From Azorinus chamasolen (taxonomy: Eukaryota; Mollusca; Bivalvia; Cardiida; Solecurtidae): 64,000 bases of DNA. How positions within the stretch are numbered: position 1 is the first letter of the stretch; the number at the start of each line of letters is the position of its first letter. The position numbers and the translations under genes are program-made. The stretch is taken from contig OY755246.1 in NCBI GenBank assembly GCA_963576725.1, positions 78,313,475 to 78,377,474 on the forward strand, in the 5' to 3' direction. The notes beneath the pieces were generated by a model that had not been told where the DNA came from, did no database searches, and worked only from the letters and a program-made list of their open reading frames with translations. This document shows positions 1-64,000 of the stretch, piece after piece.

Positions 1-862
1 CCATAACTCTGACTTCACTAATATTGGAGTTATTGCCCTTTGTTAAAAAATATCAATTTTTTGTCCGGACAATAACTTCAATATGCCTGATGCCAGTTGA
101 TTGAAACTTCATATATGGAAAGAGCATAATGAGAGGAAGTGTCATGCAGAATGTACATAACTCTGGCTTCACTAATATAGGAGTTATTGCCCTTTGTAAA
201 AAAAATCACACTTTTTTGTCCGGACGATAACTTCTATATGGCTCATGCCATTGGATTGAAACTTCATATATGGAAAGATCATAATGAGAGGAAGTGTCAT
301 GCACAAGGTCCATAACTCTGGCTTCACTAATATTGGAGTTATTGCCCTTCGTAAAAAAATCACAATTTTTTGTCCGGATGATTACTCCTATGTGACACAT
401 GCCATTGGAGTGAAACTTCATACATGGAAAGATCATGATAAGAGAAAGTGTCATGCATAAGATCCTTAACTCGAGCTTCAATAAATTTAGAGTTATTGCC
501 CCTTGTACATTTGTTTAATTCTTTCTTGTCCGGACGATAACTCCTACATGGCTCTTGCCATCGTATTGAAACTTCATACATGGAAAGAGCATGATGAGAG
601 AAAGTGTCATGAACAAGGGCCATAATTCTGGCTTCAATACTTTTGGAGTTATTGCCCTTGTTACATTTTTTGGCCGATCAATAACTCCTGTTCGACTGAT
701 GCTATTGGAATGACATTTTATTTTTGGAAAGAGCATGATGAAAGTAAGTGTCATGCACAAGGGCCATAAATCTGGTATCAGTATTTTTGGAGTTATTAGC
801 TGTTATCATTTTCTTCTTGAAAAATGTAGTGTGGAAAGCGCATAATGAGGGGAAGTATCATT
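1..862. repeat. Tandem repeat, about 155-bp monomer
   Basis: At least five diverged head-to-tail copies of a roughly 155-bp unit. The phrase CATAACTCTGG recurs near 2, 156, 311, 465, 618 and 763, each followed by GGAGTTATTGCCC and TTTTGTCCGGAC. Open frames on the minus strand are periodic by-products. The array enters the window from the left. Monomers of this length resemble the cores of bivalve pearl/HINE-type elements. Confidence 0.85.
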
Positions 863-929
863 CATCAAGACCATAACATTTTTAGCTCGCCTGTTCGTAG
901 AACAGTAGAGCTTATGCTATACCCCCGGT

Positions 930-1000
930 GTGAGCGTGAGCGTGAGCATGAGCATGAGCGTGAGTGTGTGTGTGTGAGCGTGAGCGTGGGCGTGAGCGTG
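930..1000. repeat. GTGAGC/GT microsatellite
   Basis: Imperfect (GTGAGC)n grading into (GT)n and back. It sits directly before the 182-bp tandem core, the position at which pearl-like elements often carry a simple repeat. Confidence 0.85.
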
Positions 1001-1640
1001 GCCAAGGTTAAAGTTTTTTGGACGGGTTGTTTTAAAGCTTAATATTTGTACTAGGATGCTGAAATTTTGTATGGAAGTTCATTTGAGGTTAAATATTTCT
1101 GTTATGAAGTTAAACATTAAAAATATTTTTCAATTTTATCAATTTTTGACATGTTTTGGACTTAGTCCTTTTGGCCACAAATCACCAGGTTAAAGTTTTT
1201 TGGACGGGTTGTTTTAAAGCTTAATATTTGTACTAGGATGCTGAAATTTTGTATGGAAGTTCATTTGAGGTTAAATATTGCTGTTATGAAGTTAAACATT
1301 AAAAATATTTTTCAATTTTATCAATTTTTGACATGTTTTGGACTTAGTCCTTTTGGCCACAAATCACCAGGTTAAATTTTTTGGACGGGTTGGTTTAAAG
1401 CTTAATATTTGTACTAGGATGCTGAAATTTTGTATGGAAGTTCATTTGAGGTAAAGTATTGCTGTTATGAAGTTAAACATTAAAAATATTTTTCAATGTT
1501 ATCAATTTTTGACATGTTTTGGACTTAGTTTTTTGTGGGGTCAAAAATCACCAGGTTAAAGTTTTTTGGACGGGTTGGTATAAAGCTTAATATTTGTGCT
1601 ATTATGCTGAAATTTGGTGAGAAGGTTCATATTGTCGTGA
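1001..1640. repeat. Tandem repeat, 182-bp monomer
   Basis: About 3.5 highly similar copies; the unit start AGGTTAAA recurs at about 1005, 1187, 1369 and 1553. Each unit runs through GGACGGGTTG, AAGCTTAATATTTGT and GGACTTAGTCC. No coding potential was seen. Confidence 0.9.
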
Positions 1641-3330
1641 CCCTTCCGACCATGCCAACATTTTTGCCCTTCTGACCTTGACCTTTGACCTACTTTTGCA
1701 AAAATCTTTAAATACCTATATTATTGGAGCCATTTGGCCTAGGGCTTCCATACTTGGTATGACCATGCCAATATTTTGCCCTTCTGACCTTGACCTTTGA
1801 CCTACTTTTTCAAAAATCTTTAAATGCCTATAGTATTTGAACCAATAGACCTAGGGCTTCCATACTTGGTATGCAACTTTCTTGTGTTAAGACGTTTGCA
1901 ACAATATTATTGTTTGCCCTTCTGACCTTGACCGTGACCTTTGAACTACTTTTGAAAAATCTTTAAATGCCTATATTATTGGAACCAATAGGCTTAGGAC
2001 TTCAATACTTGGTATGATCATGCCCACTTTTTTGCCTTTTGCCCTCCTGACCTTGACCTTTGACCTACTTTTGCAAAAATCTTAAAATGCCTATAGTATT
2101 TGAACCAATGGACATAGGGCTTCCATATTTGGTATGATCATGTCAACTTTTTTGCCCTCCTGACCTTGGCATTTGACCTACTTTTGCAAAAATCATTAAA
2201 ATGCCTATAACATCCAACAGTATTGTTGTTTGCCCTTCTGACTGACCTTGACCTTCGACCTACTTTTGAAAAAAATCTTTAAATGCCTATATTATTGGAA
2301 CCAATAGGCCTAGGACTTCCATATTTGGTATGATCATGCCAACTTTTTTGCCCTCCTGACCTTGACCTTTGACCTACTTTTGCAAAAATCTTTAAATGCC
2401 TATAACATTTGAACCAATACTTGGTATGCAACTTTCTTGTGTTAAGACCTTTCCAACAATATTGTTTTTGCCATGTTACTTTGACCTTTGACCTACTTTT
2501 GCAAACTTCTTTAAATGCCTATAAAATTTGAAATGGTAGGCCAAGGGCTTCCATACTTGGTATGCAACTTTTTTGTCCTAAGACTTTTCCAACCATACCA
2601 TTGTTTTTACCATGTGACCTTGACCTTTGACTTACGTTTACGTTTGCAAAAGTCTTTAAATGCCTATAGCATTGCAACAAATAGGCCTAGGGCTTCCATA
2701 CCTGGTATGACTATGCCAACATGTTTGCCTTTCTGACCTTGACCTTTGACCTACGTTTGCAAAAGTTTTTAAATGCATATGCTTCCATACTTGATTTGTA
2801 TCTTTTCTGTCTGAAGACTTTTTCAAACACACCAATGTTTTTTACCATATGACCTTGACATTTCACCTATTTTTGCAAAAATCTGTAAGTGCCTATAACT
2901 TGGAACCAGTGTACCTAGGACTTCCATACTTGGTATGACCATGCAAATGTATTTGCCCTCTGACATTGACCTTAACATTTGACCTACTTTTGCAAAAGTA
3001 TTTAAATGCATATAACATTGGAACCAATAGGCCTAGGGCTTCCATACTTTGGATGTATATTTCCTGTCTTAAGACTTTCCAACCATACCAATGTTTTTTA
3101 CCATGTGACCTTGACTTTGACCTTTGACCTTCTTTTGCAAAAATCTTTAAATGCCTATGCTATTGGATGCGATGGACATAGGACTTATATACTTGGTATG
3201 ACCTTGCCAACATTTTTACCCTTCTGACCTTCACCTTTGACCTACTTTTGCAAAAATCTTTAACTGCCTATTACATTGGAACCTGAATAGACCTAGGGCT
3301 TCCATATTTGGTATGTATCTTTTTTGTTTA
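1641..3330. repeat. Diverged tandem array, CCTTGACCTTTGACCTAC motif
   Basis: More than ten diverged copies of a roughly 110-160-bp unit. It is marked by CTGACCTTGACCTTTGACC, TTGCAAAAATCTTTAAATGC and GGCCTAGGGCTTCCATAC. Unit length varies through partial deletion. The short ORFs inside are periodic shadows. Confidence 0.85.
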
Positions 3331-3685
3331 ATAATCTTCTTAAATTTATGAAAACTGGTATTTGGTTGCCTTTGGTTGTGATATTGATGCAGTTCAGTTT
3401 AAATTGAAAATTGATTTTTTTTTGTATTCAATATGACACGTTTTAGACTTAACTTTTAAACAGGCGAGCATCAGGTGGCTTTGACACCATTTCTGGTTAG
3501 TGATTCCCCTTTACATATTGTTTTTATTAGAGAGGAGACATCCGTTTTTGTGACAAAAACCTCTAGTTTCCATTGCTCACAATATTGTTAAATATAAGCA
3601 ATCAGAGCAGACACTGATCAAACAGCTCCTACAACAGTTGACTGGTCTGAGTCAACTTTTTGCTATGAAGTCAAATGTGTCTCTA

Positions 3686-3914
3686 TTAACCCATTCCTCC
3701 ATAGGCTATTTTTAGTCCCAACCTCTTTGAATAAATCTACCAAACAGAAGCATTAACGAGAGGAAAGGAAATTTTCCAGAATTTTGTGATTTGAAACCAT
3801 TGTGATAAATAGAGCATTTGCTCCTATAGGAGCAAATGCTCTATTTATCACAATGATTCTAGAAGTGACTATTACAGAGACGTAGAAAGGTGTATTTATG
3901 GTGGAAAGGGTTAA
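3686..3914. mobile_element. TTAA-flanked palindromic MITE, family 2
   Basis: Runs from TTAACCCATTCC to AAAGGGTTAA around a strong central hairpin, AGAGCATTTGCTCC / GGAGCAAATGCTCT. The TTAA at both ends with CCC/GGG termini is the signature expected of piggyBac-type non-autonomous elements; that classification is inference. It abuts a family-1 half element (3911-4086), suggesting a nested insertion. Confidence 0.8.
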
Positions 3915-4086
3915 GCAAGGGCTCTGATCCAGTATTATGTAGGAGCCATTTGATCAGGGTCTGCTCTATTTGCTCATGATATAAATGGCCAAACTATCCT
4001 GTGTCCATGTGCTGTTATAACAATTAATCTAATTAATATTCATGATGTTGTTAATTCTTACAGGAATATTAATGAAGTAAATGGTT
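3911..4086. mobile_element. TTAA MITE family 1, partial
   Basis: Contains GGAGCCATTTGATCAGGG, TCTGCTCTATTTGC and AATATTCATGATG, and ends in GGTTAA. This is the reverse-oriented long arm of the commonest MITE of the window; the other arm was probably displaced by the family-2 element on its left. Confidence 0.7.
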
Positions 4087-4107
4087 AAAGGAACTATTTT
4101 TAGCTCA

Positions 4108-5280
4108 TCTGAGCAAAACTCAGGGTGAGCTTTTGGGATACTTGAATGTCCGGCGTCCGGCGTGCGTCATCAACAATTTGCTTGTGAACACTCTAGTGGT
4201 CACAATTGTGGTGCAATCTTCATGAAACTTGGTCAGAATGAATGTCTTGATAAAATCTCGGACGAGTTCGAAAGTGGGTCAAGTTGGGTTAAAAACTAGG
4301 TCACTAGGTCAAATAGTAGGAAAACCTTTTGAACCCTCTAGAGGTCACATTTTTAGCCCAATTTTCATGAAGCTTGGTCAGAATGATTGTCTTGTTAAAA
4401 TCTTGGAGGAGTTTGAAAAGTGAGTTATGTGGGGTAAAAATCTAGGTCATTAGGTCAAACAGTAAAAAAACCTTGTGAACACTCTAGTGGTCACATTTTT
4501 AGTGAAATCTTCATGAAACTTGGTCAGAATGAATGTCTTGATAAAATCTCGGACGAGTTCGAAAGTGGGTCAAGTGGGGTTAAAAACTAGGTCACTAGGT
4601 CAAACAGTAGAAAAAACCTTGTGAACACTCTTGTGGTCACATTTTTTGTCCAATCTTCATGAAACTTAGTCATAATGATTGTCTTGATAAAATCTCAAAC
4701 AAGTTTGAAAGTGATTTTTTTGGGATAAAAAACTAGGTCACTAGGTCAAATAGTAGGATAACCTTGTGAACACTCTAGAGGTCACATTTATAGCCAAATC
4801 TTCATGAAAATTGGTCAGAATGATTGTCCTAATAATATATTTGACAAGTTTGAAAGTGAGTTATGTGAGGTCAAAAAGTAGGTCACTGGGTCATATCTTA
4901 GAAAAATCTAGTTTACACTCCAGTGGCCACATTTTTAACCCAGTCTTCCTCAGACTTCTTTACAGTGTTTGGCTTGGTGATATCAAGGTTGAGTGTGATC
5001 ATGGGTTGGGTGGGAATAAAAAGTAGGTCACTAGGTAAAATTTTAGAAAAATTACTCTAGAGGGCACATTTTTAGCCCAATCTTTATTGGTCAGAATCAT
5101 TGTCTTGATAAAATCAATATACTAAATCTTTGAAATTCTTGTTCTGCAAAACCGCTGCTCATGATCCACTATCAACATTGTTCAAATATTGTCCCTAAGG
5201 TCAATATTGGCCCTACCCATGGGCTACCCAGCAAAATCTTAAATCTATGGTCATCAGGTGAGCGATTAAGGCCGAAGACC
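4108..5280. mobile_element. Tandem-core element, AGCTC...GAGCGATTAAGG ends
   Basis: The left end has TTTTTAGCTCATCTGAGC followed by a GTCCGGCGTCCGGCG stretch. The interior holds about seven units of roughly 150 bp (TTCATGAAACTTGGTCAG; CTAGGTCACTAGGTCAAA). The right end has CATCAGGTGAGCGATTAAGG. It shares both ends and layout with 18186-19757 but has a different monomer. Confidence 0.7.
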
Positions 5281-5425
5281 TGGATCCTGTAGGAGCTGTC
5301 TAATCAGGGTCTGCTTTGTTAGCTTGTGGAATTGCTGGTATATAGGCACGACTTTGCATTATAAACTATTTGTAATGTGATTATTTCTTTAATATGTAAA
5401 TATTCATGCAGTAAAGAGCTATATA
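5276..5425. mobile_element. TTAA MITE family 1, half element
   Basis: Holds CCTGTAGGAGCTGTCTAATC, AGGGTCTGCTTTGTTAGC and AATATTCATGCAGTAAAG, the loop-distal half of family 1. It lies just upstream of the first EDEM2 exon of the window. Confidence 0.6.
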
Positions 5426-5480
5426 CATTGTTTATGTCCTGTCTTGTGGTCTTCGGTAATTTTTCTTTATCTCTCATCAG

Positions 5481-5605
5481 CATACCTTGTATCCATTGAG
5501 AAGTATCTGAAGCGTGACGACTGGTACATGATGGCACATATGACCAAGGGCTCCATAAGTTTGCCAATATTTACCTCCCTTGATTGCTACTGGCCTGCTA
5601 TACAG
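5481..5605 (+). CDS. EDEM2: EDEM2-like, internal exon (first in window)
   Basis: The gene encodes an ER-lumenal GH47 alpha-mannosidase-like protein that trims N-glycan mannose on misfolded glycoproteins for ER-associated degradation. This exon has a pyrimidine-rich acceptor ending TCTCATCAG and a donor CAG|GTAGCG. Its first two bases complete a codon from an exon outside the window, and 41 full codons follow, ending in phase 0. The peptide contains RDDWYMMAHMTKG and DCYWPAIQ, matching human EDEM2 FDDWYLWVQMYKG and EAYWPGLQ (recalled, not searched). Earlier exons are not in the window. The donor and last ~39 coding bases are tandemly re-copied immediately downstream. Confidence 0.88.
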
Positions 5606-5790
5606 GTAGCGTTTATTTTATTGTACACATATTTACCTCCCTTGATTGCTACTGGTCTGCTATACAGGTAGAGTTTATTTAAGTGAACACATATTTATCT
5701 CCTGTGATTGATACTGGCCTGCTATACAGGTAGAGTTTATTTTAGTGTACACATATTTACCTCCCTTGATTGCTACTAGCCTGCTATATT
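5567..5790 (+). repeat. 62-bp tandem duplication spanning an exon end and its splice donor
   Basis: ATATTTACCTCCC starts at 5567 and 5629, with slightly changed copies at 5691 and 5753: an exact 62-bp period, about 3.6 copies. The first copy is the 3' end of the EDEM2 exon plus its donor. Copies 2 and 3 keep CTGCTATACAG|GTAGAG, giving potential donors at 5667|5668 and 5729|5730. The fourth has lost the GT (CTGCTATATTC). Confidence 0.93.
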
Positions 5791-5998
5791 CTATTTGCAG
5801 GAGCCATCTGATCAGGGTCTGTTTTGTTTGCAAGGGCAAGAAAATGCATGTATATTTGGAAAAGGGTTGAATTAAATTAAATCTCTAGTAGAAATTTTCT
5901 AAGATTTTTGTGAAAGAAATGAAAGAAGTTATTCATTTATCTGTTGAAACAGATTGCAGTTGTTGCTGATGAGAATAACTAAGTGTTGAAAGGGTTAC

Positions 5999-6232
5999 CA
6001 GGTTACCCTAACCTTTCTATGCCTTTGCAAACAGAGAAGACCCCAGATCGGACGGCTCCTATAGAAGGCGTCTGATCAGTGTCTACTCTGTTTGCTTATG
6101 ATATAAAATACATATGATTCTACTGTTTTTGCCATGGCAAACAATTCATGTATCCATGTGATATTATAAGAAATTAAATTAATACTCATGACGTCATTAT
6201 TTCTTACACGAATATTCATGGAGGAAAGGGTT
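5999..6232. mobile_element. TTAA MITE family 1, near full length (reverse)
   Basis: Has GCAAACAGAGAAGACCCC, GGCTCCTATAG, TCTACTCTGTTTGC, CTCATGACGTCATTATT and the end GGAAAGGGTTAA. A TGACGTCA octamer occurs in its distal arm. Intron of EDEM2. Confidence 0.75.
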
Positions 6233-6329
6233 AAATATTTGGCCAGATAGACATAGGTAACTAGTGTAGACTGAGATCAAACTGCTTCTAAAAGATCAGG
6301 ATCTACACTTTTTGATACTCTCTTTTATT

Positions 6330-6720
6330 TAACTCACAGGAATGCTTTAAATGCCTTTGCAAACATCAGACCCAGATCACAAGGCTTTCCTCTGTTTGCT
6401 TCTTCAGTAATAATAGATCAGGGTCCATGCTTATAAAACTTTTAGTTGAGTCTGAGAACGTTCTCAAGCTTTTGATTGGTCAGATTTGAGCCTTTGGCTC
6501 AAATCTGACCTATCAAAAGCTTGTGAACTCAAATCTGACCAATCAAAAGCTTGAGAACGAAACTCAGACTCAACTAAAAGTTTTATAAGCATGGACCCTG
6601 ATTCTATAGTTTCTGAAATTGCTATAAAATCTTTTGTTCATATGTCATTATAAAATTCATGTAATAAATATTCATGATGTCATTAGTCCTTATATGAATA
6701 TTCATGAAGTAAAGGGTTAC
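6330..6720. mobile_element. TTAA MITE family 1 carrying a nested fold-back
   Basis: Left part ATGCCTTTGCAAACATCAG and right part AATATTCATGAAGTAAAGGG are recognisable. They are split by the fold-back element at 6422-6598, so the fold-back inserted after this MITE. Confidence 0.7.
6422..6598. mobile_element. Fold-back element with repeated CCAAT boxes, copy 1
   Basis: The arms begin GGTCCATGCTTATAAAAC and end GTTTTATAAGCATGGACC and are nearly perfect inverted repeats. The interior repeats TTGATTGGTCAGATTTGAG in both orientations, giving several ATTGG/CCAAT boxes. A second copy lies at 50115-50291. No coding capacity. Confidence 0.85.
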
Positions 6721-6835
6721 TTTTATTCATATTCAGCTGTACAAACAGGTACCGGTACCCCATTATCTCCAATAAATGCTTCTGAGGGTGTTATATTTTT
6801 AAAAGAACTGCTTGCATTTTGTACACAAGTGGTTG

Positions 6836-7062
6836 CTTAATCCTATATTCCGTAAATATGCCTTTGTGTACCTCTGCAATAGATCAGACGACTCCTATAG
6901 GATCAGGGTCCGCTCTGTTTGCTTATGAAATAATATAGATATGATTTTACAGTTTCTGCCTTGGCCAAATCTTTCTGTGTCCATGTGTTATTATAACAAT
7001 TAATCTGATTACATTCATGATGTCATTATTGCTTGCATGAGTATTCATGGAGTAAACGGTTA
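6836..7062. mobile_element. TTAA MITE family 1 (reverse)
   Basis: Starts TTAATCCTATATTCC and ends AGTAAACGGTTAA, with CGACTCCTATAGGATCAGGG in the centre and CATGATGTCATTATTGC in the long arm. Intronic. Confidence 0.7.
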
Positions 7063-7269
7063 AAGCAGAAAGTGATGCAGAAAGCAGAGTTTTCTGTATT
7101 GCTTTCAGTCTGAATCCAGTTACCACTTGTATTTTGCAAAAAAAAGATAATTATATAGTGTTGTAGTTGTTTTGTTTTGGCCCCTTCACCAGAAGCAGAA
7201 GCAAGGGGTGTTTATAAGAGGGAGGGGGACACTTATTAGGGAGAACATGGTAAGACTGGATGTCCAAAT

Positions 7270-7487
7270 ATTCAACCCTTTACTCTATGAATATTCATGA
7301 AAAAATAATAAAATTAATATTGATTAGATCATGTTTTTAAATGGCATATTAAGACATGAAATAGTTTCCAAAGCAGAAACTGTAGAATCAGATATATTAT
7401 TTCATAAGGAAACAGAACAGACCCTAATCTGGGTCTACCCTGTTTGTAATGGGAGTAGAAAGGTGCATGTATGGTGTAAATGGTTAA
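7270..7487. mobile_element. TTAA MITE family 1 (forward), centre deleted
   Basis: Starts AACCCTTTACTCTATGAAT; contains ACTGTAGAATCAGATATA and GAACAGACCCTAATCTGGG; ends AAATGGTTAA. The hairpin loop is collapsed, so it probably lost its central stem. It ends shortly before the 7511 exon. Confidence 0.7.
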
Positions 7488-7510
7488 GATAAATACTATG
7501 TTTATTGTAG

Positions 7511-7655
7511 AGTTTACTTGGAGATATAGACAGTGCCATGAAAACCATCCACAATTTTCACCAAGTCTGGAAACAGTTTGGCTTTCTGCCTGAGTTTTAC
7601 AATATTGTCAAAGGCGAAGCCCATGCTGGGCGGGAGGGCTACCCATTGCGACCAG
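7511..7655 (+). CDS. EDEM2: EDEM2-like exon with GH47 LPEFYN and LRP(E) motifs
   Basis: Acceptor TTTATTGTAG|AGT, donor CCAG|GTGAGT. It encodes 48 codons plus one base (phase 0 in, phase 1 out). The peptide includes LLGDIDSAMKTI, WKQFGFLPEFYNI and REGYPLRP; human EDEM2 has LIGDIDNAMRTF, WKQFGGLPEFYNI and REGYPLRPE. The last base G joins AA of the next exon to make the Glu of LRPE, a Glu that is catalytic in GH47 alpha-mannosidases (family knowledge; ERManI E599). The intron thus splits the codon of an active-site residue. Confidence 0.92.
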
Positions 7656-7840
7656 GTGAGTGTGACCCGATTTCAAGTTTCTGTTTGAATTCAAATTCAA
7701 CAAAGCTTAGCCCTTTATAATCAAAGTTTTTTTTTATCAATGCTTGTATATTTATATCTGTTTTAAAGAATTTGAGTTTAAATTTAATATTTCGTTTGTT
7801 AGAATTCTCATGAGATGAATTCTGATAGATCAGCGTTTAA

Positions 7841-7972
7841 TGCAGCATGTTACTTGGTTCAGAAGAATATGTCATTAACCCTTTCCTTCATATAAACACC
7901 TTTTCATGCAGCATGTTACTTGGTTCAGAAGAATATGTCATTAACCCTTTCCTTCATATAAACACCTTTTCA
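7841..7972. repeat. 66-bp tandem duplication at a MITE end
   Basis: Two apparently identical 66-bp units starting TGCAGCATGTTAC, each including TTAACCCTTTCC and the first arm of a family-1 MITE. The MITE terminus was copied together with flanking DNA. Confidence 0.85.
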
Positions 7973-8056
7973 TGCCTTTGCAAACACAGTGGACCCAGAT
8001 CAGATGGTTTGGGTCTACTCTGTTTGCAAATTCGTGAGGTATGAAAGTAAGAGTTA
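7939..8056. mobile_element. Short TTAA MITE family 1
   Basis: TTAACCCTTTCC to AAGAGTTAA, with GCAAACACAGTGGACCCAG and GGTCTACTCTGTTTGC as the stem. It lacks the long distal arm. Confidence 0.7.
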
Positions 8057-8575
8057 AATGCCTGCTAAATTCCTGCAAATTATTTTCATATAAAACATGG
8101 CCGCTATTAAAGACGTTAGATGTCCATACCAGGCTGTATAAGGAAACTTTCAAAAATCTCTCAGAAAATAAACAGACACAACACTAAATAATTTTATAGA
8201 AATGTTTCTTGGTTGAGCATTTAGCTCATTCCTGGAAATCATTTTCACATGAAACATGTCTGCTGTTAGTGGTATTAACTTTACATATATGGCTATAATG
8301 TGAAAGTTTTAAATTTAGGCAATTTTAGACAATTACCTCATAAGCTTTTTTAAGACTCATCCTTTTTTAATAAATCTACGGAAAAGATGCATTTACGAGA
8401 AAACCAGAACATTTTATAATTATTTAGTTTGAAATCATTGTGAAAAATAGAGAGAATATGCTCTATTTATCACAATTGATGCAAAAATCGTCTTCAAATA
8501 CTTGAACAGATATATTTCTTGGTTGGTCATTTAACAAATTCTTGAAAAAAAATATCCATTAGTTTCCATGTATGG

Positions 8576-8711
8576 TTATTAACCCTGTACTGCATGCATA
8601 CTCCTTTGCAAACAGAATAAACCAAGATCAGTTGACCGGTATAGGACCCATCTGATCTGGGTCTACTCAGTTTGCAAAGGCATAGAAAGGTGTACTGGAG
8701 TATAGGGTTAA
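8576..8711. mobile_element. Short palindromic TTAA MITE (copy in 953-bp unit 1)
   Basis: TTAACCCTGTACTGC to ATAGGGTTAA with arms CCTTTGCAAACAGAATAAAC and ACTCAGTTTGCAAAGG. It is almost symmetrical, unlike the standard family-1 copies. An identical copy sits in unit 2 (about 9529-9664). Confidence 0.75.
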
Positions 8712-8738
8712 TTCAAATTAGCATTATTTTGATAATAT

Positions 8739-8991
8739 TAACCCTTCGCTTGCTATTCACATCAATATACCTACCTGTAAATAGTGAAGACCCAGATGAG
8801 ACAGCTCCTGCTGGAGCTGTCTCATCAGGGTCTGCACTATTTACAAGTTGATTGTGCAACCAATGCATTTCACAGCAGTGATTGCACAGCGAAATACGTG
8901 TACACAGTCAGTGAAGATATATGTATTTATACAACAGGGCATGAGTAAAGAAGGAGAAATGTATTTTAAAATTCAGCAAGCGAATGGTTAA
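8739..8991. mobile_element. TTAA MITE variant, AGCAAGCG ends (unit 1)
   Basis: TTAACCCTTCGCTTGC on the left and GCAAGCGAATGGTTAA on the right are inverted repeats around GAGACAGCTCCTGCTGGAGC. The unit-2 twin at about 9692-9944 has a perfect centre, GACAGCTCCTGCAGGAGC. Confidence 0.75.
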
Positions 8992-10059
8992 AGTATACTG
9001 ACATAGTGTCAAATAGTGTAGACTCTGATCAAATGGCTCCTTCAGCATCAGGGTCTGTACTAAAGACGTTAGATGTCCATACCAGGCTGTATAAGGAAAC
9101 TTTCAAAAATCTTCTCAGAAAATAAACAGACACAACACTAAATAATTTTATAGAAATGTTTCTTGGTTGAGCATTTAGCTCATTCCTGGAAATCATTTTC
9201 ACATGAAACATGTCTGCTGTTAGTGGTATTAACTTTACATATATGGCTATAATGTGAAAGTTTTAAATTTAGGCAATTTTAGACAATTACCTCATAAGCT
9301 TTTATAAGACTCATCCTTTTTTAATAAATCTACGGAAAAGATGCATTTACGAGAAAACCAGAACATTTTATAATTATTTAGTTTGAAATCATTGTGAAAA
9401 ATAGAGAGAATATGCTCTATTTATCACAATTGATGCAAAAATCGTCTTCAAATACTTGAACAGATATATTTCTTGGTTGGTCATTTAACAAATTCTTGAA
9501 AAAAAATATCCATTAGTTTCCATGTATGGTTATTAACCCTGTACTGCATGCATACTCCTTTGCAAACAGAATAAACCAAGATCAGTTGACCGGTATAGGA
9601 CCCATCTGATCTGGGTCTACTCAGTTTGCAAAGGCATAGAAAGGTGTACTGGAGTATAGGGTTAATTCAAATTAGCATTATTTTGATAATATTAACCCTT
9701 CGCTTGCTATTCACATCAATATACCTACCTGTAAATAGTGAAGACCCAGATGAGACAGCTCCTGCAGGAGCTGTCTCATCAGGGTCTGCACTATTTACAA
9801 GTTGATTGTGCAACCAATGCATTTCACAGCAGTGATTGCACAGCGAAATACGTGTACACAGTCAGTGAAGATATATGTATTTATACAACAGGGCATGAGT
9901 AAAGAAGGAGAAATGTATTTTAAAATTCAGCAAGCGAATGGTTAAAGTATACTGACATAGTGTCAAATAGTGTAGACTCTGATCAAATGGCTCCTTCAGC
10001 ATCAGGGTCTGTACTATTTGCCAAAGTAGGTCTGTCCGACTATGTAAGTTTATAATGGA

Positions 10060-10271
10060 AAATGTAAAGGCTCTCTAAACAGGAATTTTAGTAGAAAAGA
10101 ATTTAGATACTTTTTGGCAGGTGGTTGCTTAATGCAGGGGGAGAGTCAGGCAGAAAGCTCCACCATTAGGAGCTTTCTGCATGACTTTCACCCTGCATTA
10201 AACAGCCACCTGTCTCAAAGATTGATATTTTGTACTTAATTCAATGTCGGATTTAGAGGGGGTTTACTGCA
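10060..10271. mobile_element. TA-flanked MITE family 4 (CAGTAAAACC type)
   Basis: Hallmarks are GGCAGGTGGTTGCTTAATGC, AGAAAGCTCC / GGAGCTTTCT and CATTAAACAGCCACCTG, with decayed AAAGGCTCTC and GAGGGGGTTTACTG ends. The same interior occurs at 30305-30480, 34915-35121 and 61514-61707. Target TA and CAGTRAAACC ends suggest a Tc1/mariner-pogo origin. Confidence 0.7.
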
Positions 10272-10484
10272 TTCAGGTTATCTAAGAAAATATTTTACGT
10301 AGATATACTTAAGTATTTCCTATCAAACCCTTTCTATCCAACCATACCATGGTAGCTCACCTAGATTTACTTAGATTTCCTATCAAACCCTATCTGTCCA
10401 AACCTATCATGTTATTACACATTAGAATGCCAAAGACTTGAAAGAATGAGAGAATTTGATCGTTAAATAAACAAATTGGTATTA

Positions 10485-11887
10485 CAGTGAAACCTCGGAA
10501 ATCCGAACCCCTTCCGGACCAAATGAAAAGTTCGGATTTCTGAGGAGTTCGGATTTCTGAGGTTTCTCATATAGTTAAATGTTTCGACCACAATTATGCT
10601 CTCTAAGTAAGGTTGATGTGATCAAAATGTTGATTGCTGATATTGCATGACATTAAAGAATTAAAAATGGAAAAAAGAGAGCTTGGTCTCTCATTTGGAT
10701 CCACAATGTTTTCTTTTCTATGTAAATTTATCAATCAGAAATTACAGAATCAATAATTTGTCCTCATTAAATCTAAAGCTACTGTATTCAATTTTATGTT
10801 AATTTCATTAACTTAATTTCAGCACGCTTTAACCCCACAGATTTAAAAAAAATTGCACTGAGCCATCAACTTAATTTAGCAAAGACCCTTTTGCATGACT
10901 CTGTTCTGACAAAAATCATTTTTTAACACTAACACAAAGCATTAAATTCAGAAGAAAGAAGACTCGGCGTCTCATTTAGATCAATTCTGGTGCTCTGGAA
11001 AATTAAAGATCCCATTTTTATGCTAAAAAGCTCTCGGCTTAGAATTTATGACGATTAAATTGATTTTAAAATGAAAATAAATAAACGCTGACAAACCTTA
11101 AGGGTTGGTTTTGGAACTTTTTCAGATTCTTTCAATAACTGAACTTTAATGTCAAGGGTTAAGTCAACCCGTCTACGCTTACTCGGCGGTTCAGACATGA
11201 TCGTGATCTTAACTAGAACTTTTCTTTATGATGTAGAATATAGTCTAGAATGAGCGAGAATGGTGAACAATTTGAGAAACTGCATCATTTATTACATTTG
11301 GAACAATTAGGGATTACTCGTGACCTTAGTTTGCAAAATTACCAAACGAGATTAAAGATTTTTTTTGTCAGTCAGCCCACCGTGTGTAAAACAAAAGTCG
11401 CCGCACAAAAGAGACCGCTCTTTATTCCACAAAATTAGGACATAATTTGGACATTAAAGAGGTTTTACCGCAGTCGATCGCCACAGCCCGTCTTTTAATC
11501 AATTTAAATCAACAGCCGCATCAAACACCTAATGATTCTTCGAAAATAATTGGGGCTTAAACAAACACCAGTTGACACGACTACCGCACACGCTTTATCG
11601 TGTGTATGTACCGTGTAGAGTTGTGGTAACATAGCCGCTAAAAATAGACGCACATGCCAGCCCAAACATTCTCAGGTACAGTAAGCGTTCGGAATTCCGG
11701 GTTACATTTAAGCGCAATTAAACAATTTCGGACGAAAAAATATTTCGGAATTCGGAATTCTGAGTTTCCGGATTTCTGAAACTTTCCCGTAGTTAAAATA
11801 AGAAGAAAAAAAATCGGGACCAAACGGAACGTTCGGAATTCCGCGGATTTCGGAATTCCGGAGCTCCGGAATTCCGAGGTTTCACTG
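10485..11887 (-). mobile_element. Decayed pogo/Tigger-type DNA transposon, 1.4 kb
   Basis: The element is bounded by TA on both sides (10483-10484 and 11888-11889) with inverted ends CAGTGAAACCTCGGAA and CCGAGGTTTCACTG. TA target duplication and CAGTRAAACCTC ends fit the pogo/Tigger branch of Tc1/mariner. The minus strand keeps the transposase start (see 11055-11198); the rest of the transposase is missing, so it is non-autonomous. Palindromic TTCGGAATTCCG motifs crowd the 11690-11880 end. It lies in the third EDEM2 intron-exon interval of the window, on the opposite strand. Confidence 0.8.
11055..11198 (-). pseudogene. Transposase N-terminal remnant (CENP-B/pogo type)
   Basis: Starting at an ATG at 11198 the minus strand reads MSEPPSKRRRVDLTLDIK, then VQLLKESEKVPKPTLK, and ends 13 codons later in unrelated sequence. 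A basic patch followed by LTL..K..LLK..E is the start of the N-terminal helix-turn-helix of CENP-B/Tigger transposases (family knowledge). The DDE domain is absent. Internal deletion is the likely cause. Too short for the supplied ORF cutoff; recognised by reading the strand. Confidence 0.65.
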
Positions 11888-11898
11888 TACCAATATAC

Positions 11899-12382
11899 CC
11901 TAACTACCTTATACCTTTGCAAACAGAGTAGACCCAGATCAAACAGCTCCTGTAGGACATCATGAATTTAAATTACATTAACTTTTATAATGACACATGG
12001 ACTCAGGAATTCTGGCCATGGCAGAATCATATCTATATTATTTCATATTAAAGCATACAGAGTGGACCATGATTAGATGGCTCCTATAATACTTTCCTCC
12101 ATGAATACGCCTTTATACGCCTATGTTATAGTCACTTCTTAAAACCATTGTGATAAATAGAGCATTTGCTCCATTTGAGCAAAAGCTCTATTTATCACAA
12201 TAGTTTCAAAAATACACAATTCTGAAATTTTCCCTTTCTCTAGTAAATACTCCTATTCGGTAGATTTCTTCAGAGAGGTTGGGTCTAAAATGAGCCTATG
12301 TGGGAAGCGGATAAGCAGGCAGCTGATCTGGGTCTGCTCTGCAAAGGCCTAGAATGGCGTATTTATGGAAAAAAAGGGTTAA
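11899..12382. mobile_element. Composite of family-1 and family-2 TTAA MITEs
   Basis: Left: TTTGCAAACAGAGTAGACCC and AGCTCCTGTAGG (family 1). Middle: CATTGTGATAAATAGAGC and GCTCTATTTATCACAATAG (family 2 hairpin, about 12141-12204). Right: GATCTGGGTCTGCTCTGC ending AAAAAGGGTTAA at about 12382. It ends 25 bp before the acceptor of the 12408 exon, so the last part of that intron is MITE-derived. Confidence 0.65.
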
Positions 12383-12407
12383 TCAAACCTGTTGTCACTA
12401 TTTGCAG

Positions 12408-12529
12408 AACTGGTAGAGGCCTCCATGTATCTGTACCAGGCCACAAAAGATCCATATCTGTTGGAAATTGGGGCAGATATGATGGAATCCATTGAACACA
12501 ATACACGGACCAGATGTGGATATGCTACG
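12408..12529 (+). CDS. EDEM2: EDEM2-like exon with [13 protein letters not shown] motif
   Basis: Acceptor CACTATTTGCAG|AACTGG, donor GCTACG|GTAATG. Two bases complete the split Glu codon, then 40 codons, phase 0 out. The peptide [20 protein letters not shown] and [15 protein letters not shown] parallels human LIESAMYLYRATGDPTLLEL and ESIEKISKVECGFAT. The Cys at 12515-12517 matches the conserved Cys of human CGFAT. A MITE ends 25 bp upstream and another begins 38 bp downstream, so this exon is hemmed in by insertions. Confidence 0.92.
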
Positions 12530-12567
12530 GTAATGGAGAAAGCACTCACCTATTTAGATAAATCATA

Positions 12568-12790
12568 TTTAACCCTTTACTCCATGAATATTCATGAAGA
12601 AATAATAATATGAATATCATTTAGATTAATTGTTATAATAGTAAATGGACTCGGGAAGTGTGGAATCAGTTCTATAGTATATCATAAGCAAACAGAGCAG
12701 ACCCTAATCAGATGGCTCCTATAGGAACTGTCTGATCTGGGTCTACTCTGCAAATACATGGTAAGATGTGTTTTTGGAGTAAAGGGTTAA
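12568..12790. mobile_element. TTAA MITE family 1, full-length reference copy
   Basis: TTAACCCTTTACTCC to GAGTAAAGGGTTAA, 223 bp. Long arm with TGAATATTCATGAAG and TAGATTAATTGTTATAAT; stem AAACAGAGCAGACCCTAATC paired with GATCTGGGTCTACTCTGC; loop GGCTCCTATAGGA. The stem shows the two constant arm mismatches described in the findings. Confidence 0.85.
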
Positions 12791-12879
12791 AAACACTGAC
12801 ATCTTAAAAATCATGGGGTCTTACTACACATAATTATGCCTTTCTATGCCTCTGCAAACAGAGTAGACCCAGATCAGAC

Positions 12880-13830
12880 ATCTTCTGTAAGATCCTACGG
12901 TTTGAAGTTTTTCTTTGAATGTTTAGTACCATAAAGGAATGTGGGTCACTCACTCACATTGACCTTTCAACACCAGAGTTATGGCACAATTTTTTTAGAG
13001 TTATGGCCCTTTTTTTTCAAAAAGGTTTAATTTAGTAGGACAAGCACCAAATCAGACGAGCATTGGCACCGCAGGCAGCTCTTGTTTCAGAGACTATTTG
13101 CAGTTTTTCTGTGACACTTTGTGTAAATTTTAAGTTGCATAAGGACATTTGGTCCTGTAAGAATCATTCATAATGACTTTGGAACACCAGAGTTATGGCC
13201 TTTTGTTTGCAAAAAATGTAACATGTTTGCCTGTATGAAGCCATTTCTCAGAAACTGGAGTTTTTCTATGGAACTTTGTGTAAATGTTATTAAGTAACAT
13301 AAGGAAATGTGCCTGTGAAAGAATCATTCATATTGACCTTGGAACACCATAGATATGGCCCATTGTGTGTGGAAAATTTTTTGTCTGTCGAGAGCCATTT
13401 CTCAGAAACATGCATTTTTCTTTGACATGTTGTGTAAATGTGAACGGTAATAAACCCATTACCTCATAGGCTATTATTAGATACAAACTCTTTGAATAAA
13501 TCATCAAAAAAGGAGCATTAACTAGAGAAAAGGAAAAATTTAGAATTTTGTAGTTTGAAACCATTGTGATAAATAGAGCATTTGCTCCTATAGGAGCAAA
13601 TGCTCTATTTATTACAATGATTTCACTAAATGACTTTTACAGAGTCGTCAAAAGTCGTCAATATGAGGGAATGGGTTAAACAACATAAAGAAATACAGGC
13701 CCATAGGTATTATTCACATTGAACTTGGAGCACCAGAGTTAAGGCCTTTTGTTTGCAGAAAATGTAACATTTTTGTCTGTCTGGAGCCATATGTATAATC
13801 ATTAGAAACTGTTTTGACTTTTTATGCATA
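12880..13830. repeat. Tandem core, about 165-180-bp monomer, split by a MITE
   Basis: Units are marked by ACCAGAGTTATGGCC, AGCCATTTCTCAGAAAC and TTTGTGTAAATGTTA at about 12960, 13185, 13345 and 13730. A family-2 TTAA MITE (13449-13679) interrupts the array. Intronic. Confidence 0.8.
13449..13679. mobile_element. TTAA MITE family 2 nested in a tandem array
   Basis: Left TAAACCCATTACCTCATAGG, centre GAGCATTTGCTCC / GGAGCAAATGCTC, right GGAATGGGTTAA. Neighbouring monomers read TTATTAAGTAACATAAGG where this copy is interrupted, consistent with insertion at a TTAA. Confidence 0.8.
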
Positions 13831-13839
13831 TTGTTTTTG

Positions 13840-14720
13840 CCCTGTCTATTTATCTGTTTGTTTATGACCAACTTTAACATTGGTCATAACTTTTGAGCCA
13901 GCACAGATTGAGACCTGATATTTGGCATGCATATGTACCTCATAAAGCCACACATTTTGAGGGGTGATATGTCAAGATCATCCTTCAAGGTCAGAGGTCA
14001 AATATATAGGTCAAATCACCAACTTTAACATTGGCCATAACTTTTGAACCAGTAGAGATAGAGACTTGATATTTGGCATGCGTGTGTATCTCATGAAGCT
14101 GCATATTTTGACATGTCAAGGTCAAGGTCATCCTTCAGGGTCAACGGTCAAATTGGCTGGGGGCATAGTGTAACTTTAACCCTTTCCCTATTCTATGTTT
14201 ATTCCAAATTTCAATACCTACTAAATATTCATGGACAAAATAGTTGTCATGAAATATGGAAGGCGTAATATTGTAGCCGTTTCAGAAAGTAAAGAAACAA
14301 ATATAGGAAATTCCATTAACAAACAGAGCAGACTCTGATCTGGGTCTTCTCTGTTTGCAGATGCATTAAAACACATTTATATGAGGGAAAAGGTTAACAT
14401 TGGTCATAACATTTGAGCCAGTACAGATAGAGACTTGATATTTGGCATGCATATGTATCTCGTAAAGCCGCTCATTTTGAGACGTGACATGTCAAGGTCG
14501 AGGTCATCCTTCAAGGTCAGAGGTAAAATATATAGGTCAAATCACTGACTTTAACGTTAACCATAACTTTTCAACCAGTAGAGATAGAGACTTGATATTT
14601 AGAATACAGGTGTATCTCATGAAGCTGCACATTTTGAGGGGTGGCATTCAAGGTCAAGGGCATCCTTCAGGGTCAAAGGTTAAAATTGGGCGGGTTTCAC
14701 AAACACATCTTGTTTTCTAT
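13840..14720. mobile_element. Tandem-core element, CATTGGTCATAAC monomer
   Basis: Units of about 160 bp share CTTTAACATTGGTCATAAC, GATATTTGGCATGCATATG and TCAAGGTCATCCTTCA. The right end GGTTTCACAAACACATCTTG recurs at about 16073 and 56062, so the family is dispersed. A TTAA MITE (14177-14396) interrupts it. Intronic. Confidence 0.8.
14177..14396. mobile_element. TTAA MITE family 1 with internal empty sites
   Basis: Left junction ACTTTAACCCTTTCC and right junction AAAAGGTTAACATTGG. Sister monomers nearby contain the uninterrupted ACTTTAACATTGG, so TTAA was duplicated on insertion. Confidence 0.9.
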
Positions 14721-14799
14721 GAAACTGTGTGTAAATGTGTTGTACCATTAGGAAATGTGGTTCTGCAAGTATCACTTATATTGATTGTGGAACACCAGA

Positions 14800-15123
14800 G
14801 TTATGATCCTTTGTTGTCAAAAACTTTGGAATGGTGGGGTGTCACATACCGTTTACAGGTCACTGTGACCTTGACTTCTACCTCAGCCATAGAAAAAACT
14901 TGTCTGGAGCATATCTCCTATATTACTTGAGGTAAGAATGCTAAACTTGGTGTACAGGTACATCTTGGAATGGTGGAGAGTCGTGTACTGCTTTCAGATC
15001 ACTCTTACCTTGACTTGACCTCAGATACTTTCTATATAACTTGATGTAGGGATACCAAATTTGATGTGTAAGTATGTCTTTGAATGGGATAGTGTCGCAT
15101 ACCATTTTCAGTTCACCAATTTT

Positions 15124-15170
<47 letters not shown>
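14800..15170. repeat. Diverged tandem units plus (GT)n/(G)n tract
   Basis: Two to three units with GGAATGGTGGGGTGTCACATA and CACTGTGACCTTGAC, the reverse of the 140-bp array at 41985-43650. They are followed by (GT)n at about 15122-15153 and a run of about 18 G. The segmental duplication begins near here. Confidence 0.75.
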
Positions 15171-15171
<1 letters not shown>

Positions 15172-15471
15172 TTACATATAGGGATATAGGGATCATAAAG
15201 AAGTACTGCATACCATTTTCTGTGCACTGTAACCTTGACCTTTGACATAAATGATAGAAAAAATAAAATAAAAGTTAGGATTTTACATTATATCCACATT
15301 TTTGTATTATTATTTAAGTTAATTTTAGTTCAAATTGAGGTCACACTGTGCAATCTTCCAGATTCATTTAGCAATAGCATATACAGGCCAGCATACAAAA
15401 CACATCCAATATAAGTGCTTTGCTTTGGGGACATTTGTCACTTACTTGACACATTCCTTGTTTTATTTCAG

Positions 15472-15640
15472 GTAAAAAATGTCAACTCTCACATGCTTGA
15501 GAACAGAATGGAGAGCTTTTTTCTTGCTGAGACGGCAAAATACCTGTACTTGCTGTTTGATCCAGACAACTTCATTCACAACACAGGTGATCACGGCACT
15601 GTAATAAATACACCCAATGGACAGTGCATTATAGACACAG
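15472..15640 (+). CDS. EDEM2: EDEM2-like exon with [12 protein letters not shown] motif, copy A
   Basis: Acceptor TTTTATTTCAG|GTA, donor GACACAG|GTGGGT; 56 codons plus one base, phase 0 in, phase 1 out. [20 protein letters not shown] and [11 protein letters not shown] match human [19 protein letters not shown] and [20 protein letters not shown] is one of the most conserved GH47 blocks, with an active-site Glu. The copy at 55545 differs by two silent changes and one Pro-to-Leu change. Confidence 0.93.
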
Positions 15641-15734
15641 GTGGGTATTAACTTTTAAAAATTGAATTGTCAGCAGAATTCCAAATAAGATGTGCAAATT
15701 AAAACATACTGAAGAATAACTTCTTTATTTCTTC

Positions 15735-15825
15735 AACAAACTATAAGTTGTGACCACACTTTAGAACTGTCTCTTAGAGAGAATTCTAAAGAATGGCCAC
15801 AGTATAGAATTTGGTTGAAAAATGA
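15735..15825. mobile_element. MITE family 5 core (GTGACCAC hairpin)
   Basis: GTTGTGACCACACTTTAGAA and TTCTAAAGAATGGCCAC form the inverted stem. The same core is at 23260-23360, 50672-50775 and 60600-60715. Confidence 0.6.
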
Positions 15826-15859
15826 TGATTTTGATGCCCCCAGATCAAAGGGGGTGGGG

Positions 15860-16095
15860 GAGGGGGGCATATTGTTTTTGTCCTGTCTGTATGTTGGTTT
15901 GTTGGTTTGTTTGTGGACAACTGTAAACATTGGCTATAATTTTGTAGCCATTACACATACATACTTCAAACTTGGCATGCATGTGCAACTTATTGAGGTG
16001 ATCATTTTTAGGGGTGACTTATTAAGGTCAAGGTCATACATCAAGGTCAAAGGTCAAATTCAGGGGCATATTGTTTCACAAACACATCTTCTTGT
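15860..16095. mobile_element. Truncated CATTGGTCATAAC-type element
   Basis: Starts GGGGGGCATATTGTTTTTG and ends GGGGCATATTGTTTCACAAA, with one diverged monomer (AACATTGGCTATAATTTTG; TCAAGGTCAAAGGTCAAA). Its copy-B partner is 55850-56075. Confidence 0.7.
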
Positions 16096-16412
16096 ATTTG
16101 AGTATGCACCTTTATCTGTTGCTCTGATTGTCAATGCTGGTTTTATTGACAGAGCCCATTCTGTATAGAAAGTGTTAAAGACCTTGGTTTTATCCCATGA
16201 ATATTTGTATCAAAGATATAATAATATGATGAATAAAGTGAGCTGAATTCTCTAATTACATACGAGCACAAGCATTCTTGGACGTGGCAGAAATTGTAGA
16301 ATCAGATTTATATTAATCATAATCAAACAGAGCAGTTTACCCTTGTTATCCTAAATGTTTGGACAAACTCAGGTATATAGTTCAGATCCAGATCAAACTT
16401 CTCCTGTTTGTC

Positions 16413-16985
16413 AAATCAGTTGAGAGGCGAGTATCCCTTTCGAAACCAGTTGAGAGGGGAGTATCCTTTTCGAAACCAATTGAGAGGGGAGTAGCCCTTT
16501 AGAAACCAGTTGAGAGGGGAGTAGCCCTTTTCAAACCAGTTGAGAGGGGAGTAGCCCTTTCGAAACCAGTTGAGAGGGGAGTAGCCCTTTTCAAACCAGT
16601 TGAGAGGGGAGTAGCCCTTTTCAAACCAGATGAGAGGGGAGTAGCCCTTTTCAAACCAGGTGAGAGGGGAGTAGCCCTTTTCAAACCAGTTGAGAGGGGA
16701 GTAGCCCTTTTCAAACCAGTTGAGAGGGGAGTAGCCCTTTCGAAACCAGTTGAGAGGGGAGTAGCCCTTTTCAAACCAGTTGAGAGGGGAGTAGCCCTTT
16801 CGAATCAAACCTGTTGAGAGGGGAGTAGCCCATTTCAAACCTGTTGAGGGGAGTAGCCCTTTCAAAATCAATTGAGAGGGGGGTAGCCCTTTTAAAAACC
16901 AGTTGAGAGGGGAGTAGCCCTTTGCAAACTAGTTGAGAGAGGATTAGCCTTTTCAGACCCGTGGAGAGGGGAGTAGCCCGTTGAT
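16413..16985. repeat. 30-bp minisatellite, about 19 copies (copy A only)
   Basis: Unit AACCAGTTGAGAGGGGAGTA plus GCCCTTTTCA, 30 bp. Because 30 is a multiple of three and the unit lacks stops on the minus strand, minus-strand frames stay open and read repeats such as KGYSPLNWFE or RATPLSTGLK. No start context, splice signal or homology suggests a real protein. Absent from the B copy. Confidence 0.93.
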
Positions 16986-17071
16986 TTCTTGTGGTTAGTT
17001 CAACCGGTCTGGATCTCGATGAGTAACTCTTAGCTCTCATCAGAAACTGTTTGAAAATGTTCAGATTGCAT

Positions 17072-17309
17072 TTAACCCTTAACTCCATGAATGTTCATGT
17101 AGGAAATAACGGTATTATGAATATTAATTAGATTAATTGTTATAATTGCACATGGACGCATGAACGTTTGTCCATGGCAAAACTGTAGACTCATATCTTT
17201 ATTATATTACAAGCAAACAGAGTAAACCCTGATCAGATGGCTTCACTGGAGCAATCTCATCTGGGTCTACTCTGTTTGCAAAAAGGCATATTAATGGGGT
17301 AATGGGTTA
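17072..17309. mobile_element. TTAA MITE family 1 (first of three in a row)
   Basis: TTAACCCTTAACTCC to GTAATGGGTTAA, stem AAACAGAGTAAACCCTGATC with GGGTCTACTCTGTTTGC. It shares its terminal TTAA with the next MITE. Confidence 0.8.
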
Positions 17310-17522
17310 ACCCTCTACTTCATAGGTATACCATTTCATGTCTTTTCAAACAAGGTAGACCCAGATCAGATGACTACTGTATGAGTCATCTGATCAGGGT
17401 CTGCTGTGTTTGTTTACAGAAAATGAATTGGATGATTATGTCAGTATTAGAAAGTGATTTCTATTTATGATGCCATTATTAATACCTCAGCTCATTAATA
17501 TTCATACATTAGTTATTTCTTA
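17306..17522. mobile_element. TTAA MITE family 1 (second in a row, reverse)
   Basis: Starts TTAACCCTCTACTTC, stem AGGTAGACCCAGATCAGATG with CATCTGATCAGGGTCTGC, distal end TAGTTATTTCTTAA. It is bounded by TTAA shared with both neighbours. Confidence 0.75.
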
Positions 17523-17765
17523 ACCCTTTACTCCTTAAATACGACTTTCTATGCCTTTCTATGCAAACAGGATAGATCCAAATCAGATGGCATCTACAAT
17601 GGCTCCTTTAGGAGCCATCTGATCAGGATCTGTTCTGTTTGCTTATGATATAATATAGATATAATTCTAAAAAACTGTGTCTATGTGCTAGTATAACAAA
17701 TTAATCTTATTAATATTCATAATGGCATTATTTCTTGCATGCATATTCATGGAGGAAAGGGTTAA
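17519..17765. mobile_element. TTAA MITE family 1 (third in a row, reverse)
   Basis: TTAACCCTTTACTCC to GGAGGAAAGGGTTAA, loop GGCTCCTTTAGGAGCC, distal arm CTTATTAATATTCATAATGG. The three TTAA MITEs abut, each apparently inserted at the terminal TTAA of another. Confidence 0.8.
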
Positions 17766-17829
17766 CACCATGTAAACAGAGAAATGTTTGGCAATGCCAA
17801 TTGCTGGAGAATCAGATCTATATCATTTC

Positions 17830-18092
17830 ATAAGCAAAAACAGCAGACCATGATCAGACAGCTCCTTCAGTGGTCTTGTCTGTGTCTTAAGGCATATTTA
17901 TATAGAAAAGTGTCAGCCCTTTACTCCATAAAAACGCCTTTCAACGTCTTGGCAAACAGAGTAGACCCAGATCAGATGGCTCCTGTAGGAGCAGTCTAAT
18001 CAGGGTTTGCTCTGTTTGCACAAAATAGATGATTTCCAAGTGTGCAATTACAAAAACATGATATAGTAAATATTCATGGTGTCTTTTTTGTG
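17830..18092. mobile_element. Two family-1 MITE parts shared with copy B
   Basis: AAGCAAAAACAGCAGACC, then CAGCCCTTTACTCCATAAA, GCAAACAGAGTAGACCCAG, GGCTCCTGTAGGAGC and AATATTCATGGTG. Copy B has the same at 57330-57590 with few changes. Confidence 0.7.
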
Positions 18093-18239
18093 TCACCTAC
18101 CTAGAGGCAGTATGTCACATAGGGATCACTTTTTCATTGTCTGTCTGTCTGTCTGTCCATCTGTCTGTTCGTCACACTTTTTAGCTCACCTGAGCCAAAG
18201 GCTCAGGATGAGCTATTGTGACCACTCTTTGTCCGTCGT

Positions 18240-18300
18240 CCGGCGTCCGGTGTCCGGCGTCCGGCGTCCGTCCGGCGTCCGTCGTCCGGCGTCCGTCCAC
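18240..18300. repeat. GTCCGGC microsatellite
   Basis: Imperfect repeats of GTCCGGC / GTCCGTC just inside the left end of the tandem-core element; a shorter version is at 4148-4170. Confidence 0.85.
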
Positions 18301-19429
18301 ATTTTCAAACGACATCTCCTCTGATACTGCTGACCCGATTTTAACCAAATTTTGTCAGAAGCATCAGTGGCTAGGGGGAACGAAACGTTATTCACATTAT
18401 GACCCACGGACCAAAAATGGCCCCGCCCAAGGGCTTATCAGTTTTTCAAAGGAAAATCTTTAAAAATCTTCTTCTCTGAAACTGTAAGGCCTAGACCTTT
18501 GATATTTGGCATGTTGCATGATCTGATGGTCCTCTACAAAAATTGTACAAATTATGACCCCTGGGCCAAAAATGGCCCCGCCCAAGGGCTTATCAGTTTT
18601 TCATAGGAAAATCTTTAAAAATCTTCTTCTATGAAACTGTAACGCCTAGACCTTTGATATTTGGGATGTTGCATGATCTGATGGTCCTCTACAAAAATTG
18701 TACAAATTATGACCCCTGGGCCAAAAATGGCCCCACCCAAGGGCTTAACAGTTTTTCATAGGAAAATCTTTAAAAATCTTCTTCTCTGAAACTGTAAGAC
18801 CTAGACCTTTGATATTCGGCATGTAGCATGATCTAATGGTCCTCTACAAAGATTGTTAAAATTATGACCCCCGGACCAAAAATGGCCCCGCCCAAGGGCT
18901 TATCAGTTTTTCATAGGAAAATCCTTAAAAATCTTTAAAAATCTTCTTCTCTGAAACTGTAAGGCCTAGACCTTTGATATTTGGCATGTAGCATGATCTA
19001 ATAGACCTCTACAAAGACTGTTCAAATTATGACCCCTGGGACAAAAATGGCCCTGCCCAAGGGCTTATCAGTTTTTCATAGGAAAATCTTTAAAAATCTT
19101 CTTCAATGAAACTGTAACGCCTAGACCTTTGATATTCGGCATGTAGCATGATCTAATGGTCCTCTTTAAAGATTGTTCAAATTATGACCCCCGGGCCAAA
19201 TATGGCCCCGCCCATGGGCTTATCAGTTTTTCATAGGGAAATCTTTAAAATTCTTCTCTGAAAATGTAAGGCCTCGACCTTTGCAATTTGGTATGTAGCA
19301 TGATCTAATGGTCCTCTACAAAGATTGTTCAAATTATGACCCTGGACCAAAAATGGCCCCGCCAAAGGGCTTATCAGTTTTTCATAGGAAAATCTTTTAA
19401 AATCTTCTGAAACTGTAAGGCCTAGACCT

Positions 19430-19610
19430 TTGATATTTGGTATGTAACAAGATCTAATGGTCCTCTACAAATATGTAGCTTTGGCTTGTTGTCTTCTGCC
19501 AAGAATGTTCAACTTACGACCCGTAAGTTGAACATTCTTGGCAGAAGACAACAAGCCAAAGCTACATATTTGTAGAGGACCATTAGATCTTGTTACATAC
19601 CAAATATCAA
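19430..19610. repeat. Perfect 89-bp inverted repeat with 3-bp spacer
   Basis: Arm 19430-19518 (starts TTGATATTTGGTATG, ends CAACTTACG) is the exact reverse complement of 19522-19610, with spacer ACC. No mismatch was found on base-by-base reading. Other monomers of the same array do not have this structure. The ORFs read through it are artefacts. Confidence 0.95.
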
Positions 19611-19910
19611 TTTTTGACCTCTGGGCAAAAATTAGCCCTGCCTTGGGGCTTATTAGTTTTCTACCAAGGTTGTACAAATGATGACTTACTGTTCAAAAAT
19701 GGCCCCACCCCTGGGGTATCTCAGGTGAGCGCTTCAGGGCCTCATGGCCCTCTTGTTTTTTATTCTAACACTTCTTCCAGCAGGTGACACATGTGTTCCT
19801 TTGAACACTCTGGTTTTCTTACATGAACATGGAATAAATGGCTAACATGCAAAGAATTTGAGTAAAAAGCACACATTTTATTTGTTTCTTTTTTTTTTTC
19901 ATTCTTTTAG

Positions 19911-20830
19911 GTAGCTACATTTTTAACACTGAGGGCCACCCAATAGACACAGCGGCATTGCATTGCTGCAGCGCAGAGAAAAAAGAAGAAGATATCGCCA
20001 TGGAGAACTTCCATGATAACCTTGACCTTTTGTCACTTTTTGGAATCTCAGACGATCTTGACATTATTGAAGATGTCAAATGGACTAAAACCCATGAAGC
20101 AGAAACCAACAATATGCAAGATTTTGCAAAAGCCTTGCTGCAAGGGAAGAATATTATAAATCCTTTACAGGGAGATAATCTAGGATCAACAGATACTAAG
20201 AGAGATCATCAAACATTAGTTTCACAAAAAGGATATGCATTTACAGCAAAGGATGTGAAGAATATGAAAATTACCATCACTGGAGATAAGGTGAACGTAG
20301 AAGATCTAGTAAATTCAGTTGATGAGACTTCTGATATTGCAGATGAAGTGTCAGACACTTCAATAGATGATAGTAAAAATGATCCTGAAAATGTTGAAGT
20401 CTGTGATGAAAATGGAAACTGCAAAATTGATATGAAAAAGGAGACAGACAAATACACAATACCAATGAATAAAGAGGATAAAGATTCTAATACAGACAAT
20501 CTTGATGATGCAGTTGAAAGAACTAGTTCAGATAAATCTTTTAAAATTAAAGATATTCCAAATGATCATATAAAAGATGATGCACAAACTATTCTGCCTT
20601 TACCTGCCAAGTCAGGATCTAAGGCAGTAAAAGATGTGATAGAATTGTTAAAAAGTTTTACTAAAGATATACTAACTAACAGTGGATTGAAAAGCATCAA
20701 ATCACTGCATGAAAAACTGAAATATTACAGTTTATATCACAGACACAAGCCAGAACTGATGACCTGCAAAGCTCAACCATTCCATATGAGATACTCTTTA
20801 ATGGGCGAAATGTTTTTAGATAACTCCTAG
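19911..20830 (+). CDS. EDEM2: EDEM2-like terminal exon with long acidic tail, copy A
   Basis: Acceptor TTCATTCTTTTAG|GTAGC; the first two bases complete a Gly codon, then 305 codons and TAG. SYIFNTEGHPID and AALHCC match human YIFNTEAHPID and AALHCC; the Thr of FNTE binds the GH47 calcium ion (family knowledge, ERManI T688). The end TCKAQPF...GEMFLDNS matches human SCPSQPF...GQVFLDSS; that Cys (codon 20765-20767) aligns with human C558, reported to pair with TXNDC11. Between them lie about 265 residues rich in Asp, Glu, Lys and Ser, far longer than the roughly 100-residue human tail and probably disordered. A MITE begins about 20 bp after the stop. Confidence 0.93.
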
Positions 20831-20848
20831 CAAATCTCATAATTTTGT

Positions 20849-21092
20849 ATTAACCCTTTACTCATGAATATTCAGGTAAGAAATAATGAGATCATGAATA
20901 ACAATAAGATTTTTTATTATGGCACATGAACAGAGGAATGTTCAACCATGGCTGAAACCATAAATATTATCTGTATTATTTCATAAGCAAACAGAGCAGA
21001 CCCTGATCAGACAGCTCCTGTAGCTACAGGATCCATCTGAACTGGATCTACTCTGTTTGCAAAGGCTTATTTATGGAGTAAAACATTATACT
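20849..21092. mobile_element. TTAA MITE family 1 immediately after the EDEM2 stop
   Basis: Starts TTAACCCTTTACTCATG 18 bases after the stop, stem AGCAAACAGAGCAGACCCTG and GATCTACTCTGTTTGC, loop CTCCTGTAGCTACAGGA. It is almost certainly inside the 3' UTR unless cleavage occurs within a few bases of the stop. Same insertion in copy B at about 58762. Confidence 0.85.
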
Positions 21093-21159
21093 CTTTTTCG
21101 GCTAAGAAATTGTTTACCAAAAAACAAGTTGTCTGTTACAATTTGTCTCCTTACATTAT

Positions 21160-21334
21160 TAATACTTTACTCCATGATTTTTTGGCCAAGACAGAAACTG
21201 TAGAACCAGACGGTACTAATATGTCATAAGCAAACACAGCAGCAAACAGCAGACCCTGATCAGATGATTCCTGTGGGAGCCGTCTGATCTGGGTTTACTC
21301 TGTTTGCAAAGGTGTATTTATGGAGTAAAGGGTT
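21160..21334. mobile_element. TTAA MITE family 1, 5'-truncated
   Basis: AATACTTTACTCCATG, AGCAGACCCTGATCAG, GTGGGAGCCGTCTGATC, end TAAAGGGTTAA. Present at 59073-59248 in copy B. Confidence 0.75.
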
Positions 21335-21399
21335 AAGAAAACAAAAAGTTTTGATTCTGATAAGTGACTGAGTTTTCACAAATTTGTTGCTATTGTACC

Positions 21400-21600
21400 A
21401 TGTGCTAACCCATAACTTCATAGAAACGCCTTAGCTAAGAGCAGACCCTGATCAGACGGCTCCTATAATCTGATGTGGGTCTGCTCTGTTTACTGACAAA
21501 TCATCTGTTCTATTTTGCATAGCTGTGCATTCACTTGTTTTATAAAATAGTAGATGAGTACATTCTGCCAGAAATATTCATGGAGTAAAGTTTTAAATGA
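21400..21600. mobile_element. Decayed family-1 MITE and ATGAATGAATG tract
   Basis: AAGAGCAGACCCTGATCAG, GGTCTGCTCTGTTTAC and GAATATTCATGGAGTAAAG are recognisable. A short (TGAA)n tract follows at about 21598-21635. Confidence 0.6.
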
Positions 21601-21688
21601 ATGAATGTATGTATAAATGAATGAATGAATGAATGATGTAATCTCGGGTTGCAATATTCAAATGAATCCTACTGTATGTCAACCAGCC

Positions 21689-21903
21689 TTAACCCATTCT
21701 CTCGTATTGACACCTTTTAACTTCTCTATAAAGTCACTTTTTGAAACCGTTGTTTATAAATACATGTATAGCACTGCTCTATTTATCCCAATGGTTTCAA
21801 AACTACACAGTTCTAAGATTTTCCTTTTGTCTATTAAATGGTCCTTTCGGTTGATTTATTCAGAGAGGTTGGATTTAAAAATAGTCTATGAGGTTATGGG
21901 TTT
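21689..21903. mobile_element. TTAA MITE family 2, copy A
   Basis: TTAACCCATTCTCTCG on the left, GAAACCGTTG / CAATGGTTTC arms, decayed right end. Counterpart 59606-59839 keeps more of the central hairpin. Confidence 0.7.
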
Positions 21904-21994
21904 AGGCTTTGCTAATAGTGTGTCATGATACATGTATTTATAAAACTCCTAAGGAGAAACGAAAATTGGTTATTTTCTTGAATATTCCTATAAA

Positions 21995-22917
21995 TTGTCT
22001 ACCTATAGCTGTTACAGGGGAATTCCCTGACCCATCTATCTATAGCTGTTACAGGGGAAGTCACTGACCCATCTATCTATAGCTGTTACAAGGGAAGTCC
22101 CTGACCCATCTATCTATAGCTGTTACAGGGAAGTCCCTGACCCATCTATCTATAGCTGTTACAGTGGAAGTCCCTGACCCATCTGTCTATAGCTGTTACA
22201 GGGGAAGTCCCTGGCCAATCTATCTATAGCTGTTACAGGGGAAGTCCCTGACCCATCTATCTATAGCTGTTACAGTGGAAGTCCCTGACCCATCTGTCTA
22301 TAGCTGTTACATGGGAAGTCCCTGACCCATTTATCTATAGCTGTTACAAGGGAAGTCACTGACCAATCTATCTATAGCTGTTACAAGGGAAGTCCCTGAC
22401 CCATCTATCTATAGCTGTTACAAGGGAAGTCCCTGACCCATCTATCTATAGTTGTTACAGGGGACGTCCCTGACCCATCTATCTATAGCTGTTACAGGGG
22501 AAGTCCCTGACCCATCTATCTATAGCTGTTACAGCGGAAGTCCCTGACCCATCTATCTATAGCTGTTACAGGGGAAGTCCCTGACCCATCTATCTATAGC
22601 TGTTACAGGGGAAGTCCCTGACCCATCTATCTATAGTTGTTACAGGGGAAGTCCCTGACCAATCTATAGCTGTTACAGGGGAAGTCCCTGACCCATCTAT
22701 CTATAGCTGTTACAGGGGAAGTCCTTGACCCATCTATCTATAGCTGTTACAGGGGAAGTCCCTGACCCATCTATCTATAGCTGTTACAGGGGAAGTCCCT
22801 GACCCATCTATCTATAGCTGTTACAGGGGAAGTCCCTGACCCATCTATCTATAGCTGTTACAGGGGAAGTCCCTGACCCATCTGTCTATAGCTGTTACAG
22901 GGGAAGTCCCTGACCCA
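21995..22917. repeat. 37-bp minisatellite, about 25 copies (copy A)
   Basis: Unit CTATCTATAGCTGTTACAGG plus GGAAGTCCCTGACCCAT, 37 bp, with scattered single-base variants (GTGGAAG, AAGGGAAG, GCGGAAG). The unit has no stable spacers, so it is not a CRISPR. Copy B has only about 8 units. Confidence 0.95.
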
Positions 22918-23076
22918 AATTTCAAATCTCAAATTCGAACTCAATTCTGTCTCAGTTGAAAGCAGGGCATCCAGCCGTTCTGGCAGTTTGGGTCCAGATA
23001 AGATAACAGGTTGAGGAAACTGGGAACCTGTTTAATACTGTGACAGAGTAAAATATAAAGGTGCAAGTTCGATTCT

Positions 23077-23365
23077 AAAATCAGCATTTCTCCATTAAGC
23101 CCTATGCTGTGAACCTGTGACCACTCTTTAGAATCGTCTCAAAGTATCGTTACAACACACAGTCTGTAGCAGAAATAAAGGAGCTATCCATAAAAATGTT
23201 CTTGCTTATTACAGATAAAGATGCATACCCAAATACTTAAATAGCCATTTCTCTACAAAACCCCAAACCCTATACCGTGACCACTTTTTAGAATTGTCTC
23301 TTCAAGACAATTCTAAAGAGTGATCACAGTACATGTATATGGTTTGGTGGAGAAATAAAGGAGTT
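23077..23365. mobile_element. MITE family 5 pair (GTGACCAC hairpins)
   Basis: Two related segments: GTGACCACTCTTTAGAATC at about 23109, and GTGACCACTTTTTAGAATTG with CAATTCTAAAGAGTGATCAC at about 23278-23328. Each is followed by GAGAAATAAAGGAG. Repeated at 60460-60720. Confidence 0.65.
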
Positions 23366-23394
23366 ATTCTTGAAAATGAGAATGTTTTGCTTTG

Positions 23395-23640
23395 ATAAAA
23401 ACAATAGATCTGTATAATGTCATAATTAAACAGAGCAGGTCCTGACCAGACAGCTCCTGCAGGATCTAGTTCCACTCTGTTTGCAAGTGAAAACTGGCGA
23501 TTTCTTAATTTTTTTTCTCAAAACTAATACATGTATTCAGTATCAAACAGTTTGGAATCCTAGAGGGAGGTTTTCGGCGTCTCCCATGGATCCAAACAAT
23601 TTGCAAAGGTCACAGTTTTGCCTATAGAGGTGAAATAGTT
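23395..23640. mobile_element. Partial family-1 MITE and family-3 core
   Basis: AACAGAGCAGGTCCTGACC with CTCCTGCAGGA belongs to family 1 and lacks its right arm compared with copy B. Then CAAACAGTTTGGAATCC and GGATCCAAACAATTTGC mark the family-3 hairpin. Confidence 0.6.
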
Positions 23641-23671
23641 GAATTTTGTAAACACCAGAAATACCACATCA

Positions 23672-23906
23672 TTAACCCATTCCCTCATATTGACGCCTGT
23701 TGGAGCCTCTGCAAAAGTCACCTGTTGAAACTACCGGTATTATGATAAATAGAGCATTTGCTCCTATAGGAGCAAATGCTCTATTTATCACAATGGTTTC
23801 AAACTACAGAATTCTAAAATTGTCTTTTTCTCTAGTTAATGCTCCTTTTCGGTAGATTTTTTCAAAGTGGTTGGATCTAAAAGTAGCCTATGAAGTAATT
23901 GGTTAA
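23672..23906. mobile_element. TTAA MITE family 2, reverse
   Basis: TTAACCCATTCCCTCATATT to AATTGGTTAA with a perfect centre AGAGCATTTGCTCC / TATAGGAGCAAATGCTCT. Copy B: 61117-61343. Confidence 0.85.
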
Positions 23907-24385
23907 GCCCAACTTTCAGCTCCTTATAAATTTCATCTCCTGAGATATACTGTTGTCTGCTTCAGGGGTCAAAGTGGCATTATGATCAGTGTCAAACAGT
24001 TTGGATCCTGAGAGGGACGAGCTTGACAGACTATTTACTGAATTTCCAAAATTGTTTAAGGTTCTTGCTATGAAGGTAACGCAAAATTTGGCAGATTTCG
24101 AAAATTTGTTCCATTTAATATAAAAATCCACAGTCTCCGTACATTGTCTCTCCCAGTATACTGGGGAGACATTTTGTTTTTTGTGTTGCATCGCCCGTCC
24201 GTCAGTCCGTCCGATTTTACAACCTTTGATCAGATTTTCAAATATTTTAATGAAACTTCATAGGATTGATGAGCACTATGCCTAGTTGTGCATAACTTAT
24301 TTCTGTTCTGATTCAATGATTTTCTGCACAGTTATTGGACTTAAATGATTTAAGCCTTTTGATACTTCACTACTGCTGACATCTC

Positions 24386-24589
24386 TTGTATGAGAATAGG
24401 CGACGTATGTGGTGCCCTCATCAGGAGCTAAATGTTGTTTGGTACCCTGTTCAAGGTTTCAACCTTTTGAATGCTGGAAACCTGTGTACCGAAAGGAAAA
24501 TGCTGTCAGGCGCCCATAGTGAACCAGATATAGACAGAGCTGTGGACATATTTGTAGACATTGGACCTAAACACAGGCTCATCAGATAA
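24386..24589 (+). CDS. Putative terminal exon, class-III aminotransferase-like, copy A
   Basis: The open frame reads VVWYPVQGFNLLNAGNLC, TERKMLSGAHSEPDIDRAVD, then IFVDIGPKHRLIR and a stop. The pattern LSgAHSEpDIDRAVdiF resembles the C-terminus of PLP-dependent class-III aminotransferases of the glutamate-1-semialdehyde aminomutase group (family knowledge; not searched). The apparent start is TTG, so it is not a complete gene; if an exon, the acceptor could be GAGAATAG|G near 24399, though its pyrimidine tract is weak. It is kept in copy B with few changes. No other exon was found, so it may be a stray copied exon. Confidence 0.4.
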   Translation: MYENRRRMWCPHQELNVVWYPVQGFNLLNAGNLCTERKMLSGAHSEPDIDRAVDIFVDIGPKHRLIR

Positions 24590-24696
24590 GAATGAAATCA
24601 ATATGTAAAGATCAAATTTTTTATTTGAAGAGGACTCGTATCAAATCAAATATCATCAATTTTTGACAATGTTTATTCAAGAAATGTATTTTTTTT

Positions 24697-24898
24697 AACC
24701 CTTTCCCTGTTGAATATTTCTTTAAGACCATCGGAGCATTTTGGTTATGTACAAACAGCAGTCAGATCTATTGAAGTTTCATAACCAAACAGAGTAGACC
24801 TTGATAGGATAGCTACAGTAAGAGCCACCTGATGAGGGTCTACTTTGTTTGCATAGGTGTGAAAAAACGTGTGTATGAGGGAAGAGGGAAAGGGTTAA
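24697..24898. mobile_element. TTAA MITE family 1, copy A
   Basis: TTAACCCTTTCCCTGTTG to GGGAAAGGGTTAA with AACAGAGTAGACCTTGATAG and GAGGGTCTACTTTGTTTGC. Copy B: 63620-63821. Confidence 0.8.
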
Positions 24899-25025
24899 TT
24901 ATTTGTTTCCATAGATACGTTTTATTACTTATAGTTGTTGCTTAAAATCACAAACATTAAACATACAGTACAACCTGTCTATAGAGACCACCCAAGCCTT
25001 ATTCTACTTTTTTAAGACAGATGGT

Positions 25026-25274
25026 ACCTTCCCTGTTCTATGTTTATTCAAAATTTCAATACCTACTGAATGTTCATGGACAAAATAGTTGTAATGAAAT
25101 AATTATGAATGTTTGAAAATTGTAGCCATTTTAGAAAGTAAAGAAACAGATTATTCAAATACCATTAGCAAACAGACTAGACCCAGATCTGACTTCTACT
25201 ATAGGATCCATCTGATCTGGGTCTACACTATTTGAAAATGTGTGAAAACATGTTTATATGAAGAAAAGAGTTAA
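25026..25274. mobile_element. TTAA MITE family 1, ATACCTACTGAAT subtype
   Basis: Starts CCTTCCCTGTTCTATGTT, long arm TTCAATACCTACTGAATG, stem AACAGACTAGACCCAGATC and GATCTGGGTCTACACTATTT, end AAAAGAGTTAA. Copy B is cut by the window end inside this element. Confidence 0.75.
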
Positions 25275-25324
25275 GACAAGAATTATACCGAAAGCTCTCT
25301 AGAAGCTTTCTGCATTGGTATAGT

Positions 25325-25563
25325 CCTTAATTCAACTGTTACTCCATGAATATCAAGCAAGAAATAATATAACGAATTTACTTTCTATAATGATATGAAC
25401 ACAGGAATATTTCGCCAAAGCATAAACTGTGGAATCAGATTTATATTATTCAATAAACAAACAGAGCAGATCCTGAACAGACGACTCCTACTGGAGTGAT
25501 CTGATCTGGGTCTACTATGTTTGCAAAGGCGTTCAAATGTGTATCTATGAAGTAATGGGTTAA
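25325..25563. mobile_element. TTAA MITE family 1
   Basis: Left AACTGTTACTCCATGAATA, stem AACAGAGCAGATCCTGAAC and GGGTCTACTATGTTTGC, end GTAATGGGTTAA. The terminal TTAA is shared with the family-2 copy that follows. Confidence 0.75.
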
Positions 25564-25752
25564 CCCATTCCCTCATAGGCTATTTTTAGATCCAACCACT
25601 TAAAATCTGCCGAAAAGGAGCATTAACTAGAGAAAAGGAAAACTTTAGAATTTTGTAGTTTGAAACCATTGTGAAAGAGCTCTATTTATCACAATGGTTT
25701 CAACAGTTTACTTTAACAGAGGCGTTGAAACTGGCGTATATATGGAGACCAA
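25560..25752. mobile_element. TTAA MITE family 2, right end missing
   Basis: TTAACCCATTCCCTCATAGG, GCATTAACTAGAGAAAAGG, GAAACCATTGTG and CACAATGGTTTC. The right end is lost at the border of the next element. Confidence 0.7.
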
Positions 25753-25754
25753 TA

Positions 25755-26145
25755 TTGAGTGTTCGGAGGAACACACATGCCACCTGCTCACAACTGACAC
25801 AAAAACTGTTAATATGCTGGAGTGCGAAAATCAGAATAAAGGAGAATAACTAGAGAAGTATTGCATGCAGAGTGATGGACCTTAGTTACATCTATGGTCC
25901 TCAATGAGAGGAAGACACATGTGAAATTTGAAAGCTCTATAATGATTAGTTGCATGCAGAGTGATTGATCTTAGTTACCGGTATATCAATGAGAGGAAGG
26001 CACATGAGAAAGCTCTATAATGATTAGTTTAGAAATGGCAGCCGAAAAAAGAAAGTGTGACAGAGAGAAAGACGGACGGACAGACGACGGCGAAGTGATC
26101 GCTAAGTGACACTCTGCCTCTCGGCAGGTGACACTCTGAGGGTTA
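25755..26145. mobile_element. Small tandem element with ACGG microsatellite
   Basis: Two to three units (TTGCATGCAGAGTGATGG; AATGAGAGGAAGACACATG), then (ACGG)-like GACGGACGGACAGACGACGG near 26068. The right end CTCTCGGCAGGTGACACTC is close to the AGCAGGTGACACA end of the 18094 element. Order core - microsatellite - end is pearl-like. Confidence 0.65.
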
Positions 26146-26257
26146 AACAACCACCTGCTCTTATTAACCCACAGATCTATTCATAATACGGTCTCTGAAT
26201 GCAGGTTATACTGTAGGTATTCAATGTCATTCTGATATTTCAAATTGGAAGGCATTT

Positions 26258-26475
26258 TAACCCTTTCCACCATAATAACGCTTTGCAAACAGAGTAGACC
26301 CAGATGAGATGGCTCTGTGGGAGATGTCTGATCCGGATCTGCTCTGTTTGCCTATGGAATTTGATAGACCTGTTTCTTTAGTTTTTAAAATGGCAACAAT
26401 GTTCCAAATTCCATATTTTTTTACAACTATTTTGTCCATGAATATTCAGTAGGTATTGAAAAAGGAAAGTGTTAA
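26258..26475. mobile_element. TTAA MITE family 1 (reverse)
   Basis: TTAACCCTTTCCACC, TTTGCAAACAGAGTAGACCC, GGATCTGCTCTGTTTGCC, ATTCAGTAGGTATTG, end AAGTGTTAA. Confidence 0.8.
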
Positions 26476-26497
26476 CCCATTCAAAGCATTTTGTGTT

Positions 26498-27043
26498 TAA
26501 CCCTTTACTGAATGAATATTCACGAAAGAAAGAATCATCATGACTATTACCTAGCTGATGTTTAATAGAGGCATCTATTGGCAATGGCAATATTCTCGAA
26601 AGAGCAACATCATGACTATTACCTAGCTGATGTTTAATAAAGGTGTTTAATAAAGGCATCTTTTGGCCATGGCAATATTCACGAAAGAGTAACATCATGA
26701 CTATTACCTAGCTGATGTTTAATAAAGGCATCTTTTGGCCATGGCAATATTCACGAAAGAGTAACATCATGACTATTACCTAGCTGATGTTTAATAAAGG
26801 CATCTTTTGGCAATGGCAAAAACTTTAATAATCATGTCCTACTGAATATTCATGGACAAAATAATTATAATGAAATATGGAAGGTGGAACATTGTAGCCA
26901 TTTTAGAAAGTAAAGAAACCAATCTATCAAATTCAATGAGTGAACATAGCAGACCCTGATCAGATGGCTCCTATAGGTGTCTGATCTAGGTCTACCTTGT
27001 TTGCAAATGCGTGAAAACATGTTTATATGAGGGAAAGGGTTAA
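26498..27043. mobile_element. TTAA MITE family 1 expanded by an internal tandem repeat
   Basis: Starts TTAACCCTTTACTGAATG and ends GGGAAAGGGTTAA. Its long arm is expanded by about four units of 72-95 bp (ATTCACGAAAGAGTAACATC, TAGCTGATGTTTAATAAAGG, CATCTTTTGGCCATGGC) between 26515 and 26825. The normal stem follows (TAGCAGACCCTGATCAGATG). Confidence 0.85.
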
Positions 27044-27044
27044 C

Positions 27045-27130
27045 AGAACATCATCAAACACTGTTGATGCATACCAGTAGTATGTACTTGCATCAAACAC
27101 TGTTGATGCATACCAGTAGTATGTACTTGT
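27045..27130. repeat. 41-bp direct duplication
   Basis: CATCAAACACTGTTGATGC then ATACCAGTAGTATGTACTTG, twice in a row. Each unit contains CAACACTGTTGATG-like dyad symmetry. Confidence 0.85.
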
Positions 27131-27151
27131 ATAAATGTATACTAAACATCT

Positions 27152-27390
27152 TAACGCTTTCCTTCATATAAACCCTTTTTCAGGCCTCTTCAAACAGAGT
27201 AGATCGAAACCATATGGCTCTTGGAGAAGCCATCTGATCAGGGTCTGCTCTGTTTGCTTATCAAATTATAATCAATATGACTCCAGTTTCTACAAGTACC
27301 GAAAACGCCTGTGTAAATATGCAATATAAAACTTCAGCTAATAAATATTCATGATGTTATTACATACATGAATATTCATCAGGGAAAGTA
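27152..27390. mobile_element. TTAA MITE family 1 (reverse), decayed ends
   Basis: TTAACGCTTTCCTTCAT, AAACAGAGTAGATCG, GCCATCTGATCAGGGTCTGC, ATGAATATTCATCAGGGAAAG. Confidence 0.7.
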
Positions 27391-27509
27391 ATTCAAGTGA
27401 CAACACTTGTCTTAAACATCCTTGAACACTAGTTGACCAAGTAGTGGTAGTACATGTACATATAGATATAATTTCCTTCATAGAAGTAGAATGCTGTTCC
27501 TTACTTGTT

Positions 27510-27870
27510 ATTTAACCTTTTCCCTCTTATAAACGTCTATTCACAAGTAGACCTAGATGAGATGGCTCCTGTAGGAGCTCTCTGATCAGGGTCTGCTCTG
27601 TTTGCTTACGATAAAATACAGATCTGATACTACAGTATTAACCCATTCCGCCATAGGCTATTTTAGACCCAACCTCTTTAAATAAATCTACCAAAAAGGA
27701 GCATTAACTAGGGAATTGTTTCAACAAGTGACTAATACAGAGGCGTAGAAAGGCATATTTATGGAGGAAAGTGTTAATTCTGTCTGATGCAAACTATCCC
27801 ATCATATAGTGCCATTCTAAGTAATCAGCTAACCAACATCCATAATGTTATTATTTCTTAAGTAAAAAGA
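27510..27870. mobile_element. TTAA MITE family 1 with nested family-2 copy
   Basis: The host starts TAACCTTTTCCCTCTTAT; its stem GATGGCTCCTGTAGGAGC is intact. The family-2 element at 27648-27777 breaks it at TACAGTATTAA / GTGTTAATTCTG, so host sequence resumes after a duplicated TTAA. Confidence 0.7.
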
Positions 27871-27908
27871 GCTAACATGAACATAGAATTAATTCCCTTC
27901 ATAGAAGT

Positions 27909-28156
27909 TAACCCTTTCCCTCATACAAACGTATTTTCACGCATTTGCAAACAGAGTAGACCCAGATCAGACGGCTCCTAGTGGAGTCGTCTGATCAGGG
28001 TCTGCTCTGTTTGCTAATAGAATTTGATAAATCTGTTTCTTTGTTTTCTAAAATGTCTGCAATGTTCCAAGTTCCATATTTCTTTATAACTATTTTGTTA
28101 ATGAATATTCAGTAGGTATTAAATTTGGAATAAACACACAACAGGGAAAGGGTTAA
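27909..28156. mobile_element. TTAA MITE family 1 (reverse), well preserved
   Basis: TTAACCCTTTCCCTCATAC to ACAGGGAAAGGGTTAA. Stem GAGTAGACCCAGATCAGACG with CGTCTGATCAGGGTCTGCTC; long arm with GAATATTCAGTAGGTATTAA. A clear case of the two constant arm mismatches. Confidence 0.85.
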
Positions 28157-28265
28157 CTAGTGTTTGTTCCTTGCCATTTCACTTAGTTTTCCATTTTCAG
28201 TTGTATTTTGTCATTTACTTTACCATATCCATATTTGTGTATTAAAGAAATAATGCTGTCATGAA

Positions 28266-28507
28266 TATTAATTACCAGGGTAGCTAATTACCATCTAGCT
28301 AATTACCAGGGTAGCTAATTACCAGGGTAGCTAATTACCAGGTAGCTAATTACCAGGGTAGCTAATTACCAGTAGCTAATTACCAGGTAGGGTAGCTAAT
28401 TACCAGGTAGCTAATTACCAGGTAGCTAATTACCAGGGTAGCTAATTACCTGGGTAGCTAATTACCAGGTAGCTAATTACCAGGGTAGCTAATTACCAGG
28501 GTAGCTA
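28266..28507. repeat. 16-21-bp minisatellite, TAGCTAATTACCAGGG
   Basis: About 14 variable-length units of (GG)GTAGCTAATTACCA. It sits inside the long arm of a family-1 MITE: ATCATGAATATTAATTACC precedes it and CAGAAACTGTAGAATCAG follows. The array probably grew from MITE sequence. Confidence 0.9.
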
Positions 28508-28684
28508 CTTTTTAATACTGGTAGTGATGATAGGAATGCTTAGTCATAGCAGAAACTGTAGAATCAGACCTGTATTATTTCATAAGAACACAGAGCAGAT
28601 TCTGATCAGAGGGTCTTATGAACATTTACATATTTGCAAATACAATAGGAGCTATTTGATTAGCATCTGCTGTTTCCTTATGTT

Positions 28685-29162
28685 GTAACAAACTTTATTA
28701 CCCGTCAGAGTAAATCCTTGGAATTTGATTGGTCAGTTTGCCAAAAACTGCTGGGGTGTACAGAACCATATTCGGCCGCTTCCACCGAGAAAACAGAATT
28801 CAAATTTGATGTGTGACGTCATTCGTTTTGTTTTTGTTTTTAGCGTCGATTCGAAATTTCATATCGTCCTTACTCCATTAATTCTGAACGGATTACGTCC
28901 AAATAATCGATAATAAATTGTAAAAAACTGTTCCTATTATGTTCAATTTGACACTATCAACTTCTCAGTACAACGTGTAACCGTTTAAACTCCAATGATT
29001 ACAAGTGTAGTTTGAATTCCTCTTTGGGAATTGCTCCGAGATGACGTCGTATTTGCTCTGTGATGACGTAGTGTTTTCCTTGACATGTTGTCCAGCAAAA
29101 ATAAGAGTTGTTCGTTTCTAAATTAGGTAAATCTGAACTCTGATGGGTAATAAATTCGTTAC
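28685..29162. mobile_element. 478-bp TIR element (GTAACRAAYTTTATTACCC ends)
   Basis: GTAACAAACTTTATTACCC at the left and GGGTAATAAATTCGTTAC at the right are imperfect inverted repeats of about 26 bp. The interior has a TGACGTCA octamer at 28814-28821 and two further TGACGT half-sites near 29041 and 29063, and no MITE-like hairpin. A 62-codon open frame inside has no recognisable homology. Confidence 0.7.
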
Positions 29163-29289
29163 ACCCCCACTAAATGTCAGGAAAGTTTTATTACAACAAG
29201 TACAAGTACATAATTAAGAGCAAAACTTCCAAACTTCAAGTCTTCACAATAGTAGTTATCATTGATCTACATAAAATATTTTTACATCT

Positions 29290-29490
29290 TAACCCTTTCG
29301 TTCATATTTATAAACACCTTTTCACACATTTGCAAACAGAGAAGACCCAGATGAGATGGTCCAAGGAGCTTGAAGCATAGCTGTCATTCTACATTAACCC
29401 TTTCCTTAATATACACACAATTTCTGTAGAAGCTGTCTGACTAGGGCCGGTTCTGTTTGCGTATGAAACATTCTACACCGCTGAACATCA
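29290..29490. mobile_element. Two truncated family-1 MITE pieces
   Basis: TTAACCCTTTCGTTCAT with AAACAGAGAAGACCCAG at 29290-29370, and TTAACCCTTTCCTTAAT with GAAGCTGTCTGACTAGGG at about 29395-29490. Each has lost one half. Confidence 0.6.
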
Positions 29491-29500
29491 ATATTTCCAA

Positions 29501-29752
29501 TTTAACCCTTTCCCTGTTCTATGTTCAGTACAAAATTCAATACCTACTGAATATTCATGGACAAAATAGTTATAATGAAAGCTGGAAGGGGGAACAATGT
29601 AGCCATTTTAGAACCTAAAGAAAAAGATCTATCAAATTCCATCAGCAAACAGAGCAGACCCTGATCAGACGCCTCCTCTAGGAGCCGTCTGATCTGGGTC
29701 TACTCTGTTTGCAACTGCGTGAAAACACATGTATATGAGGGAAAGGGAGGGA
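29501..29752. mobile_element. TTAA MITE family 1, well preserved
   Basis: TTAACCCTTTCCCTGTTC, CAATACCTACTGAATATTC, stem AACAGAGCAGACCCTGATC with GATCTGGGTCTACTCTG, end GAGGGAAAGGGA without the final TTAA. Confidence 0.8.
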
Positions 29753-30300
29753 TCTTACAAATTGGACCTTACAAATTAGTTTGAGACAACAGAGATTCGA
29801 GTCATCGAATCAGAACAATTTCTCAAGTTCTGCATTAAACTTTCAAATATGTTTTTAGATAGGCATAGTGATGCATTTTAGATTGTAGATTGTATTGTAA
29901 ATTTTGGAAGGACCAAAATTTTAGTCCTTCCGAAGCTTGAGTTATCAGAGTTTGAGTTATTGAAGTTCAAAGTCTGTAGATCTGATCCCAGAAATTTTTT
30001 CCAGAAATATTTTCCTTAAGTTGTCCTTAGGTTAAAATATTTCTAAGGAGCTTTATGAATATGGTCCCAGATCTATATTGTTTCATTAGCAAACAAAGTA
30101 GACCCTAATCAGACGGCTCATAAAGGAGCAATCTTATCTGGATCTACTTTTGAATGCACATATCTTGTGTGAAAAGAGCGCTATATAAATGTGGTATAAT
30201 AATAATACTCTCTTTGCAAAGGCATTTAATGGTGTACAGATCTATGGAGGAACCAGTTTAAAACTCTTTAAAACAACCATACATGTACACAATTAAACCC
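29753..30300. other. Intergenic stretch with a decayed family-1 MITE
   Basis: 29753-30040 shows nothing recognisable apart from a short TTGGAAGGACC / GGTCCTTCC-like dyad near 29910. 30060-30260 holds GCAAACAAAGTAGACCCTAA and AAGGAGCAATCTTATCTGG, a worn family-1 copy. Confidence 0.5.
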
Positions 30301-30304
30301 TTCA

Positions 30305-30480
30305 AAACTGGAACTTAGAAGAATTTAGACCTTTTTAGGCAGGTGACTGATTAATACAGATTGCAGAGTAGATGTCATGCAGAAAGATTCCAAAAGAGCT
30401 TTCTGCATGATATTCAACCTGCGTTAAGCTACCACCTGTCAGTATTAATTGTAACATCCAGTTTAGAGGGATTTTACTGA
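30305..30480. mobile_element. TA-type MITE family 4
   Basis: GGCAGGTGACTGATTAATAC, CATGCAGAAAG / CTTTCTGCATG hairpin, GTTAAGCTACCACCTG, end GAGGGATTTTACTG. Confidence 0.7.
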
Positions 30481-30567
30481 ATATCAAACTGTTCAAACAC
30501 TCAGGTCTTCTACTCAAAAGCATTCAAAATATCTAGAGTGACCAATGGAAGTTCATTTGTCGGTCTG

Positions 30568-31515
30568 TAACCCTTTCCCTGTTCAATATTTATATAAGAA
30601 ATAAAGACATCATGAATATCTATCAGCTGATTTTTTTATAATGGCATATGTTCATAAGGTGTTTTCGCAAATTGGTATTGGTGGAAAATCAGAAATATAT
30701 TATTTCAAACCAGAGACATTGACCAGACTGCTCCCACAGGAGTCATCTCATCTGGGTCTACTCTGTTTGCACAGGAGTGAAAAAAGTCATTTAATGAAGG
30801 AAAAGTGTAGTGACTAAATACAGAACTACAGAACTTCCAGTTTGGCCTTCATGTTGCATAGTAATGTCACCTGTTTAACCCTTTTAAGATTTGTGTCATT
30901 ATTTCTTACATGAATGTTCAAATAGAGCAGATCCTGATCAGACGGCTCCTATAGGAGCCGCCCAATCTGGGTTTACTCTGTTTGCAAATGCCTGAAAACA
31001 CGTTTATATGCGGGAAAGGGTTAACACTTTTAAGATTTATGATGTCATTATTTCTTACATGAATGTTAATGGAGTAAAGGGTAAACAACATGAAGACACT
31101 TGCTGACCTGAATATTCATGGAATAACGTGTTAAAAGATAGGGGCATACACAGTTACAAATATCATCTGACAGATAATTATTAACATGTACGGTAAAGCC
31201 CCTCTACAGTGACCAACTCAGTGAATAAACATGATGGTCTTTAAAATCAGGCGCTGTCCTATAGGAGCTGTCTGATCTAGGTCTTCTCTGTTTGCAAATG
31301 CTTGATAAAGTGTTTATATGATGAGAAGGGTTAATAGATAGGGACTTGCACACTTACAGTTATCAGCTGGAAGATAACACTTGAAACTTGAAATAATACT
31401 TGAAATAAACCATTTTGTCTACATGTAATATGTACAAGATGTGATTTAACCCTTTACTCCATTAATACTCATGTGAAAAATAATGGCATCATGAATATTA
31501 ATAAGACACCCGTAT
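30568..31515. other. Cluster of family-1 MITE copies, several truncated
   Basis: Recognisable cores at about 30700-30815 (GACCAGACTGCTCCC), 30925-31022 (GATCAGACGGCTCCTATAGG, GGGAAAGGGTTAA), 31240-31335 (CTATAGGAGCTGTCTGATC) and a left end TTAACCCTTTACTCCATTA at 31446. No coding sequence. Confidence 0.65.
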
Positions 31516-31826
31516 TAACCCATTTGCGCTCAGTGGATTCTTACATGTTTATATAACGAATTAGTCCATGTTTGATAAAATTCCGCCAGTAAATCGTGAA
31601 GTCTATTCTCGCTGAAATTACGGGAGAGCGATAACCCGTGCATATGTAAACCATACAATCACGAGTGTGTCCATGCATAGTTGCTTAGCGAGACACGTGC
31701 TGAGGATAAACCCGTGCAATGCCGATGATAGAAATAGAAATGTTACGAATTTTTATTAATGCAGTTCAGGATCAAGGTCAAATTGTTCGAGCTATTATAT
31801 GGGATCATGGGCACAAATGGGTTAAT
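31514..31826. mobile_element. TTAACCCATTTGCGC element, about 310 bp
   Basis: Left TTAACCCATTTGCGCTCAG, right GGGCACAAATGGGTTAA, TTAA at both ends. It interrupts a family-1 MITE whose left end is at 31446. The interior (CCCGTGCATATGTAAACC; GAGACACGTGC) is unlike families 1-3. Confidence 0.7.
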
Positions 31827-32099
31827 AAAATAATTTTATAAGTGCATACAAATATAAAAATTTGTGGTCATGGCAAAAACTATAAAAATCAAACAGTATT
31901 ATAAATGTCACAATACAATAACCAACACATCAAGACCAGAGTGTATAACTATTGTAAACATATTTTAAGGTCTGATTACCTTGATATACAGTTTGAAACA
32001 AGATCAGATACTGAGTATAGCAACAAAAGAATCTGAACTATGAACACTTGGATCACAATTTTGTTAAAACAAATACATGTATCCATTTTTAACAAGAGT

Positions 32100-33320
32100 A
32101 CCACATATAACTCTGTAAAGACAAACTGAATGAACCTCAAAATATACTCGGCTTCAGATTTTGTTGCTTAAAACATTTGTGTTAAGTTTCATTAATATCA
32201 TTTTAATAGTTTTCCCAAAAAACAACAGACAAACTAAAAGTTGACCGACAAACAAAGCAACGAACACACAAAGTTCAAGGACCACAACTTTAGAATAAAA
32301 TGACATATCAAAATCCCCGCAATATATGTGAAAATTCATATTAAGGTTTAACCATATAAAAAATTGAAGTAAATATCATTTCAAACGAAAACGTTATGGC
32401 CATCCTCATATTTGCATTATTTTTTTAAGTGCAAGGGCCGTAACTCCGAAATGACAAATCAAATGAACCTCAGAATCGACTCAGCTTCAGATCTTAATGC
32501 ATTAAACATTTGTGTGACGTTTCATTAATATCTCTCAAATAGTTTTCCCAGAAAACAGCTAACTATTTGCATGTATTTGCATTCTTTTTTAAGGACAAGG
32601 GCTGTACCTCTGAAACAAAAAATCAAATGAACCTCAGAATCGACCCAGAGTCAGATCTTGATGCATTAAACATTTGTTTGAAGTTTCACTAATATCTCTC
32701 AAATAGTTTTCCCAAAACCAGCTGACAAACTATTTGCATGAATTTGCATTATTTTTTTAAGGACAAGGGACATAACTCTGAAACGAAAAAGCAAATGGAC
32801 CTCAGAATTAAGTAAGCTTCAGATCTTGATGCATTGAACATTTGTGTGAAGTTTCATTAATATCTGTCAAACAGTTTTCCCAGAAAATAGCAGACAAACT
32901 ATTTGCATGTATTTGCATTATTTTTAAGGACAAGGGCCATAACTCTGAAATAAAAAATCAAATGTACCTCAGAATCAATTCAACTTCAGATCTTGATGCA
33001 TTAAACATTTGTGTGAAGTTTCATTAATATCTGTCAAATAGCTTTTCCAGAAAATAGCGGACAAACTATTTGCATGTACATGTATTTGCATTATTTTTTT
33101 AAGGACAAGGGCCATAACTCTGAAACAAAATATCAAAATTACCTCAGAATCAATTCAGCTTCAGATATTGATGCATTGAACATTTATGTGAAGTTTCATT
33201 AATATCTGTCAAATTGTTTTCCCAGAAAACAGCTTACAAACAAAATGTTGACGGACGAACGAATGAACGAACGGATGGATGGACAAGGCCATGCCAATAT
33301 ACGACTACCTTTATTAGGTG
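32100..33320. mobile_element. Pearl-like tandem-core element, about 160-bp monomer
   Basis: About seven units with AAGGACAAGGGCCATAACTC, CTTCAGATCTTGATGCATT and TGTGAAGTTTCATTAATATC. They are followed at about 33249-33282 by a CGGACGAACGAATG microsatellite and a right end ATTAGGTGGGCGTATAAAA. Core - ACGR microsatellite - TATA-containing end is the layout described for bivalve pearl elements. No protein is encoded. Confidence 0.75.
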
Positions 33321-33339
33321 GGCGTATAAAAACTGAGTT

Positions 33340-33665
33340 TAACCTTGCTCCACTTAAAAGAACTTTTTCAAATCTTGCCAACAGAGTAGACCCAAATCAG
33401 AAGGCTCCTATAGGAGCCACCTGATAAGAGTATGCTGTTTGCTTATGACATTATAATAGATCTGACTCTGCAGTTTCTCCCAATAATAATAATGGTAATA
33501 TTTATTAGCTTAATTCTTATAGTGCATATGTACACAAGATTGTTCCGTAGTGGCAGAATCTAAGACTCGGATTATAGTTTTATCTTTACTGGGGCTGTCT
33601 GATCTGGGTCTACTCTGTTTTGAAAAGCATGAAAATGCTTTAATATGAGTATAATGGCTGAGGGT
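33340..33665. other. Truncated family-1 MITE pieces
   Basis: CCAACAGAGTAGACCCAAATC, CTATAGGAGCCACCTGATAAG and, near 33590, GGGGCTGTCTGATCTGGG with GTCTACTCTGTTTTG. Nothing else recognised. Confidence 0.6.
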
Positions 33666-33818
33666 TTCTTCAATACATGTACTTGTTATCATTACAGAAA
33701 GTATTTACAACAGTTTTGTACACAGCCCTAAATATTATACATGCCATGACAAGAGGAACATTTAACCTATAACCTGCTCAATAAGTTAAACTGACACCGC
33801 CCAAGCTGAATAATAATT

Positions 33819-34085
33819 AACCCTTTCCCTGTTCTGTACTCTTGTAAAAAATAATGACATCATGAATATTAGCTATAATTTTATAATACATATATAAAAT
33901 ATAAATTTTTCAAGGGATATATTATTTTGCTTTGACAAAAAGTTTAGAATCAGATCTATATCATGTCAAAAGCAAACAGAGGAGAACCTGATCAGACAGC
34001 TCCTATAGGAGTCATTTGATCTAGGTCTTCTTTGTTTGCAAATGCATTAAAAATCATTAATATGAATTTTAAGGAAAGGGTTAAA
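33819..34085. mobile_element. TTAA MITE family 1
   Basis: TTAACCCTTTCCCTGTTC to GGAAAGGGTTAA; ATGACATCATGAATATTAG; stem AACAGAGGAGAACCTGATC with GATCTAGGTCTTCTTTG; loop AGCTCCTATAGGAG. Confidence 0.8.
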
Positions 34086-34255
34086 GAAAAATATTGTATA
34101 TGTATCAAAATTTATCATTGGATGAAAACTGTGGAGACTTGGTCTACATTGTTTGCAAAGGTCTTACATACTCGATTCCCACACTCTAAGGATACAAGTG
34201 GTAAAACAGTGTAGACCTAGATCAGTCTAATATACAGGCACTGTTCTGAGCCAGT

Positions 34256-34640
34256 TAAATCCTTTACTCCATGAATATGCACATACAACATGCTGACATT
34301 ATGAATATTAATTAGATTTTTATAATAGCACATGGACACAGGAACTTTTGGCCATGGTAGAAACTATAGAACCATATCTATACTATATCATAAGCAAACA
34401 GAGTGGATACAGGTCAAATGCCTCCTACAAGAGCCGTTTGATCTGGGTCTACTCTGTTTGCAAAGGTCTAAAAAAGGAGTATTCCCTGGAGTAACGGGTT
34501 TATATTGACTGAAACACTAATAGTTTGATAATAGGTATTGGCAAAGCATGTAGACCAAGATCAGAGGTCACTAACAGAAACCCTCTGTTCAGGGTCTGTG
34601 CTGTTTGCAATTCAAAAACATGTTCAGCATTCAAAGGGTT
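34256..34640. mobile_element. Two family-1 TTAA MITE copies
   Basis: First (34256-34502): CCTTTACTCCATGAATATG, GGCCATGGTAGAAACTATAG, GATCTGGGTCTACTCTGTTT, end GTAACGGGTTTA. Second (about 34535-34641): GGCAAAGCATGTAGACCAAG and CAGGGTCTGTGCTGTTTGC, end AAAGGGTTAA. Confidence 0.7.
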
Positions 34641-34914
34641 AAATAGTTCTACTCATGGCTAATCCCAAATGCTAATAAAACATACAATAGGTATGTACAT
34701 ACAATTTACAATGGATAATTGGTGAATGATTGTGATACTGATTTACATTGTGTACAACAAAATAAAACATTGTTCCAATTATTGATCATGAATCTAAATT
34801 AACAAAGAAGTCAAAATACTTTACATAAAAACTAGTTTTACATTAATTCTATAACCCTCTAAGCACTAGCTAATAAATATTATATCAGGAGTCATGACAA
34901 TGTTTATATATTAC

Positions 34915-35121
34915 AGTAGAACCTGTCATAAGTGGCCATTCATTTACTGAATATAGGAGTCTTAATAAGCAGGTGGTTGCTTAATGCAGGGCAAAAGTAA
35001 TGCAGAATATCCTATTTTTAATTACTTTTGACCTGAATTAAGCTACCATCTGCCTTACAGACCCATAATTTATTGGACCTCTTTTTGATGGCTGCTTAAG
35101 ACAGATTCTAGTATTCTACTG
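34915..35121. mobile_element. TA-flanked MITE family 4, complete
   Basis: TA|CAGTAGAACCTG at the left and GTATTCTACTG|TA at the right, 207 bp; interior GCAGGTGGTTGCTTAATGC and TTAAGCTACCATCTGCC. TA target duplication is visible. Confidence 0.85.
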
Positions 35122-35129
35122 TATTTTAA

Positions 35130-35387
35130 CACTTAACCCTTCCCTGTTCTATCTTTACTCCGAATTTCGATACCTACAGAATATTCATGGTAAAATGGTT
35201 AAAATCAAATATGGAAGGTGGAAAGTTGTAACCATTTTAGAAAGTAAAGAAACAGATATTTCAAATTCCAATAGCAAACAGAGATGACCCTGATCAGACG
35301 TGAGACAGCTCCTATGGGAGACATCTGATCTGGGTCTACTCTGTTGTAGTGTGTTAAAACACGTTTATATGAACGAAAAGGTTAAGA
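35130..35387. mobile_element. TTAA MITE family 1
   Basis: TTAACCCTTCCCTGTTC, GATACCTACAGAATATTC, GAGATGACCCTGATCAGACG, GATCTGGGTCTACTCTG, end GAAAAGGTTAA. Confidence 0.75.
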
Positions 35388-36225
35388 TGCCAATCATCAG
35401 TTATAAATGTACACAGTCTATATAAAGGAGATTTGAAATACACAATTAATAGGTATGTACAGACAAACTACAAAACTTGAAAAGGATAATAAGAGATACA
35501 AAACTAAACCTGCCCAATTACTGATCATGAACCCGAACCAAACCAAAATGCTTTTTGATAGCCGCTTAAGACAGATTCTACGGTTTTTAAACTCTTAAGA
35601 TAGCAGTAATGTACATCGCTTACATAAAGGGCATATTGAAATATACATCATAGGTACATCTATGTAAAGACAAACTACAAAGGATAATAACAGATGCTCA
35701 AAACTAAACCGGCCCAATTATTGATCATGAGCCGAAACTAATTAACATAAATTTAGAATTCAAAATTCTTGATTTGTTATAAAAATCTTGTTTACATAAT
35801 TAATTAATTTGTAACCCTATATATGTTAGATAAGATTATCCCAGGACAAGGTTTATATATACATGTATTTAACTCTTCCAAGCCTGCATTGTTACAATGG
35901 AATAGCCCATTAGTGTTTAACTAAATAATCCACTCAGTATGAGAGGCTTAAACTTGCTAGAGGATTTTGCAGGTAAACAGCTAGTGCAGACCATGATCAG
36001 AGGGCTCCTTCAGGAGCCTTGATCTGGGTCCACCCTGTTTGCAAACGAGTCTGCATGTTTGTCCGTGCTGATATGGTTAAAGTCTAAGGTAGCTAGACAC
36101 TCAGACAGTTATGTACATATACACTGTTTACATAAAGGAGATAACGAATATATATCTATAACCCACACAATGCAATCTTGCACAATCTTCATGTGACACA
36201 TTTGATATATGCAGTTCAAACTAGA
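35388..36225. other. Non-coding stretch with a short direct duplication and a worn MITE
   Basis: GACAAACTACAAAACTTG...CCAATTACTGATCATGA (35460-35530) and GACAAACTACAAAGG...CCAATTATTGATCATGA (35660-35730) are diverged copies of one about 200-bp segment. 35870-36082 is a decayed family-1 MITE (GGGCTCCTTCAGGAGCC). No coding sequence. Confidence 0.55.
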
Positions 36226-38087
36226 ACTATCACTAAAGGTGATGAATACCCCCACACGGCAGCCTTGATTGCAAATTCAAGTTTTGAACATGTAACAGGA
36301 CCAAATAACAAAAATACCCAAAGTTCAAATAGAGAAAATTCTGTAATTTATGCCACGTATCAAGTGAATCAGGTTGAAATTGAAGGAGGAGTTCAAAGTA
36401 CAAGATTTTGCCTGCCAATTTCAAGGCCAAAGGTCAAGGTCAAGGTCACAGAGACATGAAATTTGTGTCTTACACATCTACTACTTCTGAGTAACATTTA
36501 TGCCAAGTATCAAGTAAATCAAGTTGAAAGTGAAGGAGGAGTTCGCCGTACAAGATTTTGCCTGCCAATTTTAAGACCAATTTCAAGGCCAAAGGTCAAG
36601 GTCACAGAGATTTTAAATTTGTGTCTTGCACATCTACTACTCCTGAGTAACATTTATGCCAAGTATCAAGTGAATCAGGTTGAAAGTGAAGGACAAGTTC
36701 AAAGTACAAGATTTTGCCTGCCAATTTCAAGACCAATTTCAAGACCAACGGTCAAGGTCAAGGTCACAGAGACTGAAATTTGTGTCTTGCACATCTACTA
36801 CTCATGAGTAGCATTTATGCCAAGTATCAAGTGAATCAGGTTGAAAGTGAAGGAGGAGTTCAAAGTACAAGATTTTGTCTGCCAATTTCAAGGCCAAAGG
36901 TCAAGGTCAAGGTCACAGAGACCTGAAATTTGTGTCTTGCACATCTACTACTCCTGAGTAACATTTATGCCAAGTATCAAGTGAATCAGGTTGAAAGTGA
37001 AGGAGGAGTTCAAAGTACAAGATTTTGCTTGCCAATTTCAAGACCAATTTCAAGGCCAAAGGTCAAGGTCAAGGTCACAGAGACCTGAAATTTGTGTCTT
37101 GCACATCTACTACTCCTGAGTAACATTTATGCCAAGTATCAAGTGAATCAGGTTGAAAGTGAAGGAGGAGTTCAAAGTACAAGATTTTGCCTGCCAATTT
37201 CAAGACCAATTTCAAGGCCAAAGGTCAAGGTCACAGAGACCTGAAATTTGTGTCTTGCACATCTACTACTCCTGGGTAACATTTATGCCAAGTATCAAGT
37301 GAATCGGGTTGAAAGTGAAGGAGGAGTTCAAAGTACAAGATTTTGCCTGCCAATTTCAAGACCAATTTCAAGGCCAAAGGTCAAGGTCAAGGTCACAGAG
37401 ACCTGAAATTTGTGTCTTGCACATCTACTACTCCTGAGTAACATTTATGCCAAGTATCAAGTGAATCAGGTTGAAAGTGAAGGAGGAGTTCAAAGTACAA
37501 GATTTTGCCTGCCAATTTCAAGACCAATTTCAAGGCCAAAGGTCAAGGTCAAGGTCACAGAGACCTGAAATTTGTGTCTTGCACATCTACTACTCCTGGG
37601 TAACATTTATGCCAAGTATCAAGTGAATCGGGTTGAAAGTGAAGGAGGAGTTCAAAGTACAAGATTTTGCCTGCCAATTTCAAGACCAATTTCAAGGCCA
37701 AAGGTCAAGGTCAAGGTCACAGAGACCTGAAATTTGTGTCTTGCACATCTACTACTCCTGAGTAACATTTATGCCAAGTATCAAGTGAATCAGGTTGAAA
37801 GTGAAGGAGGAGTTCAAAGTACAAGATTTTGCCTGCCAATTTCAAGACCAATTTCAAGGCCAAAGGTCAAGGTCAAGGTCACAGAGACCTGAATTTTGTG
37901 TCTTGCACATCTACTACTCCTGAGTAACATTTATGCCAAGTATCAAGTGAATCGGGTTGAAAGTGAAGGAGGAGTTCAAAGTACAAGATTTTGCAGACAG
38001 ACCGACCGACCAACCGACCGACCGACAGGCTGATTCCAGTATACCCCCCTCAAACTCTGTTTGTGGGGGTATAACTATCACCTTAAT
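36226..38087. mobile_element. Pearl-like element with 162-bp tandem core and hairpin end
   Basis: About ten highly similar 162-bp units (CAAGTGAATCAGGTTGAAAG; ACAAGATTTTGCCTGCC; AAGGTCAAGGTCACAGAGAC) run from 36350 to 37995. An (ACCG)n tract follows at 38004-38030, then the hairpin TATACCCCCC...GTGGGGGTATA (38040-38074). Subterminal ACTATCACTAAAGGTGAT at the left is the inverse of ACTATCACCTT at the right. All features match the pearl/HINE plan. ORFs across the units are periodic shadows. Confidence 0.85.
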
Positions 38088-38089
38088 TT

Positions 38090-38580
38090 ACCCCTTTCCT
38101 TCATATCAACATTTTTTCATACCTTTGTAAACAGATTAGACCCAGATCAGAAGGCTCATGTAGGAGCCTTCTGATCAGGGTCGGCTCAGTTTGCTGATGT
38201 GGTGGAATTATATAGATCTAATCCTATGATTTCCGTCATGGCCAAAACAAACATTTTCATATATCATGAAAATATACCATCATAAAAATTAATCAATAAA
38301 ATATTCATGACGTAGTTATTTCTTACATAAATATTCATGTGATGAAAGTGTTAACCCTTTACTTGGTCAATATTCATGAAAGAAACAATGGCATCATGGA
38401 TATTTATTAGGTCAATTTTTATAATGTAAAAATTTAAAACTGTAGAATCATATCCATATCATGTCATAAGTATACAGAGCAGAGCCTGGTCAGATGGCTC
38501 AAACAGGGGTCATCTGATCTGGGTTTTCTCTGTTTGCAAAGGTGTGAAAGCAGTTATATGAGGGAAATGGTTTGTTATGC
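38090..38580. mobile_element. Two TTAA MITE family 1 copies
   Basis: First (38090-38356, reverse): AACAGATTAGACCCAGATC, AAGGCTCATGTAGGAGCC, ATTCATGTGATGAAAGTG. Second (38353-38578): TTAACCCTTTACTTGGTC, GAGCAGAGCCTGGTCAG, GATCTGGGTTTTCTCTG. They share a TTAA. Confidence 0.75.
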
Positions 38581-39150
38581 ATGTCAGCTCAACAGAATGG
38601 GCTCTGCATGATGGGTGCCAGACAGTGCAGAAACCAATCAGAAGCCACACTTAAAAAAGTGGCAGCTGATATGATTCTACACTGTTTGCCAAGCCATAAG
38701 TGAATTTCATATAGCAGGGCTCAAACTCCACAGCAATCTGTGGTAACAATCTTCAGGGTTCCGTATAAAAAAACAAATGAAGAGAGATTTAATGTCTAGC
38801 ACACTTCATTATTTGCTGACTGCAGCCCAGTTTATTGCACATGCGTGTATGTATGGATCGATCCATCCTTCATGCCTCCTGCTGTAGATGTGGAAATGCT
38901 GTGTCCTCCGAAGACCTGAAATTATTTATAAATATTGTAATTAATTTTACATTTATAATCACACAGCTGAACATGGACACTGAGGTAGTTATAAACAGTG
39001 TAGACTGTATTCTTGGGACAGGTGTTAGTTTAATGCAGGATGAAAGATATGCAGTTATCCAAGGAGCTTTCTGCATTACTTTCATCCTATATAATACTTT
39101 ATGTGTCACTCTAGACAGGTTCTACTGTATCTCAATGTATCATCGGGTTT
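38581..39150. other. No gene recognised; worn family-4 MITE
   Basis: 38581-38930 shows nothing specific. 38975-39130 contains GGTGTTAGTTTAATGCAGG, AGGAGCTTTCTGCATTAC and ACTCTAGACAGGTTCTACTG, the remains of a family-4 MITE. A 106-codon ORF here is mostly MITE sequence and is not supported. Confidence 0.5.
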
Positions 39151-39151
39151 C

Positions 39152-39365
39152 TTAACCTTTAGCCTGCTGAGCAAATTATTATTACAGAAATTTTTATCTA
39201 CTACATTTTCAAATTTCAAGCTATAATCAATTTGTCTACCAAAATGCAATCAGGGTGTCAAACAGTTTGGATCCTGATGAGACGCCGAGTTACTCTGCGT
39301 CTCATATGGATCCTAACTGTTTGCATAGGTATTCTCTCGTCCGCCCATAGCAGGCTAAAGGTTAA
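39152..39365. mobile_element. TTAA MITE family 3, complete
   Basis: TTAACCTTTAGCCTGCTGAG at the left and AGCAGGCTAAAGGTTAA at the right. The hairpin CAAACAGTTTGGATCCTGAT / ATGGATCCTAACTGTTTGC flanks GAGACGC...GCGTCTC. TTAA at both ends. Confidence 0.9.
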
Positions 39366-40280
39366 ATGATATGGCTTCCCTTAATGACAAGTTAATTAAC
39401 ACGTTTAAACTCTTTTAGTGCAGGAAAAGAGTCACTAATGTCCCTTTGTAAACAGTATAGACCCAGATGAGGGTTACGCTTTTCATTATTTTAATCATAA
39501 ACCCCTGATTATTCATGGTAAGGTTGACCTGTTTAGATTAAATATGAAATACTCTATTTTGAGATTTCAGCGTTGAAAGGCTTTTAAAAATGTATTTTGC
39601 ATGGTATATGGTAGCATATGGCCTGTACCATTCAAGTAAAATGGATGCCACCATATGAAGTGCAGAAATCAGGTTGAGACACCAGAATCTCCTGCTATTG
39701 AATACCCTGGTTCTTTAACCTTTTCCCTATTAGTATTCATGTAAGAACTAATAATATCAGTTATCATGAGTATTTGTTAGCTTATTTTTTTATATAATGT
39801 AAACTTTTCAAGGAAGTTTTAAATTGCTTTGATAAAGCTAGTACCAGATTTATATCATGTCATAAGCAAACACAGCAGCACCTGATCAGATGGCTCCTAG
39901 TGACCATTCTGAAAATTCCAAAGCATGAAATCGGTTCTACACGTCCACCAACTTAAGACAACAATTCCATAAATATTCATTTAATTCTGAGCACTTTACA
40001 TATACATGTATGACAAACAACATTTCCCTAAAGGTTTATTCAATTCAAGAAATTTAGTTCATTGTTTACAAGTTTTTGCTACTTTTTACCTTGGTTCCCA
40101 TGATATCTGTGGCCATTTTAAATAGTCCAAGACATGAAATCAGTTCTTACACATGAAAGACAACATTTTGGTAGTTCAATTAATTCTGAGCACTTGAATT
40201 TTTTTTTCGCTTTTCCACAGTAAATTCCATGGTAGTGGTGGCCATTTTAAAGGTTCCAAGACCTGATTGCACCTCTTGAG
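39366..40280. repeat. Worn MITE plus diverged tandem units (CCAAGACATGAAATC)
   Basis: 39715-39900 is a decayed family-1 MITE. 39900-40280 has about three units of roughly 120-160 bp sharing TTCCAAGACATGAAATCAG and TTCAATTAATTCTGAGCAC. The same family continues at 43825-44230. Confidence 0.65.
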
Positions 40281-40359
40281 ATTGAGATTCACCTTCTTGA
40301 GAGGTTTGGAAAAGATTAGATAATCAGTCTCTGGGAAATTTGTTGGACAAATTCACAGC

Positions 40360-41535
40360 GAGAATAACTAAACTATCACTGAAGGTGATTATATAAATAC
40401 CCTCACAAATGTGACTATCACATGAAAAGGCTTTGCACAATTCGAAGGGGCATAACTCTGTAAGGAAAAAAGATAAACTGGAAAACTATAATTGGATGTG
40501 CGTGTCCTCTTTATGATAAAGTATCATGTCCAGTTTCATCAGATTCCAGTCAGCGTTTACTTAGAAACAGCATGGAATAAGAGTCAACAGAAGTACCAGT
40601 ACAAAACTTGTAAACAAAGGGGCTTAACTATGTAAGAAAATGAATAATCTGGAAAACTTTAACTGGATATGCATGTCCACTTTATGACAAAGCATGGCAA
40701 AACTATAATTGGATACACATGTCCTCTCTATGACAAAGCATCATGTCAAGATGCATTGGATTCCAGTGAGCAGTTGCTGAGAAACCGGGCGGAAAAAATG
40801 TCAACAGACTGACTGACAGACCAAAATTCAAGGGGCACAATTCTGTAAGGAAATAAATAAACCGTAAAACCATTATTGGATTCACATAATTATTCTCTTC
40901 ATGATAAGGTATTATGCCAAGTTTCGTACAATTAGTCGGCAGTTGCTGAGAAACCGTACGGAATAAAAGTCAACAGACTGACCAACACAAAAATTTTAAA
41001 CAAAGGGGCATATTAACTCTGTAAGGAAATCAATGAGCCTGAAAATTATAATTGGATGCACATGCCATCTTCATGATAAAGCATCATGTCAAGTGTCATT
41101 GAATTCTAGTCAGCGGTTACTGAGAAACTGTGCGGAAACAAAAGTTTACAGACCAACACAAAAAAAATAAACAAAGGGGCATAACTCTGTAAGAAAATCA
41201 CTGAGCCTGAAAATAATAATTGGATGCACATGTCCTCTTTATGATAAAGTATCATGTCAAGTTTCATTGAATTCTAGTCAGCAGTTAATGAAAAACCGCG
41301 GAAACAAACCAACAGAAAAAAATAAACAAAGGGGCATAACTCTGTAAGGAAATCACTGTGCCAGAAAATAATAAGTGGATGCACATGTCCTTTTCATGAT
41401 AAAGCATCATGCCAAGTTTCATTGAATTCTAGTCAGCGGTTACTGAGAAACCGCGCAGAAACAAAATTCAACAGACCGACCGACAAGGTGACTCCTTTAT
41501 AACCCCAAACTTTGTTTGTGGGGGTATAATAATAT
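40360..41535. mobile_element. Pearl-like element with GGGGGTATAA end
   Basis: The left subterminal ACTATCACTGAAGGTGAT is nearly the same as that of the 36226 element. Six units of about 150-190 bp (AAAGGGGCATAACTCTGTAAG; GATGCACATGTCCTC; AAGTTTCATTGAATTC) follow. Then CCGACCGACAAGGTGAC and the hairpin ATAACCCCAAAC / GTTTGTGGGGGTATAA. It shares both ends, but not the monomer, with 36226-38087. Confidence 0.8.
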
Positions 41536-41718
41536 ATATCTAGTAAGACACGCATAACACTACATGCTGGCAACAAACTTGTGATAACTTATGCAAAACA
41601 ATTGGTGTCTCATCCTCAACAGGTCATAACTGTTTGACAATCTGACTACATTTTCAAAAGAAAATGAAAGAAAACCTTATATTGAGAATTATAATACACA
41701 ACAATTACTTAGCATACA

Positions 41719-41966
41719 ATCAGAGAGTTAACCCTTTACTATATATATATAAACACCTTTTCATGCCTTTGCAAACAGAGTAGACCCAGATCAGACTGCA
41801 TCTTTATGAGCCTTCTAATCAGGATCGAATCTGATTGCTTATGAAACTATAAAGATCTGATCCTACAGTGTCTAAGCCAAAAATCCCCTTAGAAATGTTC
41901 CTTATAATTAATAACTTAAACAATCTTCATGAAATAGTTAACTCATGCTAAATGGGAAAGGGTTAA
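41719..41966. mobile_element. TTAA MITE family 1 (reverse)
   Basis: TTAACCCTTTACTATAT, TTGCAAACAGAGTAGACCC, CCTTCTAATCAGGATCG, end GGGAAAGGGTTAA. Confidence 0.75.
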
Positions 41967-41984
41967 CTGATGTAATAACAAGCT

Positions 41985-43745
41985 TTTTGTAAAATCAAGG
42001 TCAGAGGTCAAGGTCACATTGACCTGAAAATGGTATGCGACACTACCATGAACTCACACACCAAATTTGGAATCTGTAGCTGGTAAGGTAGAGGAGATAT
42101 GCTCCGGACAAACTTTTTGTAAAATCGAGGTCAAAGGTCAAAGTAACCTGAAAATGATACACGACACTCTGCCATCCCAAGATGAACTCACACGAATCTG
42201 TAGCTGGTAAGGTATATGAGATATGCTCCGGACAAGCTTTTTGTAAAATCGAGGTCAAAGGTCAAGGTCAAGGTCACAGTGACCTGAAAATGGTATGCGA
42301 CACTCCCCCATCCCAAGATGAACTCACACACCAAATTTGGAATCCGTAGCTGGTAAGGTGTAGGAGATATGCTCCGGACAAGCTTTTTGTAAACTCGAGG
42401 TCAAAGGTCAAGGTCACATTGACCTGAAAATGGGACGCAACAATCCGCCATCCCAGGAGGAACTCACACACCAAATTTGGAATCCGTAGTTGGTAAGATA
42501 TAGGAGATATGCTCCGGACAAGCTTTTTGTAAAATCGAGGTCAAAGGTCAAGGTCACATTGACCTGAAAATGGTACGCGACACTCCGCTATCCCAAGATG
42601 AACTCACACACCAAATTTATAATCTGTAGCTGGTAAGGTATAGGAGATATGCTCTGGACAAGCTTTTAATAAAATCAAATACAAAGGTCAAGGTCACAGT
42701 GACCTGAAAATGATATGCGACACTCTGCCATTCCAAGATGAACTCACACACCTAATTTGGAATAAGTAGCTGGTAAGGTATATGAGATATGCTCCAGACA
42801 AGTTTTTTGTTAAATCGAGGTCAAAGGTCAATGTCAAGGTGACCTGAAAATGGTACGCAAAACTCCCCCATCCCAAGATGAACTCGCACACCAAATTTTG
42901 AATCTGTAGCTGGTAAGGTATAGGAGATATGCCCCGGACAAGCTTTTTGTAAAATGGAGGTCAAAGATCAAGGTCACAGTGACTTGAAAATGGGACGCAA
43001 CACTCCGCCATCCAAAGATGAAGTCACACACAAAATTTGGAACCCGTAGCTGGTAAAATATAGGAGATATGCTCTGGACAAGCTTATTGTAAAATCGAGG
43101 TCAAAGGTCAAGATCACAGTGACCTGAAAATGGTACGCAACACTCCACCAACCCAAGATTAACTCACACACCAAATTTGGAATCTGTAGCTGGTAAGGTA
43201 GAGGAGATATGCTCCGGACAAGCTTTTTGTAAAATCAAGGTCAAAGTACAAGGTCACAGTGTGAGTCACAGTGACCTGAAAATGGTACACGACACTCCGC
43301 CATCCCAAGATGAACTCACACACCAAATTTGGATTCCATAGCTGGTAAGGTATAGGAGATATGTTCCGGACAAGCTTTTGTAAAATTGAGGTCAAAGGTC
43401 AAGGTCACAGTGACCTGAAAATGGTACGGGACACTTCGCCATCCCAAGATTAACTCACATACCAAATTTGGAATCCGTAGCTGGTTAGGTATAGGAGATA
43501 TGCTCCAGACAAGCTTTTTGTAAAATCAAGGTTCAAGGTCAAGGTCACAGTGACCTGAAAATGGTACGCGACACTCCGATATCTCAAGATGAACGCACAC
43601 ACCGAATTTGGTATTCGTAGCTGATATGACAAAAGAAATATACTCCGGACAAAAGGTACACACACCCAGTCACCCACCCACCCACTTGTGCACAGTGCGA
43701 TTACTATATGCCGCCAAAACCTAGCTTTGGGGGCATAAAAATAAC
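41985..43745. mobile_element. Tandem-core element, 140-bp monomer, about 12 units
   Basis: Unit marks: GAGGTCAAAGGTCAAGGTCA, CAGTGACCTGAAAATGG, CACCAAATTTGGAATCCG, GGAGATATGCTCCGGACAAG. After the last unit come CACCCACCCACCCAC and an end TAGCTTTGGGGGCATAAAA. Each unit yields a similar ~66-codon minus-strand frame (for example LTFDLDFTKSLSGAYLLYLT); these are period artefacts. Confidence 0.85.
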
Positions 43746-43824
43746 AAGTAATTATTGTATTTGGATGCAAACACAGAAGTCTCCCAACCGACACCCCCAT
43801 AGCAGAATTCAGGCTTTCACAATT

Positions 43825-44230
43825 TCCATGCCAACGGTGGTCATTTTGAAAATGCCAAGACATGAAATCAGTTCTACACATGTCATATAACATTTCAGTA
43901 AAATTTGATTCAATTCCGAGCACTTCTTAATGTTACGCTATTGTTGCGGTTTCCATGACAATGGTGGCCATTTTGAAAATTCCAAGACATGAAATCAGTT
44001 CTACACATGCCAAACAACGTACATTTCCATAAAGTTTCATCCAATTCTATATATTTAAAAGCACAATACAATTTTTGTTATTTTCATCCTTGGTTCCCAT
44101 GGCAATGGCAGGTATTTAAAATTCCAAGACATGAAATCCAGTTGTACACATCCCAAACATCATTATTCTAAAGTTTCAATCAGTTCAGAGCACTTTCATC
44201 CATACCAAATTAGAATTAATATAGATCTAT
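43825..44230. repeat. Diverged tandem units, CCAAGACATGAAATCAG family
   Basis: Three units with ATGGTGGCCATTTTGAAAAT, CCAAGACATGAAATCAG and TTCTACACATG. Related to 39900-40280. Confidence 0.7.
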
Positions 44231-45000
44231 ATATAGTGATTCAATTCTGAATACTCTGAATTTTCATTATTTTTGCAATTTATCGATATTTCCAAAGAAA
44301 CTGTTTAAAAACAATAAGTCACCAAATGTCATTTGATATAAAATATTTAATTAATAATAACATTAACAATAATAAAAAGAAGAAACTGAGAAAGCTGTTT
44401 CCCACTATCTGTCAAAGTTTTTCCTTTTTGTTGCCTTGGCAACCACAGTTGTAAATGCAATACTATCTTTTTTAAACAAAAATGTCAAAGCGGACCTAAC
44501 AAGGATTATTACATGTATTTTGAAATTTGGTATTATAATTGACTCAGGTATGTAAGATGTTGCTTGGGGACCAGTTGCTTGAAGAACTAATAAGTTACAT
44601 GTACTGTATGTCTAAAATTTGGCACATTTCCTAAATAAAGTCAAATGTGAATTTTAAATTAACACCAAAAGTGCAAGACACAAACTGAAACACTGATTCT
44701 TACACCTCAAATGTGAATACATATAATGACGTCTGCTCCAAAATTGTCAACTAACCATTATATTGACGTCTGCTCCAAAATTGTCAAACCACTATATATC
44801 ATATATTAATGGCTGCTAAAATATATCACATAACTGTGAAATTTATTTATATTGATGAAACTTTTACAATACAGAATTATATTTTATCAAACAGTTTTGT
44901 TTCTGATACATTGTAACATAATGTCTGATTTGGATCCAAACTGTTTGTAAATTTGCCAAACAAGTTACAAGTTGTGATAATGTCAGCATAAAAAGTGTTT
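44231..45000. other. AT-rich stretch downstream of the TRIM-like gene
   Basis: No gene, MITE or array was recognised. A short direct repeat TGACGTCTGCTCCAAAATTG occurs at about 44729 and 44764. A family-3-like core GTTTGTTTCTG...GGATCCAAACTGTTTG lies near 44895-44950. Confidence 0.5.
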
Positions 45001-45009
45001 ACTTACCTC
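45001..45009 (-). promoter_or_regulatory. Consensus 5' splice site downstream of the stop
   Basis: On the minus strand the sequence reads GGAG|GTAAGTAA, an excellent splice donor 23 bases after the TRIM-like stop codon. If used, it would define a 3' UTR intron. Inference from sequence only. Confidence 0.45.
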
Positions 45010-45028
45010 CATGTTTTTGTGTCCTGAC

Positions 45029-45034
45029 TTTATT
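45029..45034 (-). terminator. AATAAA overlapping the stop codon
   Basis: The minus strand ends GTTGAATAAAG: the TAA stop lies inside a canonical AATAAA polyadenylation hexamer. Whether it is used is unknown; the donor site just downstream argues for a longer 3' UTR. Confidence 0.4.
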
Positions 45035-46763
45035 CAACCTTGTACACTTTTATTTTGTTGCAGTAGTCAGGTTCTACACTGTAACTACTGATATAAAGTC
45101 TGCCAGTGTCATATGTTATGGTGTCAGGAAACAGGAGCCCGTCCTTGTCCACTAACACAATCTTAACCAACTGCCCACTGGGCGTCAGCTGATGTACACA
45201 ATGGTTCTTTTTACTACACACGTACACATATCCATTGTCATCCACAGCTATTCCCGATGGCTCCTGTAACCTATCATGTACATATGTCCACATAACTACA
45301 CCATCTCTATTTAAACACACCATTTTGTTGTCTGACCAAACACTCACGTAGATGACATTGTTATCTTCACTCAATGTTATGTATGAAGGATAATTTACAA
45401 ATAATTTGTTTCCTGTGTTGTCTGAGTCAATTTGTTGTAATAAGTTACCAGTCATGTCGCAAATATGAACTGAATTAACAGGATGAGAACAGGCCAGGAA
45501 GAACTTTCCTTCATTATAAGTGAGGCCGCCATAACAACCTGGTACAGTTATAGTGTGACGCGCTGATAAAGTTGGTGACACAGACAGGAACTGGATACGC
45601 TCGACACCATCCAGCGTTACTGCCAGCTGGTCATCACCAACCATTGTAATGTCCCACGGCTCTGTTGTTAATGTGACTTTCTCAGATTTTTTTTCATCTG
45701 TCTTGTCTATAATCTTAACACATTTGTTGTCATAATCAGTCACTGCCAGTCTTCCATCTTTCAATACAACAACGCCAGTAATGCCACAGTTGTCTGTATC
45801 TGTAGATGTTTTCATGTTGATGTCATGGAGGTACTTGACAGATGCTGGTTGGTCAACCGGTGATAGAATCCCGAGAGAAGTTAACGATGTGGTAAGCGAA
45901 TCAAGCTGGTCATCACGGTTTAAGACAAATCGTTGTGGTTTGATGGTTTGACTTATACTGGCGACCTCTTGCTCCAACGCCGAAATCCTATCTTTGGCAT
46001 ATTTCATGGCGATGAAGAGTTTGTTGTAATGTTTCAACTCATCTTTTCTGTCCATGTCGGAGCTCATTTCTTTTACGTCTTTAATCAGGTCATCCAGTAT
46101 CGGTGTTTGTTGTACAAGAGAATCTAAATGTTCTTTTCGTTGTCTTGAAGCGTTCTTGAGCAAATTTGCTTCCAATTTATCGAGAAGTTTGTTTATGTCT
46201 CGTCTGAATAGTTTCACATTTGCCACGGCATGATCATAACTATCGTTAGTTTCTTGTTGACACCATTCTGACCGACTTTTATTGAACTCTAATCCAGCGA
46301 TGAGTCTTTTGGTATCTCCGCGTATGTTTTTGTATTCTTCGCTGCTTGCGGTTGAGCTGGAAATCTCTGGTATGTAGGACACTTTATTTCTACAGTCTCC
46401 ATGATGTAAAGTAATGCAGACACTGCACCCAAGTTGTTGATGAGGGTTACAGTAGAATTTAATGGGCTCATTTGGGTGTTTCTGGCACAGGTCCGTCAGT
46501 GGGTCAGCAGCCCCAGAAGCCCCTGGCTGTTGTTTTCTGCCTTTTGGTGTGGTGGACATTGTCGACGTGTCCTGAACAACATGGTTACTTGAAGCAGACA
46601 ACTTTTTATGGAAGTTGTTACATTCAGAACAGAAATATTCTCCACAATTCGTACAATACACGACCGCATCCATTCGTTTATTGTCTTTGATACACAAATC
46701 ACAGATAATGTCGAAGTCTTCCTCCGACCCCGCCATGAGCGTTCTTCTGAAAACTTGCGACAT
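45030..46763 (-). CDS. TRIM-like protein: two B-boxes, coiled coil, beta-propeller; no RING
   Basis: A 577-residue intronless frame. Residues 21-61 form a B-box 1 type zinc site (C21, C24, C37, C40, C45, C48, H52, H61). Residues 93-124 form a B-box 2 (C93, H96, C105, H108, C113, C116, H120/H121, C124). About 150-285 is charged and helix-prone, probably coiled coil (RKDELKHYNKLFIAMKYAKD). About 320-577 has repeated blades such as GVVVLKDGRLAVTDYDNKCV and GIAVDDNGYVYVCSKKNHCV, an NHL-like propeller. This B-box-coiled coil-propeller plan is a large, often intronless family in molluscs related to TRIM2/3/56/71. Without a RING, ubiquitin ligase activity is not expected from this protein alone; a scaffold or immune role is family-based inference. 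An in-frame Met at residue 10 is an alternative start. Confidence 0.88.
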   Translation of the reverse strand: MSQVFRRTLMAGSEEDFDIICDLCIKDNKRMDAVVYCTNCGEYFCSECNNFHKKLSASSNHVVQDTSTMSTTPKGRKQQPGASGAADPLTDLCQKHPNEPIKFYCNPHQQLGCSVCITLHHGDCRNKVSYIPEISSSTASSEEYKNIRGDTKRLIAGLEFNKSRSEWCQQETNDSYDHAVANVKLFRRDINKLLDKLEANLLKNASRQRKEHLDSLVQQTPILDDLIKDVKEMSSDMDRKDELKHYNKLFIAMKYAKDRISALEQEVASISQTIKPQRFVLNRDDQLDSLTTSLTSLGILSPVDQPASVKYLHDINMKTSTDTDNCGITGVVVLKDGRLAVTDYDNKCVKIIDKTDEKKSEKVTLTTEPWDITMVGDDQLAVTLDGVERIQFLSVSPTLSARHTITVPGCYGGLTYNEGKFFLACSHPVNSVHICDMTGNLLQQIDSDNTGNKLFVNYPSYITLSEDNNVIYVSVWSDNKMVCLNRDGVVMWTYVHDRLQEPSGIAVDDNGYVYVCSKKNHCVHQLTPSGQLVKIVLVDKDGLLFPDTITYDTGRLYISSYSVEPDYCNKIKVYKVE

Positions 46764-46990
46764 TTTCTATATTTTATTTTCTTGTTTGTTTTTCTCTTCC
46801 TTGTTCACGCCCCAGACGACAAAGTAGGGAAGGTATAATTTGAAACGCGGGACCTTTTGCGGACATTTTTATAGGGTGTGCCATTCATGAATGCATTTTT
46901 TTCTTCGTTGAAATTGAGTCAGCCATTGTATCAGATCTATTTGTCCCAACATTAGAGAAGTAGATCTAGATCTACTGCATTGTAGATCTA
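46764..46990 (-). promoter_or_regulatory. Probable 5' flank of the TRIM-like gene
   Basis: On the minus strand this lies upstream of the ATG. No clear TATA box at a convincing distance; the segment next to the ATG is AT-rich (AAAATATAGAAAATG). Only its position supports a promoter role. Confidence 0.35.
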
Positions 46991-47052
46991 GATGTATAAT
47001 AATAATAATAATAATAATAGATCTAATAATAATAATAATAATTATAATATAT

Positions 47053-47095
<43 letters not shown>

Positions 47096-47175
47096 TAACA
47101 ATAATAATAATAATAATAATAATATTGATAGATCTAATAATAATAATTATAATAATAGATATCCAATAATGATAA
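46991..47175. repeat. (TAA)n microsatellite
   Basis: About 180 bp of imperfect AATAATAAT with interspersed AGATCT motifs, upstream of the TRIM-like gene. Confidence 0.95.
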
Positions 47176-47387
47176 AAGATCATTATTATCCTCGAGTGCC
47201 CAGTTCCGAAGCACATTTGTAAACAGGTTCTGCTTTGTGTGATTGTGACATGGTTTGCAGCTTAGTCAAGGGAAGTAATTCATGCGTCTTTCTGTACTGG
47301 ATTTTGCACCAGTTGCCTCCCATTGACCGTCATTGTGCATGTATGTAGCTAACTTATTTGAAATATACATGTATAAAAATGCCCGTT

Positions 47388-47960
47388 GACCCCTTTCCCT
47401 GTTCTGTATTATGGAAGAAATAATGACAACATGAACAGGTTTATAATATAAACTTTTCAAGCGAACTTTTTGCTTTGCCAAAAACTGCAGAATCAGATCT
47501 GATTTTGAGTTGAAAGTCACCGTAACCTTTACCTTTAGCCGACTTACCTCAAAATTAATAGGGGTCATCTACTGGTCATGGCCAACCTTTCGACTAAGTA
47601 TGTAGACATGAAGTTATTGAGCGGACAATATTTTTGAGCTGACGGTCGCTGTGGCATTGACCTTTGTCAAACTGACCTCAAAATAAATAGAGGTCATCTA
47701 CTGGCTATGACCAACCTTCCTACTCAGTATGAAGATAGCACACTAAATAATTATAAAGTTATTGAACGAACATGTTTTTTTTATTGAAGATCACTTTGAC
47801 CTTAGACCGAGTGACCTTAAAATCAAAAGGGGTCATCTACTGGCCATAAGCAACCTTCCTACTAAGTATGAAGACAACACACTAAATAATTATAACGTTA
47901 TTGAGCGGTCAAGACTTTTGAGTTTAAGGTCATTCCAAGCGCTGCATGACCGAATCACTC
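47388..47960. repeat. Partial family-1 MITE, then about 150-bp tandem units
   Basis: CCTTTCCCTGTTCTGTATT and AACTGCAGAATCAGATC mark a MITE left half to about 47500. Then three units share AGGGGTCATCTACTGGCCAT, CAACCTTCCTACTAAGTATG and AAGTTATTGAGCGG. The ORFs here are shadows. Confidence 0.7.
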
Positions 47961-48041
47961 TATATGTATTTGTAAACAATGGCAGAAACAGTCGTCAGCT
48001 TCAGCATGTGTCGCTTTCTGTGGCACTTTTTAAGGGTCATG

Positions 48042-48253
48042 CATGGAAGGGCGGTGTGACATGCTAAATGCGAAATGCCAAATGCGATTGTCATTTGATA
48101 TACATAAAGTGGGATAAAGATATGCGTAAACTTGGAGACAAACATTTGTTTGCATTTTAAAGATTGGGATTTAATTAGATTCTAGGTTTTTCCTAAAGCA
48201 CAGGTATTTCGCATTTAGGATTTCGCATTTAGCGTGGCGCACCTGCCTTCCAT
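48042..48253. mobile_element. Fold-back element with AAATGCGAAAT arms
   Basis: Left GGAAGGGCGGTGTGACATGC then TAAATGCGAAATGCC; right GATTTCGCATTTAGCG then TGGCGCACCTGCCTTCC, reverse-complementary with few mismatches over about 45 bp. Length about 210 bp. Confidence 0.75.
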
Positions 48254-48359
48254 AGTTATGTGATAACAATAATCTTACATTCGCGTTCGTTAATAATTGT
48301 TTTTATGAAACTCAATTACTATAATGAATATGACACTCTCTAAAGCTCGTGTCATGGTA

Positions 48360-48736
48360 CAGTAAAACCTCTCCATAACGGCCACTATTACATCAAGTAT
48401 TTTATGCTAAAGGCATGTTGCTGCTTAACCTTTGGCCTGCTATGGGCGGATGGTTGAATACCAATGCAAACAGTTTGGATCCAGATGAGACGCCGTGTAA
48501 CGCAGCGTCTCATCAGGCCCCAAACTGTTTGACACCCTCTTTGTATTTTGGTAGACACGTTGATATTATAGCTTGAGCTTTGAAAATGTATTTGCTGAAG
48601 AATTCTGTAAAAATAATTTGCTCAGCGGGTTAAAGGTTAAAGCAATGTGAAAGAAAACAGAACGCTTTAAGCAGCCACCTGCCTTAAATACCAACTAATT
48701 AACACTATTTAGTGGCCGTTATAAAGAGGTTTACTG
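48360..48736. mobile_element. TA-flanked MITE family 4 interrupted by family 3
   Basis: TA|CAGTAAAACCTCTCC at the left and AGAGGTTTACTG|TA at the right. The interior runs GGCATGTTGCTGCTTAA and resumes TTAAAGCAATGTGAAAG after the 48425-48640 insertion. Intact relatives read GGTTGCTTAATGCAGGG at this point, so TTAA was duplicated. Confidence 0.9.
48425..48640. mobile_element. TTAA MITE family 3, nested
   Basis: TTAACCTTTGGCCTGCTATG to GCGGGTTAAAGGTTAA, hairpin AACAGTTTGGATCCAGAT with CCCCAAACTGTTTG, GAGACGCCG/GCAGCGTCTC. Same family as 39152-39365, opposite orientation. Confidence 0.9.
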
Positions 48737-48794
48737 TATTATAATAAACTCGTTCCATAAAACAATTTGAAATGGACATTCATGTAAGACCATA

Positions 48795-49240
48795 TGTTAC
48801 CCCCATTGATACTCAGGTAACAAATAATGACATTATTATTATTATTATCTATCATCTGATATTTTAACATGGCGTTTGAACACAGACAGCTGTGGCAGAA
48901 TCAGACCCAAACATTAGCTATAAATAAACAGAAAAGACCCTGATCAGACGGCTTCTGTAGGAGCCATCTGATGTATGTCTACTGTATTTGCAAAGGTGTC
49001 AAAATGCCGACTTCGTGAGGAAAAGGGTTCAACCTTATTGTGCTGAAATACAATATCTACTCAAACTCAAATTCAGCCATTGCTTACCCTTTACCCCATG
49101 AATATTTATTAAGAAATAATAAGCATATGAATATTCATTAACTGTAGTTGCAGAATGGCATTATGAAGAACGGGTTTTTTTTAACAATGGCAGAACTTGT
49201 AGACTCATATACGAGTTCAACAATACAGAGGAGTTGAAGT
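48795..49240. mobile_element. One complete and one partial family-1 MITE
   Basis: 48795-49032: TTACCCCCATTGATACTC, GAAAAGACCCTGATCAGACG, GTAGGAGCCATCTGATG. 49083-49240: TTACCCTTTACCCCATG, TGAATATTCATTAAC, GGCAGAACTTGTAGACTC, lacking the stem. Confidence 0.65.
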
Positions 49241-49610
49241 TTGCAACTAGATCCATAATAGGTGGTTTCGACAAAAACTGGTACAAAAACATTTATCAGG
49301 AATGGATCCACAGGCACAGACGTTGTATAGAGTGCAGCGGCGAGTATTTCGAAAAGATGTGACGTGAGTTTTGAAAAACAACGTCGATGACGTTAGGTGG
49401 CGTGTTTTACTGTGCGCCGTCGTAGCAATGGTTATGTAGCATAACATGATATATCTAGTGAACCAGCTGACTGATTGTCTAGATCTTTTAGACTATTGCT
49501 GTATTAAGGTTGGGCTACCCCATATTATGTAGCCATTAACTATCATGATAAATAACTGTGTAAAATGAATTGTCTACGTAATTTTTGAATGGCCCTCGTA
49601 CATGTATATA
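49241..49610. other. Stretch without recognisable features
   Basis: Contains GTGACGTGAG and GATGACGTTAG motifs near 49360-49395 but no open frame with homology, no array and no inverted repeat that I could find. Confidence 0.4.
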
Positions 49611-49809
49611 CTTAACATATCATTAGCAAACAGAACAGACCCCGATAAGACGGTTCCTACATGAAACGTCTAACCAGGGTCTACTTTGTTTGTAAAGGCG
49701 TAGAAATGTGTATTTATTGAATAATGGGTTCAAGAAACTATTGACCGAATGTCAAATAGCTTGGATTCCAAGTTATACAGAAACTCATACAGAAGAAAAG
49801 TTTTCGTTT

Positions 49810-50090
49810 TGCAGTTAAACAACCACCTGCTTTTAAAGATAGCACTTTCTATTAATGAAGTGCAGGAGATTTTTTTGTATAACTCTCTTGTTGCATCAAG
49901 CAACCATTTAACTGCTTTTAGAGATAGCACTTTCTATTAATGGAATGTAGGAGTTTTTTTGTATAACTCTCTTGTTGCATCAAGCAACCATTTAACTGCT
50001 TTTAGAGATAGCACTTTCTATCAATGAAGTGCAGGAGTTTACTGTATAACTTTCTTGTTGCACCAAGCAACCGACTCTTTTGGAGACAGA
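49810..50090. repeat. 84-bp tandem repeat, about 3 units
   Basis: AACCATTTAACTGCTTTTAG, AGATAGCACTTTCTATTAAT and AACTCTCTTGTTGCATCAAG recur at about 84-bp spacing. AACCACCTGCTTTTAAAG at the left suggests it grew from the right part of a family-4 MITE. Confidence 0.85.
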
Positions 50091-50114
50091 ACTTTCTATT
50101 CATGAAATAGATCT

Positions 50115-50291
50115 GGGCCCATGCCTATAAAGCTTTTAGTTGAGTCTGAGTTTCGTTCTCAGGCTTTTGATTGGTCAGATTTGAGTTCTCAAGCTTTTGA
50201 TTGGTCAGATTAGAGCCAAAGGCTCAAATCTGACCAATCAAAAGCTTGAGAACGATCTCAGACTCAACTAAAAGCTTTATAAGCATGGACC
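50115..50291. mobile_element. Fold-back element with repeated CCAAT boxes, copy 2
   Basis: Ends GGGCCCATGCCTATAAAGC and GCTTTATAAGCATGGACC; interior GATTGGTCAGATTTGAG and CTGACCAATCAAAAGC. Same family as 6422-6598. Confidence 0.85.
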
Positions 50292-50299
50292 ATAGTTGT

Positions 50300-50780
50300 T
50301 TTAGAGAGGCTATACTGTATATTGTTTGTGTACAACAGAATATTGGGATCTGGCGTTGTTTCTTGAATTTAGTCGTATCATGTAGTAAAATACAAAAAAG
50401 TTACATATTTGAATAAACAACGGGTCATAACGCTTAGTCCGATGTCAATATGAATGATACATGCAGGCCAACATACCATTGTCAAACTGAACATTTACAC
50501 AAAGTTTCAAATGAAAACAGTTTCTGAGATATGACCCCTGGACAGACGGACGTATGTTTAACAATGCCAAAACGACGTCCCTCAGTCTTCGGAGGGGAAA
50601 ACAACACATCTTTGATATAAAATTCAGAGCTACAGATAAACATGCGTTCTCAAATACAGTACTATAAAGCGTGATTTCTCCACCAAATTGTATGTTGTGA
50701 CCACTCTTTAGAATCTTCTCTTCGAGATTATTCTAAAAAGTGGTCACAACAAAGGAGTTGGGGTGAGAAATAAAGAAGTT
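50300..50780. other. Truncated tandem-core element and family-5 MITE
   Basis: 50420-50600: CGGGTCATAACGCTTAG, AAGTTTCAAATGAAAACAG, GGACAGACGGACGTATG, a single worn unit with its microsatellite remnant. 50672-50775: GTTGTGACCACTCTTTAG and AAAAAGTGGTCACAAC, family 5. Confidence 0.6.
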
Positions 50781-50929
50781 ATTCTAGAAAATGTTTTAAT
50801 TGGCGCGTCTTATCTGGCCCTCTGTAAATACAAACAATGTCCAACTTTTCTTTCAAACTTGTTTGATGTGGTAGTGGTAGGGACACTTTATTGTTGCCGA
50901 CTAGTTTTACTGGCAAACGATACAGATAT

Positions 50930-51420
50930 ACATGTATACATTTACTCCGAACGCATATTCAACATCTGTGTCTGCTCTGTTTGCAAACGCATGGAAAGAC
51001 GTTTAAATGAAGGAAAAGGATTAGGCATATACGACTTTAGCATGAGTGTTGTACATTCTTCTTAACCCTTCACTTCATTAATATTCATGCAAGACTGTTG
51101 TACACTTTTTTCTAAACTTTTACTCCATGAATATTCATGCACGGTTGTTGTTACTTCTTCTTAACCCTTTACTTCATGAATATATATTTGTAAAATGCAA
51201 AACTCAATCTATTATGGTTCATTATTAATATAATGATTGCACTAAAACAGAGATCGGGTAAACTACAGACAAACTAAGCAGACCTTGAACAGACAGTTCC
51301 TACAGGAGTCGTGTGATTTGGGCTACTCTGCTTACAAAGGTGTAATAAGGCGGGGAATATTAGGTTATACCATAAGCAAGCAGAGCAGACACTGATCAGA
51401 TGGCTCCTACTGGATTAATA
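50930..51420. other. Fragments of family-1 MITEs
   Basis: Three left ends in a row at about 51063-51185 (TTAACCCTTCACTTCATTA; CTTTTACTCCATGAATATTC; TTAACCCTTTACTTCATG), a tandem of MITE starts, then ACTAAGCAGACCTTGAACAG and TACAGGAGTCGTGTG. No coding sequence. Confidence 0.6.
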
Positions 51421-51893
51421 TGTTATTTTCATAATAAAATCAGTGTTTCTTATACATCTAAGAACTTCAATGAAGTTTCAAATCAAACACAATTCTTAAT
51501 GTTGAGTTATATGAACGATACAGGAACTTAATCCTTTACTTCACAAATATCCACGTACTGATAATGACGTCATGATAAATAAGATATTTTAAAAATTCTG
51601 AAGGGAGGTGATCCCCGAGAGCAAAAATTGCAACACAAAAAGAGAAAATTGCAGACTCGGTTTTATTGAGTCTGTTCATGAACAGTAATTGAAAGTGCAA
51701 CACTGCTCACGCCCTCTAGCACCGGCTTAAGCAGTATTCAATTTTCAGAACAAGTACTGAAATTCATGATCTCGAAGGACACACGAGCTGAGAAAATGTT
51801 GACCATGGCAGAAACTGTAGAATCCTACCTATATTACTTCCTAAGCAAACGGTGTAGCATAGCTGACACGCATAATTAAACACCTGACATTGA
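51421..51893. other. No gene recognised
   Basis: Mostly non-descript DNA with worn MITE pieces (ATCCACGTACTGATAATGACG near 51550; GGCAGAAACTGTAGAATCC near 51810). Confidence 0.4.
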
Positions 51894-52335
51894 GGTCTTG
51901 TGGATCAAATAAACACCAGACAGTGACGTCATGTGGATCACCTGACAGTGACCTCACGTAGATCCAATAAACGCCTGACTGACAGTGACGTCATGTGGAT
52001 CAAATACCTGACAGTGACGTCACGTAGATCCAATAAACGCCTGACTGAAAGTGACGGCATGCGGATCCAACAAACGCCTGTCAGTGACGTCATGTGAATC
52101 AAAAAATACCTGACAGTGAGATCATGTGGATCCAATAAACACTTGACAATAAGACCATGTGGATCCAATAAACACCTGGCAGTGAGGTCATGTGTATCCA
52201 ATAAACGCCTGACAATGACGCCATGTGGATCCAATAAACGCCTGACAGTGAGGTCATATGAATCCAGTAAACAACTGACAGTGACGTCATCCAGTATAAT
52301 AAACATCGGACGTCATGTGGATCCAAACTGTTTGC
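51894..52335. repeat. 30-40-bp minisatellite with CRE octamers
   Basis: About 13 variable units of CTGACAGTGACGTCATGTGG plus ATCCAATAAACGC. Perfect TGACGTCA octamers at 51924, 51986, 52015, 52085 and 52282; other units have one-base variants. Minus-strand frames across it are period artefacts. It lies about 5 kb upstream of the TRIM-like gene. Confidence 0.93.
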
Positions 52336-52399
52336 AAATATCGTCACTATTTGTCTCATAGATTGATGTGACAAATCTTGCATTAACCCATCGTTATGA

Positions 52400-52700
52400 A
52401 ACAAATCTAATTAATATACATGTATATTCATTAATATCCCGTCGTATTTCTAACATGAATATTCATGGTTTTTTCCTTTAATCTGCTGGTGGATAAGTGA
52501 TTACCTACGCAAACGGTTTGGATCCAGGTCATTAGACGCCGAATTACTCATTAGGATCCAAACTGTTTTATCCTCTGATCGTGTTTTACAAAACGAAATG
52601 TAGGATAAATCAGCTGTGACCAATTTCAAATGCTCTATATATCACAATCGTTTCAAAAAGTGACTCTACCAGAGGTGTCAATATGAGGTAATGGGTTACA
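52400..52700. other. Worn MITE pieces of families 1, 3 and 2
   Basis: AACATGAATATTCATGG near 52453 (family 1), CAAACGGTTTGGATCCAGG and AGGATCCAAACTGTTT (family 3, 52510-52570), CTCTATATATCACAATCG with ATGAGGTAATGGGTTA (family 2 right end). Confidence 0.6.
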
Positions 52701-52875
52701 TATGAATTATAGAGATACATGTATCACTAGTGCAAAGTACGTAATACTAAAAGGTGTCCCTTAATGCTCTGTACTCGGGCCTCTAGTTTTTTTAGCAGTA
52801 CTTCAAATAACATCTTTTATTCTTTTAAAAAGCCTACACTTGTCAACTATGCAGACGACAATACCCTATAGCATA

Positions 52876-53122
52876 CAACCATCAAAGGTGCCCGATGCAT
52901 TCTTGGACTCACACATGGACCCCCCCCCCCCCCACCCCCCAATTTATTTTTTAAAAAAATCGTCTTTTTCTTGGTTTTCAGGGTGGTTTAAGGTTCAAAT
53001 AGATAGTTTTAGGCTAGTTTTACATACTTAGATCACATTGTTCATTTTTTTTGTTGGGGGGGGGGGGGGGGGGGGGGGTCCGTGGGTGAGTCCAAGCATG
53101 CATCGTGAACCTTTGACAACCA
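52876..53122. mobile_element. Fold-back with poly-C and poly-G in opposite arms
   Basis: Left ATCAAAGGTGCCCGATGCAT, TCTTGGACTCACACATGG then a C run; right a G run then GTCCGTGGGTGAGTCCAAGC and ATGCATCGTGAACCTTTG. The arms are reverse-complementary over about 45 bp including the homopolymers. Confidence 0.8.
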
Positions 53123-53139
53123 TAAAATCTAACAGAATT

Positions 53140-53318
53140 TAAACCATGTCCACATAGGCTATTTTTTTTATCCAACCTCTTTGACTAAATCTGCCAAAAA
53201 GGAGCATTGACTAGAGAAAAGGATTTTTTTTCAGAATTGTGTAGTTTTGAATTGAGCATTTGCTCATGTGGACTTATACAGAAGCGTCAAAAGGCGTCGA
53301 TATGCGGGAATGGGTTAA
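53140..53318. mobile_element. TTAA MITE family 2, centre deleted
   Basis: AAACCATGTCCACATAGGC, CTGCCAAAAAGGAGCATTG, GAGCATTTGCTC, end GGGAATGGGTTAA. Confidence 0.7.
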
Positions 53319-53339
53319 AAAGAAACACTTCAAACAGAA

Positions 53340-54090
53340 TGTCATACACTCACACAATGGTTTGATGGAAACCAAATGCAAGCAAACCCAGATAAATGCC
53401 AAACTATTTATGTGGGTGTAAAAGCAAACAAAGACACAAAATCCTTCCATGTTGGTCAAAATGAAATTGTCTGCGAGGAGGAAGTCAAATTAAATGGTGT
53501 CAAATTAGACCATAAACTGAACTTTGACTCACAGGTAACTGACATATGCAAGACAGCAGCTAAACAACTACATGTGAATGCTTTACAGAGACTTGGCAAA
53601 TTCATAAAAGAACCCAATAGATTACGTATCTTTAAATCTTTCATCAGATCAAATTTACTATTGTCCATTAATCTGGCACTTTTGTAGCAAAACAAACACT
53701 GAAATCTGATATAGAGCCCTTAAGACTGCGTATAAGGATTATACATCATCATATGAAACACTCCTGAATAAATTAAACCTATATACCTTGAACCTCAACA
53801 GGATGAGAACTATTGCGATTGCATGAATAATTTATCAACAGATTATTTACAATAATTGGTGGAACATAAACACACTGCCTAGTACTTCAGATCTCAGAAT
53901 ACACTGGAGATCCCTAATGCACGGACAGTTAGGTATGGGGCTAATTCATTTAGCTTTGAGACCACCAGGGTGCGGAACAGCCTTCCAAACAACATAAAAA
54001 TCCTCGATAGATATAAAGACTTCCTAAGGCTGATTCGCACCTGGACAGATCCCAAATGTGGATGCGTGATGTGCATGCAAACCTGACCTG
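53340..54090 (+). pseudogene. LINE reverse-transcriptase C-terminal relic
   Basis: Reading frames join as WFDGNQMQANPDKCQ, EEEVKLNGVKLDHKLNFDSQ, VTDICKTAAKQL, FIKSFIRSN-type sequence, then after frameshifts and stops YGANSFSFETTRVRNSLPNN and IKILDRYKDFLRLIRTW, ending DPKCGCVMC. This is the end of the reverse transcriptase ORF of CR1/jockey-like non-LTR retrotransposons, and KCGCVMC is a typical 3' tail (family knowledge). Multiple stops make it inactive; the 5' part is missing, as usual for LINE copies. Confidence 0.85.
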
Positions 54091-54514
54091 CATTTACTCT
54101 GTGATCAATGCAGTTTTATAGTGTTTCTCATTGCTTTTCGCATTTGTGTCTTTAGTTTTGCATGTATTATATGTAATCCAATGTCTGCCATTGTCAGCTA
54201 GACATTACACATACCTACATTTTGTGATAAGAATTTTATACTTGTCCTAATAGTGATAAGCATACTGAAATAATATTTGTATAACAGAACTGTGATAAAA
54301 TCAACTTTACAACAGCCTCTTAATTAATTTAACTTGCAAAGGGTTTGAATCCAGATCAGATTTGCCTGGGCATTGACCAGGCACCAACATTTTAGTCAAG
54401 TCAATCCCGGCTAATCTATCTGTTATATAATAGTATTGTTAGTCCTGATTTGTATCGTTTGTGACAACATTTGACGTGTAAGTATGTCTTGGGATGGGAG
54501 AATATCGCATAGAG

Positions 54515-55168
54515 TTTAGCACATGCTTTACATCGTCGCTGTGCTATTAACCAATAAGGTTGCGACATTTCAGGGCGTTGGCGTCAATACTATATTGCGT
54601 AAATTTCTGCCCATTTCATCGATAAATGACAGCTGTGAATAGCAACTGGCAATGCATTTATCGGTGATAAAAAAAGAAGAAAATGCGGATTATGAAAACA
54701 GTGCAAATACAATAGCAACGTTCTTAACGAATTACTAAATACAATTCTATTTGTTTGAATAGTAAAACTTTTTGAAACGATTATGTTAAAAAGATAATTT
54801 GCTCGAAAGGATCTACGGCTTCAGGGCAATTAATCCTTGAGAACACTCATTTTAAGATTATACAATGCAAAGTTTTTAAACAACTGAATAATACGTCGAA
54901 ATTTACTAGAACAGTGCAGATACAGTAGCACCCTTCTAAACAATTAAAATAAAAAAAAATACAATTTACACATATTTCCAAATAAAATTGTCTCCAATAT
55001 ACGTCGAAATGCACTGTTTCGTCTGTCATGTTTCACTGAAGAATGAGGCTTGCGACAAACCTTGTTTATTTCAATTTACCTGATCGAACCGCTTCAACCA
55101 ATCAATATGGTTTGCTTTGCAATATTTTGGCGGGAAAATTGACGGCGACGGTAGAGCATTGTGCTAAA
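54515..55168. mobile_element. 654-bp TIR element (copy B only)
   Basis: Left TTTAGCACATGCTTTACATC then GTCGCTG; right CGGCGACGGTAGAGC then ATTGTGCTAAA: imperfect inverted repeats of about 26 bp. The interior has two related segments (CAGTGCAAATACAATAGCA; CAGTGCAGATACAGTAGCA). It separates two stretches that are contiguous in copy A. Confidence 0.7.
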
Positions 55169-55544
55169 TAGCTCAGAGCATGTTTATTTCATACTACAGA
55201 ATATAGTGCTCTCGGCGCGTCCCGTTTTGGTGTGGTGTGTGTGTGTGTGTACATGTACATCTAAGGATCATGAAGTTGTGCATACCAGTTTCTGTGCACT
55301 GCGACCGTGACATTTGTCCTAAATGATAGAAAAAAGTGAAATAAAAATTAGTTTTTACATTATATCCACATTATTGTATCATTGTTTAATTAACTTTATT
55401 TCAAATTGAGGTCACACTGTGCAGTTTTTCAGATTTATTTAGCAATAACATATACTGGCCTGCCTACAAAATGCATTTCAATATCAATGCTTTGCTTTGG
55501 GGACATTTGCCATTTACGGTGACATATTCCTTGTTTTATTTCAG

Positions 55545-55713
55545 GTAAAAAATGTTAACTCTCACATGCTTGAGAACAGAATGGAGAGCTTTTTTCTTGC
55601 TGAGACAGCAAAATACCTGTACTTGCTGTTTGATCTAGACAACTTCATTCACAACACAGGTGATCACGGCACTGTAATAAATACACCCAATGGACAGTGC
55701 ATTATAGACACAG
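55545..55713 (+). CDS. EDEM2-like exon, copy B
   Basis: The acceptor TTTTATTTCAG|GTA and donor GACACAG|GTGGGT are intact and the length (169) and phase equal copy A. The one amino-acid change is Pro to Leu in LLFD(P/L)DNF; human EDEM2 also has Pro there. Splicing from the 12408-12529 exon would be in frame. No B-specific upstream exon is visible in 25-55 kb, so alone this is only a 3' fragment. It may be an alternative terminal exon set, an unexpressed partial copy, or a second haplotype. Confidence 0.75.
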
Positions 55714-55849
55714 GTGGGTATTAACTTTTACAAAATGAATTGTCATATTGAATAATAAGTTTATTTATCTAACTCTACTGTCTTAGAGACAATTCTAAAG
55801 AGCGGTAACAGTATATGATTTTTGTGGAGAAATTATGATTTTATCCCCC

Positions 55850-56075
55850 CACCCCCGAGCATATTGTTGTTTTTAGCCCTGCCTGTAGTTTGGTTGGTTT
55901 GTGGAAAACGTTTTCGTTTGTGATAATTTTGTAGCCATTGCACATACAAACTTCAAATTTGGCATGCATGTGCAACTTATGGAGGTGATATTTTTTAGGG
56001 ATAACTTATTAAGGCCAATGTCATACATCAAGGTCAAAGGTCAAATTTGGGGACATAGTGTTTCACAAACACATC
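55850..56075. mobile_element. Truncated CATTGGTCATAAC-type element, copy B
   Basis: AGCATATTGTTGTTTTTAGC to GACATAGTGTTTCACAAACA with one worn unit. Counterpart of 15860-16095. Confidence 0.65.
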
Positions 56076-56159
56076 TTGTTGTATTTGCGAACGCATCTTT
56101 ATCTGTTGCTCTGATTGTCAGTGATGGTTTTATTGACAGTCCATTCTATTTGGAAAAAT

Positions 56160-57330
56160 GTTAAAGAGCTTGTTTTTATTCCATGATTTTTTATGAAAGA
56201 AGTAATGGTATGATTAATATTATTCTATAAACGCATATGAACACAAGCATGCTTTTACCATGGCAAAACTTAGACTCAGATTTATATTAATCGTAAGCAA
56301 ACAGAGCAGACTCTGATTAGACGACTCCTACAGGAGCTGTCTGATCTGAGTCTACCTGGCATAATCAAGCCATTCTGAATGCTGAACACTTGTTAATCCT
56401 TTAGTCCATATAAATATGCTGTTCTATACCTTTGCAAACTGAATAAACCCAGATCAGAACACTCCTGTAGGAGCCATCTGATCGGGGTCTGCTGTTTCCT
56501 AATAAAATGATTAGATTCTTCAGTTTTTACTTTGGCCTAAAAATCCCAGGTCCATTATAAAAATAACCTACAGTAAAATCAAGAAAATTCGAAGCACACA
56601 AACTTGAAATGACGAGGTAACGCATACAGGGTCTACAGTCCAGACACATTTTCTTCTGTTTTCAGTGTTTATGAAATGTAAAAATTATATCAATATTCAA
56701 GATACCATTATTTTTTACATGAATATTCATGGAGTAAAAGGTTACATTTTCTAAGAGTGGCTACAGTAAACATTCAAATAGTATTTACTTTGGATAAGGT
56801 TGTTTAACCTGCTGAATAATTATAAGTGGCTATTCCCTCTCTGAATATTAATTAATCAACAAATTGTATCAAATCTTATCACAGAAGAAAATGATTTTTA
56901 TGACAAACAGTGTAGATCCTTGTCAATGGGCTCCAATGGAAGCTCTTTGGTCTGGGTCTATACACTGTTTGTTAAGGTTACATTTTAAGGGTTTACAGTT
57001 ATTTAGCTGTTCTATTAGGAAAAGGTTCTCTCTGTTTGTAAACAGTGTAGACTAGACCATTTATAGATTCAGAAATTATAAGGATCTACTCAATACTATT
57101 TGAAGCTTCTGACTTTTCTCGGGCATTTTTTAGAGTTCAGCATGTAAAACTCAGTGGTTTAGCATTTTTGGTCCCATGTTAAATAATTTTGCATTTTCAT
57201 ACCCACGCAAACTTGTTTTCAAGAGGGGTTATACTGCAATCACTCCTCTGTCAGTCGCGCGGTCTGTTTGCATTTGAACATGGGAAATTGGTGTCAGAAA
57301 CTCCTCCTTAATTTTCAAAGTTATTGAATT
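56160..57330. other. MITE cluster specific in part to copy B
   Basis: 56160-56385 is a family-1 MITE shared with copy A (GAGCAGACTCTGATTAGACG). 56395-56745 is a reverse family-1 copy with ATGAATATTCATGGAGTAAA. 56840-57060 has two worn cores (AAACAGTGTAGATCCTTG; AACAGTGTAGACTAG). This replaces the 30-bp minisatellite and three MITEs of copy A. No coding sequence. Confidence 0.6.
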
Positions 57331-57593
57331 ATATAAGCAAAAACAGCAGACCATGATCAGACAGCTCCTTCAGTGATCTTGTCTATGTCTTAAGTCATAT
57401 TTATGTAGTAAAGAGTCAGCCCTTTACTCCATAAATACGCCTTTCAACATATTGGCAAACAGAGTAGACCCAGATCAGATGGCTCCTGTAGGAGCAGTCT
57501 GATCAGGGTTTGCTCTGTTTGCACAAAATAGATGATTTCCCAGTGTGCAATTACAAATAAAATGATATAGTCAATATTCATGGTGCCTTTTTT

Positions 57594-57716
57594 GTGTCAC
57601 CTGCCTAGAGGCAGTATGCCACATAGGGATCACTTTTCATTGTCTGTCTGTCTGTCTGTCCATCTGTCTGTCCTTCACACTTTTTTAATTCTAACACTTC
57701 TTCCAGCAGGTGACAC
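57594..57716. mobile_element. TGTCACCTGCC...GCAGGTGACAC element, intact
   Basis: GTGTCACCTGCCTAGAGGC, (GTCT)n and CCAGCAGGTGACACACG, about 120 bp. It shows the empty site of the 1.57-kb insertion found in copy A. Confidence 0.8.
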
Positions 57717-57832
57717 ACGTGTTCCTTTGAACACTCTGGTTTTCTTACATGAACATGGAATAAAGGGCTAACATGCAGAGAATTTGAGTAAAAAGCACAA
57801 ATTTTGTTTGTTTCTTTCTTTCATTCTTTTAG

Positions 57833-58743
57833 GTAGCTACATTTTTAACACTGAGGGCCACCCAATAGACACAGCGGCATTGCATTGCTGCAGCGCAGAG
57901 AAAAAAGAAGAAGATATCGCCATGGAGAACTTCCATGATAACCTTGACCTTTTGTCACTTTTTGGAATCTCAGACGATCTTGACATTATTGAAGATGTCA
58001 AATGGACTAAAACCCATGAAGCAGAAACCAACGATATGCAAGAGTTTGCAGAAGCCTTGCTGCAAGGGAAGAATATTATAAATCCTTTAAAGGGAGATAA
58101 TCTAGGATCAACAGATACTAAGAGAGATCATCAAACATTAGTTTCACAAAAAGGATATGCAAAGGATGTGAAGAATATGAAAATTACCATCACTGGAGAT
58201 AAGGTGAAAGTAGAAGATCTAGTAAATTCAGTTGATGAGACTTCTGATATTGCAGATGAAGTGTCAGACACTTCAGTAGATGATAGTAAAAATGATCCTG
58301 AAAATGTTGAAGTCTGTGATGAAAATGGAAACTGCAAAATTGATATGAAAAAGGAGACGGACAAATACACAATACCAATGAATAAAGAGGATACAGATTC
58401 TAATACAGACAATCTTGATGATGCAGTTGAAAGAACTAGTTCAGATAAATCTTTTAAAATTAAAGATATTCCAAATGATCCTATAAAAGATGATACACAA
58501 ACTATTCTGCCTTTACCTGCCAAGTCAGGATCTAAGGCAGTAAAAGATGTGATAGAATTGTTAAAAAGTTTTACTCAAGATATATTAACTAACAGTGGAA
58601 TGAAAAGCATCAAATCACTGCATGAAAAACTGAAATATTACAGTTTATATCACAGACACAAGCCAGAACTGATGACCTGCAAAGCTCAACCATTCCATAT
58701 GAGATACTCCTTAATGGGTGAAATGTTTTTAGATAACTCCTAG
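57833..58743 (+). CDS. EDEM2-like terminal exon, copy B
   Basis: Acceptor TTCATTCTTTTAG|GTAGC; 302 codons and TAG. Relative to copy A: 11 replacement and 4 silent changes and an in-frame 9-bp deletion removing three residues (AFT). Every replacement is in the acidic tail; SYIFNTEGHPID, AALHCC and the terminal TCKAQPF...MFLDNS are unchanged in protein. An upstream frame opens from a TTG in the intron and runs into the exon; this is read-through, not a start. The same MITE follows the stop. Confidence 0.78.
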
Positions 58744-58761
58744 CAAATCTCATAATTTTGT

Positions 58762-59250
58762 ATTAACCCTTTACTCATGAATATTCAGGTAAGAAATAAT
58801 GAGATCATGAATAACAATGAGATTTTTTTATTATGGCACATGAACAGAGGAATGTTCAACCATGGCTGAAACCATAAATATTATCTGTATTATTTCATAA
58901 GCAAACAGAGCAGACCCTGATCAGACAGCTCCTGTAGCTACAGGAACCATCTGAACTGGATCTACTCTGTTTTCAAAGGCTTATTTATGGAGTAAAACGT
59001 ACTCTTTTTCGGCCAAGAAATTGTTTACCAAAAAACAAGTTGTCTGTTACAATTTGATTCGTTACATTATTAATACTTTACTCCATGATTTTTTGGCCAA
59101 GACAGAAACTGTAGAACCAGACGGTACTAATATGTCATAAGCAAACACAGCAGCAAACACAGCAGACCCTGATCAGATGATTCCTGTGGGAGCCGTCTGA
59201 TCTGGGTTTAGTCTGTTTGCAAAGGTGTATTTATGGAGTAAAGGGTTAAG
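58762..59250. mobile_element. Two family-1 MITEs after the copy-B stop
   Basis: Counterparts of 20849-21092 and 21160-21334: TTAACCCTTTACTCATG, GCTCCTGTAGCTACAGGA, then AATACTTTACTCCATG and TAAAGGGTTAA. The insertions predate the copy split. Confidence 0.8.
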
Positions 59251-59605
59251 AAAACAAACATTTTTGATTCTGATGAGTGACTGAGTTTTCACAAATTTGT
59301 TGCTATTGTACCAGGTGCTAACCCATTACTTCATAGAAACGCCTTAGCTAAGAGCAGACCCTGATCAGACGGCTCCTGTAGTCTGGTGTGGGTCTGCTCT
59401 GTTTACTGACAAATCATCTGTTCTATTTTGCATAGCTGTGCACTCACTTGGTTTATAAAATAGTAGATGAGTACATTATGCCAGGAATATTCATCGAGTA
59501 AAGTTTTAAATGAATGAATGAATGGATGAATGTATGTATAAATGAATGAATGATGTAATCTCTGGTTGCAATATTCAAATGAATCCTACTGTATGTCAAC
59601 CAGCC

Positions 59606-59839
59606 TTAACCCATTCCCTCATATTGACACCTTTTAACTTCTCTATAAAGTCACTTTTTGAAACCGTTGTTTATAAATACTTGTATAGCATTTGTTCCAT
59701 AGGAGCAACTGCTCTATTTATCCCAATGGTTTCAAAAATACGCAGTTCTAAGATTTTCCTTTTGTCTATTAAATGCTCCTTTCGGTTGATTTATTCAGAG
59801 AGGTTGGATTTAAAAATAGTCTATGAGGGTATAGGTTAA
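59606..59839. mobile_element. TTAA MITE family 2, copy B
   Basis: TTAACCCATTCCCTCATATT to GGGTATAGGTTAA; centre GCATTTGTTCCATAGGAGC. Better preserved than 21689-21903. Confidence 0.75.
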
Positions 59840-59927
59840 AGCTTTGCTAATAGTGTGTCATGATATTTATAAAACTCCTAAGGAGAAACGAAAATTGGTT
59901 AGTTTCTTGAATATTCCTATAAATTGT

Positions 59928-60222
59928 CTATCTATAGCTGTTACAGGGGAAGTCCCTGACCCATCTATCTATAGCTGTTACAGTGGAAGTCCCTGACCCA
60001 TCTATCTATAGCTGTTACAGGGGAAGTCCCTGACCCATCTATCTATAGCTGTTACAGTGGAAGTCCCTGGCCAATCTATCTATAGCTGTTACAGGGGAAG
60101 TCCCTGACCCATCTATCTATAGCTGTTACAGGGGAATTCCCTGACCCATCTATCTGTAGCTGTTACAGGGGAAGTCCCTGACCCATCTATCTATAGCTGT
60201 TACAGGGGAAGTCCCTGACCCA
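59928..60222. repeat. 37-bp minisatellite, about 8 copies (copy B)
   Basis: Same unit as 21995-22917 (CTATCTATAGCTGTTACAGG, GGAAGTCCCTGACCCAT) but about one third the length. Confidence 0.95.
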
Positions 60223-60419
60223 ACTTTCAAAAACATTCTCAACCTGAACAACACTCGACCTCAAATTCGAACTCAATTCTGTCTCATTTGAAAGCAGGGC
60301 ATGGCCATGATTGTAGCAGTTTGGGTCCAGATAAGATAACAGATTGAGGAAACTGGGAACCTGTTTAACACTGTGACAGAGTAAAATATAAAGGTGCAAG
60401 TTCAAAGTTCAAATACTAA

Positions 60420-61110
60420 AATCAGCATTTCTCCATTAAGCCCTATGCTGTGAACCTGTGACCACTCTTTAGAATCGTCTCAAAGTATCGTTACAACACA
60501 CAGTCTGTAGGAGAAATAAAGGAGCTATCCATAAAAATGTTCTTGCTTATTACAGATAAAGATGCATACCCAAATACTTAAATAGCCATTTCTCTACAAA
60601 ACCCCAAACCCTATACCGTGACCACTGTTTAGAATCGTCTCTTCAAGACAATTCTAAAGAGTGATCACAGTACATGTATATGGTTTGGTGGAGAAATAAA
60701 GGAGTTATTATTGAAAATGAAAATGTTTTGCTTTGATAAAAACAATAGATCTGTATAATGTCATAATTAAACAGAGCAGGTCCTGACCAGACAGCTCCTG
60801 CAGGAGCCTTCTGATCTAGGTCCACTCGGTTTGCAAGTGCATGAAAACACATTTATATGAAAGAAAGGTTTTAACCATTTCTTCGCCAAATAAATTTCAT
60901 CTACTAAGATATATGGTTGTCTTCTTCGCGTTCAAACTGGCGATTTCTTTATATTTTTTTCTCAAAACTATATACATGCAATCAGTAGCAAACAGTTTAG
61001 AATCCTAGAGGGAGGTGTTTGGCGTCTCCCCTGGATCCAAACAATTTGCAAAGGTCACAGTTTCGCCTACAGAGGTGAAATAGTTGAATTTTGTAAACAC
61101 CAGAAATACC
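60420..61110. mobile_element. MITE families 5, 1 and 3, copy B
   Basis: 60455-60720 family 5 (GTGACCACTGTTTAGAATCG, CAATTCTAAAGAGTGATCAC). 60765-60875 family 1 with the full stem GACAGCTCCTGCAGGAGCC, whose right arm is deleted in copy A. 60985-61060 family-3 core. Confidence 0.65.
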
Positions 61111-61116
61111 ACATCA

Positions 61117-61343
61117 TTAACCCATTCACTCATATTGACGCCTGTTGGAGCCTCTGCAATAGTCACCTGTTGAAACCATTTTGATAAATAGAGCATTTGC
61201 TCCTATAGGAGCAAATGCTCTATTCATCACAATGGTTTCAAACTACAGAATTAAAATTGTCCTTTTCTCTAGTTAATGCTCCTTTTCTGTAGATTTTTTC
61301 AAAGTGGTTGGATCTAAAAATAGCCTATGAGGTAATTGGTTCA
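61117..61343. mobile_element. TTAA MITE family 2, copy B
   Basis: TTAACCCATTCACTCATATT, perfect AGAGCATTTGCTCC / GGAGCAAATGCTCT centre, end GTAATTGGTTCA. Counterpart of 23672-23906. Confidence 0.8.
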
Positions 61344-61513
61344 GCCCAACTTTCAGCTCCTTATAAATTTCATCTCCTGAGATATACTTTTATCTGCTTC
61401 AGGGGTCAAAGTGGCATTATAATCAGTGTCAACCAGTTTGGATCCTGAGAGGAATGAGCTTGGCGTCGCCCCTCAATTGAAATTGTTTGCAGTAGTTATC
61501 ATGAATTTGCCTA

Positions 61514-61707
61514 CAGTAAAACCTCTCTAAACCGGCTGTTAAATTTAGTTTAACTAACAATCTTAGAGACAGGTGGCAGCTTAATGCAGGGTGAAACACA
61601 TGCAGAAAGAGCTTTCTGCATGACTTTCACTCTGCATTAAGCAGCCACCTGCCTAAAAGTATCAAAATTCTTCTTTACTAGAATTCCATTTTAGAGAGCT
61701 TTTACTG
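61514..61707. mobile_element. TA-flanked MITE family 4, complete reference copy
   Basis: TA|CAGTAAAACCTCTC and GAGCTTTTACTG|TA, 194 bp; GGTGGCAGCTTAATGCAGG, GCAGAAAGAGCTTTCTGC, AAGCAGCCACCTGCC. In the 1.5 kb missing from copy A. Confidence 0.88.
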
Positions 61708-62620
61708 TATATGGTTGAGTTTTATAAACAACAGAAAGACCACACCATTAAGCGCTACTTACCTACGCTAATTTTAAAAGATGACGAGCTATGACAGATG
61801 ACAAATGACCTCTGTTGCAAGAAATAATCTCCTAGAAAAACTGTCATACAATCCTTCATGTACACTGTACACCTTTTCAAGAGGCCATTTTATGAATTAT
61901 TTAAAGCAGGTGGTTACTTAATGCAAGACAAAAGAAATACAGATGGCTCCTGTATGAGCTTACTGTATTTCTTTCATCCTGCATTAAGCTTCCACTTGCC
62001 TTTAACACATTCTCTCGCATAAAACACATTTTCACGCATTTGCGAACAGACCCTGCTCTATTTGCTTATGAAATCTTAGAGTTTGGCAAAGATTTTTTTT
62101 GATCAATCATCAAGTCGGATATTTGAAAAATATACCCGATTTAATTGTTAAGCGTTCGAGATTTGGCGAGACTTTCATTCTTAATACACTTGGACTTTGA
62201 TATTTCATTATTTACTCGTCCTGGAAAAACTTTCATACAACCCTTGATGTACACTGAACCTCTTTTAAAGCGACTACTTTATGAATAATAGCATAGGTGT
62301 CTTTAACCCTTTCCTCCATAGATATGCCTTTGCAAACAGAGTAGACCCAGATCAGATGGCTTCTATAGGATCCATCTGATCAGGGTCTGCTTTGTTTGCT
62401 CATGAGATAATATAGATATAATTCTACTGATTCTGTCAGGATAAAAATCCTCTGTTCATAGTGCCATTATAAAAGTTCATGACATCAAAAGTAATGCAGA
62501 CTGCTTTTGCATGAGTTTACTGCATTATTTTCACCCTGTATTAAGCTACCACCTGCCTTTAACCCAATCCCTCTTATAAACAGCCTTTCAACACACAGTC
62601 AATAGATTCAAGTTGTTTGA
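61708..62620. other. Non-coding, worn MITE pieces (copy B only)
   Basis: 61900-62005: GCAGGTGGTTACTTAATGC and GCATTAAGCTTCCACTTGCC (family 4). 62299-62420: TTAACCCTTTCCTCCATAG, AACAGAGTAGACCCAGATC, GGATCCATCTGATCAGGG (family 1). 62480-62560: second family-4 remnant. No coding sequence. Confidence 0.6.
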
Positions 62621-62623
62621 CAT

Positions 62624-62950
62624 TCAGTCGCCAGGAAGGTCTGGAAGGTGACCGGTTTTAAGAACATTATTAAAAAGATGTCTGTAAATCGGCAAACATA
62701 TATTCTCAGTGCTTTTAATGTATTCACTAATTATTCTGTCAGAGGGGCTAGGAGTCTTGGCATTTTTTAGGTTTCGAATATGGGTACTTATTTCTTCCTC
62801 TGTAATAGGGGCATTAAGCATTTCTTGGCTATTCAATAGAAAGTTTTCGGGAAGGGTAAATTCCACATCCAGGTCCACTCTTTTATTTCGATTTTTGAAA
62901 AATTCATAAAATTCCTCTGTAGAAGGAGTTTCTGACGGAGTTTGCCTTTC
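62624..62950 (-). pseudogene. LINE ORF2 fragment upstream of the RT core
   Basis: The minus strand reads RQTPSETPSTEEFYEFFKNR, NKRVDLDVEFTLPENF, then APITEEEISTHIRNLKNAKT and ICLPIYRHLFNNVLKTGHLP. The ITEEEI...LKN.K.....D.I..E..K pattern is the linker just before the reverse-transcriptase core in non-LTR retrotransposons (family knowledge). Truncated on both sides. Copy A lacks it: its deletion junction GAGCTTGACAGACTATTTAC joins sequence that here is 1.47 kb apart. Confidence 0.8.
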
Positions 62951-63306
62951 AGACTATTTACTGAATTTCCAAAATTGTTTAAGGTTCTTGCTATGAAGGT
63001 AACGCAAAATTTGGCAGATTTCGAAAATTTGTGCCATTTAATATAAAAATCCAGTCTCCGTACATTGTCTCCCCCAGTATACTGGGGAGACATTTTGTTT
63101 TTTGTGTTGCATCGGCCGTCCGTCAGTCCGTCCGATTTTACAACCTTTGATCAGATTTTCAAATATTTTAATGAAACTTCATAGGATTGATGAGCACTAT
63201 GCCTAGTTGTGCATAACTTATTTCTGTTCTGATTCAATGATTTTCTGCACAGTTATTGGACTTAAATGATATAAGCCTTTTGATACTTCACTACTGCTGA
63301 CATCTC

Positions 63307-63510
63307 TTGTATGAGAATAGGCGACGTATGTGGTGCCCTCATCAGGAGCTAAATGTTGTTTGGTACCCTGTTCAAGGTTTTAACCTTTTGAATGCTGGAA
63401 ACCTGTGTACTGAAAGGAAAATGCTGTCAGTCGCCCATAGTGAACCTGATATAGACAGAGCTGTGGACGTGATTGTAGACATTGGACCTAAACACAGGGT
63501 CATCAGATAA
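63307..63510 (+). CDS. Putative terminal exon, class-III aminotransferase-like, copy B
   Basis: Same frame as 24386-24589: GFNLLNAGNLCTERKMLS, then VAHSEPDIDRAVDVIVD and HRVIR with stop. Four replacements relative to copy A by eye (G/V, I/V, F/I, L/V), no frameshift. TTG at the apparent start means no independent gene is shown. Confidence 0.38.
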   Translation: MYENRRRMWCPHQELNVVWYPVQGFNLLNAGNLCTERKMLSVAHSEPDIDRAVDVIVDIGPKHRVIR

Positions 63511-63619
63511 AAATGAAATCAATGTGTAAAGATCACATTTTTTATTTGAAGAGGACTCGTATCAAATCAAATATTATCATCAATTTTTGACAATGTTTAT
63601 TCAAGAAATGTATTTTTTT

Positions 63620-63821
63620 TAACCCTTTCCCTGTTGAATATTTCTTTAAGACCATCGGAGCATTTTGGTTTTGTACAAACAGCAGTCAGATCTATTGAAG
63701 TTTCATAACCAAACAGAGTAGACCTTGATAGGATAGCTACAGTAAGAGCCACCTGATGAGGGTCTACTTTGTTTGCATAGGTGTGAAAAAACGTGTGTAT
63801 GAGGGAAGAGGGAAAGGGTTA
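63620..63821. mobile_element. TTAA MITE family 1, copy B
   Basis: TTAACCCTTTCCCTGTTG to GGGAAAGGGTTAA; counterpart of 24697-24898 with very few differences. Confidence 0.8.
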
Positions 63822-64000
63822 ATTATTTGTTTCCATAGATACGTTTTATTACTTATAGTTGTTGCTTAAAATCACAAACATTAAACATACAGTACAACCT
63901 GTCTATAGAGACCACCCAAGTCTTATTCTACTTTTTTAAGACAGATGGTACCTTCCGTATTCTATGTTTATTCAAAATTTCAATACCTATGAATGTTCAT

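Follow-up and report, generated by a model that had tools for sequence, protein, structure and literature searches.

Introduction

Tandem segmental duplications place two collinear direct copies side by side, and where their edge falls within a gene a partial copy of that gene results. In genome assemblies, false (haplotypic, heterotype) duplication can look similar; high heterozygosity is given as a cause of it in the part of PMC9516828 that deals with this question. A false duplication would be expected to show an assembly gap between the copies. Two kinds of gene are relevant to the locus described here. EDEM2 belongs to the GH47 family, whilst TRIM-NHL proteins are defined by RING, B-box and NHL repeats; a B-box zinc-finger orthogroup is named in a table row of PMC8382680. 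A literature search for partial duplication with alternative last exons returned a gene-fusion tool as its sole match.

The window, meaning the whole stretch of 64,000 nucleotides of Azorinus chamasolen DNA that was analysed (C12:78313475-78377474), contains two copies of the last two exons of EDEM2 and a B-box/NHL (TRIM-like) gene. As described below, these lie in a repeat considerably larger than the part visible in the window.

Results

Extent and structure of the repeat

The window was compared with itself together with 30 kb to its left and 90 kb to its right (184 kb in all), and genome searches covered 1.72 Gb in 137 contigs. The self-comparison revealed two direct tandem copies, unit A (~15.15-52.2 kb) and unit B (~55.23-93.4 kb), separated by a short spacer.

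15153..52190, no strand assigned: unit A, its right end blurred by a minisatellite (to ~52375)
52376..55229, no strand assigned: spacer between the units, ~2.9 kb, unlike the flanks of A or B except for dispersed repeats
55230..64000, no strand assigned: unit B, in-window part, continuing to ~93.4 kb (C12:~78406900)

A collinear chain of 28 blocks (26,190 aligned columns, 94.6% identical) connects the units from 15.2/55.3 kb to 52.2/93.4 kb; the final two blocks and a few internal ones amount to weak repeat matches, while two strong blocks were omitted by the chaining rule, 22589-23464 and 24027-28507, that are present in the self-comparison. Summed over blocks, 29,870 of the 37,038 bases of unit A and 29,523 of the 38,152 bases of unit B were aligned. 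Given the collinear chain, a chance origin of the repeat is excluded.

That the final two exons of EDEM2 recur in direct orientation together with their surroundings, as originally predicted, was confirmed by the self-comparison, but the end assigned to the repeat at 25.08/64 kb is a mere window edge and the prediction covered only the first quarter of the repeat. The left edge proposed at 54.465 kb did not hold either. The match there is only 48 bp long (15054-15101 to 54464-54511) and lies within a dispersed repeat that has 32 matches in the 184 kb examined, on which ground a break at this point was rejected; non-repeat homology begins at ~15153/55230. The sequence had been described as continuous and without N, and indeed none occurs anywhere in the window, including between A and B. 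The sole N run in the 184 kb is 200 bases long (97866-98065). Apart from dispersed repeats, the flanks of A and B are non-homologous.

A mosaic of divergence between the units

Substitutions per aligned site between A and B amount to 8% around the penultimate exon, 14% immediately past it (in a stretch overlapping a dispersed repeat), 5% at 17.8-18.2 kb, 2.9% around the last exon, 4-5% at 22.6-24.0 kb and 3-6% in the later blocks, with a tract of far lower divergence in between.

24027..36223, no strand assigned: low-divergence tract, 0.5-0.6% substitutions

Within this tract, a near-identical core of 6.2 kb (25708-31887) shows 3 mismatches and 3 indel events. Insertions present on one side only measure 1573 and 1849 bp (A) and 1487 bp (B), the 1849-bp and 1487-bp insertions precisely bounding the 24.0-36.2 kb tract. 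The mosaic fits exchange between tandem copies, a duplication formed from two different haplotypes, or haplotypes that the assembler left uncollapsed.

Each of the A-only insertions (18183-19755 and 36224-38072) contains a minisatellite (~155-160 bp), and we take them to resemble the minisatellite-bearing mobile elements of bivalves. The B-only insertion (61463-62949), at the start of the low-divergence tract, carries a minus-strand open frame, presumably reverse-transcriptase-like, for which Pfam gave no match.

One set of upstream EDEM2 exons and two copies of the last two

The EDEM2 exons on either side of the duplication boundary, all on the plus strand, are as follows.

12408..12529, plus strand: final EDEM2 exon before the duplicated part, ending in phase 0 at donor GTAATG, recognised by GH47 profile (C12:78325881-78326009) and splice context
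15472..15640, plus strand: penultimate exon, copy A, recognised by GH47 profile
19911..20830, plus strand: last exon, copy A, 920 nt with stop
55545..55713, plus strand: penultimate exon, copy B, with 2 synonymous changes and one Pro-to-Leu change relative to A
57833..58743, plus strand: last exon, copy B, 911 nt with stop, with a 9-nt in-frame deletion

The GH47 profile gave 34 matches in the genome, 7 of them on C12. The upstream GH47 exons of EDEM2 were found once (C12:78293560, 78298440, 78303887, 78306617 and 78325881), the remaining two C12 matches being both copies of the penultimate exon, and a second set of upstream GH47 exons was not found by this genome-wide profile search. Inspection of open frames by eye added three further EDEM2 exons. 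When the protein of the last exon was searched against the whole genome, with 17 of 17 candidates scored, it matched at these 2 positions, and no third EDEM2 tail was found elsewhere.

Both penultimate exons are 169 nt long with an identical AG acceptor and GT donor, and both last exons are preceded by ...TTTTAG and finish at the same stop, giving two-exon tails of 362 residues (A) and 359 residues (B). The claim that the copy-B exons retain acceptor, donor, length, phase and stop is therefore correct except for the length of the last exon (911 vs 920 nt). The reading frames also bear out that the exon ending at 12529 joins either copy in frame. With splice sites, phase and stop intact, the copy-B exons have the form that functional alternative last exons would be expected to have.

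By bit score, the closest relatives among the matches listed are bivalve EDEM2 proteins, from Mercenaria (68% across 84% of the query), Mya (62%) and Dreissena (63%), and none of the 120 matches listed is near-identical, the best reaching 77% across 65% of the query or 68% across 84%. Among solved structures, the penultimate exon matches EDEM1 and class I mannosidases; the last exon gave only 2 weak matches (best E 0.7).

Upstream of the duplication, EDEM2 has Met at window positions 5531-5533, vs Trp in 82 of 82 matched relatives (DDWYxW), and Ala at 5597-5599, vs Gly in 114 of 116 (WPG), both tallies being regular-expression matches and not alignments. With two almost invariant upstream residues changed, EDEM2 may be evolving unusually in this species. 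An EDEM2 intron also holds a 0.95-kb direct tandem repeat, 99.6% identical (8105-10016).

Possible constraint on the copy-B exons

The penultimate exons of A and B differ at 3 of 169 sites, vs 41 of 271 sites in the intron upstream of them (Fisher p = 1e-6), and the last exons at 15 of 911, vs 45 of 1302 in the flanks (p = 0.011). The outcome of such comparisons depends on the neutral rate chosen. With the flanks taken as neutral and copy B alone changing, the penultimate exon would be expected to carry 12.8 changes, against 3 seen (p = 0.0012), and the last exon 15.7, against 15 seen (p = 0.49); at the rate of the TRIM block (3.6%), the 3 changes of the penultimate exon match the 3.0 expected. 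Across 359 codons of the two tails, NG86 gave dS 0.029 and dN 0.014, a ratio of 0.48 (bootstrap interval 0.18-1.79, Fisher p = 0.14).

When the amino-acid changes between A and B were compared by eye with 11 relatives, the Pro/Leu site of the penultimate exon alone seemed usable for polarising, because the acidic tail is too variable. Among 105 scorable relatives (120 listed, 15 without the motif left out) this site holds P (55), T (31), E (7), V (4), Q (3), K (2) or H, S and I (1 each), and Leu was found in none of the 105. Constraint on the exons is visible, but it could predate the duplication if A and B began as working alleles, and therefore gives no proof that copy B is used.

The sequence after the stop that is common to A and B differs at 38 of 1151 sites, with candidate AATAAA signals at 23174 and 23354 after copy A and at 60515, 60695 and 60889 after copy B. 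As both copies have these signals and the post-stop sequence, copy A's own 3' end would normally halt the transcript first. Copy A most likely still provides the end of EDEM2, and the copy-B exons are probably idle, or supply a rare read-through tail at most.

The B-box/NHL gene and its family

45030..46766, minus strand: B-box/NHL (TRIM-like) gene, copy A, 578 aa stop to stop (the B copy, C12:78400420-78402153, lies outside the window)

The TRIM-like gene had been pictured inside a 43-kb EDEM2 intron, an arrangement that arose because the window edge hid the rest of the repeat; the gene instead belongs to unit A and recurs in unit B as an intact copy, 92% identical. Pfam NHL, zf-B_box and ANCHR-like_BBOX matched the ORF above their cut-offs, whereas RING is not one of the 15 families reported for the ORF alone at E values up to 1. 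For the pair, dS is 0.039 and dN 0.045, a ratio of 1.18 (0.72-2.29; Fisher p = 0.77) that is indistinguishable from 1.

Across the genome, genes of this family lie at 75 or more places (17 on C12 within 5.5 Mb, 77.4-82.9 Mb; 57 on C16; 1 on C18), a lower bound in that 75 of 1315 candidates were scored and all 75 matched. No stop interrupts 74 of the 75. Among the 75 scored, the nearly intronless members form clusters at C16:24.5-37.7 Mb (57 places) and C12:77.4-82.9 Mb (17). Members at 78.56 and 78.65 Mb have in common with A and B ~1.86 kb of gene (92%) and a minisatellite. Other family copies carrying the whole unit were sought around these members (30 kb around 78.56 Mb, 4.7 kb around 78.65 Mb) and rejected, the best 40 matches comprising gene and minisatellite only.

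Discussion

The observed extent, order and copy number of the units point to a genuine direct tandem segmental duplication of ~38 kb in an expanding gene cluster, in which the 3' end of EDEM2 was carried along and is probably idle; we regard this as the likely explanation. The duplication would have arisen where B-box/NHL genes had multiplied, with one break in the intron of EDEM2 that separates 12529 from 15472, so that the unit came to include the final two exons of EDEM2 and a complete B-box/NHL gene. The copies probably exchanged sequence afterwards, by gene conversion or unequal crossing-over, which would have left the near-identical core, and copy B would be an intact 3' fragment that lacks its own upstream exons. 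Consistent with this are the non-homologous flanks bounding both units with no N between them, the B-box/NHL gene present in both, and the single upstream set of EDEM2 exons set against two tail places. Against it count the 200-N gap, which means that the contig ends nearby, and the patchy divergence of 0.5-14%, which could also mark two haplotypes.

It is possible, though we would not favour it, that the duplication came about by unequal crossing-over between already divergent haplotypes, A and B having begun as alleles, so that both the mosaic and the exon constraint predate it; this course of events is counted within the likelihood we give to a genuine duplication. It would account for the divergence mosaic with its near-identical core, for exons conserved in both copies while introns differ, and for the one-sided insertions, but it is indistinguishable here from gene conversion following an ordinary duplication. 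Unlikely, by comparison, is an assembly artefact in which divergent haplotypes of one locus were placed in succession. Allele-like divergence in patches together with numerous one-sided insertions, an N gap ~4.4 kb right of B and the role of high heterozygosity in false duplication (in the portion of PMC9516828 concerned) speak for an artefact, whereas substitutions of 8-14% around the penultimate exon, the gapless 2.9-kb spacer joining the copies and the non-homologous flanks speak against it, and the latter two favour a real duplication.

Two EDEM2 isoforms appear improbable. They would be made if transcripts running past copy A spliced 12408-12529 or 15472-15640 to the putative copy-B exons, a slightly different tail being kept by selection. 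The intact frame, stop and splice sites of B, the paucity of differences in both exons relative to intron and flanks and the dN/dS of 0.48 are in keeping with this, and the stronger conservation of exons than flanks fits use of copy B as well as idleness. Yet the interval on that ratio spans 1, the changes in the last exon equal those expected of copy-B drift at the flank rate and those in the penultimate exon the expectation at the TRIM-block rate, and Leu is unseen at the Pro site even though V and I occur. Moreover, B has no upstream EDEM2 exons, and transcription would have to pass the AATAAA candidates of copy A and its whole 3' end. An EDEM2 with a second 3' cassette 40 kb away under selection, and a young B-box/NHL gene on the opposite strand between, would be more improbable still.

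Our knowledge of EDEM2 itself is unchanged by the duplication. The locus offers an example of a repeatedly duplicating gene cluster that drags along the end of a neighbouring conserved gene, and it carries two warnings: the copy-B exons risk annotation as an EDEM2-like gene in its own right, and intact exons with sound splice sites say little about use if the copies began as alleles or were converted.

In comparison with known systems, the exon copies cover the tail and the final part of the GH47 domain, as in EDEM2, but copy B consists of the last two exons alone. The TRIM-like ORF resembles clustered B-box/NHL families in its domains and its many clustered copies, and TRIM-NHL proteins in its B-box and NHL repeats, but differs in that no RING was found in the ORF. 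False duplication, as described in the relevant part of PMC9516828, shares adjacent copies, patchy divergence and an N gap not far away; here, however, the sole N run lies right of B, no gap separates the copies and the flanks are non-homologous. As in tandem segmental duplication with a partial gene at its edge, two collinear direct copies stand side by side with a whole gene inside, and of the cut gene the 3' end alone was copied. From that pattern the locus departs in nothing essential, its marked mosaic and near-identical 6.2-kb core being its particular features.
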